Below are positions 1 through 64,000 of a stretch of DNA of 64,000 nucleotides, one piece after another. How positions within the stretch are numbered: the stretch's first letter is position 1; every line of letters begins with the position of its first letter. Made by a program: the position numbers and the translations under genes. The stretch is taken from positions 7,442,501 through 7,506,500 of the forward strand of contig OX387200.1 of assembly GCA_947561715.1 (NCBI GenBank), written 5' to 3'. This DNA is from Ascidia mentula. Its lineage: Eukaryota > Chordata > Ascidiacea > Phlebobranchia > Ascidiidae. The notes under the pieces are model-generated. The model was not told where the DNA came from, ran no database searches, and worked only from the letters and a program-made list of their open reading frames with translations.

Positions 1-326
1 ACTACAGGAGAAGTTTAACGTATGTAAATTCGTGAATAAAATTTTGCAAGTTAAGTTCAATAAATGTGATGTGCGCGACAACATTGTAAATCAATTTGGT
101 TGCATTTTCTGCGTTAATATTCAAGTTGCCGAATATGTAGTTGACAACAATATATCGATTGATGCGGGTTCACATCTTTGCAATTCCATTGTTTGTGTAG
201 GGATGACCAGTTTCCCAAGCACGCATAATTTGTAACCGTCGCCTCATTGTGTCTGCATTGCAAGTCAGTTAGAACAGTTTCTCCAAACAAATCTGGTGCA
301 CTGAAAATTGCGGATAGAAGTTCATT

Positions 327-3300
327 ATGGCAGGAAAAAATTCCTTTGGAGCTCTGGATATTACTATATTTATCGGTAAGCATCTTTGACAGTAAGAACA
401 TCATCAATTCCATGCACGCAGCGTTATGTTTGTTTTGTGAAATAAAAAGGACGGAAAACGTAAAACTGATACAAATCTATATAAATCCTTTTATTTGTAT
501 CACCGCTTGTAATGCGGTTTATTTGAATGGAAAGGTTTCCAATTAATTTTCGTATTAGCTGTTTTTAAAGCCTTGAAACAAATGTTTTGAAAGCCACTGT
601 GTAATTTCAACTCGGAAACTCGGCTTCCCGCTTTTCAGCATAATATATCAACTATAACGCTCCACTTTACAACAAGAGGCTTTTAAGGATCTATGTTCTT
701 TATTCGTTTTTCAGTTACTCTCGTGCTTTCCGCCGCCGTCGGAATCTTTTTCGCGGTAAAAGATCGACAAAAGAAAAATGTTGAGAACTATTTTTACGGA
801 GGCAAGAAGATGTCACCGGTATAAGTTCATCCATATTCTTTATGTGCCAAGAAACCGTCGAAAATACAATTTCTTCTGCTCGCAGATCCCGATCGGTCTT
901 TCCATCTCTGTAAGTTTCATTTCTGCCCTAACCATCATCGGGTTTCCTTCGGAGGCCTACCTGTTTGGAATAGTGACGATTTGGTATTCGTTTAATACTA
1001 TTGTACCGACAATCGTTGCTTGCGTCTACTACATTCCTCTCTTTCATCGTCTTCAGCTGCACACCAGTTACGAGGTTCATATTCGCCAACTTACACAAGT
1101 TCATAGAATAACTATTGACCGAATGTGCTTAAGGAGCCTAATTGTTTCTTGTGTCTTTTCAGTATCTGGGCTTGCGCTTTCATCCAATCGTCAGGAAATT
1201 CGTCTCTACCACTGAAGTAGTAAATGCAGTAAGAGTATACAATATTTAGCGTCGAAATGAAATTTATATCTGTTACAAGCCATCATTTATCGTAATCGTT
1301 GGTGCCACTGAATTAGACTGTGATACCTTTCAGGTCTCATCTGTACAGATTGCTACAAATTAGAATGAGAAAAAGTAGGTTGACTTTACACAGGCAAACT
1401 TTGCAGATCATTTATATGGGAGTGATAGTGTATCTTCCAGCCCTTGCTCTTAGTGCTGTGACACCTATCTCTATCACGACGAGCATAATCATGACAAGCG
1501 TCATCTGCACTATGTACACGACACTTGTAAGTTAAGTCCAATACGACATGTCTGCAAAAATATCTTGGGACAGATGTTGCCTATAATATTTTTAACTTAC
1601 GGTTTTGTTGTATCTGGTGCACGAATTGTATAGCCGGTGCACGTAATTGAATATTCTTTTGTTAGAACTATTAATGTCTTTATTCTTTTTGCAGTAAGGC
1701 TTAAATACAATAATATTCTATTTTTTTATTTTTGAATCATCAAGTGCAAACGTCAAACACGGGTACTTTCGTCGCAGGGCGGACTAAAGGCAGTTGTATG
1801 GACAGATACCTTCCAAGCTGCCATAATGCTTCTAGGCTGCCTTCCAGTCCTTATAAAAGGCACAATCACAGTTGGAGGTTTTGCGAAAGTATGGGAAGCC
1901 ATAGTAAAAAGTGGACGAAACAATGCATTCACGTAAGTTGATATTTATTTCCAAGTAAACCTGTGGAATAATGTTATAGGAAATACATGCGACCTGTTTT
2001 TATCGAACTAGAAAATAAAGTTCACACAACAAAGAAACAAATATGAAGTCTTTCGAATCAAAATGGATCAGGTTAACATGGCCAGTAACTTCCTGCATTA
2101 TGCATTACTCACATAATTTTTTTTTCAAAACTTCCGATTATTACTTGGTGTTTTTGCATGTTGCGTAGATTTACCAATAGTAATGATAGAGTGTTTTAGA
2201 TTTGACTTGGATCCAACTATGCGAACAACCTTCTGGACAATCACGGTTGGGGTAACTGTAGTACAAACTACATTAGGATGTGTGAATCAGTCGATTTGCC
2301 AACGCTACATGTCTTGTAAGTCTGCCAAAGACGCAAAAATGTAAGTTGCTAACGAAATAGCAAGTTCCAAGCTACATTTTGTGGCATTCACTTTTCCTAT
2401 CCAGCAATGTGCCAGGAAGTGTGGTGGGGTGTATTACACAAGAGGGTGTTTTCGGGCCTCGGTATCTAAGCACAGACCTGTTATTGACAACAGATAAGAG
2501 CATTTGTTTTTGTCAATTACTAAATAATATTTAGCGCTATTTGTCAAAGTAAGACTTCCACAGAAGAAGCTAAGTGGTGTTGGAATGTCGTTTGTGGGAT
2601 AGATTTATATGTTAAAAATGTATAGATGTCGGGGGCGACACTATAATATCAATGTTGTTTTCCAGTGCTGCCTGTACAGCTATTTTCCCGAAGATCTTTA
2701 TGTCCCTCATATCGGTCTTTTGCGGTTGTGTTGCATACGCCTACTTTGAAGGTTGCGATCCGATAAAATCAAAAAAGATAGAAAAATCGGACCAACTGAT
2801 TCCTTATCTTGCACTTAAATTATTTCATGATCTGCCCGGAATGACGGGATTTTTTGTTGCAGCTGCTTATAGCGGCACGTTGAGGTAACACTGCCAGTTT
2901 ACAATAAAATACAACAATATTTCTGTGTCATTAAAAGAAAGCTATAATAACAGGCTTTTTCAACAAATCAGTGTAAAACTTTTTAGTTCGGTTTCATCTG
3001 GAATCAACGCAGTTGGCTCCATGCTTCTCGAGGATTTCATCATTCCGATAAAACCACACTTAACTCACACAAGACAACTAATAATCAGCAAGTTAACAGG
3101 TAAGTTCATGCTCTAAAATTACGGGGTTCGGAAATATGATTGGAATTTGTTACTTTTGCAGCTTTTACAATTGGGGTTTTAGTGGCAACCGTTGCCTTTC
3201 TGGCTACGTTAAGTCCGCAGACAATGATATCTATCATATTCTCAGTACGCGGGGCGATAGACGGACCATTGCTCGGAATTTTTACCCTTGGAATTTTTAT

Positions 3301-4174
3301 TCCGTGGTGCAACGCAAAGGTGGCTTAGTTTCATCCAGTAAATTGGTATTTTATTAAGGGTGTTTTTGATTTGATACAATGGGGTTTATTTTGTACATTT
3401 ATCTTAAATTTTAGTTGGCAATATTTAACCTTTTGTTGAAGTTTGGACCGCTTTTTTCTTTAGTGCTCATTACAATTTTTTACTCTATTTACAATGTCAC
3501 AGGGCGCCTTGACTGGACAAATTGTCGGCACTGGGTTTGCTCTTTGGTTAGCTCTCGGAGGTTTGATCAACGGAAAAGACCCAAAAAACGAGGGCCTGCT
3601 TCCTACTTCTATTGATAACTGCACTTTGTCGAATCTTATGGGTCAAAATACCGCGAATTCCAATATTTCATCCACAAGCTACATTCAATTTACCACATTG
3701 GACTATTCTATAACCACCGTTGCGACCCCCATCGAAGTGTAAGTCAAACAGAGAAATCGAAAAAAAATTACCAAATAAACAAATATTATTTAACGCAGAG
3801 TTGAAAAGAGTTACAATCCAGTCCAAGCAATATCGTTCATGTACTACTCGCCTGTTGGATTTCTTGTCACTGTAATAGTTGGAATCCTAGTGTCTGCTTG
3901 TACAGGTCAGGAAGAATACACATTTTTCCTAATAAACGTGCGAAAACATGTCTTTCTGAAAATATTCAAACGAGCTTTCATGTTAGGTTTTGACAATCCT
4001 AAGGAGATGAACCCAAAGTTATTTCTTCCCATTGTTGACAACTCTCTTTTACCGAAGTCCGTGGTAAGATTTTTCCGATGTGGAGTTCCACCACTTGTTG
4101 ATGAGACTAAGGATGGAAACAACGAGGAAAATTTGTGTTTGAATTCACTTGATGATTTTCCGAAAAAAACATGA
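327..4174 (+). CDS. SLC5-family sodium-coupled solute transporter, copy A (13 exons, 614 aa)
   Basis: Predicted plasma-membrane symporter that uses the sodium gradient to import small anions or monocarboxylates; the layout is closest to SLC5A8/SLC5A12 (about 610 aa). Exons: 327-375, 715-818, 886-1074, 1163-1228, 1407-1526, 1778-1932, 2200-2340, 2666-2884, 2987-3099, 3162-3319, 3503-3738, 3799-3905, 3987-4174. All phases join, giving 615 codons with the stop. Family landmarks are the early IIGFPSEAYLFG stretch (exon 3), LPALALSAVTP (exon 5), GLKAVVWTD (exon 6), CVNQSICQRY (exon 7), AYSGTLR (exon 8) and SSVSSGINAVGS (exon 9), the last covering the conserved serines near the sodium site. The start is the ATG of a short first exon, MAGKNSFGALDI, matched in all paralogs. 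The exon 3 donor (GTTCAT) is weak but lies at the same place in copies B and C. Substrate is not readable from sequence. Confidence 0.85.
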
Positions 4175-4478
4175 TTCTTTTGCTTGTGCATATTCTAACC
4201 GTAGCCGACCGACAACAAACCTGATGGCATGTGTTAATATCATGTTCATGTTTAAGTATACATTTACGTATAATCTGTGCTTTTACATCGTTTCTAAATG
4301 TATTTTACTGCTGGTCACAGTATAAACACGCATTTGCTACTTACATTATGACATGTGGTATTATGTGATAAGTTAATATCAATGTTCAAAAAGAAAATGG
4401 AGTGGTGTATTTTTGTTTAATTGTATCTAAGTATCGTATATCGCCTTACCGAAAGCTATTAGATAAATGCCACTGCAG

Positions 4479-4484
4479 AATAAA
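4479..4484 (+). promoter_or_regulatory. Probable polyadenylation signal of copy A
   Basis: AATAAA about 305 bases after the stop codon of transporter copy A. It is the first good hexamer noticed downstream. A chance match in AT-rich sequence is possible. Confidence 0.35.
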
Positions 4485-4847
4485 AGTGTAAGTGCTCTTA
4501 CTGTTGTACTTGATTTTTTCTGGTGTAAGATAAGTGCGTAATAATGCTAGCGGTCGAAATTTGTAACTACTAATTTTGCAGGCAAATTTTTGCTGTCTTT
4601 ATTTGGCTTTGTATTTGCATTTTTGCTTCGTTATGCAAGTCTGACTCGGGTCTTATTGGCCCGCTTGTTTTGGTACACTAAATTGCCCAGAAACTTTCAG
4701 GACATGAGCCCACAAAAACTTTGGTATATTGTAATATTTTATTGAGGTATTATGGATTAAAAGTCTTCGCTGATGTTCGTTGATGCATTTGTGAAGGTTG
4801 CCTGGCAAAGTTATGCACTTGCGCACCAGTGTATCTTGACAACAATA

Positions 4848-5060
4848 TACCCCGCAAAACACAGATCAGTCGGTAAAGCGTTGAGCCAGATAAGCTCAAG
4901 GTCGAGAGTTCAAACCTCACCGGGGTCAGATTTCGGTTTGTTTGAAAAAAGTGACTGATCCAGCTGGGCTGAATGCATGGACTTCGAAGCCTGTAAACCC
5001 AAAAATCTCGATACGATAGCTGTGATCGTTAAGTAGGGGCCAGAGCAGTGGGGCGATCTT
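4848..5060 (+). repeat. tRNA-derived SINE (tRNA-like head 4848-4927 plus body)
   Basis: Positions 4848-4927 can fold as a degenerate tRNA. The acceptor strands TACCCCG and CGGGGTC pair at six of seven positions. An anticodon arm GAGC-CAGATAA-GCTC would expose GAT, and a T-arm with TTCAAAC lies before the 3' acceptor strand. The expected U33 is an A and the D-arm is poor, so this is not a functional tRNA. The sequence after it (gtgactgatccagct ... gatagctgtgatcg) recurs at 60560-60660, which suggests a SINE body. Confidence 0.55.
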
Positions 5061-5177
5061 GCCAATTATGCTATTGCATGAAATATTGATTCGTTGTATA
5101 TAATGATAGCAATATAGTTTTACACTGCTGCATTTACATATATTTTCTTGAAAATTTACCTCTCATTTATATTTATC

Positions 5178-5412
5178 TTAAGTGGGATTGCTGCATACGT
5201 CCATTTCGAAGGATGCGATTTGATACAATCACAGAAAATCGAAAAATGGGATTACATGGTTTCGTTTGCTTTGCACTTAAAATATTTAAAAATTATAAAA
5301 TTAAGAAAGTAAAAAATCTGCTTTTCAAAATGTTAGTGAAACATTTTTTAGATAGGTTTCGTCTGATGTCAAGGCTGTTAGCTCTATGGTTCTACAGGTT
5401 TTCGAATTGAAT
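5178..5412 (+). pseudogene. Decayed SLC5 exons 8 and 9
   Basis: Positions 5178-5300 resemble transporter exon 8 (AAYVHFEGCDLIQSQKIEKWD against AYFEGCDPIKSKKIEKSD in copy A). Positions 5352-5412 resemble the start of exon 9 (VSSDVKAVSSMVL). Both are truncated and the reading frame soon breaks. They are closest in wording to copy D. They lie between copies A and B and look like debris of a further family member. Confidence 0.6.
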
Positions 5413-5439
5413 CGTAGAGTAATCTTGGGTTTAGAGATA

Positions 5440-5645
5440 ACACTTTATACCAGATTCATCATTTCTATGGTCGATGTGATCTTTCAATGATTGGATTAAA
5501 GTGCAAGCCAAGATTCTGAAAAGACACAAAAGGTTACTTTCTTCCCATACTTGATTAGAATAACAAGAGCAAACGAATACCAAATCGTCACCATTCTGAA
5601 CAGGTACGCCCTCAAAGGGAAACCGATGCTCAAAAAAAAAAAAAT
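5440..5645 (-). pseudogene. Decayed SLC5 exons 4 and 3 on the opposite strand
   Basis: Read on the minus strand, 5440-5520 matches exon 4 (LGLHFNPII) including its preceding ttttcag. Positions 5530-5645 match exon 3 (GFPFEG, then a frame shift through the usual MVTIWYSF stretch). The orientation is opposite to the adjoining exon 8/9 remnant, so the locus was rearranged after duplication. Confidence 0.55.
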
Positions 5646-6039
5646 ATTTTTTGTCGATCATTTTAAACCAGAACCGAATTTACTCATGGAGCTTCCTTGG
5701 AAAATATATATAAGTGATAAGTTTGGCAAAATGTACAATTGCAATTGGTGTGATGCGCATGGCGAACACAGATACAAACAATCCATATACTGTACATTGT
5801 ATTTCCGGTAATGTTTGTGCGTTTTCTTGAACGTTTATAACCACTGGAATAAAACCTGCAGTTTCGTGCCAGCAAGTTCAATTAATTCACAGGTTTGCCA
5901 ACAGCATGTTAGTTCATAAAGGCATTCTTCACCTTATTATCCTTCAACTCACGGGTTGTCCTTGAAAAAAGAATGTAATCGACAAAATAAAAAAGTAATT
6001 TAAAATATCTTCTCCATTTTCGGCAACCTTTGCTTGCAG

Positions 6040-6218
6040 GCGATGTTGACAGCGTGAAGAAGCAGCAGCCTTCAGCGCATTTATCACCAACGCTTCTTTC
6101 TCCTATCATCTCCCGACGAACCTGTCACGCTCCATCGCATACTTCTTTGGTTGATAACAACGATATAACCCGTGCAAGTTTTCGGACAAAAGATTCTGGC
6201 ACAACAGTTCCATGCATA
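6040..6218 (+). other. Possible exon of an unidentified gene, conserved in both arms
   Basis: After a good acceptor (tttgcttgcag, ending 6039) an open frame reads DSVKKQQPSAHLSPT and SPIISRRTCHAPSHTS. The other arm keeps the same frame on the minus strand (about 53568-53748) with a handful of substitutions, and there it ends at a stop after TTVP. In this arm the frame runs on to 6347. I recognise no family. A short upstream frame near 5758-5810 (MANTDTNNPYTVH) is also shared between arms. It could be a small gene or just recently duplicated noncoding DNA. Confidence 0.25.
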
Positions 6219-6879
6219 AAATTTTCACAAGTTTTTCAGCCGCCACCCGATCTGGTGTGTGTGTGTTTAAACACCCAGGTCAAAACCCCAACCCTGTCGC
6301 AATACGATGCAATGCTTCTAAACATTTCTCTTTCCTGCAAAATGTAGGGGATACTCAACATTTGGAAACAAATTAATTGCAGAATATTTCTGCAGTAGCC
6401 TAAATAGTCTTTTATGCACCCAAAAGTAGGTACGGATACATTTGCAGCCATGCATGGAATCATGCCTCATTTCACAAGCGGAATCAGACAGAACGGTATA
6501 AAGTTGTTGGTACAAACAGTTGTCAGTAAGTTGTTATGCGTGCGTTGACTACAGGTAAAGTTGAGGAATAACTGGACGGTAGGTTGCTTGTATTCACAAA
6601 ACTGTGAAATAGTTGTTTTTTTTATAGCGTATCTGCATAAAAAGGGTCAACAAACAAACATAGAGCACTTTATCGAAAATATATAAATATTTTTGATATC
6701 TCTTCTCAAACTAATTCAATATTCTGAGAATAAAGAAACTGATCCTGTTGTTAACATTGTCATGATTCATGTACGAAAAACGTTTCGGCAAGAACTTATC
6801 ATCAGTATCAACATGTCGTCACTACCTGTGCAAGCCTTATCTGTGACGTCAGTCAGGACAGATCCATATAATGTTAGAG

Positions 6880-7010
6880 CAGTGGTTCTCAAAGTGGGCG
6901 CCAGCGCCACCCTGGGGACGTTTGCAATCGTACGGGAGGCGCTGGAGACCAAATGGGTGATTGGGGGGAGGCGCTAGGTGACAGGGCAAATTTTCTCTTA
7001 TAGCTTAAGT
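6880..7010 (+). mobile_element. hAT-type MITE fragment (left end)
   Basis: It begins CAGTGGTTCTCAAAGTGGGCGCC, a typical hAT terminal inverted repeat start. No matching right terminus is visible before the next element begins at 7011, so it is probably truncated. Confidence 0.5.
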
Positions 7011-7248
7011 CAGTGTTTCCCAACCGGTGGTACGTGTACTATTAGTAGTACGCGACCGCATTCCAGGTGGTACGTGAGCACCTTTCCGTAATTTGCTGGT
7101 ATAGTTCGAATTAAAAAAATCGTAACTGGTTTCAAAATTTTCGATAGTTCATCCCCTAGGTTACTTTGTAACACTTAATTAAGTGGTACACTAGGAAATT
7201 GTTTTATTTCCAAGTGGTACGCAACCACAAAAATGTTGGGAATCACTG
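7011..7248 (+). mobile_element. hAT-type MITE with both terminal inverted repeats
   Basis: The left end CAGTGTTTCCCAACC pairs with the right end GTTGGGAATCACTG. The inside has repeated GGTGGTACG and GTGGTACGCAACCAC motifs and no coding frame. I see no clean 8-base target duplication. Confidence 0.7.
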
Positions 7249-8037
7249 GCCCAAATGATTCAGTCCATTCTTTGTATAATTTATGCTACTTCAAAAAGGG
7301 CCTTTCTGAACTAGAAGTTATTGATTCTGACGTCACAACGAATTTTATGTATGTCACGATGTGTCATCAATCAACGCTAAATAATCGCTATTCGAAAATG
7401 AGAATTTTCGGTGGTATGGTTTACTTGTTTTTAATTAGAGTTTGGTATTGAAATATTAGAAATTAGACGAAATTGGTGTCGTTCCACCAACCTCACCCAT
7501 CGCATTAATTGACGAGCAACAAATAAACTTCTTATGTTTTTTGTCTGGTCTGTTGGGCGTTGTTAAATGACTAAGGTGTTTTGGGGGACGGAATTATAAA
7601 CAAATCCATAAATAGTGTTTTAAATTCAATATTATTTTAAATTTCTTGACGCAGTATGTGGTCACGGTAAGTTTGCAGCTGACTAAGATCAATGTTTCAC
7701 AACAATATAGTTGGGTGCTCATGCACACCTTCTCTGCAAAGTCGTGTTGTTCAATGTGTGCTTACGGCGAGTTTTAGAGCATAACCGCAAGTTTGGGTCG
7801 AAAGGTAAGCCTTCCCCCTTGTCTGTGTTGAAGGCAAACAGCAGCAGACATCAAACAAATAAGATTATCTGCAGGAGAATATTTGGAACAGAACAACAAA
7901 ATTGCAACGGATTGGTAAATTTGAATTAACTATTCTACAACTTTATATGCAGTATTATCTGTCTGCCAGGCAAACATTACATTTTCTGAAAAAATCCGTT
8001 GCATTGACCAACACGTGTTTCTGAGAGAAGTTGATTA

Positions 8038-11000
8038 ATGGCTGCAAAAATTACCTTCGGAGCTCTGGATATTATTATATTTGTCGGTAAGCGTCTTTGA
8101 CAGTAAGTATGTTTGGTCCAAATTGCCAATTTTTACGTACGGGTTGCTGATGTTTTGTCACAATTTTTTAATCTTTATTAAGTTTCGACTCGATTGTTTT
8201 TGAAAACGCTCGAAAATCACGAAACTAAGTTCACGACATGCTGAGGATTCAATAAAAAGCAGATATGAAAAATACGAATTTTTAGTCACGCTCGTGCTTT
8301 CTGCCGCCATCGGAATCTTTTTCGCGGTAAAAGATCGACGAAAGAAAAATGTTGAAAACTATTTTTACGGAGGCAAGAAGATGTCACCGGTATAAGTTCA
8401 TCCATATTCTTTATGTGCCAAGAAACCGTCGAAAATACAATTTATTGCAGATTCCGATCGGTCTTTCCATCTCTGTAAGTTTCATTTCTGCCTTAACCAT
8501 CATCGGGTTTCCTTCGGAAGCCTACCTGTTTGGAATGGTGACGATTTGGTATTCGTTTACTCTTATTCTACCGACATTCGTTGCCTGCGTCTACTACATT
8601 CCTCTGATTCATCGTCTTCGACTCAACACCAGTTATCAGGTTCTCTACTTGAGAAATTACTTAAAACCATGAGTTGGCTCAAAACTACCTGAGAATCTTA
8701 ATAGTTTTGTCTTTCAGTATCTAGGCTTGCGCTTTCATCCAATCATCAGAAAGATCGTCTCGGCCACAGAAGCCGTTAATGCAGTAAGTAATAATTTTGT
8801 CAAATTACTTCCGTGTTTAAAACATATTGTGTTGTTAGGAAAAGACATTTTTCTTGATAAACGTGTTGTCTTTGCAGATAGTTTACGTGGGAGTGATAGT
8901 GTATCTTCCCGCCCTTGCTCTTAGTGCTGTGACACCGATTTCTATTGCAATGAGCATAATCATGACAAGTGTGATCTGCACTATGTACACGACACTTGTA
9001 AGTTATGTCAAATATAGCCTAGCTTCCTTACAAGCAAAGATGTTAAGGCTGTGCTATAACAGGTGCAAAAAATGAATGAAACATGCAATCATAATGTTAA
9101 AATGTTAAGACGGTATAATAGATTAGATATTTCTTAAACTAGCAAATGGATTTTAAGGTTGTATTCATGAATTTCCTACATTATACGCAAGTACCAAATA
9201 TTGCCAGGGCGGACTTAAGGCAGTTGTATGGACAGATACCTTACAAGCTGCCATAATGTTTATCGGTTCACTTTCGGTTCTTATACAAAGCACAATCATG
9301 GTTGGAGGGCCTGCGAAAGTATGGGAAGCTATTGAGAGAAGTGGAAGAAACAACATATGGACGTATGTACATATGAATTAGGTTGCTTCTAGTGCAACGC
9401 ATGAACATGTTAAGCACAAAAAGTGAAATGTATTTTCATGGAACAGGATAAAAAAAATTTAATTGCGTTTCGATTATAATTGAATCAGCTGGTATTCTTT
9501 TTTTGCGTGCATTAGGCTGTTTTTGCTAAGTTAGACGTTGTTTTTAAACATTGAGCCTGCAGCTAAAAACCTGATGATACTTTTACACATAAATAGAAAC
9601 ACTATTTCAGGTTTGACTTGGATCCAACGATTCGAATAACCTTTTGGACAATCTTGGTTGGAATGAGCATCGAACAAACTACAACAGGATGCGTGAATCA
9701 GTCGATTTGCCAACGCTACTTATCTTGTAAATCTGTCAAAGACGCACGCATGTAAGTCACTGTTGGTTTTTGTCACGGTCTGATTCTCTCCAATGGCCGT
9801 ATTTTGTTCACAGCTGTTTTAGTGACGCAAAGTTTTAAGTGACTGCAAACTAGAATCTCGGGTAAAACACTAATTATAACTAATGCCCTTTTGCAGTGCT
9901 GCCTTCACCGCTATTTTCCCGAAGATCATCATTACGATGTTATCGGTCTTTTGCGGGTGTGTTGCGTACGCCTACTTTGAAAGTTGTGATCCCATAAAAT
10001 CTAAGCAGATCGAAAAATCGGATCAAATGATTCCTTACCTTGCACTTGAGTCATTTCGTGATCTTAACGGGATGTCTGGATTCTTCGTTGCAGCTGCATA
10101 CAGTGCCACGTTGAGGTAGCGACAAGCTTTTCTTTCTCACTCATTGGCAAGAAACTTTAAGCGGATATTATAATTTAGGTCGAAACAGTGGCTTTTTGTC
10201 TGCAGCTTACACAATTCACATTATAATTGTTTAAAACTTATTACAGTTCGTTTTCATCTGGAATCAACGCAGTGGGCTCTATGTTTCTCGAGGATTTCAT
10301 CATTCCGTTAAGGCCGCATATGACTCACACAAGACAACTGGTTCTCAGCAAGTTAACAGGTAAATTTCTACAAGAATGTGAAAGCACGTAAAGCTACGAT
10401 CAGTTTGTTACTTTTGCAGCACTGGTCTTAGGGGTTTTAGTGGCAACCATTGCTTTCCTGGCTACGTTAAGTCCGCGCACAACTGTGACCATCATATTCT
10501 CAGTACGCGGGGCGTTAGGTGGACCTATGCTGGGAATCTTCACACTTGGAATTTTTGTACCCTGGTGCAACGCAAAGGTAGGTTAGGTCTATCTCTCATA
10601 CTTGTTAAACTGTTGGCGAATTTGATGGAAGTTTGTAATTGAACTTTTTACGAAAGTTTTGTGAACAAGTTTACACATTTATCGCAAAACTGGAACGAAC
10701 TGTTTTCTTCATTTGAATAATCGCAAAATTTAACTTTTTTATATTTATTTTGTGAATCGTCACAGGGCGCCTTAGCTGGACAAGCCGTCGGTACTGGGTT
10801 TACTCTCTGGTTAGCTGTCGGAAGTTTGATCAACGGAACAGACCCGGAGTCGCTACGCATGCTTCCTACTTCTACTGATAATTGCACGGTGGCGGAGGTT
10901 ACCAACTACAGTGGCGAGTACAACAACATTTCGACCAATAGTTACATGACGTCAACCACATGGAATAAATTTGCAACCCCATCTACCACCCCAATTGAAT

Positions 11001-11464
11001 TGTAAGTTTATCAGAGAAATCGATTAAAAGCTTTACTCACTGGCAAATGTTTTTGAATACAGAGTGGAAAAGAGTTACAATCCAATCCAAGCAATGTCGT
11101 TCATGTACTACTCACCCGTCGGGTTTATTGTTACGGTAACTGTTGGGATTCTAGTTTCTGCTTGCACAGGTTCGATAGTACGAAGTGAGTTTTCGTATTA
11201 AACATACTAAAACAAGTTTCCATTGTAGGTTTTAAAGATCCGAAGGAGATGGACCCAAAGTTATTTCTTCCCGTTGTTGAAAACCCCCTTTTCCCAAAGT
11301 CAGTTGTGAGATTTTTCCGATTTGGAGTTCCGCCACTTGTTGAAGAGAGAAAGGATGAAAACGTCGAGGAAAATATACCTTTACATTCATGTGACGATTT
11401 TCAGAAAGAACACGACACTATTGCTTCTTATAACCGTGAAAGTGCTCCGACTGATAATATATAG
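8038..11464 (+). CDS. SLC5-family sodium-coupled solute transporter, copy B (13 exons, 630 aa)
   Basis: Same predicted role as copy A. Exons: 8038-8086, 8286-8389, 8451-8639, 8718-8783, 8878-8997, 9208-9362, 9611-9751, 9897-10115, 10247-10359, 10420-10577, 10766-11001, 11063-11169, 11229-11464. The first twelve exons have exactly the lengths of copy A (49, 104, 189, 66, 120, 155, 141, 219, 113, 158, 236, 107); the last is longer and gives a longer cytoplasmic tail. The start MAAKITFGALDI is conserved. Exon 8 reads AYSATLR where copies A and D have AYSGTLR. The gene is the inverted twin of copy C and much closer to it than to A or D. The frame is intact throughout. Intron 8 carries a small insertion with half a hammerhead ribozyme. 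Confidence 0.87.
10169..10230 (+). mobile_element. Mini-insertion with a hammerhead 3' half in intron 8 of copy B
   Basis: The direct repeat ATTATAATT (10169-10177 region and about 10222-10230) flanks about 44 bases. These read GGTC, GAAA, a short stem CA..TG, the cleavage triplet GTC and TGCAGCT, that is, the 3' half of the ribozyme seen complete at 57466-57518. The matching intron of copy C (50472-50564) is shorter and lacks it. The CUGAUGA half is absent, so this copy should be inactive alone. Confidence 0.55.
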
Positions 11465-14450
11465 AGCATATGTTGATAGTACTTGTGCATATGATTGATT
11501 CAATTGTTCACATTTGGAAAACATAAATTGACGTGAAAAATTTTTCCGCAGTAGAACGCGTTGTTTACGACCTGAATTGTAATGCGTTTACAGACGAATG
11601 TGACATGTGTTAGTTAAAGTTATAATAAGAATGGTTAAGGTTATTGTTATCGTTTTTTTACTGTTTGCAAAAGGAATAAGATGCGTTGTTAGTTACTTCA
11701 TTTGAAGTGTCATATAGGTATAGGTTGAAGAAAACTATTATGCTTGTTTCGTCGAAACCTAATTCTATTTCATTTTGCGTGCGGTGCTTTACGTTTGTAG
11801 ACTCCATTTATTCTGCTGATGTTTGTGTGTGTTAGGCAAAGGTATGACGACAACCAATTTATAATATACAGCTACCGATTGCTTTGCATATATTATTCCG
11901 TCATAAAGAAATGATAAAAATATATCCCCAATTGATTTGTATTTTTGTCTATTTGTAAGCTTTATGGTTTTTCACATAAAACGGGTTAAAACATTCAGGC
12001 GTATTCTACCATAAAACCTGACATTATGCTGATAGGAGTTCTAACGAACGACAAGAATAAATCCGTTATCTTGATTTCATCATGTACTCGGTACATAAGA
12101 AACGCTTTACCTACATGACGTTGTTTTTTATTGTGCGTTATCTTTTTGAATGTGTAAAATGTACACTATTGCAGGTTTTATTCATTGCTTTCTTCCATTT
12201 TAAAGCCCTGCCAGAATTTGTCAAAAAATTAACTTTTCAAAACATGCACAAAAACAATTTAACCCATGGATTTATTCATTTAGCAAAATTGCTTCGAATA
12301 TTGAATCACATAGGAGGGCAAAGTTATGTGATGGTAGCAAGCAACTGTCTCTTCTCCGTCAGTGAGCTTGTAGCTATAAATATGTGAAGTAAATAACTTC
12401 AGCATTAACAACAGTTAATTTGACTCTTTTACCGTCTTTGTTTTGTTCTGATATTTTTGTTTCTCCTTCTTTGTACTTTCCTTTATTGGGACATGAGTTC
12501 GTTTCCGAGGACGTTCGTAACAGTAATAACATACGAGGTAAATATGACTGCTGCTGTTAAAACAACAAATGAGATGTGGGACATGCTGTCAGCACCCAAG
12601 TTTTGCTATACATTAAACCGCCCAGCAAACTCCCAGCTCCATAACCTGCAGAATCAATTAGTAGTGCAAGGGAGTACTATATCCAAGTTTTACTGAATAG
12701 AAGATCGTGCCACTGGATTTAACGTACTTTACTTCCCTTCTTGAAAAACCCAGAACGAGACACATGTTTTATATGTTCGACAAGGCACAATTTATTGTAG
12801 CTCTGCATTAAAAGTGCGCAATAAATATAAACAATTATCCTAGGTAAAGGTATTTTGACTTATAAACCAGCATGTATTAATCAGAAGCATTTATGTTCCA
12901 CACATCCATTTACCTATTGCCTATAGGATGGCGTTAATCACTCCCATGCTAGTTGCTCTAAGTTCAGGGGTTGTGGTGTCACCGATGAAATGACATATTT
13001 CTATCCAGGTGACCGCCCATGAAAGCCCACGAATTGCTTTTGAGGCCACAAGGTGCCACGCTTGTGTAGCGGCGGTGTAAAAAAATATGTAGAGCTGTAT
13101 TCATATTTTAAATTTTGTTTGTTTAAATCGATAAACGGTTGTAATGTTATTTTTGAGATGATGTGAGATGACGTTTTCGACCACAAACAAAAGTAGCATT
13201 GAACCCCACCACGCGAATATTAGTGACAATAATCTAAAACCGCAAGGTGGTGCTATTCACAAATAAATAACACATTTTTGGGATTTGAACCCAGGAAAAA
13301 AGTTAAAAACTACAGTTGGCTAATCGATCGAAGATCTTTTTTTTCAAACATAAAGAACTGAACTGTATCGGGATTTTCGCACATAGGATAACCTAAGTTT
13401 AAATCCCTGTGGGTTAAAAAATGAAACAATAACTCTTTGGCTTAGGATTTATGCTCAAAACTCACAACGCCACCAAAATCGTCTTTACTTTAAGGTCAGT
13501 AAAACGAGCTTTCTCGTCCGTTTCCGCTTGTAGAGTTAATGAACTTCAGAGCAAAGGGCAAATGGAATGTACAACACGTTACCACACAACTCTAACTCGG
13601 CCCAGCAATCTGTATGACATGAAATTATAGTACCTTAAGGAATTTCAAGGGGCGTGTGGAGGTTGCAGACGTTAATAAAGCATGGAATCGACTCGAAATA
13701 GGGTTTGTAAGCCCGTATGTGTATTTGTGCTTATAGCCATGACCTGAACGCACGCCAAGGGAGTAGCAAAACTAAATCGAGCATGGCCGCTGCTCAAAAT
13801 GACTATATTCTTACCAGACTATCCACAAATATAAGTGTCCTCAGACAAAATGTAAGAGTGGGCTGTGCAGATTCTTAAGATCATAGTCAAATGTACGACC
13901 TCATTTGTGTGGACAAACACAAAAATATCGTTCTGCTAAAAGCACCGCGTGGTCAGTTCAACTACAATTACAACATGCCTTAATGTTTACAAAGAAACGA
14001 AGTAGTTGGCCCTTTTTAACAGAAAGCAATTAAGCAAAACGTTCCAACCTTAAACTGATTCTCGAGGAATTTCTGCCCAAACTTTTTCAAACAAAGTTTT
14101 TCAGTGATGTCCGATTTTTTATTGATATGTAAAGCATTATATTGTTCTGTTATGTATCTTGTGACATTAACAAAATCATGTTGTATGTTCATGTTGAACG
14201 TCGAGGGTAGGATTTTGTCAAACATTATCAATAATGACGTTCATATCGTGTGTAGCGCACTATTCCTATAGATTTATTGTAACCTTATTGGCAGTTACAA
14301 TAACAATAATACAACAACATGTCTGCATATTACTGCAACACATGTATGATTTTATTTGTCCACATTTTGGACCACCTAGAGTTCCATTATTCTCCTTAGT
14401 TTGTCACTCTATTTGCGTCCGTTCAGGTCAGTGCTAAACACATTCGGGCT
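11465..14450. other. Gene-free flank downstream of copy B
   Basis: Up to about 13610 this is arm sequence shared with 47280-49220. The region around 13280 (tttgaacccagg) is B-box-like on the minus strand and may be a SINE trace. Open frames here are short, are not conserved between the arms as proteins, and match no family I know. Positions 13610-14450 show nothing I can name. Confidence 0.5.
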
Positions 14451-14459
14451 CACAAACCC

Positions 14460-15270
14460 GATTTCGAGCCGAGGCCATGCTTGATCAACGTCTGGAACCA
14501 CAAAAACGCAGCTGCAATTCCCTGAAACTGCATTCAGAGTTTTGAACCAACTTGTCTCGAAGTAACCAAGCAAAACTCTTTGTATTTCTCGCAAATGCAC
14601 AACGATGGTAATTGTGTCATGTGCTAAAAGCTTTTTATGAATATGATAAACAACAAATGGAACTGTACAATAACAAAGATATCAGCTAAATTGCATTGCG
14701 ATAAGTTAATTTTCAGTAAAGTGTGAGTTTCAGTAATTTCCGTGTGTTGCGACGAGCATTAAGGTCATGGTCAAATGCAAATATACGCACGTCACGTCTT
14801 CAACCACATACACAACACGCCTCCCAAATTTGACATTTTTGCCCAACACAGTTTTGAGCCCAACTTTTCTGCAAGCAACCAAACAAAGCAGTGTACTTTG
14901 TAGATCCGTATCAATTGTTTTTCCCATCTTTTAATCGCAGCTGAAGGCTTTTTATCAACAATTTGAACAATAAATGAAATACCACGTTAGCAAATATACT
15001 CGACATTCAATTTTATCATGATGGCATTTTGTTTTGCCGTAACTGTTGATAAAAAGCGGTAAAAAAAACACATTTCACGTTGTTTAGGCAAAAACACGAT
15101 AAAACAGCATGAAATGCCGTTGCAAAATCAAAATCTTGCCGACAAGAGCACATTGTCAGCATTTTATTGAAACTTATTTTTTATTTTTGTGGTGATAACA
15201 ATTTCTTTGATATTGGATAGTGAAGTCGGCTTATATTTCAAGAAGTATCGGTTTTTTTTTTAGTTTAAGA
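14460..15270. repeat. Local repeat block, first copy
   Basis: Positions 14460-14720 (ggccatgcttgatcaacgtc ... aacaacaaatggaactgtacaataacaaag) recur at about 15370-15600 and again at 32590-32870. Positions 14740-15270 (ggtcatggtcaaatgcaa, tcgacattcaatttt, tttctttgatattgg) recur at about 16030-16350. The two blocks together form an imperfect tandem pair upstream of the giant peptide gene. No coding capacity is evident. Confidence 0.7.
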
Positions 15271-15369
15271 ATATGTTTTCGTTTCTGGTTCGCATTCAGC
15301 TCGCGTTCAGCTTGCGTTCAGATCACGGTCGACTGCCAACTTGAGCTGACAAACCTAAATACGCCTTGT

Positions 15370-16350
15370 CACGCGATCAGGTCAGGACTAAATGCACAAA
15401 CTTGTCTGGAAGTATCCAAGCAAAACTCTTTGTATTTGTCGCAAATGCACAAGGATGGTAATTGTGTCATATGGTTTTGCTCCACCGCTCAATCGAGTCT
15501 AAACGATTTTATTAAAATAAAAAACAATAAATAGAACTGTACAATAACAAAGATAACGGCAGAAATGCATTGGGATAAGTTAATTTTTTCGGTAAAAGCT
15601 TATTTGGCCAATAGGTTTATTATCATTAATTGACCTTTAATAACATTGTATTTACCACAGTAAGGGTAAATTTATTGCGGCTTCATTTCTATTGTTTGTT
15701 TTTTAGAATTGAATTAAACAAAACTATATGTCAACATTTATTAGGTTCCTTGTAAAAGACGATTCTGGATTTTCTTACTTGTTTTCCATTCCATTTGACG
15801 CGCGCGTGTAGGTCATGGTCAAATGCTGCATGACAACTAACCTGTTTTATTTAGCTGATTTTTTGAATGTTTACATGTAAATCTTTTGTTCTAAACACCC
15901 TTTGCGGTTTAACATAATGCATGCATACACATGTATTATTCCCAGGCGTTAAAAACAATATTCTTCATTTGCTGCAAGAAACTTTCAAGGGACAATAGTG
16001 TGAGTTTCAGTGAATTTGTATCGGTTTACTGCCGTGCGTTTCAACTGGCATTTTGGTCATGGTCAAATGCAAAAATACACACGTCACGTCTGCGACCACA
16101 CATACTACAACAAATAAAACAACACGTTAACAAAGATTCTCGACATTCAATTTCATCACAATGACATTTTGTTATGTTAAAATTGTTGATAAATAGCGAC
16201 AAAAAAAATACATTTCACGCTGTTTGTCAATGAAAGCACATAGTCAGCATTTTATTGAAACATATGTTTTATTTTAGTGGTAATTACAATTTCTTTGATA
16301 TTGGACAGTGCAGTCGGATTATGTTTCAAGCAGCATCAGGTTTCACCTTT
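15370..16350. repeat. Local repeat block, second copy
   Basis: This is the second member of the imperfect tandem pair starting at 14460. The first part matches 14460-14720 and 32590-32870; the last part (16030-16350) matches 14740-15270. The middle (15600-16030) is less similar and holds a partial extra ggtcatggtcaaatgc at about 15811. Confidence 0.65.
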
Positions 16351-17115
16351 TCATTTTATTTCCCTTTTTTTTTAGAAAAGTATTGAATCTTGAAGTTTTT
16401 TTTCACGTAATAGTTCTTGCAACCCCTTGTATTAATAAATTATGTACTTCCAGAAAGAAACTGATTTCGTACCGCAACGTATTCAAGTAATTTGTATCAT
16501 TCATCTACACTAAAGTTGATGGGAAATGAGTGTCGTTTTCCAGAGCAATATTATTTAAATAATCACAAATAAATAAGTCTTCTAATAGTCATGGTGATTG
16601 GTTTACGCATAGTTGTTCATTGTGAATAACATTAACAAATAAAACATAACACGTGATAATTTACTGTGTGGTGATATAGGACAGTACCAACTGAATTAAT
16701 TCGTTTACAAAGCTCGACTCTTTTATTCGCCTTTATGGGCTACTAGCCATGAGGGGTTGACTCTATTGGTGCGCATCAACACGCCTTATTGCATGTTTAC
16801 GCCACTGCCTTTTACCTCATTTCATGTTTAAAACTAGAGCCTAGAGTGTATTTCTTTCTCAGGCGAGATACCGAGGGGTTGTCGCGCCTCTCGCAGTTTT
16901 TAGTGTTAGTTTCTGTTGAAGAATTTTATGGTGTTTCATCGTCGATACCTTGTCTGGCAGTCTGATAATTGTTCAAAACGTTACACTGGATTTTTACTTT
17001 TTTATCAAGTTTCTTATTTTAAGATAGAATTTAACGATATCAATACAGCCACCGTTAGTATTTCTTTTTTTAATTATAGCTTGATCCTAACGCTAATTGC
17101 CGACCAATATTTTTT

Positions 17116-17117
17116 AG
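17116..17117 (+). promoter_or_regulatory. Candidate (trans-)splice acceptor just before the giant ORF
   Basis: The sequence aatattttttag ends 8 bases before the ATG at 17126. The U-rich tract plus AG so close to the start codon is what a spliced-leader acceptor looks like in organisms that trans-splice, as tunicates do. It could equally be an ordinary acceptor after a 5' non-coding exon. Confidence 0.35.
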
Positions 17118-17125
17118 TTCAAAAA

Positions 17126-20100
17126 ATGGAAAGCAAATCCAATAAAGCCCTAATTGTGTTGCTGTTGTTTGGACTGTGGTTATGCTCCAATGGCCAATAT
17201 AGTAGTAAAATAAATCGCCAAAAACGGAGTGAAGAAAATGTTTTACCTCCCCTACCCGGATTCAACAGCAACATGGAAAATCGCCAAAAACGGAGTGAAG
17301 AAAATGTTTTACCTCCCCTACCCGGATTCAACAGCAACATGGAAAATCGCCAAAAACGGAGTGAAGAAAATGTTTTACCTCCCCTACCCGGATTCAACAG
17401 CAACATGGAAAATCGCCAAAAACGGAGTGAAGAACATATTTTACCTCCCCTACCCGGATTCAACAGCAACATGGAAAATCGCCAAAAACGGAGTGAAGAA
17501 CATGTTTTACCTCCCCAACCCGGATTCAACAGCAACATGGAAAATCGCCAAAAACGGAGTGAAGAAAATGTTTTACCTCCCCTACCCGGATTCAACAGCA
17601 ACATGGAAAATCGCCAAAAACGGAGTGAAGAACATGTTTTACCTCCCCTACCCGGATTCAACAGCAACATGGAAAATCGCCAAAAACGGAGTGAAGAACA
17701 TGTTTTACCTCCCCTACCCGGATTCAACAGCAACATGGAAAATCGCCAAAAACGGAGTGAAGAAAATGTTTTACCTCCCCTACCCGGATTCAACAGCAAC
17801 ATGGAAAATCGCCAAAAACGGAGTGAAGAAAATGTTTTACCTCCCCTACCCGGATTCAACAACAACATGGAAAATCGCCAAAAACGGAGTGAAGAAAATG
17901 TTTTACCTCCCCTACCCGGATTCAACAGCAACATGGAAAATCGCCAAAAACGGAGTGAAGAACATGTTTTACCTCCCCTACCCGGATTCAACAGCAACAT
18001 GGAAAATTGCCAAAAACGGAGTGAAGAACATGTTTTACCTCCCCTACCCGGATTCAACAACAACATGGAAAATCGCCAAAAACGGAGTGAAGAAAATGTT
18101 TTACCTCCCCTACCCGGATTCAAAAGCAACATGGAAAATCGCCAAAAACGGAGTGAAGAAAATGTTTTACCTCCCCTACCCGGATTCAACAGCAACATGG
18201 AAAATCGCCAAAAACGGAGTGAAGAAAATGTTTTACCTCCCCTACCCGGATTCAACAGCAACATGGAAAATCGCCAAAAACGGAGTGAAGAAAATGTTTT
18301 ACCTCCCCTACCCGGATTCAACAGCAACATGGAAAATCGCCAAAAACGGAGTGAAGAACATGTTTTACCTCCCCTACCCGGATTCAACAGCAACATGGAA
18401 AATCGCCAAAAACGGAGTGAAGAACATGTTTTACCTCCCCTACCCGGATTCAACAGCAACATGGAAAATCGCCAAAAACGGAGTGAAGAAAATGTTTTAC
18501 CTCCCCTACCCGGATTCAACAGCAACATGGAAAATCGCCAAAAACGGAGTGAAGAAAATGTTTTACCTCCCCTACCCGGATTCAACAACAACATGGAAAA
18601 TCGCCAAAAACGGAGTGAAGAAAATGTTTTACCTTCCCTACCCGGATTCAACAGCAACATGGAAAATCGCCAAAAACGGAGTGAAGAACATGTTTTACCT
18701 CCCCTACCCGGATTCAACAGCAACATGGAAAATTGCCAAAAACGGAGTGAAGAACATGTTTTACCTCCCCTACCCGGATTCAACAACAACATGGAAAATC
18801 GCCAAAAACGGAGTGAAGAAAATGTTTTACCTCCCCTACCCGGATTCAACAGCAACATGGAAAATCGCCAAAAACGGAGTGAAGAACATGTTTTACCTCC
18901 CCTACCCGGATTCAACAGCAACATGGAAAATCGCCAAAAACGGAGTGAAGAAAATGTTTTACCTCCCCTACCCGGATTCAACAGCAACATGGAAAATCGC
19001 CAAAAACGGAGTGAAGAAAATGTTTTACCTCCCCTACCCGGATTCAACAGCAACATGGAAAATCGCCAAAAACGGAGTGAAGAACATGTTTTACCTCCCC
19101 TACCCGGATTCAACAACAACATGGAAAATCGCCAAAAACGGAGTGAAGAACATGTTTTACCTCCCCTACCCAGATTCAACAACAACATGGAAAATCGCCA
19201 AAAACGGAGTGAAGAAAATGTTTTACCTCCCCTACCCGGATTCAACAGCAACATGGAAAATCGCCAAAAACGGAGTGAAGAACATGTTTTACCTCCCCTA
19301 CCCGGATTCAACAACAACATGGAAAATCGCCAAAAACGGAGTGAAGAAAATGTTTTACCTCCCCTACCCGGATTCAACAGCAACATGGAAAATCGCCAAA
19401 AACGGAGTGAAGAAAATGTTTTACCTCCCCTACCCGGATTCAACAGCAACATGGAAAATCGCCAAAAACGGAGTGAAGAACATGTTTTACCTCCCCTACC
19501 CGGATTCAACAACAACATGGAAAATCGCCAAAAACGGAGTGAAGAAAATGTTTTACCTCCCCTACCCGGATTCAACAACAGCATGGAAAATCGCCAAAAA
19601 CGGAGTGAAGAAAATGTTTTACCTCCCCTACCCGGATTCAACAGCAACATGGAAAATCGCCAAAAACGGAGTGAAGAAAATGTTTTACCTCCCCTACCCG
19701 GATTCAACAGCAACATGGAAAATCGCCAAAAACGGAGTGAAGAAAATGTTTTACCTCCCCTACCCGGATTCAACAGCAACATGGAAAATCGCCAAAAACG
19801 GAGTGAAGAAAATGTTTTACCTCCCCTACCCGGATTCAACAGCAACATGGAAAATCGCCAAAAACGGAGTGAAGAAAATGTTTTACCTCCCCTACCCGGA
19901 TTCAACAGCAACATGGAAAATCGCCAAAAACGGAGTGAAGAAAATGTTTTACCTCCCCTACCCGGATTCAACAACAACATGGAAAATCGCCAAAAACGGA
20001 GTGAAGAAAATGTTTTACCTCCCCTACCCGGATTCAACAGCAACATGGAAAATCGCCAAAAACGGAGTGAAGAAAATGTTTTACCTCCCCTACCCGGATT

Positions 20101-23100
20101 CAACAGCAACATGGAAAATCGCCAAAAACGGAGTGAAGAACATGTTTTACCTCCCCTACCCGGATTCAACAGCAACATGGAAAATCGCCAAAAACGGAGT
20201 GAAGAAAATGTTTTACCTCCCCTACCCGGATTCAACAGCAACATGGAAAATCGCCAAAAACGGAGTGAAGAACATGTTTTACCTCCCCTACCCGGATTCA
20301 ACAACAACATGGAAAATCGCCAAAAACGGAGTGAAGAACATGTTTTACCTCCCCTACCCAGATTCAACAACAACATGGAAAATCGCCAAAAACGGAGTGA
20401 AGAAAATGTTTTACCTCCCCTACCCGGATTCAACAGCAACATGGAAAATCGCCAAAAACGGAGTGAAGAACATGTTTTACCTCCCCTACCCGGATTCAAC
20501 AACAACATGGAAAATCGCCAAAAACGGAGTGAAGAAAATGTTTTACCTCCCCTACCCGGATTCAACAGCAACATGGAAAATCGCCAAAAACGGAGTGAAG
20601 AAAATGTTTTACCTCCCCTACCCGGATTCAACAGCAACATGGAAAATCGCCAAAAACGGAGTGAAGAACATGTTTTACCTCCCCTACCCGGATTCAACAA
20701 CAACATGGAAAATCGCCAAAAACGGAGTGAAGAAAATGTTTTACCTCCCCTACCCGGATTCAACAGCAACATGGAAAATCGCCCAAAACGGAGTGAAGAA
20801 AATGTTTTACATCCCCTACCCGGATTCAACAGCAACATGGAAAATCGCCCAAAACGGAGTGAAGAAAATGTTTTACCTCCCCTACCCGGATTCAACAACA
20901 ACATGGAAAATTGCCAAAAACGGAGTGAAGAAAATGTTTTACATCCCCTACCCGGATTCAACAACAACATGGAAAATCGCCAAAAACGGAGTGAAGAACA
21001 TGTTTTACCTCCCCTACCCGGATTCAACAACAACATGGAAAATCGCCAAAAACGGAGTGAAGAAAATGTTTTACCTCTCCTACCCGGATTCAACAGCAAC
21101 ATGGAAAATCGCCAAAAACGGAGTGAAGAAAATGTTTTACCTCCCCTACCCGGATTCAACAACAACATGGAAAATTGCCAAAAACGGAGTGAAGAAAATG
21201 TTTTACCTCCCCTACCCGGATTCAACAGCAACATGGAAAATCGCCAAAAACGGAGTGAAGAAAATGTTTTACCTCCCCTACCCGGATTCAACAACAACAT
21301 GGAAAATTGCCAAAAACGGAGTGAAGAAAATGTTTTACCTCCCCTACCCGGATTCAACAACAACATGGAAAATTGCCAAAAACGGAGTGAAGAAAATGTT
21401 TTACCTCCCCTACCCGGATTCAACAACAACATGGAAAATTGCCAAAAACGGAGTGAAGAAAATGTTTTACCTCCCCTACCCGGATTCAACAGCAACATGG
21501 AAAATTGCCAAAAACGGAGTGAAGAAAATGTTTTACCTCCCCTACCCGGATTCAACAACAACATGGAAAATTGCCAAAAACGGAGTGAAGAAAATGTTTT
21601 ACCTCCCCTACCCGGATTCAACAACAACATGGAAAATTGCCAAAAACGGAGTGAAGAAAATGTTTTACCTCCCCTACCCGGATTCAACAGCAACATGGAA
21701 AATTGCCAAAAACGGAGTGAAGAAAATGTTTTACCTCCCCTACCCGGATTCAACAACAACATGGAAAATTGCCAAAAACGGAGTGAAGAAAATGTTTTAC
21801 CTCCCCTACCCGGATTCAACAACAACATGGAAAATTGCCAAAAACGGAGTGAAGAAAATGTTTTACCTCCCCTACCCGGATTCAACAACAACATGGAAAA
21901 TTGCCAAAAACGGAGTGAAGAAAATGTTTTACCTCCCCTACCCGGATTCAACAGCAACATGGAAAATTGCCAAAAACGGAGTGAAGAAAATGTTTTACCT
22001 CCCCTACCCGGATTCAACAACAACATGGAAAATCGCCAAAAACGGAGTGAAGAACATGTTTTACCTCCCCTACCCGGATTCAACAACAACATGGAAAATC
22101 GCCAAAAACGGAGTGAAGAAAATGTTTTACCTCTCCTACCCGGATTCAACAGCAACATGGAAAATCGCCAAAAACGGAGTGAAGAAAATGTTTTACCTCC
22201 CCTACCCGGATTCAACAACAACATGGAAAATCGCCAAAAACGGAGTGAAGAACATGTTTTACCTCCCCTACCCGGATTCAACAACAACATGGAAAATCGC
22301 CAAAAACGGAGTGAAGAAAATGTTTTACCTCCCCTACCCGGATTCAACAACAACATGGAAAATCGCCAAAAACGGAGTGAAGAACATGTTTTTCATCCCC
22401 TACCCGGATTCAACAGCAACATGGAAAATCGCCAAAAACGGAGTGAAGAAAATGTTTTACCTCCCCTACCCGGATTCAACAACAACATGGAAAATCGCCA
22501 AAAACGGAGTGAAGAAAATGTTTTACCTCCCCTACCCGGATTCAACAACAACATGGAAAATTGCCAAAAACGGAGTGAAGAAAATGTTTTACCTCCCCTA
22601 CCCGGATTCAACAGCAACATGGAAAATCGCCAAAAACGGAGTGAAGAAAATGTTTTACCTCCCCTACCCGGATTCAACAACAACATGGAAAATTGCCAAA
22701 AACGGAGTGAAGAAAATGTTTTACCTCCCCTACCCGGATTCAACAACAACATGGAAAATTGCCAAAAACGGAGTGAAGAAAATGTTTTACCTCCCCTACC
22801 CGGATTCAACAGCAACATGGAAAATTGCCAAAAACGGAGTGAAGAAAATGTTTTACCTCCCCTACCCGGATTCAACAACAACATGGAAAATTGCCAAAAA
22901 CGGAGTGAAGAAAATGTTTTACCTCCCCTACCCGGATTCAACAACAACATGGAAAATTGCCAAAAACGGAGTGAAGAAAATGTTTTACCTCCCCTACCCG
23001 GATTCAACAGCAACATGGAAAATTGCCAAAAACGGAGTGAAGAAAATGTTTTACCTCCCCTACCCGGATTCAACAACAACATGGAAAATTGCCAAAAACG

Positions 23101-26100
23101 GAGTGAAGAAAATGTTTTACCTCCCCTACCCGGATTCAACAACAACATGGAAAATTGCCAAAAACGGAGTGAAGAAAATGTTTTACCTCCCCTACCCGGA
23201 TTCAACAACAACATGGAAAATTGCCAAAAACGGAGTGAAGAAAATGTTTTACCTCCCCTACCCGGATTCAACAGCAACATGGAAAATTGCCAAAAACGGA
23301 GTGAAGAAAATGTTTTACCTCCCCTACCCGGATTCAACAACAACATGGAAAATCGCCAAAAACGGAGTGAAGAACATGTTTTACCTCCCCTACCCGGATT
23401 CAACAACAACATGGAAAATCGCCAAAAACGGAGTGAAGAACATGTTTTACCTCCCCTACCCGGATTCAACAACAACATGGAAAATCGCCAAAAACGGAGT
23501 GAAGAAAATGTTTTACCTCCCCTACCCGGATTCAACAACAACATGGAAAATCGCCAAAAACGGAGTGAAGAACATGTTTTTCATCCCCTACCCGGATTCA
23601 ACAGCAACATGGAAAATCGCCAAAAACGGAGTGAAGAAAATGTTTTACCTCCCCTACCCGGATTCAACAACAACATGGAAAATCGCCAAAAACGGAGTGA
23701 AGAACATGTTTTACCTCCCCTACCCGGATTCAACAGCAACATGGAAAATCGCCAAAAACGGAGTGAAGAAAATGTTTTACCTCCCCTACCCGGATTCAAC
23801 AGCAACATGGAAAATCGCCAAAAACGGAGTGAAGAACATGTTTTACCTCCCCTACCCGGATTCAACAACAACATGGAAAATCGCCAAAAACGGAGTGAAG
23901 AACATGTTTTACCTCCCCTACCCAGATTCAACAACAACATGGAAAATCGCCAAAAACGGAGTGAAGAAAATGTTTTACCTCCCCTACCCGGATTCAACAG
24001 CAACATGGAAAATCGCCAAAAACGGAGTGAAGAACATGTTTTACCTCCCCTACCCGGATTCAACAACAACATGGAAAATCGCCAAAAACGGAGTGAAGAA
24101 AATGTTTTACCTCCCCTACCCGGATTCAACAGCAACATGGAAAATCGCCAAAAACGGAGTGAAGAACATGTTTTACCTCCCCTACCCGGATTCAACAGCA
24201 ACATGGAAAATCGCCAAAAACGGAGTGAAGAAAATGTTTTACCTCCCCTACCCGGATTCAACAGCAACATGGAAAATCGCCAAAAACGGAGTGAAGAACA
24301 TGTTTTACCTCCCCTACCCGGATTCAACAACAACATGGAAAATCGCCAAAAACGGAGTGAAGAACATGTTTTACCTCCCCTACCCAGATTCAACAACAAC
24401 ATGGAAAATCGCCAAAAACGGAGTGAAGAAAATGTTTTACCTCCCCTACCCGGATTCAACAGCAACATGGAAAATCGCCAAAAACGGAGTGAAGAACATG
24501 TTTTACCTCCCCTACCCGGATTCAACAACAACATGGAAAATCGCCAAAAACGGAGTGAAGAAAATGTTTTACCTCCCCTACCCGGATTCAACAGCAACAT
24601 GGAAAATCGCCAAAAACGGAGTGAAGAAAATGTTTTACCTCCCCTACCCGGATTCAACAGCAACATGGAAAATCGCCAAAAACGGAGTGAAGAACATGTT
24701 TTACCTCCCCTACCCGGATTCAACAACAACATGGAAAATCGCCAAAAACGGAGTGAAGAAAATGTTTTACCTCCCCTACCCGGATTCAACAGCAACATGG
24801 AAAATCGCCCAAAACGGAGTGAAGAAAATGTTTTACATCCCCTACCCGGATTCAACAGCAACATGGAAAATCGCCCAAAACGGAGTGAAGAAAATGTTTT
24901 ACCTCCCCTACCCGGATTCAACAACAACATGGAAAATTGCCAAAAACGGAGTGAAGAAAATGTTTTACATCCCCTACCCGGATTCAACAACAACATGGAA
25001 AATCGCCAAAAACGGAGTGAAGAACATGTTTTACCTCCCCTACCCGGATTCAACAACAACATGGAAAATCGCCAAAAACGGAGTGAAGAAAATGTTTTAC
25101 CTCTCCTACCCGGATTCAACAGCAACATGGAAAATCGCCAAAAACGGAGTGAAGAAAATGTTTTACCTCCCCTACCCGGATTCAACAACAACATGGAAAA
25201 TTGCCAAAAACGGAGTGAAGAAAATGTTTTACCTCCCCTACCCGGATTCAACAGCAACATGGAAAATCGCCAAAAACGGAGTGAAGAAAATGTTTTACCT
25301 CCCCTACCCGGATTCAACAACAACATGGAAAATTGCCAAAAACGGAGTGAAGAAAATGTTTTACCTCCCCTACCCGGATTCAACAACAACATGGAAAATT
25401 GCCAAAAACGGAGTGAAGAAAATGTTTTACCTCCCCTACCCGGATTCAACAACAACATGGAAAATTGCCAAAAACGGAGTGAAGAAAATGTTTTACCTCC
25501 CCTACCCGGATTCAACAGCAACATGGAAAATTGCCAAAAACGGAGTGAAGAAAATGTTTTACCTCCCCTACCCGGATTCAACAACAACATGGAAAATTGC
25601 CAAAAACGGAGTGAAGAAAATGTTTTACCTCCCCTACCCGGATTCAACAACAACATGGAAAATTGCCAAAAACGGAGTGAAGAAAATGTTTTACCTCCCC
25701 TACCCGGATTCAACAGCAACATGGAAAATTGCCAAAAACGGAGTGAAGAAAATGTTTTACCTCCCCTACCCGGATTCAACAACAACATGGAAAATTGCCA
25801 AAAACGGAGTGAAGAAAATGTTTTACCTCCCCTACCCGGATTCAACAACAACATGGAAAATTGCCAAAAACGGAGTGAAGAAAATGTTTTACCTCCCCTA
25901 CCCGGATTCAACAACAACATGGAAAATTGCCAAAAACGGAGTGAAGAAAATGTTTTACCTCCCCTACCCGGATTCAACAGCAACATGGAAAATTGCCAAA
26001 AACGGAGTGAAGAAAATGTTTTACCTCCCCTACCCGGATTCAACAACAACATGGAAAATCGCCAAAAACGGAGTGAAGAACATGTTTTACCTCCCCTACC

Positions 26101-29100
26101 CGGATTCAACAACAACATGGAAAATCGCCAAAAACGGAGTGAAGAAAATGTTTTACCTCTCCTACCCGGATTCAACAGCAACATGGAAAATCGCCAAAAA
26201 CGGAGTGAAGAAAATGTTTTACCTCCCCTACCCGGATTCAACAACAACATGGAAAATCGCCAAAAACGGAGTGAAGAACATGTTTTACCTCCCCTACCCG
26301 GATTCAACAACAACATGGAAAATCGCCAAAAACGGAGTGAAGAAAATGTTTTACCTCCCCTACCCGGATTCAACAACAACATGGAAAATCGCCAAAAACG
26401 GAGTGAAGAACATGTTTTTCATCCCCTACCCGGATTCAACAGCAACATGGAAAATCGCCAAAAACGGAGTGAAGAAAATGTTTTACCTCCCCTACCCGGA
26501 TTCAACAACAACATGGAAAATCGCCAAAAACGGAGTGAAGAAAATGTTTTACCTCCCCTACCCGGATTCAACAACAACATGGAAAATTGCCAAAAACGGA
26601 GTGAAGAAAATGTTTTACCTCCCCTACCCGGATTCAACAGCAACATGGAAAATCGCCAAAAACGGAGTGAAGAAAATGTTTTACCTCCCCTACCCGGATT
26701 CAACAACAACATGGAAAATTGCCAAAAACGGAGTGAAGAAAATGTTTTACCTCCCCTACCCGGATTCAACAACAACATGGAAAATTGCCAAAAACGGAGT
26801 GAAGAAAATGTTTTACCTCCCCTACCCGGATTCAACAGCAACATGGAAAATTGCCAAAAACGGAGTGAAGAAAATGTTTTACCTCCCCTACCCGGATTCA
26901 ACAACAACATGGAAAATTGCCAAAAACGGAGTGAAGAAAATGTTTTACCTCCCCTACCCGGATTCAACAACAACATGGAAAATTGCCAAAAACGGAGTGA
27001 AGAAAATGTTTTACCTCCCCTACCCGGATTCAACAGCAACATGGAAAATTGCCAAAAACGGAGTGAAGAAAATGTTTTACCTCCCCTACCCGGATTCAAC
27101 AACAACATGGAAAATTGCCAAAAACGGAGTGAAGAAAATGTTTTACCTCCCCTACCCGGATTCAACAACAACATGGAAAATTGCCAAAAACGGAGTGAAG
27201 AAAATGTTTTACCTCCCCTACCCGGATTCAACAACAACATGGAAAATTGCCAAAAACGGAGTGAAGAAAATGTTTTACCTCCCCTACCCGGATTCAACAG
27301 CAACATGGAAAATTGCCAAAAACGGAGTGAAGAAAATGTTTTACCTCCCCTACCCGGATTCAACAACAACATGGAAAATCGCCAAAAACGGAGTGAAGAA
27401 CATGTTTTACCTCCCCTACCCGGATTCAACAACAACATGGAAAATCGCCAAAAACGGAGTGAAGAACATGTTTTACCTCCCCTACCCGGATTCAACAACA
27501 ACATGGAAAATCGCCAAAAACGGAGTGAAGAAAATGTTTTACCTCCCCTACCCGGATTCAACAACAACATGGAAAATCGCCAAAAACGGAGTGAAGAACA
27601 TGTTTTTCATCCCCTACCCGGATTCAACAGCAACATGGAAAATCGCCAAAAACGGAGTGAAGAAAATGTTTTACCTCCCCTACCCGGATTCAACAACAAC
27701 ATGGAAAATCGCCAAAAACGGAGTGAAGAACATGTTTTACCTCCCCTACCCGGATTCAACAGCAACATGGAAAATCGCCAAAAACGGAGTGAAGAAAATG
27801 TTTTACCTCCCCTACCCGGATTCAACAGCAACATGGAAAATCGCCAAAAACGGAGTGAAGAACATGTTTTACCTCCCCTACCCGGATTCAACAACAACAT
27901 GGAAAATCGCCAAAAACGGAGTGAAGAACATGTTTTACCTCCCCTACCCAGATTCAACAACAACATGGAAAATCGCCAAAAACGGAGTGAAGAAAATGTT
28001 TTACCTCCCCTACCCGGATTCAACAGCAACATGGAAAATCGCCAAAAACGGAGTGAAGAACATGTTTTACCTCCCCTACCCGGATTCAACAACAACATGG
28101 AAAATCGCCAAAAACGGAGTGAAGAAAATGTTTTACCTCCCCTACCCGGATTCAACAGCAACATGGAAAATCGCCAAAAACGGAGTGAAGAAAATGTTTT
28201 ACCTCCCCTACCCGGATTCAACAGCAACATGGAAAATCGCCAAAAACGGAGTGAAGAAAATGTTTTACCTCCCCTACCCGGATTCAACAACAACATGGAA
28301 AATCGCCAAAAACGGAGTGAAGAAAATGTTTTACCTCCCCTACCCGGATTCAACAGCAACATGGAAAATCGCCCAAAACGGAGTGAAGAAAATGTTTTAC
28401 ATCCCCTACCCGGATTCAACAGCAACATGGAAAATCGCCCAAAACGGAGTGAAGAAAATGTTTTACCTCCCCTACCCGGATTCAACAACAACATGGAAAA
28501 TTGCCAAAAACGGAGTGAAGAAAATGTTTTACATCCCCTACCCGGATTCAACAACAACATGGAAAATCGCCAAAAACGGAGTGAAGAACATGTTTTACCT
28601 CCCCTACCCGGATTCAACAACAACATGGAAAATCGCCAAAAACGGAGTGAAGAAAATGTTTTACCTCTCCTACCCGGATTCAACAGCAACATGGAAAATC
28701 GCCAAAAACGGAGTGAAGAAAATGTTTTACCTCCCCTACCCGGATTCAACAACAACATGGAAAATTGCCAAAAACGGAGTGAAGAAAATGTTTTACCTCC
28801 CCTACCCGGATTCAACAGCAACATGGAAAATCGCCAAAAACGGAGTGAAGAAAATGTTTTACCTCCCCTACCCGGATTCAACAACAACATGGAAAATTGC
28901 CAAAAACGGAGTGAAGAAAATGTTTTACCTCCCCTACCCGGATTCAACAACAACATGGAAAATTGCCAAAAACGGAGTGAAGAAAATGTTTTACCTCCCC
29001 TACCCGGATTCAACAACAACATGGAAAATTGCCAAAAACGGAGTGAAGAAAATGTTTTACCTCCCCTACCCGGATTCAACAGCAACATGGAAAATTGCCA

Positions 29101-32100
29101 AAAACGGAGTGAAGAAAATGTTTTACCTCCCCTACCCGGATTCAACAACAACATGGAAAATTGCCAAAAACGGAGTGAAGAAAATGTTTTACCTCCCCTA
29201 CCCGGATTCAACAACAACATGGAAAATTGCCAAAAACGGAGTGAAGAAAATGTTTTACCTCCCCTACCCGGATTCAACAGCAACATGGAAAATTGCCAAA
29301 AACGGAGTGAAGAAAATGTTTTACCTCCCCTACCCGGATTCAACAACAACATGGAAAATTGCCAAAAACGGAGTGAAGAAAATGTTTTACCTCCCCTACC
29401 CGGATTCAACAACAACATGGAAAATTGCCAAAAACGGAGTGAAGAAAATGTTTTACCTCCCCTACCCGGATTCAACAACAACATGGAAAATTGCCAAAAA
29501 CGGAGTGAAGAAAATGTTTTACCTCCCCTACCCGGATTCAACAGCAACATGGAAAATTGCCAAAAACGGAGTGAAGAAAATGTTTTACCTCCCCTACCCG
29601 GATTCAACAACAACATGGAAAATCGCCAAAAACGGAGTGAAGAACATGTTTTACCTCCCCTACCCGGATTCAACAACAACATGGAAAATCGCCAAAAACG
29701 GAGTGAAGAAAATGTTTTACCTCTCCTACCCGGATTCAACAGCAACATGGAAAATCGCCAAAAACGGAGTGAAGAAAATGTTTTACCTCCCCTACCCGGA
29801 TTCAACAACAACATGGAAAATCGCCAAAAACGGAGTGAAGAACATGTTTTACCTCCCCTACCCGGATTCAACAACAACATGGAAAATCGCCAAAAACGGA
29901 GTGAAGAAAATGTTTTACCTCCCCTACCCGGATTCAACAACAACATGGAAAATCGCCAAAAACGGAGTGAAGAACATGTTTTTCATCCCCTACCCGGATT
30001 CAACAGCAACATGGAAAATCGCCAAAAACGGAGTGAAGAAAATGTTTTACCTCCCCTACCCGGATTCAACAACAACATGGAAAATCGCCAAAAACGGAGT
30101 GAAGAAAATGTTTTACCTCCCCTACCCGGATTCAACAACAACATGGAAAATTGCCAAAAACGGAGTGAAGAAAATGTTTTACCTCCCCTACCCGGATTCA
30201 ACAGCAACATGGAAAATCGCCAAAAACGGAGTGAAGAAAATGTTTTACCTCCCCTACCCGGATTCAACAACAACATGGAAAATTGCCAAAAACGGAGTGA
30301 AGAAAATGTTTTACCTCCCCTACCCGGATTCAACAACAACATGGAAAATTGCCAAAAACGGAGTGAAGAAAATGTTTTACCTCCCCTACCCGGATTCAAC
30401 AGCAACATGGAAAATTGCCAAAAACGGAGTGAAGAAAATGTTTTACCTCCCCTACCCGGATTCAACAACAACATGGAAAATTGCCAAAAACGGAGTGAAG
30501 AAAATGTTTTACCTCCCCTACCCGGATTCAACAACAACATGGAAAATTGCCAAAAACGGAGTGAAGAAAATGTTTTACCTCCCCTACCCGGATTCAACAG
30601 CAACATGGAAAATTGCCAAAAACGGAGTGAAGAAAATGTTTTACCTCCCCTACCCGGATTCAACAACAACATGGAAAATTGCCAAAAACGGAGTGAAGAA
30701 AATGTTTTACCTCCCCTACCCGGATTCAACAACAACATGGAAAATTGCCAAAAACGGAGTGAAGAAAATGTTTTACCTCCCCTACCCGGATTCAACAACA
30801 ACATGGAAAATTGCCAAAAACGGAGTGAAGAAAATGTTTTACCTCCCCTACCCGGATTCAACAGCAACATGGAAAATTGCCAAAAACGGAGTGAAGAAAA
30901 TGTTTTACCTCCCCTACCCGGATTCAACAACAACATGGAAAATCGCCAAAAACGGAGTGAAGAACATGTTTTACCTCCCCTACCCGGATTCAACAACAAC
31001 ATGGAAAATCGCCAAAAACGGAGTGAAGAAAATGTTTTACCTCCCCTACCCGGATTCAACAACAACATGGAAAATCGCCAAAAACGGAGTGAAGAACATG
31101 TTTTACCTCCCCTACCCGGATTCAACAACAACATGGAAAATCGCCAAAAACGGAGTGAAGAAAATGTTTTACCTCCCCTACCCGGATTCAACAACAACAT
31201 GGAAAATCGCCAAAAACGGAGTGAAGAACATGTTTTTCATCCCCTACCCGGATTCAACAGCAACATGGAAAATCGCCAAAAACGGAGTGAAGAAAATGTT
31301 TTACCTCCCCTACCCGGATTCAACAACAACATGGAAAATCGCCAAAAACGGAGTGAAGAAAATGTTTTACCTCCCCTACCCGGATTCAACAACAACATGG
31401 AAAATTGCCAAAAACGGAGTGAAGAAAATGTTTTACCTCCCCTACCCGGATTCAACAGCAACATGGAAAATCGCCAAAAACGGAGTGAAGAAAATGTTTT
31501 ACCTCCCCTACCCGGATTCAACAACAACATGGAAAATCGCCAAAAACGGAGTGAAGAAAATGTTTTACCTCCCCTACCCGGATTCAACAGCAACATGGAA
31601 AATCGCCCAAAACGGAGTGAAGAAAATGTTTTACATCCCCTACCCGGATTCAACAGCAACATGGAAAATCGCCAAAAACGGAGTGAAGAAAATGTTTTAC
31701 CTCCCCTACCCGGATTCAACAACAACATGGAAAATCGCCAAAAACGGAGTGAAGAAATTGTTTCACCTCCCCTACCCGGATTCAACAGCAACATGGAAAA
31801 TCGCCAAAAACGGAGTGAAGAAAATGTTTTACCTCCCCTACCCGGATTCAACAGCAACATGGAAAATCGCCAAAAACGGAGTGAAGAACATGTTTCACCT
31901 CCCCTACCCGGATTCAACAGGAACATGGAAAATCGCCAAAAACGGAGTGAAGAAAATGTTTTACCTCCCCTACCCGGATTCAACAGCAACATGGAAAATC
32001 GCCAAAAACGGAGTGAAGAAAATGTTTTACCTCCCCTACCCGGATTCAACAGCAACATGGAAAATCGCCAAAAACGGAGTGAAGAAAATGTTTTACCTCC

Positions 32101-32170
32101 CCTACCCGGATTCAACAGCAACATGGAAAATCGCCAAAAACGGAGTGAAGAAAATGACGCACCCCTGTAG
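17126..32170 (+). CDS. Giant repetitive secreted peptide precursor (5014 aa, 226 repeats of 22 aa)
   Basis: Single-exon frame. Residues 1-23 form a signal peptide (KSNK, then hydrophobic ALIVLLLFGLWLC, likely cleavage after SNG before Gln24). A short leader QYSSKIN is followed by 226 units of exactly 66 bp from 17216 to 32131, with no indel, then a partial unit and the tail SEENDAPL before TAG. Each unit is RQKR (furin/prohormone-convertase type site) plus an acidic, proline-rich 18-mer, SEENVLPPLPGFNSNMEN. Variable positions are N/H at residue 8, S/N at 18 and R/C at 1; rarer ones give RPKR, LPRF, VFHP and LPLLP. Processing at KR would release hundreds of near-identical peptides. I recognise no known peptide family. 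The frame is open upstream to 16916, but the signal peptide favours 17126. Alternatives are a structural or adhesive protein, or an untranslated satellite. Two other plus/minus frames are also open. Confidence 0.7.
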   Translation: MESKSNKALIVLLLFGLWLCSNGQYSSKINRQKRSEENVLPPLPGFNSNMENRQKRSEENVLPPLPGFNSNMENRQKRSEENVLPPLPGFNSNMENRQKRSEEHILPPLPGFNSNMENRQKRSEEHVLPPQPGFNSNMENRQKRSEENVLPPLPGFNSNMENRQKRSEEHVLPPLPGFNSNMENRQKRSEEHVLPPLPGFNSNMENRQKRSEENVLPPLPGFNSNMENRQKRSEENVLPPLPGFNNNMENRQKRSEENVLPPLPGFNSNMENRQKRSEEHVLPPLPGFNSNMENCQKRSEEHVLPPLPGFNNNMENRQKRSEENVLPPLPGFKSNMENRQKRSEENVLPPLPGFNSNMENRQKRSEENVLPPLPGFNSNMENRQKRSEENVLPPLPGFNSNMENRQKRSEEHVLPPLPGFNSNMENRQKRSEEHVLPPLPGFNSNMENRQKRSEENVLPPLPGFNSNMENRQKRSEENVLPPLPGFNNNMENRQKRSEENVLPSLPGFNSNMENRQKRSEEHVLPPLPGFNSNMENCQKRSEEHVLPPLPGFNNNMENRQKRSEENVLPPLPGFNSNMENRQKRSEEHVLPPLPGFNSNMENRQKRSEENVLPPLPGFNSNMENRQKRSEENVLPPLPGFNSNMENRQKRSEEHVLPPLPGFNNNMENRQKRSEEHVLPPLPRFNNNMENRQKRSEENVLPPLPGFNSNMENRQKRSEEHVLPPLPGFNNNMENRQKRSEENVLPPLPGFNSNMENRQKRSEENVLPPLPGFNSNMENRQKRSEEHVLPPLPGFNNNMENRQKRSEENVLPPLPGFNNSMENRQKRSEENVLPPLPGFNSNMENRQKRSEENVLPPLPGFNSNMENRQKRSEENVLPPLPGFNSNMENRQKRSEENVLPPLPGFNSNMENRQKRSEENVLPPLPGFNSNMENRQKRSEENVLPPLPGFNNNMENRQKRSEENVLPPLPGFNSNMENRQKRSEENVLPPLPGFNSNMENRQKRSEEHVLPPLPGFNSNMENRQKRSEENVLPPLPGFNSNMENRQKRSEEHVLPPLPGFNNNMENRQKRSEEHVLPPLPRFNNNMENRQKRSEENVLPPLPGFNSNMENRQKRSEEHVLPPLPGFNNNMENRQKRSEENVLPPLPGFNSNMENRQKRSEENVLPPLPGFNSNMENRQKRSEEHVLPPLPGFNNNMENRQKRSEENVLPPLPGFNSNMENRPKRSEENVLHPLPGFNSNMENRPKRSEENVLPPLPGFNNNMENCQKRSEENVLHPLPGFNNNMENRQKRSEEHVLPPLPGFNNNMENRQKRSEENVLPLLPGFNSNMENRQKRSEENVLPPLPGFNNNMENCQKRSEENVLPPLPGFNSNMENRQKRSEENVLPPLPGFNNNMENCQKRSEENVLPPLPGFNNNMENCQKRSEENVLPPLPGFNNNMENCQKRSEENVLPPLPGFNSNMENCQKRSEENVLPPLPGFNNNMENCQKRSEENVLPPLPGFNNNMENCQKRSEENVLPPLPGFNSNMENCQKRSEENVLPPLPGFNNNMENCQKRSEENVLPPLPGFNNNMENCQKRSEENVLPPLPGFNNNMENCQKRSEENVLPPLPGFNSNMENCQKRSEENVLPPLPGFNNNMENRQKRSEEHVLPPLPGFNNNMENRQKRSEENVLPLLPGFNSNMENRQKRSEENVLPPLPGFNNNMENRQKRSEEHVLPPLPGFNNNMENRQKRSEENVLPPLPGFNNNMENRQKRSEEHVFHPLPGFNSNMENRQKRSEENVLPPLPGFNNNMENRQKRSEENVLPPLPGFNNNMENCQKRSEENVLPPLPGFNSNMENRQKRSEENVLPPLPGFNNNMENCQKRSEENVLPPLPGFNNNMENCQKRSEENVLPPLPGFNSNMENCQKRSEENVLPPLPGFNNNMENCQKRSEENVLPPLPGFNNNMENCQKRSEENVLPPLPGFNSNMENCQKRSEENVLPPLPGFNNNMENCQKRSEENVLPPLPGFNNNMENCQKRSEENVLPPLPGFNNNMENCQKRSEENVLPPLPGFNSNMENCQKRSEENVLPPLPGFNNNMENRQKRSEEHVLPPLPGFNNNMENRQKRSEEHVLPPLPGFNNNMENRQKRSEENVLPPLPGFNNNMENRQKRSEEHVFHPLPGFNSNMENRQKRSEENVLPPLPGFNNNMENRQKRSEEHVLPPLPGFNSNMENRQKRSEENVLPPLPGFNSNMENRQKRSEEHVLPPLPGFNNNMENRQKRSEEHVLPPLPRFNNNMENRQKRSEENVLPPLPGFNSNMENRQKRSEEHVLPPLPGFNNNMENRQKRSEENVLPPLPGFNSNMENRQKRSEEHVLPPLPGFNSNMENRQKRSEENVLPPLPGFNSNMENRQKRSEEHVLPPLPGFNNNMENRQKRSEEHVLPPLPRFNNNMENRQKRSEENVLPPLPGFNSNMENRQKRSEEHVLPPLPGFNNNMENRQKRSEENVLPPLPGFNSNMENRQKRSEENVLPPLPGFNSNMENRQKRSEEHVLPPLPGFNNNMENRQKRSEENVLPPLPGFNSNMENRPKRSEENVLHPLPGFNSNMENRPKRSEENVLPPLPGFNNNMENCQKRSEENVLHPLPGFNNNMENRQKRSEEHVLPPLPGFNNNMENRQKRSEENVLPLLPGFNSNMENRQKRSEENVLPPLPGFNNNMENCQKRSEENVLPPLPGFNSNMENRQKRSEENVLPPLPGFNNNMENCQKRSEENVLPPLPGFNNNMENCQKRSEENVLPPLPGFNNNMENCQKRSEENVLPPLPGFNSNMENCQKRSEENVLPPLPGFNNNMENCQKRSEENVLPPLPGFNNNMENCQKRSEENVLPPLPGFNSNMENCQKRSEENVLPPLPGFNNNMENCQKRSEENVLPPLPGFNNNMENCQKRSEENVLPPLPGFNNNMENCQKRSEENVLPPLPGFNSNMENCQKRSEENVLPPLPGFNNNMENRQKRSEEHVLPPLPGFNNNMENRQKRSEENVLPLLPGFNSNMENRQKRSEENVLPPLPGFNNNMENRQKRSEEHVLPPLPGFNNNMENRQKRSEENVLPPLPGFNNNMENRQKRSEEHVFHPLPGFNSNMENRQKRSEENVLPPLPGFNNNMENRQKRSEENVLPPLPGFNNNMENCQKRSEENVLPPLPGFNSNMENRQKRSEENVLPPLPGFNNNMENCQKRSEENVLPPLPGFNNNMENCQKRSEENVLPPLPGFNSNMENCQKRSEENVLPPLPGFNNNMENCQKRSEENVLPPLPGFNNNMENCQKRSEENVLPPLPGFNSNMENCQKRSEENVLPPLPGFNNNMENCQKRSEENVLPPLPGFNNNMENCQKRSEENVLPPLPGFNNNMENCQKRSEENVLPPLPGFNSNMENCQKRSEENVLPPLPGFNNNMENRQKRSEEHVLPPLPGFNNNMENRQKRSEEHVLPPLPGFNNNMENRQKRSEENVLPPLPGFNNNMENRQKRSEEHVFHPLPGFNSNMENRQKRSEENVLPPLPGFNNNMENRQKRSEEHVLPPLPGFNSNMENRQKRSEENVLPPLPGFNSNMENRQKRSEEHVLPPLPGFNNNMENRQKRSEEHVLPPLPRFNNNMENRQKRSEENVLPPLPGFNSNMENRQKRSEEHVLPPLPGFNNNMENRQKRSEENVLPPLPGFNSNMENRQKRSEENVLPPLPGFNSNMENRQKRSEENVLPPLPGFNNNMENRQKRSEENVLPPLPGFNSNMENRPKRSEENVLHPLPGFNSNMENRPKRSEENVLPPLPGFNNNMENCQKRSEENVLHPLPGFNNNMENRQKRSEEHVLPPLPGFNNNMENRQKRSEENVLPLLPGFNSNMENRQKRSEENVLPPLPGFNNNMENCQKRSEENVLPPLPGFNSNMENRQKRSEENVLPPLPGFNNNMENCQKRSEENVLPPLPGFNNNMENCQKRSEENVLPPLPGFNNNMENCQKRSEENVLPPLPGFNSNMENCQKRSEENVLPPLPGFNNNMENCQKRSEENVLPPLPGFNNNMENCQKRSEENVLPPLPGFNSNMENCQKRSEENVLPPLPGFNNNMENCQKRSEENVLPPLPGFNNNMENCQKRSEENVLPPLPGFNNNMENCQKRSEENVLPPLPGFNSNMENCQKRSEENVLPPLPGFNNNMENRQKRSEEHVLPPLPGFNNNMENRQKRSEENVLPLLPGFNSNMENRQKRSEENVLPPLPGFNNNMENRQKRSEEHVLPPLPGFNNNMENRQKRSEENVLPPLPGFNNNMENRQKRSEEHVFHPLPGFNSNMENRQKRSEENVLPPLPGFNNNMENRQKRSEENVLPPLPGFNNNMENCQKRSEENVLPPLPGFNSNMENRQKRSEENVLPPLPGFNNNMENCQKRSEENVLPPLPGFNNNMENCQKRSEENVLPPLPGFNSNMENCQKRSEENVLPPLPGFNNNMENCQKRSEENVLPPLPGFNNNMENCQKRSEENVLPPLPGFNSNMENCQKRSEENVLPPLPGFNNNMENCQKRSEENVLPPLPGFNNNMENCQKRSEENVLPPLPGFNNNMENCQKRSEENVLPPLPGFNSNMENCQKRSEENVLPPLPGFNNNMENRQKRSEEHVLPPLPGFNNNMENRQKRSEENVLPPLPGFNNNMENRQKRSEEHVLPPLPGFNNNMENRQKRSEENVLPPLPGFNNNMENRQKRSEEHVFHPLPGFNSNMENRQKRSEENVLPPLPGFNNNMENRQKRSEENVLPPLPGFNNNMENCQKRSEENVLPPLPGFNSNMENRQKRSEENVLPPLPGFNNNMENRQKRSEENVLPPLPGFNSNMENRPKRSEENVLHPLPGFNSNMENRQKRSEENVLPPLPGFNNNMENRQKRSEEIVSPPLPGFNSNMENRQKRSEENVLPPLPGFNSNMENRQKRSEEHVSPPLPGFNRNMENRQKRSEENVLPPLPGFNSNMENRQKRSEENVLPPLPGFNSNMENRQKRSEENVLPPLPGFNSNMENRQKRSEENDAPL
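17216..32131. repeat. 66-bp minisatellite-like coding array, 226 units
   Basis: The start of the first unit (cgc at 17216) and of the last partial unit (32132) differ by 14916 bases, which is exactly 226 x 66. Variant units recur in fixed order. The VFHP unit lies near 22390, 23578, 26416, 27604, 29980 and 31234. The RPKR pair lies near 20780, 24806 and 28370, with a related single at 31605. The LPRF unit lies near 19171, 20360, 23924, 24386 and 27950. Spacings of 1188 (18 units), 4026 (61 units) and 3564 (54 units) show nested higher-order duplications. Confidence 0.95.
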
Positions 32171-32356
32171 GGTTTAAAAGTTTCAAAAAGATTGTTTCGA
32201 AACGAATATTGGAAAGAAAACATTCCTACGATTTTGTTTTGGAATTGGAAGCTGGATCAAAAACATTTTTTCCGGTATCAGAATGTACATATTTTAAAGA
32301 GATACACAGCAGGTCAAATTTTGTTGAGAAAAATTGTATGTTATTTCAACCGTAAA

Positions 32357-32362
32357 AATAAA
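32357..32362 (+). promoter_or_regulatory. Polyadenylation signal of the giant peptide gene
   Basis: AATAAA 187 bases after the stop codon, at a plausible distance for a short 3' UTR. It supports transcription of the plus strand through the array, but AT-rich sequence makes chance matches common. Confidence 0.45.
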
Positions 32363-32589
32363 ATTATATGTACAAATTGAAAGATTGATTAGTTTGAAAC
32401 CAGACGAAAGGAGGTTGCCAAATTCTAGCCCCAAGGCTCAGGCCTTTCAAGTGTCAAGGACCATAAACACTTAAGTGAGGTTCAGCTGGGAACTCTATGC
32501 CTAACCTAAACACTACCTATTACGGCATACGTTGCAGTACCTTAAATTTTTAATTGTTGAGATAATTGCTTTCGTTGGACTCACACAAT

Positions 32590-32870
32590 GGCCAAGGCCA
32601 TGCTTGATCAACGTCTACCACCACAAACATAACGCAGCCCCTGGGAATTCCTAGAAACTACATGTTTGGAATCATCTTGTCTGGGAGTAACCAGGCAAAA
32701 TTTTCTATTTCTGGCAAATCCACAAGGAAGGTAATTGTGTCATGTGGTTTTGCTCCACCGCGCAGTCTAAAAGCTTTTTAGTAATGTGATAAACAACAAA
32801 TGGAAATGTACAATAACAAAGATAACGGCAGAAATGCATTGGGATAAGTTAATTTCAAGGGTAAAAGCAA
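32590..32870. repeat. Third copy of the flanking local repeat, now downstream of the giant gene
   Basis: It matches 14460-14720 and 15370-15600 in the same orientation (ggccatgcttgatcaacgtc, agtaaccaggcaaaa, gataaacaacaaatggaaatgtacaataacaaag). The peptide gene is therefore bracketed by direct copies of one repeat. Confidence 0.7.
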
Positions 32871-32994
32871 AGATAATTTATTTCACCAATCGGTTTATCA
32901 TCATTCAATGATTGAAGTTTTCTGTCGTGTAACAGGAATCCAATTGGAAAAATAGAATCATTTCTAATGCGAACATTTCGGCTTTGACTAAAAT

Positions 32995-33150
32995 CCTGAC
33001 TTGCCTGACTTTAACAGCAGCGTTTCCTATAAAAAACTTGGAATTGCCTAACTTTCGTGAATGTGTGTTTGGAATTGCTTGACTTTCGTGATTGTGCGTT
33101 GCCATTGCCTAACTTTTGCGTTTTGGAATTGCCTGACTTTTGCCTGAATT
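32995..33150. repeat. Short degenerate tandem repeat, unit about 30 bp
   Basis: GGAATTGCCT(A/G)ACTTT(T/C)G recurs four to five times with spacer variation. No function is apparent. The AT-rich stretch that follows (33160-33600) repeats variants of 'aaaacgatttt' and 'cgaaaacaaatttt' without clear structure. Confidence 0.5.
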
Positions 33151-33639
33151 TTGGTTCGAAAACAAATTTTGTTTCCCGCTATGGACACCATAGTTATCAA
33201 CGGACTAAAGGCATTTTAAAACGATTTTTTGTCCGAAAACAAGTTTTATTTCCCGTTACAAATTTTGTTTTCGCAGTTTCGTTTTTGATACTTTAATATT
33301 TAAGCATTTCAAAACGGACTTGTTAACAAAATATGCGGACAAAGATATGTTTTTGAATACTGACGTCATTTTATTACAAACCGGCTCTTTGTTTCCATCA
33401 AGCGTTATTTAATTAATAATACAAAGTTTTTCCAAAAAAATCGTTTCGAATTTCGCTCTTAACCATAACCAGCTTTTCTCAAATTCGTTTTAAACTCTGT
33501 GTAAAATTTTACTTTTGAAAACGAAATTGCTCATTTCAAAACAACATATGTTTCGGGAAAACGAAATTCGAAACGATTTTGTTTTCTTGTGGAAAAATGT
33601 ATAGGCCACCATATCCAATGTGCAATGGGAGCTCCGTAT

Positions 33640-34010
33640 GACTCATGTTTAGTGCTTGACTAATGAATACACAGGTTTGTGTTTTTTTTTGTTTGTTGTG
33701 TTGAAAGTTACGTTGTTCAAAAGCTTTGCCTGGAGATGGTAGAACAGGGAGGGGAATTGACGAACATTTATTTTCAAGTGATTAATGTTGGAAGTTACTT
33801 CTGTGGTAACCCACAGACTCGTCCGCTTCTGCTGTGATTTAAAGCAGTACAAGCTTGTTTGGCGCAAAACTCGCTTTGTGTTCGCAACAAAGCAACAGCG
33901 TGGACAGGATAAAATCACAGGAATTGTAAGGTTGCTGTGACGCCTTGGTGTCTCAATGAATACAACAACCTTCAAAGGAAACACTCTTAGTGGGAAGAGT
34001 GGCAGAAGGA
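33640..34010 (-). pseudogene. Decayed atlastin/GBP-like copy (exon 4 and exon 6 pieces)
   Basis: On the minus strand one open frame joins a corrupted exon 4 (VVVFIETPRRH in place of LYVMDTQGMFD) to a corrupted exon 6 (SLWVTTEVTSNINHLK in place of ESVGNAEVTSNINDLK), with exon 5 gone. The G3 DTQG motif is destroyed. Related fragments are at 42690-42910, 43160-43800 and 44000-44720, all on the same strand. Confidence 0.6.
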
Positions 34011-34339
34011 TAAGTAAAACGGTTGCAATTGGGAATCGTGCAGGATTGATAATGGATACGAGACCAGGAGTCTTGTAGCAGTAGTAGAGCTTGGCGATTC
34101 ATTTAAATTGGTTGCAAACATCGTGACAGGTTAGTTTCGCACAACTGAGGAATGCCGGTAAGTGTCGCTGTGGAGGTGATCGACACAGACAAAGCTCTGT
34201 TTCTCATACAGTAAATCCCGTTTACTGAGTCAGTAGTGATTAGCGATTGACGGCCAGGCAGTACCAATTAAAGTTGGATCGAGTTTGTTTTTGTTTTGGC
34301 ATGCCGAAGTATCAAGCCGGTTTTTAATTTTTATTCAGC

Positions 34340-37300
34340 ATGCCGAGATATGGTAGGTATATTCAATGTTTATACTTGCCAGAGTAGGAACAGTTTTTAC
34401 TAACTTTTGGTGTCAGTACTGTTTGTTTTCTGTGAAACCAATAGCATTAGCAAAACAATACCGTTGTTTTTACTGTCAACACTTCACATGTTATACGTTC
34501 TCTTCATAAGATTTTACACCAGTCCAAATTCTGCGGAAAACTTCGGATGGTATTTGGAAGTTGGACGAACATGCGTTGAAGAACGTCTTGCGCTGCTCGT
34601 GGAATGAAGCAACGGCAATAATTTCCATTTGCGGCGATAAAAGAAAAGGAAAATCATTTCTTCTGAACCTGTTAATGCACAACCTGAGCCGGGTGGGTTA
34701 AAACTATTGATAACCAACCATATATGTAACAAATGGTCATCAGCTGTATTACACATATGTTGCTTCCTAGTCAATTTGTCATGTTCCGCAGACTGTCAAG
34801 GACAAACTGTTATCCACGTTTTTCGGTGGCGAAAAACTTTCTAACACTTTTAAGTGGAGAGGTGGAACATCACGGGATACAGAGGGAATTTGGATTACGG
34901 ACCAACCTATCCCATTGACAACAAAAGGAGGAAACGTAAGCAGATACTTTTGCCTTTCTTAGCTTCAGCCAAGTATCAATCAACGCATACTGTTTTGTAG
35001 TTTGTTCATTTCAAACAGCAAACTGGTGTGATTTCCACACATAAAGGCATAACTATAGTTAAGTTATTTAGTTACATCTACAATTCGAAGCCCATTAGTA
35101 GAATGAAACACATAAATTCACATTTCCGATTAGAGCTGAAGTGCACAGGGTTGACCAAGCATGGCTTTATGTGCCTTGCTTCCACTTGTCGAGCAACAGT
35201 GACATTGAGTTAGTTATATATACAAAGCCACTTTGACTCACCTATCTGTTTTACAAAAAAATGGTTTACTAAAAATTCCACGTATTTTAGTGTATTGCCT
35301 AAACCATAAAAAATATGTTTATTTCTGCTTTATAGTGCTATTAAACATTTGTGTTTTATTTTGAAGGTACACGTTTACATAGTTGACACCCAAGGAATGT
35401 TTGACAACACAACAACAAAACACGAATGCACCCAGATTTTTACTCTTTCCACTTTGATGAGTTCCATCGTAGTGTTTAACCTTCTGCGGCAACTTCAATC
35501 AAACGACATAGAACAGCTTTCAGTAGGTGTAAAACTTATATTTGGAATCGTCCGTACAACAATAGCTATTGGTCTGAGATGCGCCAAGTGAAAAATGGCG
35601 GTATTACCATTAAGAAACAATCACAATTCTGTGGGTTACATTTGTCGCTATTCCCAAAGCTTCTCTAAATCTATTCCATGTGTAACTACTTTGGTGAAAT
35701 GATAAATATGGTACTATGTTTTATAGTTTTGGATGCAAAGTGCTCAGTGGGTTGGCAACGAGAAATCAAAGCCAGTTCTTCAGGTTCCTTTGTTTTTCCT
35801 TGTAAAATGTGTTTTTGCGTACCTAATCAACCGCGTTTTGTACGACAGAATTTGTTTTTTCTAATTCGCGACTTCCCACACGAAAATCTCGGTTACGGTC
35901 TCAAAGGCGGAGAAGCGTATTTAAAACAACAAATCGAAGAGAGCAAGGAAAACGGAGAGATAACCGCCAATCTGGAAGAATTGAAGAAAGTTTTTCAACG
36001 CGTTTCAGCGTACGCCATGCCCTTCCCAGGAGACAAGGTGGCGAAAAGAGGGCACAATGAAAAACCTCTAAAGTTAAAAGGTGCGTACTTATTTCAATGC
36101 ACTGCACATACATTGGTTTCACATGTTTATTGCTATACTTATAAGCTACATGCCTTCTAGATATTGCATCGCAATTTCTGCAATATGCAAATGAGTTCTT
36201 TCAACACCTGAAAAAAGACATTGGGCCACTGACTCTAAACAAAAATCCCATGAATGGGAGCGATTTATATACTTATATCGTGAAATGCTCCGAACTCGTA
36301 TTAACTGGTGAAATGCCGAAAGCAAAGGACCTTTCAGACGTAAGCCCTTTGTCTAATAAGCAATTTTGTTCGTAATACGATCCATGAATCCGATAGTTTG
36401 TTACAGCTTGTTGCCGACCACTGGATGCGCGACTTAGTAGAGAAGTGCGTTGAAAAATATCAAGACAAAATCAAGGTAAGTGGTACATTTATGGGACTGT
36501 TAACGACCTGTTAAGCGTTGTAATACTTTTACAGAATCTGGAAAAGGGTAGCAGACAAAAGGAAACACTGACAGCAGAAAAGGATGCTGTGATGAAGTTT
36601 TTTGATGACTCCGATAAGTTCGGGCGGAAAAATGTGATACAAGATGCTCGAAATGTATTACAGGTGGAGGTTGACAGGATGTGTGAAGCTGAGCTATCTC
36701 ATGATGACAAACTGAAAGATGCTCGCAGCTTAGAAGAGAAACTCATGGAAGCCAAAAACAACCTTAAGAAAAAATACGTGGAGCTAGCTGAGAAGCACAA
36801 AGCGGAGGCCCATGCGGCACATGGAGATAAAGAAAAAGCCGATCACGACAATAAAACTTCACTCGAAGAAAAAAGTGCCAAATCGCCAGAAGCCAAATCG
36901 TTACTTCCGGAAATGCCGAGCGGACATACCCCAAAAAGACATCCAACTACTTCTATGCTGGATCCTGACATTGAAAAGCCTCGGGGGCAACAAGAGAATG
37001 GAAAGTCACGGGTACCAAAAGATAGAAAGCAACGGGTTCCAGAGGATGGAAAGCAACGGGGACAAGAAGATGGAAATCCACGGGTACCAGAGGATGGAAA
37101 GCCACGGGGACAACAAGAGGATGGAAAGCCACGGGGACAACAAGAAGAGGGAAAGCCACGGGTGCCAGAGGATGGAAAGCCACGGGTGCCAGAGGATGGA
37201 AAGCCACGGGGACAACAAGAAGATGGAAAGGCACGGATACAAAAGAATGGAGTGCCTAAGGTACAAGAAAATGAAATGCTCAAAGCACAAGAAGATGGAA

Positions 37301-37374
37301 AGCATCAGGTTCATGAGGGTGGAATGCAACAGAATCGAAAGGACGGAGAGCAACAAATGCAACAGGACCTTTAG
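34340..37374 (+). CDS. Atlastin/GBP-like large GTPase with repeat tail, gene 1 (9 exons, 623 aa)
   Basis: Dynamin-superfamily GTPase related to atlastins and guanylate-binding proteins. Exons: 34340-34352 (13-nt, tentative), 34511-34692, 34792-34935, 35367-35522, 35727-35783, 35849-36080, 36161-36339, 36407-36475, 36535-37374; phases all join. Motifs: P-loop GDKRKGKS (residues 46-53; atlastins carry the same RKGKS core), switch region WRGGTSRDTEG (87-97), G3 DTQG (120-123), and RD of LIRDF (191-192). After a helical segment the C-terminus (about 493-623) is a hydrophilic tail of 8-9 residue repeats such as PRGQQEDGK and PRVPEDGK. The two membrane helices of atlastins are missing, so it is probably soluble or peripheral. 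It is convergent with gene 2 at 39908. The role is unknown; membrane remodelling or a GBP-like defence role are guesses from the family. Confidence 0.8.
36979..37371 (+). repeat. Coding 24-27 bp repeats in the tail of GTPase gene 1
   Basis: About sixteen degenerate copies of a unit like 'ccacggggacaacaagaagatggaaag', alternating between GQQEDGK and VPEDGK forms. Because units are multiples of three, several other frames on both strands are open here as a by-product. Confidence 0.85.
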
Positions 37375-39170
37375 AACACATCCACAAAAACATTTTGGTG
37401 TAAACTTGCCTGATGACAATAACTTGTTTCATTATTGTAATTGCTATCATAAACAGCTAAAGACAATGCTCATCTGCAACGTGGAAATTACCACTGTGTG
37501 TAAAGTTTAAATGCGTGTTGCCCGGACTCAAGTTCTAACTACTGTTTGGCTACCAGGATATACTAAAAACTTTATTGCAAAGTAAAGTTTTGAAATATTG
37601 TTCGTTTTTCACAAAGTTTGGTAAAATAAAGAAAACAGTTGAGTGTACACACACCGCTGACAAAACAAAGTTCTATTGTAACTTTGCTGAAGCAAATGTT
37701 GTGGAGATTTTTTTATCACCGTTATCTCAAATCCATGAATATAAATTGCTCAAGGAAATGTAAGATTGCTTAAATATGCGCGAATTGTTGTTTGATAACG
37801 TTGACGAAAAAACTAAAAAAATAGAAAAGGTTTTGTCACTTGTTTCGTCTTAGATAAACGCAGGGTCTTTTTCACTAACGTTTGACTGCTCGGTTCAACA
37901 GGGTGACTTGTATTATAAGATGGGAGAAACATGTTTATAATTTAAAACAACTGTCACTGGCTACTGAAGTTTTTTATAGGCATTGACTTGTCGAGTCACA
38001 ATCACACCAACACGTTAGTTTGTGTGTTTATTTCTGGCCACACGGTGCACCCAAATATTTTGTAATATTGTTAATATGTATTTTCTGAAACCAACAAAAT
38101 TACAAATGTAAATTTCTGAATTTCTGAACTATTTCTGCCAACCTTTTGTAAGCATTTTTGTCATATTTTTATATTTATTGCTTTAAAGGAAAGCTTGAAT
38201 TTCTATTCCGCCTATGTTCTGTATAAAATTCAGTATTTCATTGTATCACATACCTTCCCCCACACTTTATTAGGAACAGCCAAAGTGATTTTTTGTAACT
38301 TTTGAAACACGAGTGTAACAATATCATTGAGATAGATGCCTACATTGCATTAATAATAGATGCCCACTGGTTATCAGAAAAACAACAGATTTAAATAGTT
38401 CATTTTGTCTGTTGTAACATGTATATGAGGTGAACTCCTGTTATCTGATACGAGTGAGAGAGGTGGATTTTTGTGTTGTACAACATCAAACGTTTACTGC
38501 GCTTCCTTGCAAGTCTGTTTTTTTATATATTGTTTGACCATCAGAATATGCCATACAAATTTACATATAAGGTGAGGTTTCATAAATAAGGTTTGTGATT
38601 GTTATTTCAAATTAATAATAACTAACGTGCAACAAACTTGGAAATATTATGTATGAAATCTATTTATGAAAAGACAAAGTTCGTGTATCTTGTTACGTAT
38701 GGTCTTTTGGTCACGTTTAATAAATATTTTTCCTTTAATAGTTTTTTCAAAATTACACTAATTGCCTAAACAACCTTCTCTATTGAGACTGAGAGGTTTT
38801 GAAGTATGTTGAATTTATTTACAAGCACGCAATAAGATACAGATCGGACAAAATATGTTACTCTGGAAAAACATTTTTTGGATGTTTATACATACATATA
38901 TATACAAAGAAAAAGAGAGAAATTCCACACATGTCTTTTTCTGGTAAAAATCAACGAAATTTAAAGCATGTCATCTATTATTTAGTTACTACTACTTTCA
39001 TATTCGCTGCTGTACAGGAAAGGAATATGCCATCTTGACTTCTGGTGAATTTGTGTTCTGCCTCTGTTCTGTAATTCTTGAATCTCGTTGTTCATCTAAA
39101 AATGCATTGTTCTGTGTATTACTACATATGCGTTGTCCAGTCCTTTAAAACGTTTAAATAAATCAATAGT
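37375..39170. other. Gene-free interval
   Basis: It contains the 3' flank of GTPase gene 1 with a possible AATAAA at 37625-37630, then AT-rich DNA. No conserved frame or repeat family was noticed. Confidence 0.5.
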
Positions 39171-39840
39171 GAAAGCCAAAGCTCAAATGCTGTTAATCAT
39201 TAGTAAACGTTTCGAACACTAACTGCGTTCATCATCAGTACTACAATGAGTGCATGCAAGAAAAGCGTCGGGGTAATAAAGGACTGAGCAGGCAGAAGGG
39301 AAACAGCAGCAGCAACAACACGCAACAAGCCAGAGGCATGTCACGTGACAAACAACATGGAAGCACAGCAGCGACGTCATCAGTAGCAATGTGTCAGGCT
39401 GCAGTACGGACCTAGACGTTGAATAGGTAAAGCGGTTTGGAGCTATCATCCACGTTCAGTGCTGGTTTATGGTGTTGGATGTAAAGTGTTTCCAGAAATT
39501 CTAATTACTAATTTCCAATCTAAATTACTAACTCTGGAAACACTTTTCATCCAACACCATAAACCAGCACTGAACGTGGATGATAGCTCCAAACCGCTTT
39601 ACCTATTCAACATCTAGGTCCGTACTGATGACGCCGCTGCTGTGCTTCCATGTTGTTTGTCACGTGACATGCCTCTGGCTTGTTGCGCGTTGTTGCTGCT
39701 GCTGTTTCCCTTCTGCCTGCTCAGTCCTTTATTACCCCGACGCTTTTCTTGCATGCACTCATTGTAGTACTGATGATGAACGCAGTTAGTGTTCGAAACG
39801 TTTACTAATGATTAACAGCATTTTAGCTTTGGCTTTCATT
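39171..39840. mobile_element. Long foldback (inverted-repeat) element
   Basis: The left arm 39171-39495 and right arm 39533-39840 are reverse complements over about 310 bases with few differences and one small indel. They are separated by under 40 bases. The arm starts gaaagccaaagct and mirrors agctttggctttc. A 12-base direct repeat, taaatcaatagt, lies at about 39158-39169 and again near 39872, and may be a target duplication. Each arm contains a short frame (MIAPNRFTYSTSRSV) that is simply mirrored. Confidence 0.8.
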
Positions 39841-39907
39841 TTCAAAGTTATAAACTCCAAATATTTTGCACCTAAATCAATAGTTTAAAACAAAAAGACT
39901 GAAACTG

Positions 39908-42632
39908 TTATGATCGAAATAACAAGAGAGTCACCTTTTGTATTCGTCGGTCTTTCTCCACTTGCTCAGCCTCGGTTTTCACCTTCTCATTTTCAATCTT
40001 TTTTAGCTCTTCTTCCATTTTTGCAGCTCTTCGAGCTTCTTCTCTATGCAATTCACATACTTTTTGAAGTTGTTCTCTAAAATTATTAATTTCTTTTCTG
40101 AGATCAGCTTCCCGCTTGTGGGCATCTGAAAGCTGCTTTATATGATGTGACAAAACGCCGAAACGCTTTTCAATACCCGACTTTAATTTGTATCGGAAGT
40201 CGTCGATGACCTGCTCTCTTCCAAACTTGTTTGCTCTATCAAATTGTGTCACGGTCGAATTTTTTTCTGTTTCATGAACTTGTTGCAAACTTTTAAAATC
40301 ACCGTGAAACTCTTTAACTACCTGTTAAACCATGTTGATTTCGGTTAATGTAGGATTTATGAAAGTAACAAAGCAATACTAAAGTCACAACGTAATGGTG
40401 TTTAGGTTTTGGATTATGTATAAAATTTTCCTTGAAACAAGTGACTAATACATGAACAGTCCACTAATTTTTCTGATAAAGTTAAACCATTTATTTTTTC
40501 AAAGAAATTGAATTATATGCAAAGCAAAATCAAACCTTATCCATTTTTTCCTGATATCTGTTTACAAGCTTTTCCACCAGGTCACTAAGATGATGATCCG
40601 CAACGAGCTATTAATTGAAAGTAGATTTTTAAAAATGAAAAAATTGACTTTTACATTAAGGGTCATACGTCCGAGAGTTCTTTTGGAAGTGGCATTTTGC
40701 CCCCAAAAATGCAATCCGCACACTTTACCACATAATCAAATAGGGTTTTGCCGTCCATTGAAATTCCGTTTAGTTTAAGAGGCAAAACCTCTTTTCTTAG
40801 ATATTTAAATAACTCATTAGCGTGTTGTTGGAATTCCTTTCCAATATCTAAAGACAGGTTGGTGTTACTTATGCTTTGTACTGACCTAATGATTACAACA
40901 ACTTGCGTTTTTTTTTAATTGGTTCCACTGATTGACCCCTTTGTTCAACAGCTTTGCCAGGAGTTGGTAGAGCAAAGGGGAAAATTTCGGCGAACATTTT
41001 TTTCAAATCATTGATATTGGAAGTTACTTCAGCGTTACCCACAGATTCGTCAGCTTCAGAAGTCATATAAGATTTTCCGCCAGCGGCTCCATAACCAATA
41101 TCTTTATGTGGAAAGTCCCGTATTAACAGAACTAAGATCTATCAGAAAACAAAAACGGTGACCGTTATTTGTAAGAGGTTAGTGTCGTGTCCATCGGTTC
41201 TTACTTGTAGGACTGGAGTTGAAGTTTCGTTACCAATCCATTCGGCGCCTTTAGTCCAAAACTAAATGTTGTTTTTTTCGTTTTACTACAGGAAGAATTT
41301 ATTTGTATACTTTCTAGTTTAAATCAAACATTTAAGTTTATCACAGGGGTTTAAACATTGGGCAAAAAACATTTGTTTTTGGGAGCTTAACAACGAAATT
41401 AGACATTTGTATTCACAGGAACGTATCACCTAATGGCATTTCCCAAATGTACAAATATACAGCAATTATTTTGCTACATTTACGTGTGTGTATCATGGGA
41501 CATGTGTTTTACACAAAAAATTCCCATCTTTGCCGACAATGCTGATTATGAGAAAAGATTAGTTTCTTTAAAACCAATTAAAAAATTCCTTTACCGACAA
41601 GTGTTCATAATCGTTTGCCTGAAGTTGACGCATAAGGTTAAAGACCAAGATAGAACTCATCAACGTTGAAAGGGTGAAAATCTGTGCGCACTCTTTTTTC
41701 GATGTTTTATTGTCAAACATTCCTTGTGTGTCCATTACGTAGAGCGCCACCTAAAAATAACATAACTATAGCATTTGTACGCAATCCATACACAATCATG
41801 CTCTCACAGGCCCGGAACTTGTTGGGATTGTAATTGGTTTGTTGGTAATCCATATCCCCTCGGTATTTCTAGCTGGACCACCGCGCCATTCAAATATTGG
41901 TTCCAGTTTTTTGCTGAAAACTTTTCCCATTACTTTATCCTCCAAGTTCTGCATACCGTTTTAAGGAATAAGTCATTGACTTGAAACCAAAAAAAAGTCA
42001 TGAACCTCTGTTAAATTATGGAAAAAGTAGTTGATCAGGAATGATTTTCCTTTTCTTTTGTCTCCACAAATGGCTATTATTGCTGTTTTTTCGGACCATG
42101 AGCATTTCAACACCCTACGTAGGACGTCTTTATTCAATTCGAAATTGCCGCCAGTTCCTTTGGCTACAATTTGGACAGGTTCCATGTCTACATTAACAGT
42201 ATATAAAATTAGTATCAGCATTCAATATCCAAAAATAGATTGTAAAGGGTGTGGATTAGGTGGTTATTACCCAACATACGTTATAAGAGGATTTGCTGGT
42301 TGTATACAGTAAATATTTGAAGCCAAAAATATTTCAGCCAAAAAGTTGTTCCACTAAAACAAAGTTTAATGCTTAAAACCGATTAAATTTCAACAAGTAA
42401 GTTTTTCTTTTATCGAAGTTACTGCCATCAACTTGACTTACAGTGAAACACAACAATTTATTAAAAATTTTAAAATGTGTTGCGGATAATTTTCTTATTT
42501 TTGCAAGTACTAAACAATATTCCCAAAGGAGGAAAATAGTCAATTCCAAATTTAGTTTGCTAAGAAATATTCGCTTGCTGTTATTTGGTTCAATATGTAC
42601 TTTACATAAAAATACATACCTCTACTTGACAT
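39908..42632 (-). CDS. Atlastin/GBP-like large GTPase with coiled-coil tail, gene 2 (9 exons, 481 aa)
   Basis: Paralog of gene 1. Exons in transcript order: 42620-42632, 42006-42187, 41808-41948, 41595-41750, 41205-41261, 40907-41138, 40669-40847, 40536-40607, 39908-40321. Exon lengths 13, 182, 156, 57, 232 and 179 equal those of gene 1, which supports the model, including the 13-nt first exon. Motifs: P-loop GDKRKGKS (46-53), WRGGPARNTEG in the switch region (Asn where gene 1 has Asp), DTQG (119-122) and RD of LIRDF (190-191). The last exon encodes a charged coiled coil (READLRKEINNFREQLQ through EEARRAAKMEEELKKIENEK) with no membrane helix and no repeat tail. Exon 6 ends at a GC donor (c|gcaagt). 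The stop lies about 70 bases from the foldback element, so the true C-terminus may have been altered. Confidence 0.78.
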
Positions 42633-42689
42633 TTTGTTGCTTGTGGTGTAAAACAACGTCAACCAACAATCCTACTAGGTAAATGCCGA

Positions 42690-42910
42690 GCTATCATTTC
42701 ATGCAGTACCAGCTTGTTCAGTGTGAACAAAGCAACAGGATGAACAGGATAAAATCACAGAAATTGTAAGGTTGTCGTGACGCTTTTGTGTCTCCATGAC
42801 TACAACAACCTTCAAAGGGAACACTCTCCGTGGGAAGAGTTGTTTACCTGTTAAAACTACTCGTTCCATCAAGATTCACAAAAGCCCTCCGTTGGGAAAA
42901 CGACAAAAGC
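42690..42910 (-). pseudogene. Atlastin/GBP exon-4-type fragment
   Basis: Minus strand: VVVVMETQKRHDNLTISVIL resembles the degraded exon 4 at 33640-34010 (VVVFIETPRRHSNLTIPVIL). The adjoining 42840-42910 stretch (gttgtttacctgttaaaactactcgttcc on plus) is repeated at 43730 and 44625. No intact motif remains. Confidence 0.5.
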
Positions 42911-43159
42911 TTTTAAAAGAGCCTGCGCTTGTCGCAACTGAAACATTACACTCCTCCTTTGAATGTTGTTTTTTCATTACACAGCTGTTCCCATCTAATT
43001 TGTACTGATAATTAAACACAATATAGGATTTGTCATAACCCAAATTTAACGGAGCATTAAATTGATGACATTCAAACATCACATATTCATATAAATTCTT
43101 CTCTTCTCAAATCGAACTGTTTATTTAAAAAAAATGAATCAAATCGAATGCAAAACATG

Positions 43160-43800
43160 ACCGTACCTTGCCTATTTTTCCTGATATCTATATTCCAGCT
43201 ATTCCACCAGATCATTGAGATGATGGTCCGTAGTGAGGAAACCCTTTTTTTACCTTAAGTGTTAAATATCCGAGACTTTTTTGGCATTGGCATTCGATCT
43301 CCTAAAATGCATTACGCACACTTTAGCAAATTCTCGAATAAAGTTTTTCCGCCCAGAGAAACTTCGTATAGTTTGAGAGGCAAAGTTTCTTCCCTTAGGT
43401 ATTTCAAAAATTTATTGTGTTTTGTTGAAACTCCTTTCCAATGTGCTATGGAAGCTTAGCAAGGAGATGATAGAGCAAGAAGATGGTCGAATTGAAAACA
43501 TTTATTTTTAAGTGATTAATGTTGGAAGTCAATTCTTTGTTACCCACAGACTCGTCCGCTCCTGCAGTCAATTCAAGCAGCCAAGCTTGTTCAGCGCAAA
43601 ACTCGCTTTGTGCTCGCAACAAAGCAACAGCGTGAACAGGATAAAATCACAGGAATTGTAAAGTTGCCGTGACGCCTCGGTATCTCAATGAATACAACAA
43701 CCTTCAAAGGGAACACTCTCCGTGGGAAGAGTTGTTTACCTGTTAAAACTACTCGTTCCATCAAGATTCACAAAAGCCCTCCGCTGGGAAAATGCTAAAT
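43160..43800 (-). pseudogene. Decayed atlastin/GBP copy (exons 8, 7, 6, 4)
   Basis: Minus strand, in coordinate order: an exon 8 remnant at 43164-43235 (DHHLNDLVE then stop), an exon 7 remnant at about 43262-43440 (KEFQQNT, LREETLPLKL, GGKTLFENLLKCA then stop), an exon 6 remnant (ADESVGNKELTSNINHLK) and the exon-4-type module up to 43800. Stops in every exon make it non-functional. Confidence 0.65.
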
Positions 43801-43999
43801 GCCAAAAAGCTTTTGAAAGATCCTGCGCTTGGTACAACTAAACCATTACACTCTTCCTTCTTCGGAGAGTTTATTTCCCATTACACAACAGTCCCTATCT
43901 AATTTGTACGAATAAATCAACAAAGTATTCGATTTGTTATTAATCCAAAGCATTAAATTGACGACGTTCAAACATAACAGATTTAAAATAAATTCCGCT

Positions 44000-44720
44000 C
44001 TTCTCACCAGATCAATAAGATGATGACCCGCAATGAGCTATCCATTTAAAGTATTTTGAAAAGAAGGACAATTAGGTTTAAATCAAGTATCATATACACC
44101 TATCCGAGAGTTTTTTCGGCATTGGCATTTAATCTCCAAAAATGCATTCCGCACGCTTAAGTACATCATCAAACAAAATTTTCCCGCCCATTAAAACTTC
44201 ATTCAGTTTGAGAGGCGAAGCCTCTTTCTCAAGTATTTAAAAAATGTATTGCGTGTTATTGAAATTCCTTTCCATTATGTAAAGGCAGCTTTGCATAACT
44301 TACGCTATGTGCTTGACTGATGAATACAACGACTTTCGTTTTTTTTATTTGTTGTATTGAATTGTCACTTAGTTCAATAGCTTTGTCTGCAGATGGTAGA
44401 GCAAAAGAGGGGAGTCGACGAACACCTATTTTCACGTGAATAATGTTGGAAGTCAATTCTTTGTTACCCACAGACTCGTCCGCTCCTGCAGTCAATTCAA
44501 GCAGCCAAGCTTGTTCAGCGCAAAACTCGCTTTGTGCTCGCAACAAAGCAACTACGTGGACAAAAAAAAACACAGGTGTCTCAATGACTCAAACAACCTT
44601 GAAAGGGAACAATCTTCGTGGGAAGAGTTGTTTACCTGTTAAAACTATTCGTTCCATCAAGATTCACAAAAACCCTCCGCTGGGAAAATGCTAAATGCCA
44701 AACGCTTTTGAAAGATCCTG
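44000..44720 (-). pseudogene. Decayed atlastin/GBP copy, second tandem relic
   Basis: Same order as the 43160-43800 relic: exon 8 trace near 44005-44045, exon 7 near 44105-44270, exon 6 with ADESVGNKELTSNIIHVK near 44400-44560, then the shared downstream module. The two relics are clearly tandem duplicates of one decayed gene. Confidence 0.6.
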
Positions 44721-47280
44721 CGCTTGGTACAACAGAAACATTACACTACTCTGAATTACACAGCAGTTCACATCTAATCTGTACGGATAATTCAACACAA
44801 AATATTTGTGGATGCAGCATCAAAATGCAAACATAACAAATTTAAAGGAAATTTCCTTCTTCATATACATGCCATATAGCGGAGTCTCTTCGGGTGTTAC
44901 TGCAAATATCAAAACAGTAAACTGGTATGATTTGCGTTTCCGAGCGTTGAGTCGTAATATCATTCCCAAGAAATTCAATTATTCTTTTTCTACCAAACCA
45001 GAATTTGAAAGCAATTTCATCTGCACACGAATTCAAAGGGATTCAAACTCAGGTTTTCCACGAAGAATTCCCATCAGGTCTCCCTATTTGTATGTGAGTC
45101 GGTCGCCGTGACCTATGTTATCCGAAGTTGGGATTTTAATTTTTTTGGTCGCAATCTCTAGCTTACTTTCCGTCCTAATAAGGCACGTTTGGTTGCAGAT
45201 AAATTCGCGACGCGACAGCGCCACCTATTGACATGTTTATTTCAACATACTGGCGTAAAAAGCGTGTTAAATCAGGAACATATGGCACAACGGTAGTGAC
45301 GGTACTTGACGCTGCTTCTTGCAGCTTTGTTGCGGGCTTTCTTCTAAACATTCATGACGGATACAAATTCTTTTGCAGCGCATTTTTGATGAAATTCACC
45401 TCTTTTGTTCGATGTTATGCTCTGGAAACCGCATCTGCCCGATCCATTAGCAACCTCACTAGCGCTGTCTGTATGGGATGTGCTGACCTAAACGATAGGT
45501 ACACGAGTGCTGGGCATACCGTTCTTATCACGAATAACCTCTGTACTTTTTCCAAATTATTGTTTTTTTCTAAAGTAACCTTTTCCAAAGTAACCTTGAT
45601 GGAATGTTGTTGGTCAGGAACAACTGGAGCTCTGCTGCATCAACGATAGCAGAGGTGTCGTCGACATAGCACTTCCAGTAACGCTGTACCATCCATGTAA
45701 GCTAACAAGTTTGGAAGACAACATATTATTGGCGCCTTCTTAGAATACTTGGAATCGGATATTGTAAAGCGTTTCGGCGTTATATCGCACTTTACAGCTT
45801 ACATATGCTCAAAAGAAGAGGGACGAGTTTAGAGATAAGCTCTTCGGAAGCTTTGTGGACAACATAGTGAAATTAGTTTGCCTTTTAGGTTGTTGGTTGA
45901 ATCAATCCTTTACTAACCACATCGGAATGAACCCCAAATCCCAAAGATTTTTAATTGCGAGACTTTGCAATGCAAGTAGCAGCTTGCGTGTAACAGCACC
46001 TGTTGATACGCTTCACTAGTTTTATTCATTCCACGCAGTCATCGCAGGCACTTCTCACAGGCAATTGACACAAATGGTTTGATGACAGGTTCCTCTCGGC
46101 CCAAGGGGCAACGAAAATTTGCAGAGCAAAGCGAAGGTTTAAACGTAAAGCTACATGTAAGTCATGCAACGAACAGTTTCATGATCAATGCATTTCAAAA
46201 TCTGTTTTGAAGCTGTCACAAATACTACAGTAGAAGCAACACATGGAGTAACCGTACTACGCCCTGAATTACAGCTCTTTATAAAGTTATAATTGCGTTA
46301 TTGCAGTTAAGAGTGTTATGAATGCTGGTTTCTCAAACTGATTCTTGCAGTTGTATTCCTTTGTGTAAATTTGGGGAAAATTATTTTTCTTTTTTAGCAC
46401 AGTGCTTGTAGTGTTCGTGTATTCATAGTCAAGTTGTCACAGATAGATTATGTTAAATTACCCGGCGTTCACCTATAACCTTAACCAAGTTACATCTTCC
46501 AGGCAATTACAACTCATTGCAACCTATGTCCTGATGCCTTCTGCTACAAGAGTAGTGGCGTCATACGAAAATGTTGCAGTTAATATGGTAAATTTGATCA
46601 TACTGTGCGTCCTGTCCGCGCTGGAAAGTTTGTATTAAAACTTTGCCTGTAAGGGAATAAATTAATATTAGCATTGGTTATACAACAAGCTTTGCCCATT
46701 GTTTGCTTGTGCAGCCCTGCTACGTAGCTGGATGTATCAGAAATCACTATGAAAGCTCCTTGACAAAAAGCAATCAGAAATACATTTTTGAAGTTTATAT
46801 GAAACCTTTATAACAAACAATTGTCGTACCATTTCTATATTTGCAAGCGTCATGTCACATAAACATTAATGAGGTTGCCTTCATTCCCATTTTTTTTGTT
46901 TTATATTTGTCATGTCATTCATCCTTGAGTTAGTATTTTGTTTTTACTCCCACAGGATAAAACCGCTCCATGATGACAGCATTGTCCATAGAAAGTTTGT
47001 CGTCGGTAGAGAATGGTAAATTTGAAATAAAAAGTGCCAAAGATATTTTCAGCATTGACGTTGCCTATCTTCCGGTGAAGATCTTGTATTTCACGTTCTT
47101 GGCTGGTAAAAGATTTTCCATGAAATGTTAGAAGGATCATTTGTTGTCTTGGTTGTTTCATTATCGGTCTTTTGTTAAATAGGTCAAATCAGCGTTCTGT
47201 ACAGATCTGTTTATATGAAGCATCTCAGACTTTCAGTAACGCAAAGTGGAATAATTTGGGTCATTGGTCGAATTGTTGGT
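44721..47280. other. Gene-free interval, no recognised features
   Basis: Several open frames of 60-138 codons occur (for example 45233-45649 plus), but none shows a recognisable domain, splice context or conserved copy elsewhere in the window. I would not call any of them a gene. Confidence 0.45.
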
Positions 47281-47689
47281 ATTTTTGTTCCTCCATAATT
47301 GGGTCGAGTTAGAGTTGGTGGTAACGTGATGTACATTCCGTTTGCTTTTGCCCCTTTGTTTTTCTTAAGCCTTTCACTGGTTGCTCTGACGTTCATTAAC
47401 TCTAAGGGGAAACGGACGAGACAGCTTGTTTTACTGACCTCAAAGTAATGAACTTTTCATAGTGTAGTGAGTTTTGAGCATTAGCCACTGCGTTATTGTT
47501 TAATTTTTTTTACCCCACCAGCATTCAAACCCAGATTATCCTGTACAGTTTATTCTTTAAATTTGGAAAGAGAGTTCGAATCCCAGTGTGGTAAAAAAAG
47601 TGTTTTTTAAGAACAAAGTGATTTTGTATAGCCCTACCTTGCGGTTTTAGATCATAGTCAGCAATGTTCGCGAGGTGGCGTTTATGTTA

Positions 47690-47905
47690 CTTGTGTTTGT
47701 CCTCGGATACGTCATCTCTATCGGTGATAGCTACATGTTCTGGTACGCGAAAAAAGTTCAACGCAACCAGCGTGATGATGGGAACTTCTGTAGTCGTTTC
47801 TTCCGTTTTTGACGTCATAATGTACTTGCTCTCTGGACGGATTCTCAGACTGCTGGGACAAACTTTTATCATAGCCTCTGGTGTCTTTTTGATGGGAGTA
47901 AAAAA
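47690..47905 (+). pseudogene. MFS transporter (MFSD6-like) exon fragment
   Basis: One frame reads FVLGYVISIGDSYMFWYAKK. After a shift near 47755 the next reads MMGTSVVVSSVFDVIMYLL followed by SGRILRLLGQTFIIASGVF. Together they resemble two consecutive membrane segments of the MFS_1-like/MFSD6 group (FLFWYL, then a glycine-rich SE/D helix, then SGKLI..LG). The frame break and lack of flanking exons argue for a pseudogene piece. It interrupts the right duplication arm. Confidence 0.4.
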
Positions 47906-49223
47906 TAATGCCTGAAGTCCGTTTTTTACGTTTTTGTTAGATATATTATATGACGATTCCTTTTTTATCTCTGAACAGTATTGCCTTCAAATTTGATTGT
48001 ATTTGTCCAGTATATTTTAGTTCGTATAATAATTCTGCTAAAAAAATAGGTGTAAAGCAGTATAACAGCAAACCGCATAACACGAAGTTTTTTCATTTTT
48101 CTAATAGACATAAAAGGGGATGTTGAAACTTACAATACAAAAATAACATTACAACCGTTTATCGATTTAAACAAACAAAATTTAAAATATAAATACAGCT
48201 CTACATATTTTGTTACACCGCCGCTACACAAGCATGGCACCTTGTGGCCTCAAAAGCAATTCCTAGACTTTCATGGGCGGTCACCTGGATAGCAATATGT
48301 CATTGCATCGGTGACACAACGCCCCCTGAACGCAGAGCAAAAACCATGAGAGCGATTACCGCGATCCTATGGGCAATAAATGGATGTGTGAAACAGAAAT
48401 GCTTCTGATTAATGTATGTTGATTTATCAATCAAAAAAACTCGTTTTACCTAGATAATTGTTTATATTTATTGCGCACTTTAAATGCAGAGCATTATTTT
48501 TTTTCTTGTCGCACATAAAACATGTGTCTCGTTCTCGGTTTTCCAGGAAGGCAAGTAATGTACTTTAAATCTAGTAGCACGATCTTGAATATAATACTTC
48601 CTTTCAGTACTAACTGTTTCTGTAGGTTATGGAGCTGGAAGTTTGCTGGTCGGTTAGCTTTTTTTTAGTAGAAGCAAAAATACAAATCAATTCGGGGTAT
48701 ATTTTCTCATATGCAAAGTATATTTTATATATTTCATTTTACGTGCTGTATATTTTAAATTGGTTGTCGACATACCTTTGCCAAACACACACAAACATCA
48801 GCATACTAAATGGAGTCTACAAACGTAAAGCACCGCACGCAAAATGAAATGAAGTTTCGACATAAAGGTTGACAGAAACAAGCATAATAGTTTTTTCAAC
48901 CTATGCATGACGCTTCAAAAGTAACTAACAACGCATTTTATTCCTCTGCAAACTGTAAAAAAACTAATAACAATAACTTTAACCAGTCAAATTACGGTAC
49001 TTGGAAAAGCAGCAAATGTAAAGCATTTACAAAGGAGACTCCGCAAACGCCTTATTTGCGCAACGTGATTGTATAACGTATGTGCTAAATACTAACACAT
49101 GTCACATTCGTCAGTGAACAATTTTGGTTGTAAACGACGCGTTCCACTGCAAAAACATTTTCTTCACTGCAATTTATGTTTTCCAAATGTGAACAATTGA
49201 ATCAACCATATACACCAATACTA

Positions 49224-52200
49224 TCAACATATGCTCATTACATTATCGGTCGGCGCACTTTCACGGTTGTAAGAAGCAGAAGCAATAGAGTCGTGTTCTT
49301 TGGGAAAATCGTTACATGAATGCAAACGCATTTTTTCCTCGACGTTTTCGTCCTTTCTCTCTTCAACAAGCGGCGGAACTCCAAATCGGAAAAATCTCAC
49401 AACTGACTTTGGGAAAAGAGGGTTTTCAACAACAGGAAGAAATAACTTTGGGTCCATCTCCTTCGGATCTTTAAAACCTATAATGGAAACTCGTTTTAAA
49501 ATGCTTAATAGGAAAACTCTCCTTTCGTACTGTCGAACCTGTGCAAGCAGAAACTAGAATCCCAACAGTTACCGTAATAAGAAACCCGACGGGTGAGTAG
49601 TACATGAACGACATTGCTTGGATTGGATTGTAACTCTTTTCCACTCTGTATTTAATAACATTTGCCAGTGAGTAAAGCTTTTAATCGATTTCTCTGATAA
49701 ACTTACAATTCAATTGGAGTGGTAAATGGGGTTGAAAATTTATTCCATGTGGTTGTCGTCATGTAACTGTTGGTCGAAATGTTGTTGTATGCGCCACCGT
49801 AGCTGGTAACTTCCGCCACCGTACAATTATCAATAGAAGTAGGAAGCATGCGAAGCGACTCTGGGTCTTTTCCGTTGATCAGACTTCCGACAGCTAACCA
49901 GAGAGCAAATCCAGTACCGATGGCTTGTCCAGCTAAGGCTCCCTGTGACGATTTACAAGATAAATGCAACAAAAAGTTAAATTTTGCGGTGATCCTACAT
50001 AAAGAAAACGATTTGTTCCAGTCTTGCGATAAATGTGTAAACTTGTCAACAAAAATGTCGTGAAAAGTTTAATTCCATCAAAAACTTCCATCAAATTCGC
50101 CGACAGTTCAACAAGTATGAGAGATAGACCTATAGCCTACCTTTGCGTTGCACCAGGGTACAAAAATTCCGAGTGTAAAGATTCCCAACATAGGTCCACC
50201 TAACGCCCCGCGTACAGATAATATGATGGTCACAGTTGTGCGCGGACTTAACGTAGCCAGGAAAGCAATGGTTGCCACTAAAACCCCTAAGACCAGTGCT
50301 GCAAAAGTAACAAACTGTTCGTAGCTTTACGTGCTTTCACATTCTTGTGGAAATTTACCTGTAAACTTGCTGATTATTAGTTGTCTGCTGTGAGTCGTAT
50401 GTGGCTTTAACGGAATGATAAAATCCTCGAGAAACATAGAGCCAACTGCGTTGATTCCAGATGAAAACGTGCTAAAATAAGTTTTAAGCAATTGTGATAA
50501 GTTGAAGTGAGAAAGCTGTTTAACGTTTCTTGCCAATGAATGAAAAAGAAAAGCTTGTCGCTACCTCAACGTGGCACTGTATGCAGCTGCAACAAAGAAT
50601 CCAGACATCCCGTTAAGATCACGAAACGACTCAAGTGCAAGGTAAGGAATCATTTGATCTGATTTTTCGATCTGCTTAGATTTTATGGGATCACAACCTT
50701 CAAAGTAGGCGTACGCAACACACCCGCAAAAGACCGATAACATCGTAACGATGATCTTCGGGAAAATAGCGGTGAAGGCAGCACTATAAAAGGGCATTAG
50801 TTTTAATTAGTGTTTAACCCGAGATTCTAATTTGCAGTCACTTAAAACTTTGCGTCACTAATATAGTTGTGAACAAAATACGGCCATTGGAGAGAATCAG
50901 ACCGTGACAAAAAGCAACAGTGACTTACATTCGTGCGTCTTTGACAGACTTACAAGATAAGTAGCGTTGGCAAATCGATTGATTCACGCATCCTGTTGTA
51001 GTTTGTACTATGCTTAATCCAACCAAGATTGTCCAAAAGGTTGTTCGAATCGTTGGATCCAAGTCAAACCTGAAAAAGTATTTCTTTCATGTGTAAAGGG
51101 AAGCATCAGGTTTTTGGCAGGCTCAATGTTTAAAAACAACGTCTAGCTTTGCAAAACAGCCTAAGGCAAGTAACAAAAGCGTACACTAGTTAATTCAACA
51201 ATAAATCAAACGAAGGGAAAAATTTTTCTTTTATCCAATTCCATAAAAAGACAACGCACTTTTTGTGCGTAACATGTCCAAAAGAGTTGCACTAGAAGCA
51301 ACTTAATAAATTTGTACTTACGTCAATATGTTGTTTCTTCCACTTCTCTCAATAGCCTCCCATACTTTCGCAGGCCCTCCAACCATGATTGTGCTTTGTA
51401 TAAGAACCGAAAATGAACCGATGAGCATTATGGCAGCTTGCAAGGTATCTGTCCATACAACTGCCTTAAGTCCGCCCTGGCAATCAATTATTTTATATTT
51501 TTAGAAAGTTTTCGTATTTGGCATATGTGTATTATGTTGGAAAAACTATTATACTGTCATATAACATTTTAACATCACAGCAGAGCCGTAACATCTTTGC
51601 TTGTAAGGAAGCAAGGCTATATTTGACGTAACTTACAAGTGTCGTGTACATAGTGCAGATCAGGCTTGTCATGATGATGCTCATCGTAATAGAAATCGGT
51701 GTCACAGCACTGAGAGCAAGGGCTGGAAGATACACTATCACTCCCATGTAAACTATCTGTAAAGTTGTTATATTTGAAATCAACACGTTTTTTCAAGGAT
51801 AATGCCTTTTCCTAACAACACAAAATGTTTTGAACTCTGAAGTAATTTGACAAAACTCCTACTCGAACTAATACTTACTGCATTAACTGCTTCTGTGGCC
51901 GAGACGATCTTTCTGATGATTGGATGAAAGCGCAAGCCTAGATACTGAAAGACAAAACTATTAAGATTCTCAGGCAGGTTTGAGCCAACTCATGGTTTTA
52001 ATGGTTTAGAGAACCTGATAACTGGTGTTGAGTCGAAGACGATGAATCAGAGGAATGTAGTAGACGCAGGCAACGAATGTCGGTACAATAAGAGTAAACG
52101 AATACCAAATCGTCACCATTCCAAACAGGTAGGCTTCCGAAGGAAACCCGATGATGGTTAAGGCAGAAATAAAACTCACAGAGATGGAAAGACCGATCGG

Positions 52201-52623
52201 GATCTGCGAGAAATTGTATTTTCGACGGTTTCTTGGCACATAAAGAATATGGATGAACTTATACCGGTGACATCTTCTTGCCTCCGTAAAAATAGTTCTC
52301 AACATTTTTCTTTCGTCGATCTTTTACCGCGAAGAAGATTCCGATGGCGGCAGAAAGCACAAGCGTGACTAAAAATTCGTATTTTAAAATTCGTACCTGC
52401 TTTTGTTGAATCCTCATGTCGTGAACTTAGTTTCGTAATTTTCGACTTAATTTCGTGATTTTTGACTTCATAGAAACATTTAACGATATATAACATTGCT
52501 CCAAAATATCAGCTACCCTAACGTAAAAACTGGCAATTTAGACCAGTTACTCACTCACTATCAAAAACGCTTACCGACAAATATAATAATATCCAGAGCT
52601 CCGAAGGTGACTTTTGCAGCCAT
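49224..52623 (-). CDS. SLC5-family sodium-coupled solute transporter, copy C (13 exons, 636 aa)
   Basis: Inverted twin of copy B. Exons in transcript order: 52575-52623, 52265-52368, 52015-52203, 51879-51944, 51637-51756, 51322-51476, 50929-51069, 50565-50783, 50359-50471, 50141-50298, 49707-49942, 49539-49645, 49224-49477. All exon lengths except the last equal those of copy B, and all phases join. It begins MAAKVTFGALDI. Exon 9 begins STFSSGINAVGS, so the first of the conserved serines is kept but the next residue is Thr. Exon 8 reads AYSATLR as in B. The C-terminal tail is slightly longer than that of B (ends VMSIC). The role is as for copies A and B. High similarity to B across introns points to recent duplication or ongoing gene conversion. 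Confidence 0.87.
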
Positions 52624-53567
52624 TAATCAACTTCTCTCAGGAACACGTGTTGGTCAATGCAACGTATTTTTTCAGAAAATTTAATGTTTGCCTGGCAGAC
52701 TATTACTGCATAAACAATTGTAGAATAGTAAATCCAAATATACTAATCCATTACAATTTTGTTAATCTGTTCCTTATTCTCCGACAGACAATCTTATTTG
52801 TTTGAAAACTGCTGCTGTTTGCCTTCAACACAGAAGGTGGAGGGTTGTCCTTTCGACCCAAACTTGCGGTCATGCTCAAAACACGCCGTAAGTATACATT
52901 GAAAAACACGACTTTGCAGAGATGGCGTGCATGAGCACCCAACTGTATTGTTGTTAAACATTGGTCTTAGTCAGCAGCGAAACTACCGTGACCAAAAATT
53001 GCGTTAAAAAAAGGTAAAATAATGTTTTAAAATAACGAAAAAAAATACGAATTGTCAAGAACAGATAAACGAAACAAACACTTAACTTTTTCGATAAAGC
53101 GCTCTTTGTTTTTTGTTGACCCTTTATAGAGATACGCTATACAAAAAACAACTATTTCACAGTTTTGTGAATACAAGCAACCTACCGTCCAGTTATTCCT
53201 CAACTTTACCTGCAATCGACGCACGCATAACAACTTAAAGTTAACTGTTTGTACCTACAAGTAATGTTCTGTCTGATTCCGCTTGTGAAATGAGGCATGG
53301 TTTCATGCATGGCTGCAAATGTACCCGTACCTACATTTTTGTTCAAGAAAGACTATTTCAGCTACTGCAGCAATATTCTGCAACCAATTTGTTTCCACAT
53401 GTTGAGTTTCCCCTGTATTGTGCATGGAAATTTTGGCGAGAAATGTTTAGAAGCATTGCGTCGTAATGCAGCTTGGGGTTTTGACCTGGGTGTTTAAACA
53501 CAAACACATCGGATCAGGTAGCACCTGAAAAGCCTTGTTGGGTAGTGGTTGAAAGCCAAAAATACAT

Positions 53568-53748
53568 TCATGGAACTGTTGTGTCAGACACTTTTGTCTG
53601 AAACCTTGCACGGATTGTATCGCTGTTATCAGCCAAAGAAGTGTGCGATGGAGCGTGACAGGTTCGTCGGGAGATGATAGGAGAAAGAGGCGTTGGTGAT
53701 AAATGCGCTGACGGCTGCTGCTTCTTCACGCTGTCTGCATCGCCTGCA
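53568..53748 (-). other. Right-arm counterpart of the unidentified conserved exon
   Basis: Minus strand, after tttgcttgcag: the frame DSVKKQQPSAHLSPT ... SHTSLADNSD ends at a stop after TTVP. It mirrors 6040-6218, where the stop is missing. The same caution applies: conservation may only reflect the age of the duplication. Confidence 0.25.
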
Positions 53749-56700
53749 AGCAAAGGTTTCTGAAAAAGGAGAACATTTTTCAAATTACTTTTTCATTTTG
53801 TCGATTACATTCTTTTTTCAAGGACAACCCGTGAGTTGAAGGATAATAAGGTGAAGATTGTCCGTATAAAACAACATGCTGTTGGCAAACCTATGAACCA
53901 ATCAACTTTGTTTGCACAAAGCTGCAGGTTTTATTCTAATGCCAGTGGTGATAAATGTCAATGAAACGTACGAGTATATGACCGGAAATGTACAGTATAT
54001 GGATTACTTGCATCTGTGTTCGACATGCACATGACACTGCGTTGTTTTTGCATAGCAGTAATTAGTGCGATGTGTTAATGTGTTTACTCTATGTCACATC
54101 GACCGATCTTAAGAATAGAATTTTTTGACGAGCAAAGACACTTCAACAAGTTTCGCTTATTGACCTACTCGTGTTGCTGAGAGAAATCGATTATGGGTGC
54201 AAAAATCTTCTTCGGTGCTCTGGATATTATTATATTCGTGGGTAAGTTTGGTTGGTAACAAGGGTATGTGGTATGTAGTGTTTTTCTTTTATTTTTCGTG
54301 AATCGTTCATCATCAAAGTTAAGTGCAGCACTCACCAATTGCGATTGCACAATTTGCCAAACAATAAATATATATTATTTTTTATACTGGCCACGAACCT
54401 CGATCAGGTTTTATTTTGGGTACATGGGTCGGGCGCTTTAGGTCATTGTAGTTTATGGATTTAAAGACAACACCAAGTGGTAATAATAACTCGTGTTGTG
54501 CAGATCCTGTTATATGTGATTACACATTGTGGCCATTAACCAAAGCGGAACCAATGATGCGCATCGTTTGCAACGTTACAAAACCTATGCTAAACCTAAA
54601 TGTGTACAAAGTGTTTGTTTTCAGTTACTCTCGTTCTTTCCGCCGCCATCGGAATCTTCTTCGCAGTCAAAGATCGACAAAAGAAAAATGTTGAGAATTA
54701 TTTCTATGGCAGCAAGAAGATGTCACCGGTGAGATCATAGGTAAACTGGTTGCTTGGATTAACAAAACAATCCAACACATCCAACAGATCCCGGTCGGCC
54801 TTTCCATCGCTGTAACTTCTATTTCTGCTATCACTATGATCGGTTTCCCATTGGAGGCGTACCTGTTCGGAATGGTGACGATTTGGTATTCGTTTGCTCT
54901 CGTTGGACCGACAATCGTTGCTTGCCTTTACTACATTCCTCTGATTCATCGTCTTCGACTCAACACCATTTATGAGGTATATTCTGCTACTTACTCAAGT
55001 TATTCTAATCAAGTATTAATAGAAAGCAAACCTTTGTGTCGTTTCAGTATCTTGGTCGGCGCTTTCATCCAATCATCAGAAAGATCACATCGATCATAGA
55101 AATGATTAATCTGGTATAAAGTGTTTATCTCTGAACCAAAGATTTCTCTACCACTCAGTTCGAAAACCTGGATAGGCCTACATCAAAGCTTAAGAAATTG
55201 CATTTTATCACCTAGTTTTTAATAAAAAAACATTTGCAGATAATTTACATGGGAGTGACTGTGTATCTTCCAGCGCTTGCCCTCAGCGCCGTGACACCGA
55301 TTTCTATTACGACGAGCATAATATTGACAAGCGTGATTTGCACCCTGTACACGACTGCTGTAAGTTTAGCCAAATTTATAACAGACTTTGTCTTAAAATT
55401 TCGACGTAATTACATATGTTATGTATGCATGTGTAAACTGTCATAATCAAACTAACCAATTTTAGGCAAAAATACTGTCTAAAAATAAACTCTTCAATTA
55501 ATACCAAATAGACATTCTTACTTGTTGTTATAGTCCTTGTAACATAAAGCATTACCATCTCACACCAAGTGTGAAATACTATATGCAGGGCGGACTTAAG
55601 GCAGTTGTATGGACAGACGCCATGCAAGCCGCCTTAATGCTTATCGGTTCACTTTCGGTTCTTATACAAGGCACAATCATGGTTGGAGGGCCTGCAAATG
55701 TATGGCGAGCTAATGAGAGAGGCGGAAGAAACAACGTGTGGACGTAAGTTTTAATTATCTTTCCTAGTGGAAATATATAGCGGTCAACTTTATATCCTTT
55801 TGCTCAAGAAAAATGCTTTCATTGAGAAGGACTAATGCATGCTAATTTAAATCATTATTTTATAAAGAAAACACAATGAATTGCCGTACGCGCAAAAAAC
55901 GCTAAGAAAATAAAAAAAGCACCATGCTTTACGTTGGCATTGGTGTTTTATCAAAGTTGATGTTTCAGATTGGACTTTGACCCCACTATTCGTACAACGT
56001 TTTGGACAGTTATGGTGGGGATGAGTGCAGCACATTCAATTGGGGCATGCGTGCATCAAGCCACTTGTCAACGATATTTGTCGTGTAAATGTGTCAAAGA
56101 CGCGAGAATGTAAGTAATTTATTTAATTGGGTAAGCAGCATTTCATTTAGAATGGAGCGTAAGAATAAGATTTTCATCACAAGTGATTTTATACAGCTGA
56201 TTTTCCAAAATCTTTTTAAAAGTGACCGTAACCCTTCATACACCGATAATGTTGTTTTACAGAGCTTCGAGTACAGCTGCTGTTTCCAAGATCATTATCA
56301 CAGGCATTGCGATCTTTAGTGGGTGTGTTGCATACGCTTACTTCGAAGGTTGCGATCTGTTAAAATCAAATAAGATCGAAAAATATGACCAACTGGTGCC
56401 TTACCTTGCACTGGAATTGTTTCAAGATATACCTGGGATATCTGGACTTTTTGTTGCAGCTGCATACAGTGGCACGTTGAGGTAACCTTTGGGTTTTTTT
56501 GGTATAATCAACAAATGATATGATACATACTTCATTCATTACAGCGACTAATAAAGCTTGATGCGCCACTTTAAGGAAAAGCCCTTCTCAAAAAACAATA
56601 TATGATACATTTTAGTTCGGTTTCGTCTGGTGTCAACGCTGTTAGCTCCATGGTTCTCAAGGATTTCATCATTCCGTTAAAGCCACACTTAATGCACAGC

Positions 56701-57465
56701 AAACAACTAATAATCAGCAAGTTGACAGGTATATTGAAAAAGAAAAAACAAGATACAGAGCGCCAAATTAACTTGAATAATTTTGCAGCACTCACGATAG
56801 GGGTTTTGGTGATTACCATCGCTTTCCTGGCCACTCTCAGTTCACAGACAATCATTTCCATCACATTCTCAACCCGAGGAGCGTTTGGTGGCCCTTTACT
56901 TGGAATTTTTACACTTGGAATGTTTATTCCATGGTGCAACACAAAGGTGGGTTTGGCAGCTCTTTTTTTCGAACAAATACTTCCTGTCTGTTTGCATGAA
57001 ACTACGTGTGAATATCCGTCGTGTGTACCTTTAGATATTGTCACAGGGTGCCTTTGCTGGTTACATCGTCGGTACAGGCATTAGCTTATGGATAGCTCTC
57101 GGAAGTCTGATCAACGGAAAAGACCCAAAGTCTCTGCGTCTGCTCCCCACGTCTACTGATAACTGCACAGTGTCGGAGATTACCAGCTACAGTGTGGCGT
57201 ACACAAATTTATCCACCAACGGTTACATGACGTCATCCACGTTTATATCTCCCGCCCCAACACCTATGGAAGTGTAAGTTCACCAGCGAAAACGAATAAA
57301 AAGAGTAACAAACGAGCAAATATTATGTGCAGAGACGAAAGGACTTACAATCCAATCCAGGCGATATCGTTGTTTTACTACTTTCTGGTTGGGTTTACCA
57401 CAACTGCTATATTTGGAATCCTGTGGTGTCTGCTTTTACAGGTTTGACAAAAAAATAACTGTGTA

Positions 57466-57518
57466 AGCTGCAGACATATGGCCACTGTTTCGACCTATAC
57501 GGTCTCATCAGTGCAGCT
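57466..57518 (-). ncRNA. Hammerhead ribozyme, type I, minus-strand copy
   Basis: Read on the minus strand: AGCUGCA (stem I 3' strand), CUGAUGA (core), GACC-GUAUA-GGUC (stem II, 4 bp), GAAA (core), CA...UG (short stem III, 13 nt in all), UC (giving cleavage triplet GUC), UGCAGCU (stem I 5' strand). Stem I pairs perfectly over 7 bp. All invariant core bases of the hammerhead family are present. The very short stem III is like that of the hammerheads found in retroelements, which tend to work as dimers. Confidence 0.8.
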
Positions 57519-57858
57519 GGTGTGACTATCAGACGACTTTTCTGACCAAACGTCCAAGCAAAGACTTCCACTTTATGGTGACTTTACAATCACCAATAGT
57601 CGAAACAGTGGCCATCTGTGTGACGGCTTACACAATTCATATTACTGACTCCACTTTGCTTATCATATGATTATTGTGACACAGGGCATGACGGCACTAT
57701 AGGTTGAGCATTGCTTGGCCATAGTGTTTCCGCCTTGTTTCTCCGTAAGGTTTCACCTAAAGTTTGGTGCCCAACGGATGACGGTGATTGTATAGTCATC
57801 ACAAAGTGGAAGTCTATGGTTGGTCGTTTGGTCAGCAAAGTCGTTTGATAGTCACTCC

Positions 57859-57911
57859 AGCTGCACTGATGAGACCTGCTAGGTCGAAACAGTGGCCATC
57901 TGTATACAGCT
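57859..57911 (+). ncRNA. Hammerhead ribozyme, type I, plus-strand copy
   Basis: AGCUGCA (57859-57865), CUGAUGA (57866-57872), stem II GACC/GGUC with loop UGCUA, GAAA (57886-57889), stem III CAG/CUG closing a 7-nt loop (57890-57902), UA (57903-57904; triplet GUA), UACAGCU (57905-57911). Stem I pairs at six of seven positions (one A-C mismatch). The predicted cut is after 57904. The core is intact. It lies in the sense strand of the host intron. Confidence 0.8.
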
Positions 57912-58659
57912 TATTATTTTTATTTATTATGATTTAACGACATCCAGTGGACAGTCTGAAAACTGAAAAGTGCCCTTTGTCGTAAGCTTATAATTCATAT
58001 TATTGGCTCCACTTTGCTTCAAAAAATAACTGTTTAATTTAATGAGCTTGCTTTGCAGGTTTTGAGGATCCAAAGAAGATGAACCCAAAGTTATTTGTTC
58101 CTCTGATAGACAACGCGATTTACCCGAAGGCATTTGTTAGGTTTTTCCGATTTGGAGTTCCTCCACTCGTTAATGAGACAAAGGAAGAAATCAATGTGGA
58201 ACCGCTGGTTTTTCACGCAGTTGATGATTTTGCGAATGAACATGAGTCGGTAGTATCTGCTTCTTCTGGCCGTTTAAATGCACAAGATTGTAACCACAGT
58301 GACAAAATTTGACGGCATACGCATTTTATTTACGAAAAATCATAATTTTCACTGTTGGTTTGGCTGTCGTTCGTAACTTGGGTTTCGTGATATTTTACAT
58401 ATTTTGTGATTTTCTTCAAAATTGTCTTTGAAATAAGTTGGAAAATTAAAGGTCTTCATACTTGACTGTTAAAGTTGCAAACACATACATGTGCTACTTA
58501 CACTATACGAATGTGAAGTTGCTTAACTGATAATTTTAGTTGATACATAACTTGTGAACGTAGGAACACATTATTGCCGGTAATAAATTGTCATGCCCCT
58601 AGGCCTTTTTAGTGAGGAGGCCCAAAACAGGTGATAACACATACGAATATGTGTTTTAA

Positions 58660-58749
58660 ATGTAGCCTATTATGCTCATCGTAAGAGATCGGTGCCACAG
58701 CGTTGAGAACAGGGGCTGAAAGAGACACAGTCACTCCCATGTAAACCAT
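58660..58749 (-). pseudogene. Isolated SLC5 exon 5 relic
   Basis: Minus strand: the acceptor tttgcag is followed by MVYMGVTVSLSAPVLNAVAP, matching exon 5 (IIYMGVIVYLPALALSAVTP in copy A). It then degenerates before the donor. The orientation is opposite to copy D; an exon 1 relic at 60853-60900 lies on the same strand. Confidence 0.65.
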
Positions 58750-58815
58750 CTGCAAAGCATATGACACGGCCATGACAACTTTGCGTACAACTAAAGGTAC
58801 ATCTACAACAAACAT

Positions 58816-60000
58816 ATATCAAAAGTTTCACGATTCTACGTCAACTAAAAAATGTAGAAAACTGCACGAAAAATAACGTCGACCAAAAATCGTAAACCTT
58901 TTGCGCTGAGGAGAAAAGGACATCACATAAGGCGCTTGCGTCGAAAAAATGCATTGTTTAGATAGGAGAAGGCGCCTTTTTTTGCAGATATCGAATAGTT
59001 TCAAACATAGGAGAATCCACAGATTACGTTACCTTAAAGGTCAGGACAGGGTTTTGCATCACACAAAAATTTGTCATTGTGACGTCACGAATCAAAGGCT
59101 TATTTATCCCTAATTAACGGAAGACCATAGGGTATAGCAGAAACGACATAACTGTGAGTGGACAAAACGACAATGCTAAACTAACGGTTTGTCACCCTGT
59201 CCTAGTAACTGTTTAATTATTACACAACTAAATAAGACATAATAGGTCGAACAGCGGCCATCTGTCCTCAGCTTAAATTTACATCAAAATCCGTTTATTG
59301 CACTTGTTCACTTTTTGTCCCCTGTTTTATGCAATATTATGCTTAAACCAGTTTCACAATGTTTTCCATTCCTACGCATAAGGCTTGCTGCCAGCACTCG
59401 CGCACGACCGAAGCGCCTTCTATGACGTCACGCAACAATATCTCGCTTTCTCACGATTTCGTTCGCAGCGGTCGTCATATCAAGCTACTTTTTTCGCCAA
59501 AAATGTTTTAAAGTTATGAACATCTCTTAGTTTGATTATTAATATGTTTTATTTTTACGTGTCATATGCACTTTAAGACCAACTGCAGCTCGTGTGTTAA
59601 GATTTTCATGTCTATTTTAAAAGGTTAGAGGACTTGTAGATAAAGGGGATTTTTCTTGTTGACAAAACCCGATGAAAGTAGGCCGTATGCTAAGTAAGGG
59701 TGGATTATAATATACAGTTCTAAGTTCTTATTGAGCGACATTATGTTTTAATATTGCTGAGACACCAATGCCTCTAGCAACTTTGCTGCAAACCGACAAA
59801 ATGCGTTTTTTCTAGTTAAGATGATCATCCATAATGATTTAAACATATTTGGTCCATTTTGTTTGTTCTAATTTAGGACTATTAAGTGTTAGATAGTAGG
59901 TTATAGTGGATGTGAATTGGTTTTCAGACAGCATATACTTTATAGTGCTATTCTTGCCCCAGGCATTGTAATTTTAAAGAACTGGTCTTCTGGCATAAGG
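58816..60000. other. Gene-free interval
   Basis: AT-rich sequence without a supported gene. At 59240-59275 a weak trace of the hammerhead element occurs (ggtcgaacagcggccatctgtcctcagctta) with a broken GAAA core. Confidence 0.45.
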
Positions 60001-60019
60001 TTACAAGGTTTTATTACAA

Positions 60020-60480
60020 CCGACGTTTCGCATACCATCCGGTGAGACTTCTTCAAGGTAATGTGCCAAAAAGTTATCATTTACATAAACAACAAAAACG
60101 CAAGAAATGCGTAAGAAAGCACCAGAAAAGAGGAAGTAGAACATTGGCATCGCTTATAGCGTCACGTTACCAGGTGTGCAACGGGGGCAGGCGGTACGAT
60201 TGTTGTGCCATTATGACCCTGTTCTTACAGACACGCAAAGGCGTATGATGTCGTACTATGGCATTGGAGTCTACACAAAACCTCATAGAACACTGGGCAG
60301 AGTTATATCGCACCCTGTCGAGGAGGTGACAGCCCAACCTAAGGGAGTTGTATATTTGATTCCGTGCAAGGACTGTGGCGGATCATGCAAAGGTGAAACC
60401 GGATGAGCATTACAGTCTCGACTAAAAAAGCCAAGCTGCGACGTTGCATCGAAGATCAGCTAAAGAACGGCACTAGCGAA
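60020..60480 (+). mobile_element. Retroelement relic with GIY-YIG endonuclease domain
   Basis: The plus frame around 60176-60406 reads YYGIGVYTKPHRTLGRVISH and then KGVVYLIPCKDCGGSCKGET, the usual linker and start of a GIY-YIG nuclease as found at the C-terminus of Penelope-like elements. A stop follows directly, after which the frame continues as ALQSRLKK. The second motif half is changed (CKGET for YIGET). It is non-functional. Confidence 0.6.
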
Positions 60481-60555
60481 GAAGCTCCACCGGTTGGTAG
60501 ACTAAACGTCAGTTGTAATAAAATCCTCGTAACCTCATGCCAGAAGAACAGTTCT

Positions 60556-60665
60556 TCAAAAAGTGACTGATCCAGCTACGCAGCTACGCAGCAACGCCTG
60601 GACTGTAACGCTTATGATGTTGATGCGATAGCTGTGATCGCCAAGTAAGGAACTGCGCAGTTGGG
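60556..60665 (+). repeat. SINE body fragment, second copy
   Basis: It shares gtgactgatccagct and gatagctgtgatcg..aagtaagg with the body of the tRNA-headed element at 4848-5060. The tRNA-like head is not present here. Confidence 0.45.
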
Positions 60666-60852
60666 AACATGACGTTGCATGAAACATTACTGGGTTCTTT
60701 GAAAAGCACATACTTTATTAACACACAATTTAGCAAAGTTTATTTGTGTCAAGTCAATTTTTAACTACATTACTCTTCTGGTTTTACTAAGTTACTTTCT
60801 TGGAAATATGGCAAAGTAAGACCAAATACACTTACTGCCAAACAGGCTTACC

Positions 60853-61700
60853 GACAAACATATATATTCAGAGATTTTTGGAGTCACTTTTGTTTTCAAA
60901 AATATTATGTTTGACTGGCAAACTGACTTTTGATTCAAACTTAAAAAGATGTTTTGTATACGTTAACATAACTAGCTATTGCCGCATAAACAATTATACA
61001 ATAGGGGATACAACATTACCAGTCCTTTAATATTTTTTGTTCTCTTCCAATTATCTTCCTACAGACAATCTCATTGTCTGATGTCTGCTGCTCCCTGTTT
61101 ACCGTCAACACAGAAGGTGTAAGGTGTACCTTTTAACTCGAACTTGCGGTTATGCTCCAAAACTCGCCGTAAGTGCATATTAAACAACACGACTTTGCAG
61201 AGAAGGCGTGCATGAGCACCCAACTATATTGTTGTGAAACATTGATCTTAGTCAGCAGCAAAACTACCGTGACCACATACTGCGTAACGACAGAAAATTG
61301 AAAATAATATTGAATGAGTTTGAGAGGAGATATTTAAACTATATTTTCACAGAATTTAATGTTAATTCGAACAAAACGTCAGGAACAGGGAAACATTCTG
61401 AATACCAAAATATTTCGATAAAACGTATTGTGTTTTTGTTGACCCTTCGTGCAAATACGCTTAATAATAAAACAACCATTTCACAGTTTTTCGGGAATAG
61501 GAACATTTTTACCTCGAAATGTATGTAAATAAACCACCTTGCAACTTATTTTGGTTAATCTCTCAACTTTATGCGCAATCAACCCAATTTTGAAACATGC
61601 AGTCTAATACATGTGAAATGAGGCATAATTCCATGCATGTATAACAACCGGTTTCGGGGTTTCGACGATAGTGATTAAACACGCACACAAGGTTGATAAA
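60853..61700 (-). pseudogene. SLC5 exon 1 relic with its upstream flank
   Basis: Minus strand 60853-60900 resembles exon 1 of copies B and C up to the donor TTTGTCG|gtaagc, but the ATG is lost and a stop lies inside. The sequence to its right (61030-61290 and 61590-61700) matches the upstream flank of copy C at about 52780-53010 and 53250-53530. This is a decayed copy of the arm's promoter side. Confidence 0.55.
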
Positions 61701-61811
61701 CAAGGTCAGGTAGCTGCCGAAAGCCCCGTGAACAACATAAGATTTTTTTGTTTAACGTTGACATTCAGTCCTCAGAGAATTTTTTTTCGGATAAAATTAC
61801 CATCCTTCAAA

Positions 61812-61914
61812 GATAATGGTTGGAATGAGTGTAACACTATCTATACCTGCCTGTGTGCATCAGTCCGCTTGCCAACGATATTTGTCGTGTAAATCTGTGA
61901 AGGATGCGAGAAAG
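61812..61914 (+). pseudogene. Isolated SLC5 exon 7 relic
   Basis: Plus strand: VGMSVTLSIPACVHQSACQR followed by YLSCKSVKDARK and gtaag, matching the second half of exon 7 in copy D. No neighbouring exons are present. Confidence 0.65.
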
Positions 61915-62074
61915 TAAGTTATATTCGGCTTCAGTAGTCGGTTGTGTTCGGCATTTATTGTCCAGAAATTTCAAAACAAGTGCCGTATCAGTCTTATACA
62001 ACTGAATTGTCCTGCTATGGCACTCTTTGAGAAGACTTACTTTGTATTGTAACGTACACGAGCTTTCGCGTGTA

Positions 62075-62560
62075 ACCCTCGCTTTACCATGTGTAAATCA
62101 CACAAAGTGATACAAAAAATAGGCGCAAATTCGGGAGAAGAAAACGGCACGTTGTAACGAGTACGTTGGTTTGTTCCTGCGACATCGTCCTGTTTGTGAT
62201 GGCTCATGAAGCTCCAATCTCTTTTGAGACCGTCGTTGATCGAATTGAAGCTGTCAATATGAAGTTGTTCGGCCGTTTTTCGTGAAAATCTCGAATTTTC
62301 CTTAACTTTTCTATGACCATCACCCGTACGTCATCAGCGCTGTGGTTGGGCTCGTTGAAGTCGGCCCCACTGGCTTTTCGGTGTTGTTATGCTTGATATC
62401 GTTTTTGTGGCTGTTCATTTGTTTTCGCAGTGTTTGTCCTGTCTGTCAAACGTAAAGAAAGCGTGTGGGCAGCGTACACATGTTATGGCGTACACCACTT
62501 TGGTCGTTGTATTCGCTCACAGAGGGTATATCAGGGTATGCTGAACGAATATTGAAGCCA
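62075..62560 (-). mobile_element. Penelope-like GIY-YIG relic, minus strand
   Basis: On the minus strand VVYAITCVRCPHAFFTF begins a GIY-YIG domain. It continues with pieces such as NEPNHSADDV, VMVIEKL and HIDSFNSINDGLKRDWSFMS (with breaks), the typical tail of these elements. It is the inverted copy of 63580-63995. Confidence 0.6.
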
Positions 62561-62689
62561 CACTCTAAATCCGCGAAAATTTACTTCCAAGACACAACGG
62601 ATTTTATTAGGCATTTGTCTAAGATAAAAAACCTTCCGTTTCCAAACCGGCACTTCGACTAACCCGATTTATTCTTGAAAGCACTACAA

Positions 62690-63995
62690 TTTCCAATTCA
62701 ACGGCGTACATTACAACCATTCAGCCGTTTGTGCAGGAAGTCAACCAAGTGGATCCGAACATATGGTTTACAATGGAGTGGTCCCTCACATGTGTCCACT
62801 TACTGGATGTAACAGTCACACTACAAGACGGTGAACTCTCTACCTCCATCTACCGAAAACCGACGGATCTAGGTACGTACCTACACCCTTGTGGTGCCCA
62901 CCCCAGGCATGTGTATCTGTCAATAGTGCATTGTCAAACGATGCGATACAGACGGATTTGCCCTCGTCATGACGATTGCAATACGGGTTTACGTGATTTG
63001 CGGTACATTCTTGGCAAATGGCTACCAGTCCAGCTTGGTAGACTGTGAAATGAAGGGAGCAGCAAAGAACCCAAGAATACAACGACCAAAGGAAAGACTC
63101 CAGTCGTATACCACTCGATTGGCGCCTCAAGAAGAGTGCAAGGGACCTGCAACCTATTTTACATCCACACTTACCAGTAATAGCCTATAGGCAACTCCCT
63201 AACCTCAAAAAAAACCTTAGTCCCCACCACACTGACTGCACCCAAACAACGGTTTAGAACTTCCCAACCTTTTTCAGTTCGCGACCCGCTTTTAATGCAA
63301 GTTTTATTGTGCGACCCACAATGAGACATGACCAAACGATGTTACTTAATGATAATGCAATAATTTCGTGATCTAATAGAAAACTGTAACATAAACCATA
63401 TGCTTCGCGACCCACCTGAAATAGCTTTGCGACCCACTGGTTGGGAAGTACTGGTTTGGAACTCACCCTTGCGAAAGCACCAGGTGCTCTTTGTGCAAAT
63501 TGATCAACCCGGCAAACCACATCACCACTACGAAAATAAAAGACATGAAACAAAGGGAACATTCAGCTGAAAGTCCACCAACGTGGTGTACGCCATAACA
63601 TGTGTACGCTGCCCACACGCTCTTTACGTTGGAAAGTGAGGACAAACACTGCGAAATAAATGAACGGCCTCAAAAACGATATCAGGCATAACAACACCGC
63701 AAAGCCAGCGGGGGGCGGGCCGCTTCAACGAGCCCAACCACAGCGCTGATGGCGTAAGGGTGATGGTTTTAGAAAAAGTTAAATAAATATCGATACTTGC
63801 AAGAGAAACGGCCGAACAACGTCATATTGACAGCTTTAATTCGATCAACGACGGTCTCTACAGAGATTGGAGCTTCATGAGCCATCACAAACACGACATG
63901 TCGCAGGAACAAACTAGCGTACTCGTTTCAACGAGCCTTTTTCTTCTCCCGAATTTGCGCCTATTTTTTGTATCACTTTGTGTGATTTACACCTT
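62690..63995 (+). mobile_element. Penelope-like retroelement relic: reverse transcriptase C-terminus followed by GIY-YIG
   Basis: Positions 62690-63048 read IWFTMEWSLTCVHLLDVTV, then LSTSIYRKPTDLGTYLHPCG and RYRRICPRH, the conserved end of the RT palm and thumb in this group. After frame changes, 63144-63230 gives DLQPILHPHLPVIAYRQLPN. Positions 63583-63930 give VVYAITCVRCPHALYVGK (stop), then FNEPNHSADGVRVMVLEKVK and HIDSFNSINDGLYRDWSFMS. The RT-then-endonuclease order is normal for Penelope-like elements. Several stops and a hAT insertion make it inactive. Confidence 0.7.
63256..63453. mobile_element. hAT-like MITE inside the Penelope relic
   Basis: Ends AACTTCCCAACC and GGTTGGGAAGT form inverted termini. 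Inside, 'gcgacccac' and 'cgacccgc' motifs repeat, as in common hAT non-autonomous elements. It separates the RT and endonuclease parts of the host element. Confidence 0.55.
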
Positions 63996-64000
63996 ATGAA

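Follow-up and report, generated by a model that had tools for sequence, protein, structure and literature searches.

A gene on chromosome 4 of the solitary ascidian Ascidia mentula very probably encodes a real secreted multi-peptide precursor, in which a signal peptide is followed by 226 complete peptide units in tandem. The gene lies within the stretch of DNA that was analysed here (64,000 nucleotides; C67:7442501-7506500), hereafter called the window. In keeping with a tunicate genome, a glycosyl hydrolase 6 domain, known among animals from tunicates, exceeded its cut-off at 2 places, one of them interrupted by an in-frame stop, and in 0 of 14 control genomes. No larger member of the precursor's gene family was found, which makes the gene the extreme of that family and not a lone oddity; the relatives had been missed by an earlier, sequence-only reading of the locus. 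Our main reading, to which we assign a probability of roughly 0.62, takes two parts jointly and in a loose sense: a giant secreted polyprotein cut by convertases, and an effector or defence role for its products.

Architecture of the precursor gene

The coding sequence occupies positions 17126-32170 of the plus strand, from an ATG at 17126 through 5014 codons to a TAG stop at 32168-32170. Its first part (17126-17194) is a putative signal peptide, MESKSNKALIVLLLFGLWLCSNG, recognised by eye as a hydrophobic N-terminal leader that is kept across the relatives; the cleavage point was likewise set by eye, with the -3/-1 rule, a guide for placing signal-peptide cleavage. In the translation, a seven-residue linker, QYSSKIN (17195-17215), leads into 226 complete units of 66 bp or 22 amino acids with the consensus RQKR-SEENVLPPLPGFNNNMEN (17216-32131). 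These are followed, at 32132-32170, by a partial last unit, RQKRSEEN (RQKRSEENDAPL in the window frame), the tail DAPL, and the stop. Tandem Repeats Finder placed the array at 17212-32156, with a period of 66, 226.4 copies, 97% matches, and 0% indels. Repeat finding and the open 5014-residue frame agree on what had been described from the letters alone: 226 in-register units of equal length, with no indel and no stop across any of them.

At the DNA level the window array comprises 20 different unit types, and its complete units, once translated, also fall into 20 different peptides. The first position of the unit is R in 151 of the 226 units and C in the other 75, the second is Q in 219 units and P in the remaining 7, and the third and fourth (K and R) are invariant, so the earlier description of units opening with RQKR, CQKR, or RPKR was accurate. 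The design is one of near-identical tandem peptides with dibasic sites between them, KR being present in 226/226 units. Units opening with CQKR are spread unevenly: 2 fall in units 1-43, 72 in units 44-209, and 1 in units 210-226.

Higher-order duplication was observed within the array. Units 44-105 (20054-24145, plus strand) are identical in DNA to units 105-166 (24080-28171), and units 54-94 and 115-155, on the same strand, are identical to units 169-209 (28304-31009). Expressed as offsets, 62 consecutive units recur exactly at 61 units (4026 bp), and 41 recur again at 54 units. These exact copies show that the array expanded as blocks of units, each of about 4 kb, were duplicated, provided that the assembly is correct. 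Such duplications would be recent unless another process keeps the blocks equal. The window copy number of 226 is assembly-based, and exact self-copies are a structure that can be mis-assembled.

A possible polyadenylation signal (AATAAA, 32357-32362, plus strand) lies 186 bp 3' of the stop. On the 5' side, a block at 16733-16976 (plus strand) is common to the chromosome 3 relatives: blastn matched it to the flanks of several of them at 70-86% identity, the 70% matches being longer, and an alignment of 10 upstream regions revealed that the spacing between block and ATG varies among genes. The block could be either a promoter or a 5' leader, and the sequence after it might contain a 5' intron or else a trans-splice site. 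The gene had been described as having a single exon; this held for the coding part, and the 5' leader falls outside the statement. Farther upstream, at 13661-16718, several stretches are 65-93% identical to flanks of chromosome 3 relatives and represent either shared flanks or dispersed repeats.

Other features were observed downstream in the window. An exon at 35669-36160 (plus strand) matched the guanylate-binding-protein N-terminal domain (E 5.7e-5), and a frame at 36454-37374 (plus strand) carries a repeat of the KPRGQ/KPRVPEDG type (36975-37251) and a Cornifin match just below the cut-off. Three exons are sodium:solute symporter-like, one with a Pfam match over the cut-off (54695-55099, plus strand), one with a weak Pfam match (56575-57084, plus strand), and one on the minus strand (52006-52323) that resembles the first by eye.

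The gene family and constraint among its members

A DNA search with the unit located arrays on chromosome 3 (C52) at about 80% identity, and protein searches with the precursor start identified at least 54 related starts in the genome, 53 of them on chromosome 3. The first protein search returned 22 places, of which the 16 outside a cluster at 16 Mb are the window gene and 15 places on chromosome 3; at least 38 further matches lie in the cluster itself (chromosome 3, 16.17-16.55 Mb) and start no more than two residues from the precursor start. The family count is the sum of these 16 starts and 38 cluster matches, and is a lower bound. Among the matches listed, the window gene is the sole family member off chromosome 3.

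The relatives that were read have a common signal peptide, and their units mostly end in RQKR. The longer ones encode 1622 residues with 69 KR sites, 739 with 28, 389 with 13, and 329 with 14; the shortest relative having units encodes 98 residues with 3 dibasic sites. Most relatives have units of 22 or 21 residues, and one has units of 26. For eight genes a unit consensus was drawn up: SEENVLPPLPGFNNNMENRQKR in the window gene, and SKENAPPANVGFNSYMENRQKR, DSDSVRPPLLGFNDNAEDRQKR, NLGNLPPPPGFTSDVENRQKR, DLDGVIPPPGFNDNAEDRQKR, DSDMVAPPTGFNDNAENRQKR, DSDMVGPPSGFKDNAENRQKR, and SLEHHSDLQDLPGGRFNGDVENRQKR in the others. In-frame stops occur within relatives 15573644, 17796824, and 17859208, and relatives 17861911, 15577176, and 16528850 are short frames without units. 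At two places on chromosome 3 the frames of relatives stop and unit-like sequence continues beyond (C52:17842678-17843985, L009; C52:17874434-17876653, L034 and L035).

As far as searches of Pfam, solved structures, viral contigs, and the literature reach, this chordate gene family is unnamed, as the failure to match the window gene to any known family had suggested. Searched with the first 291 residues of the precursor, Pfam returned no family at E values of 0.1 or below; solved structures gave a single match for the first 117 residues (E 0.047), which was taken as chance. Viral contigs yielded five pattern matches, none of them confirmed. The peptide strings tried in full-text literature retrieved no paper, and the portions available of papers on ascidian or tunicate repeat precursors held no recognisable match to the window family.

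The genes compared were hand-chosen, from a list of 20 plus the window gene and relative 17842678. Four with short frames were dropped, leaving 18 for the frame test; 11 arrays of regular units were used for the charge and within-array tests and 8 for the between-gene tests. Relatives 17826926, 17868728, and 16402115 were seen and left out of the chosen set.

Over the window array a second plus-strand frame is open too, along with several long minus-strand frames, so the openness of the array alone is not proof of coding. Nor does the frame-0 count alone prove anything, since the way in which the genes were excised kept stops out of frame 0; the informative part of the frame test is that no alternative frame was open in all 18 genes. 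Coding in another frame was considered and rejected: in the repeat parts, three of the five other frames held stops in 18/18 genes, and the remaining two were open in 1/18 and 6/18. The second plus-strand frame, open over the window array, held stops in all 17 relatives.

Both the signal region and the unit showed constraint between genes. The first 28 codons gave dN/dS values of 0.14-0.34 in 9 of 9 hand-chosen pairs of the window gene with a relative, two of the nine relatives being identical there and at least two (17861911 and 15577176) looking broken. In the 16-Mb cluster, the first 480 bases of nine genes gave values of 0.23-0.97 in 36 pairs, the three highest (0.71-0.97) coming from pairs of low dS. 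For the unit, residues were numbered backward from the cleavage end, residues 1-12 corresponding to GFN...ENRQKR. Over these residues pN (0.00-0.21) was lower than pS (0.15-1.05) in all 28 pairs of the 8 genes, with the constancy of the last three residues partly built in by the cutting of units at a QKR-like pattern. Two repeats were free of this built-in constancy: with the three unit-cutting residues dropped, residues 4-12 had pN below pS in 27 of 28 pairs of the 8 genes, and in a fixed-step count over 11 arrays of common ancestry, KR stood at 405 of the 408 unit ends (227/227 in the window and 178/181 elsewhere).

The constraint on signal region and unit argues for a selected coding family and not a satellite. 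The proposal of a coding gene with a secretion leader is thereby upheld, the unit design and dibasic sites also being kept in diverged relatives. A non-coding satellite was rejected because both the signal region and the C-terminal unit half are constrained between genes. Together with a decayed gene left with an open frame by chance, we consider it highly improbable, although a 66-bp unit is divisible by 3, a second plus-strand frame is open over the array as well, and some relatives are broken. It is also the case that all 16 variant types within the window array change the amino acid (3.8 silent types expected; P 0.007 for zero silent), so purifying selection is not visible there.

Constant and variable halves of the peptide unit

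Comparison of units across the family showed a constant C-terminal half (GFN...ENRQ plus the cleavage site) and a variable, proline-rich N-terminal half. Between genes, pN of residues 13-19 was above that of residues 1-12 in 28/28 pairs. Within residues 13-19, pN exceeded pS in 13 of the 28 pairs, equalled it in 1, and was lower in 14, with the residues aligned from the cleavage end across unequal unit lengths, which inflates between-gene differences; among pairs with equal unit length, pN exceeded pS in 3 of 9. These counts indicate a half that is relaxed between genes and not clearly positively selected.

Within the 11 arrays, residues 13-19, limits picked after the charge and unit survey had been seen, held 68 changing and 11 silent variant types (54.4 changing expected; P 0.00025). 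The corresponding figures were 50:9 in 8 less related arrays (40.4 changing expected; P 0.003) and 59:11 when the window array was left out (48.4 changing expected; P 0.003). Residues 1-12 gave a neutral ratio (33:13, with 35.1 changing expected), and QKR gave 6:5 (8.2 changing expected; P 0.10). Set against the whole unit, changing types were crowded in residues 13-19 (68 vs. 30.1 expected) and sparse in residues 1-12 (33 vs. 55.1). One variant of array L065, a stop if taken singly, was excluded from these tests, which took all 226 units of the window array; in the charge and unit survey the search pattern had returned 215. The data fit, with moderate statistical force, a unit of which one half stays constant and the other diversifies. 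The amino-acid changes in 16/16 variant types of the window array also count in favour of the main reading.

Constant and changing halves, gene clusters, and the homogenisation of arrays would also suit reproductive peptides, borne by egg or sperm and acting in the recognition of species or self. The precursors of sea-urchin sperm-activating peptides have a comparable plan. The locus itself holds no pointer to gametes, however, and we regard a reproductive role as distinctly unlikely.

Candidate processing and role of the peptides

The architecture suggests the following path. The signal peptide would route the 5014-residue chain to the secretory pathway; proprotein convertases would cut after every (R/C)QKR; and a carboxypeptidase would then trim KR. 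The yield per chain would be about 226 acidic peptides, linear and non-amidated and each some 20 residues long, most of them SEENVLPPLPGFN(N/S)NMEN(R/C)Q. The genome has 7 exon-level matches to a convertase P-domain, and 1 of 14 control genomes also gave a match. Arg at P4, as in the strict furin site (R-X-K/R-R), is present at 151/226 sites in the window and at 174/181 unit ends in the 10 other arrays. Judged by motif, the CQKR sites (75/226) are poorer furin sites, and all keep KR; the C at P4 weakens the furin motif and adds a cysteine that might pair.

The loss of P4 Arg from 75 of the 226 window units would be easier to accommodate in a structural or matrix repeat protein of the tunic, mucus, or egg coat, one that works uncut and in which QKR is merely part of the repeat. 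The product as one huge low-complexity chain, the absence of a Pfam match for its first 291 residues, and the lack of significance of the QKR constraint within arrays also fit such a protein. It is nevertheless an unlikely reading: KR is kept at 405/408 unit ends despite divergent units of 21 to 26 residues, and relatives with just 3-7 dibasic sites would be odd for a fibre protein.

Known precursors had been said to carry far fewer copies than the window gene, and the published figures found bear this out. In the available parts of the two papers concerned, the animal multi-copy maximum is 50 copies, for hexacorals and ceriantharians only (PMC7523074), and fungal KEX2-processed repeat proteins (KEPs) contain 3-129 repeats, the second largest having 38 (PMC6339444). 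The assembly-based 226 copies of the window gene lie above both the animal and the fungal figure. As described in that part of PMC6339444, KEPs are similarly secreted precursors of tandem near-identical peptides with KR-type sites; the window gene differs in being animal and in having 226 units, and sequence kinship is no part of the likeness. Drosophila Baramicin A, from the available part of PMC9246212, is alike in that furin sites free tandem-repeat peptides from a 'protein-based operon' and in having paralogs with losses, but it carries three IM10-like repeats plus other domains and is immune-inducible, and no sequence kinship was seen.

The plan of signal peptide, repeats, and dibasic sites is also that of multi-copy neuropeptide precursors, and in cnidarian preprohormones, too, dibasic sites separate numerous copies of a single peptide (PMC7523074, part available). 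Most of those peptides carry G ahead of the site and are amidated, and the cnidarian set tops out at 50 copies, whereas the window gene is without an amidation signal and belongs to a large family. The residue before its dibasic site is Q in 219/226 units and P in 7/226; Gly is missing there, which implies no amidation. At least 54 mostly clustered starts and a changing core are, moreover, unlike a receptor-bound hormone, and we consider a neuropeptide or hormone precursor very unlikely.

The mean peptide charge was -2.3 in the window (215-226 units), in keeping with the earlier account of acidic peptides, and ranged from -3.3 to +0.4 in 10 other arrays; the net positive charge of a mature cationic antimicrobial peptide was absent. 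The acidic charge counts against an effector role and is unlike classic cationic antimicrobial peptides. Honeybee apidaecin precursors are similar in their proline-rich tandem peptides and in a copy number that varies among genes, but they have far fewer copies and cationic products, whereas the window peptides are acidic.

We tentatively favour an effector or defence role over a hormonal, reproductive, or structural one, at somewhat less than even odds, because of the amplification of dose, the clustering of intact and broken genes, and the variable half. The gene clusters mix intact and broken copies, as is usual in effector families. Amplification may serve dose, with effector peptides perhaps released in bulk, and their targets might lie outside the body or in another organism, for example microbes, predators, or fouling partners. 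A more far-reaching proposal, which we consider unlikely, is that the family forms a tunicate peptide repertoire for defence or for recognition of self, mate, or microbe. Its starts, at least 54, would include intact ones that each make several to many copies of peptides in which the C-terminal half stays constant while the N-terminal half diversifies, a repertoire produced through repeat gain and loss; the window gene would stand at the extreme of dose amplification, with ENCQ units that might give disulfide-linked dimers.

If borne out, the gene would have the highest number of cleavable peptide copies per precursor among the figures found in the available parts of published papers, and it would open a chordate gene family with a conserved half and a variable half.
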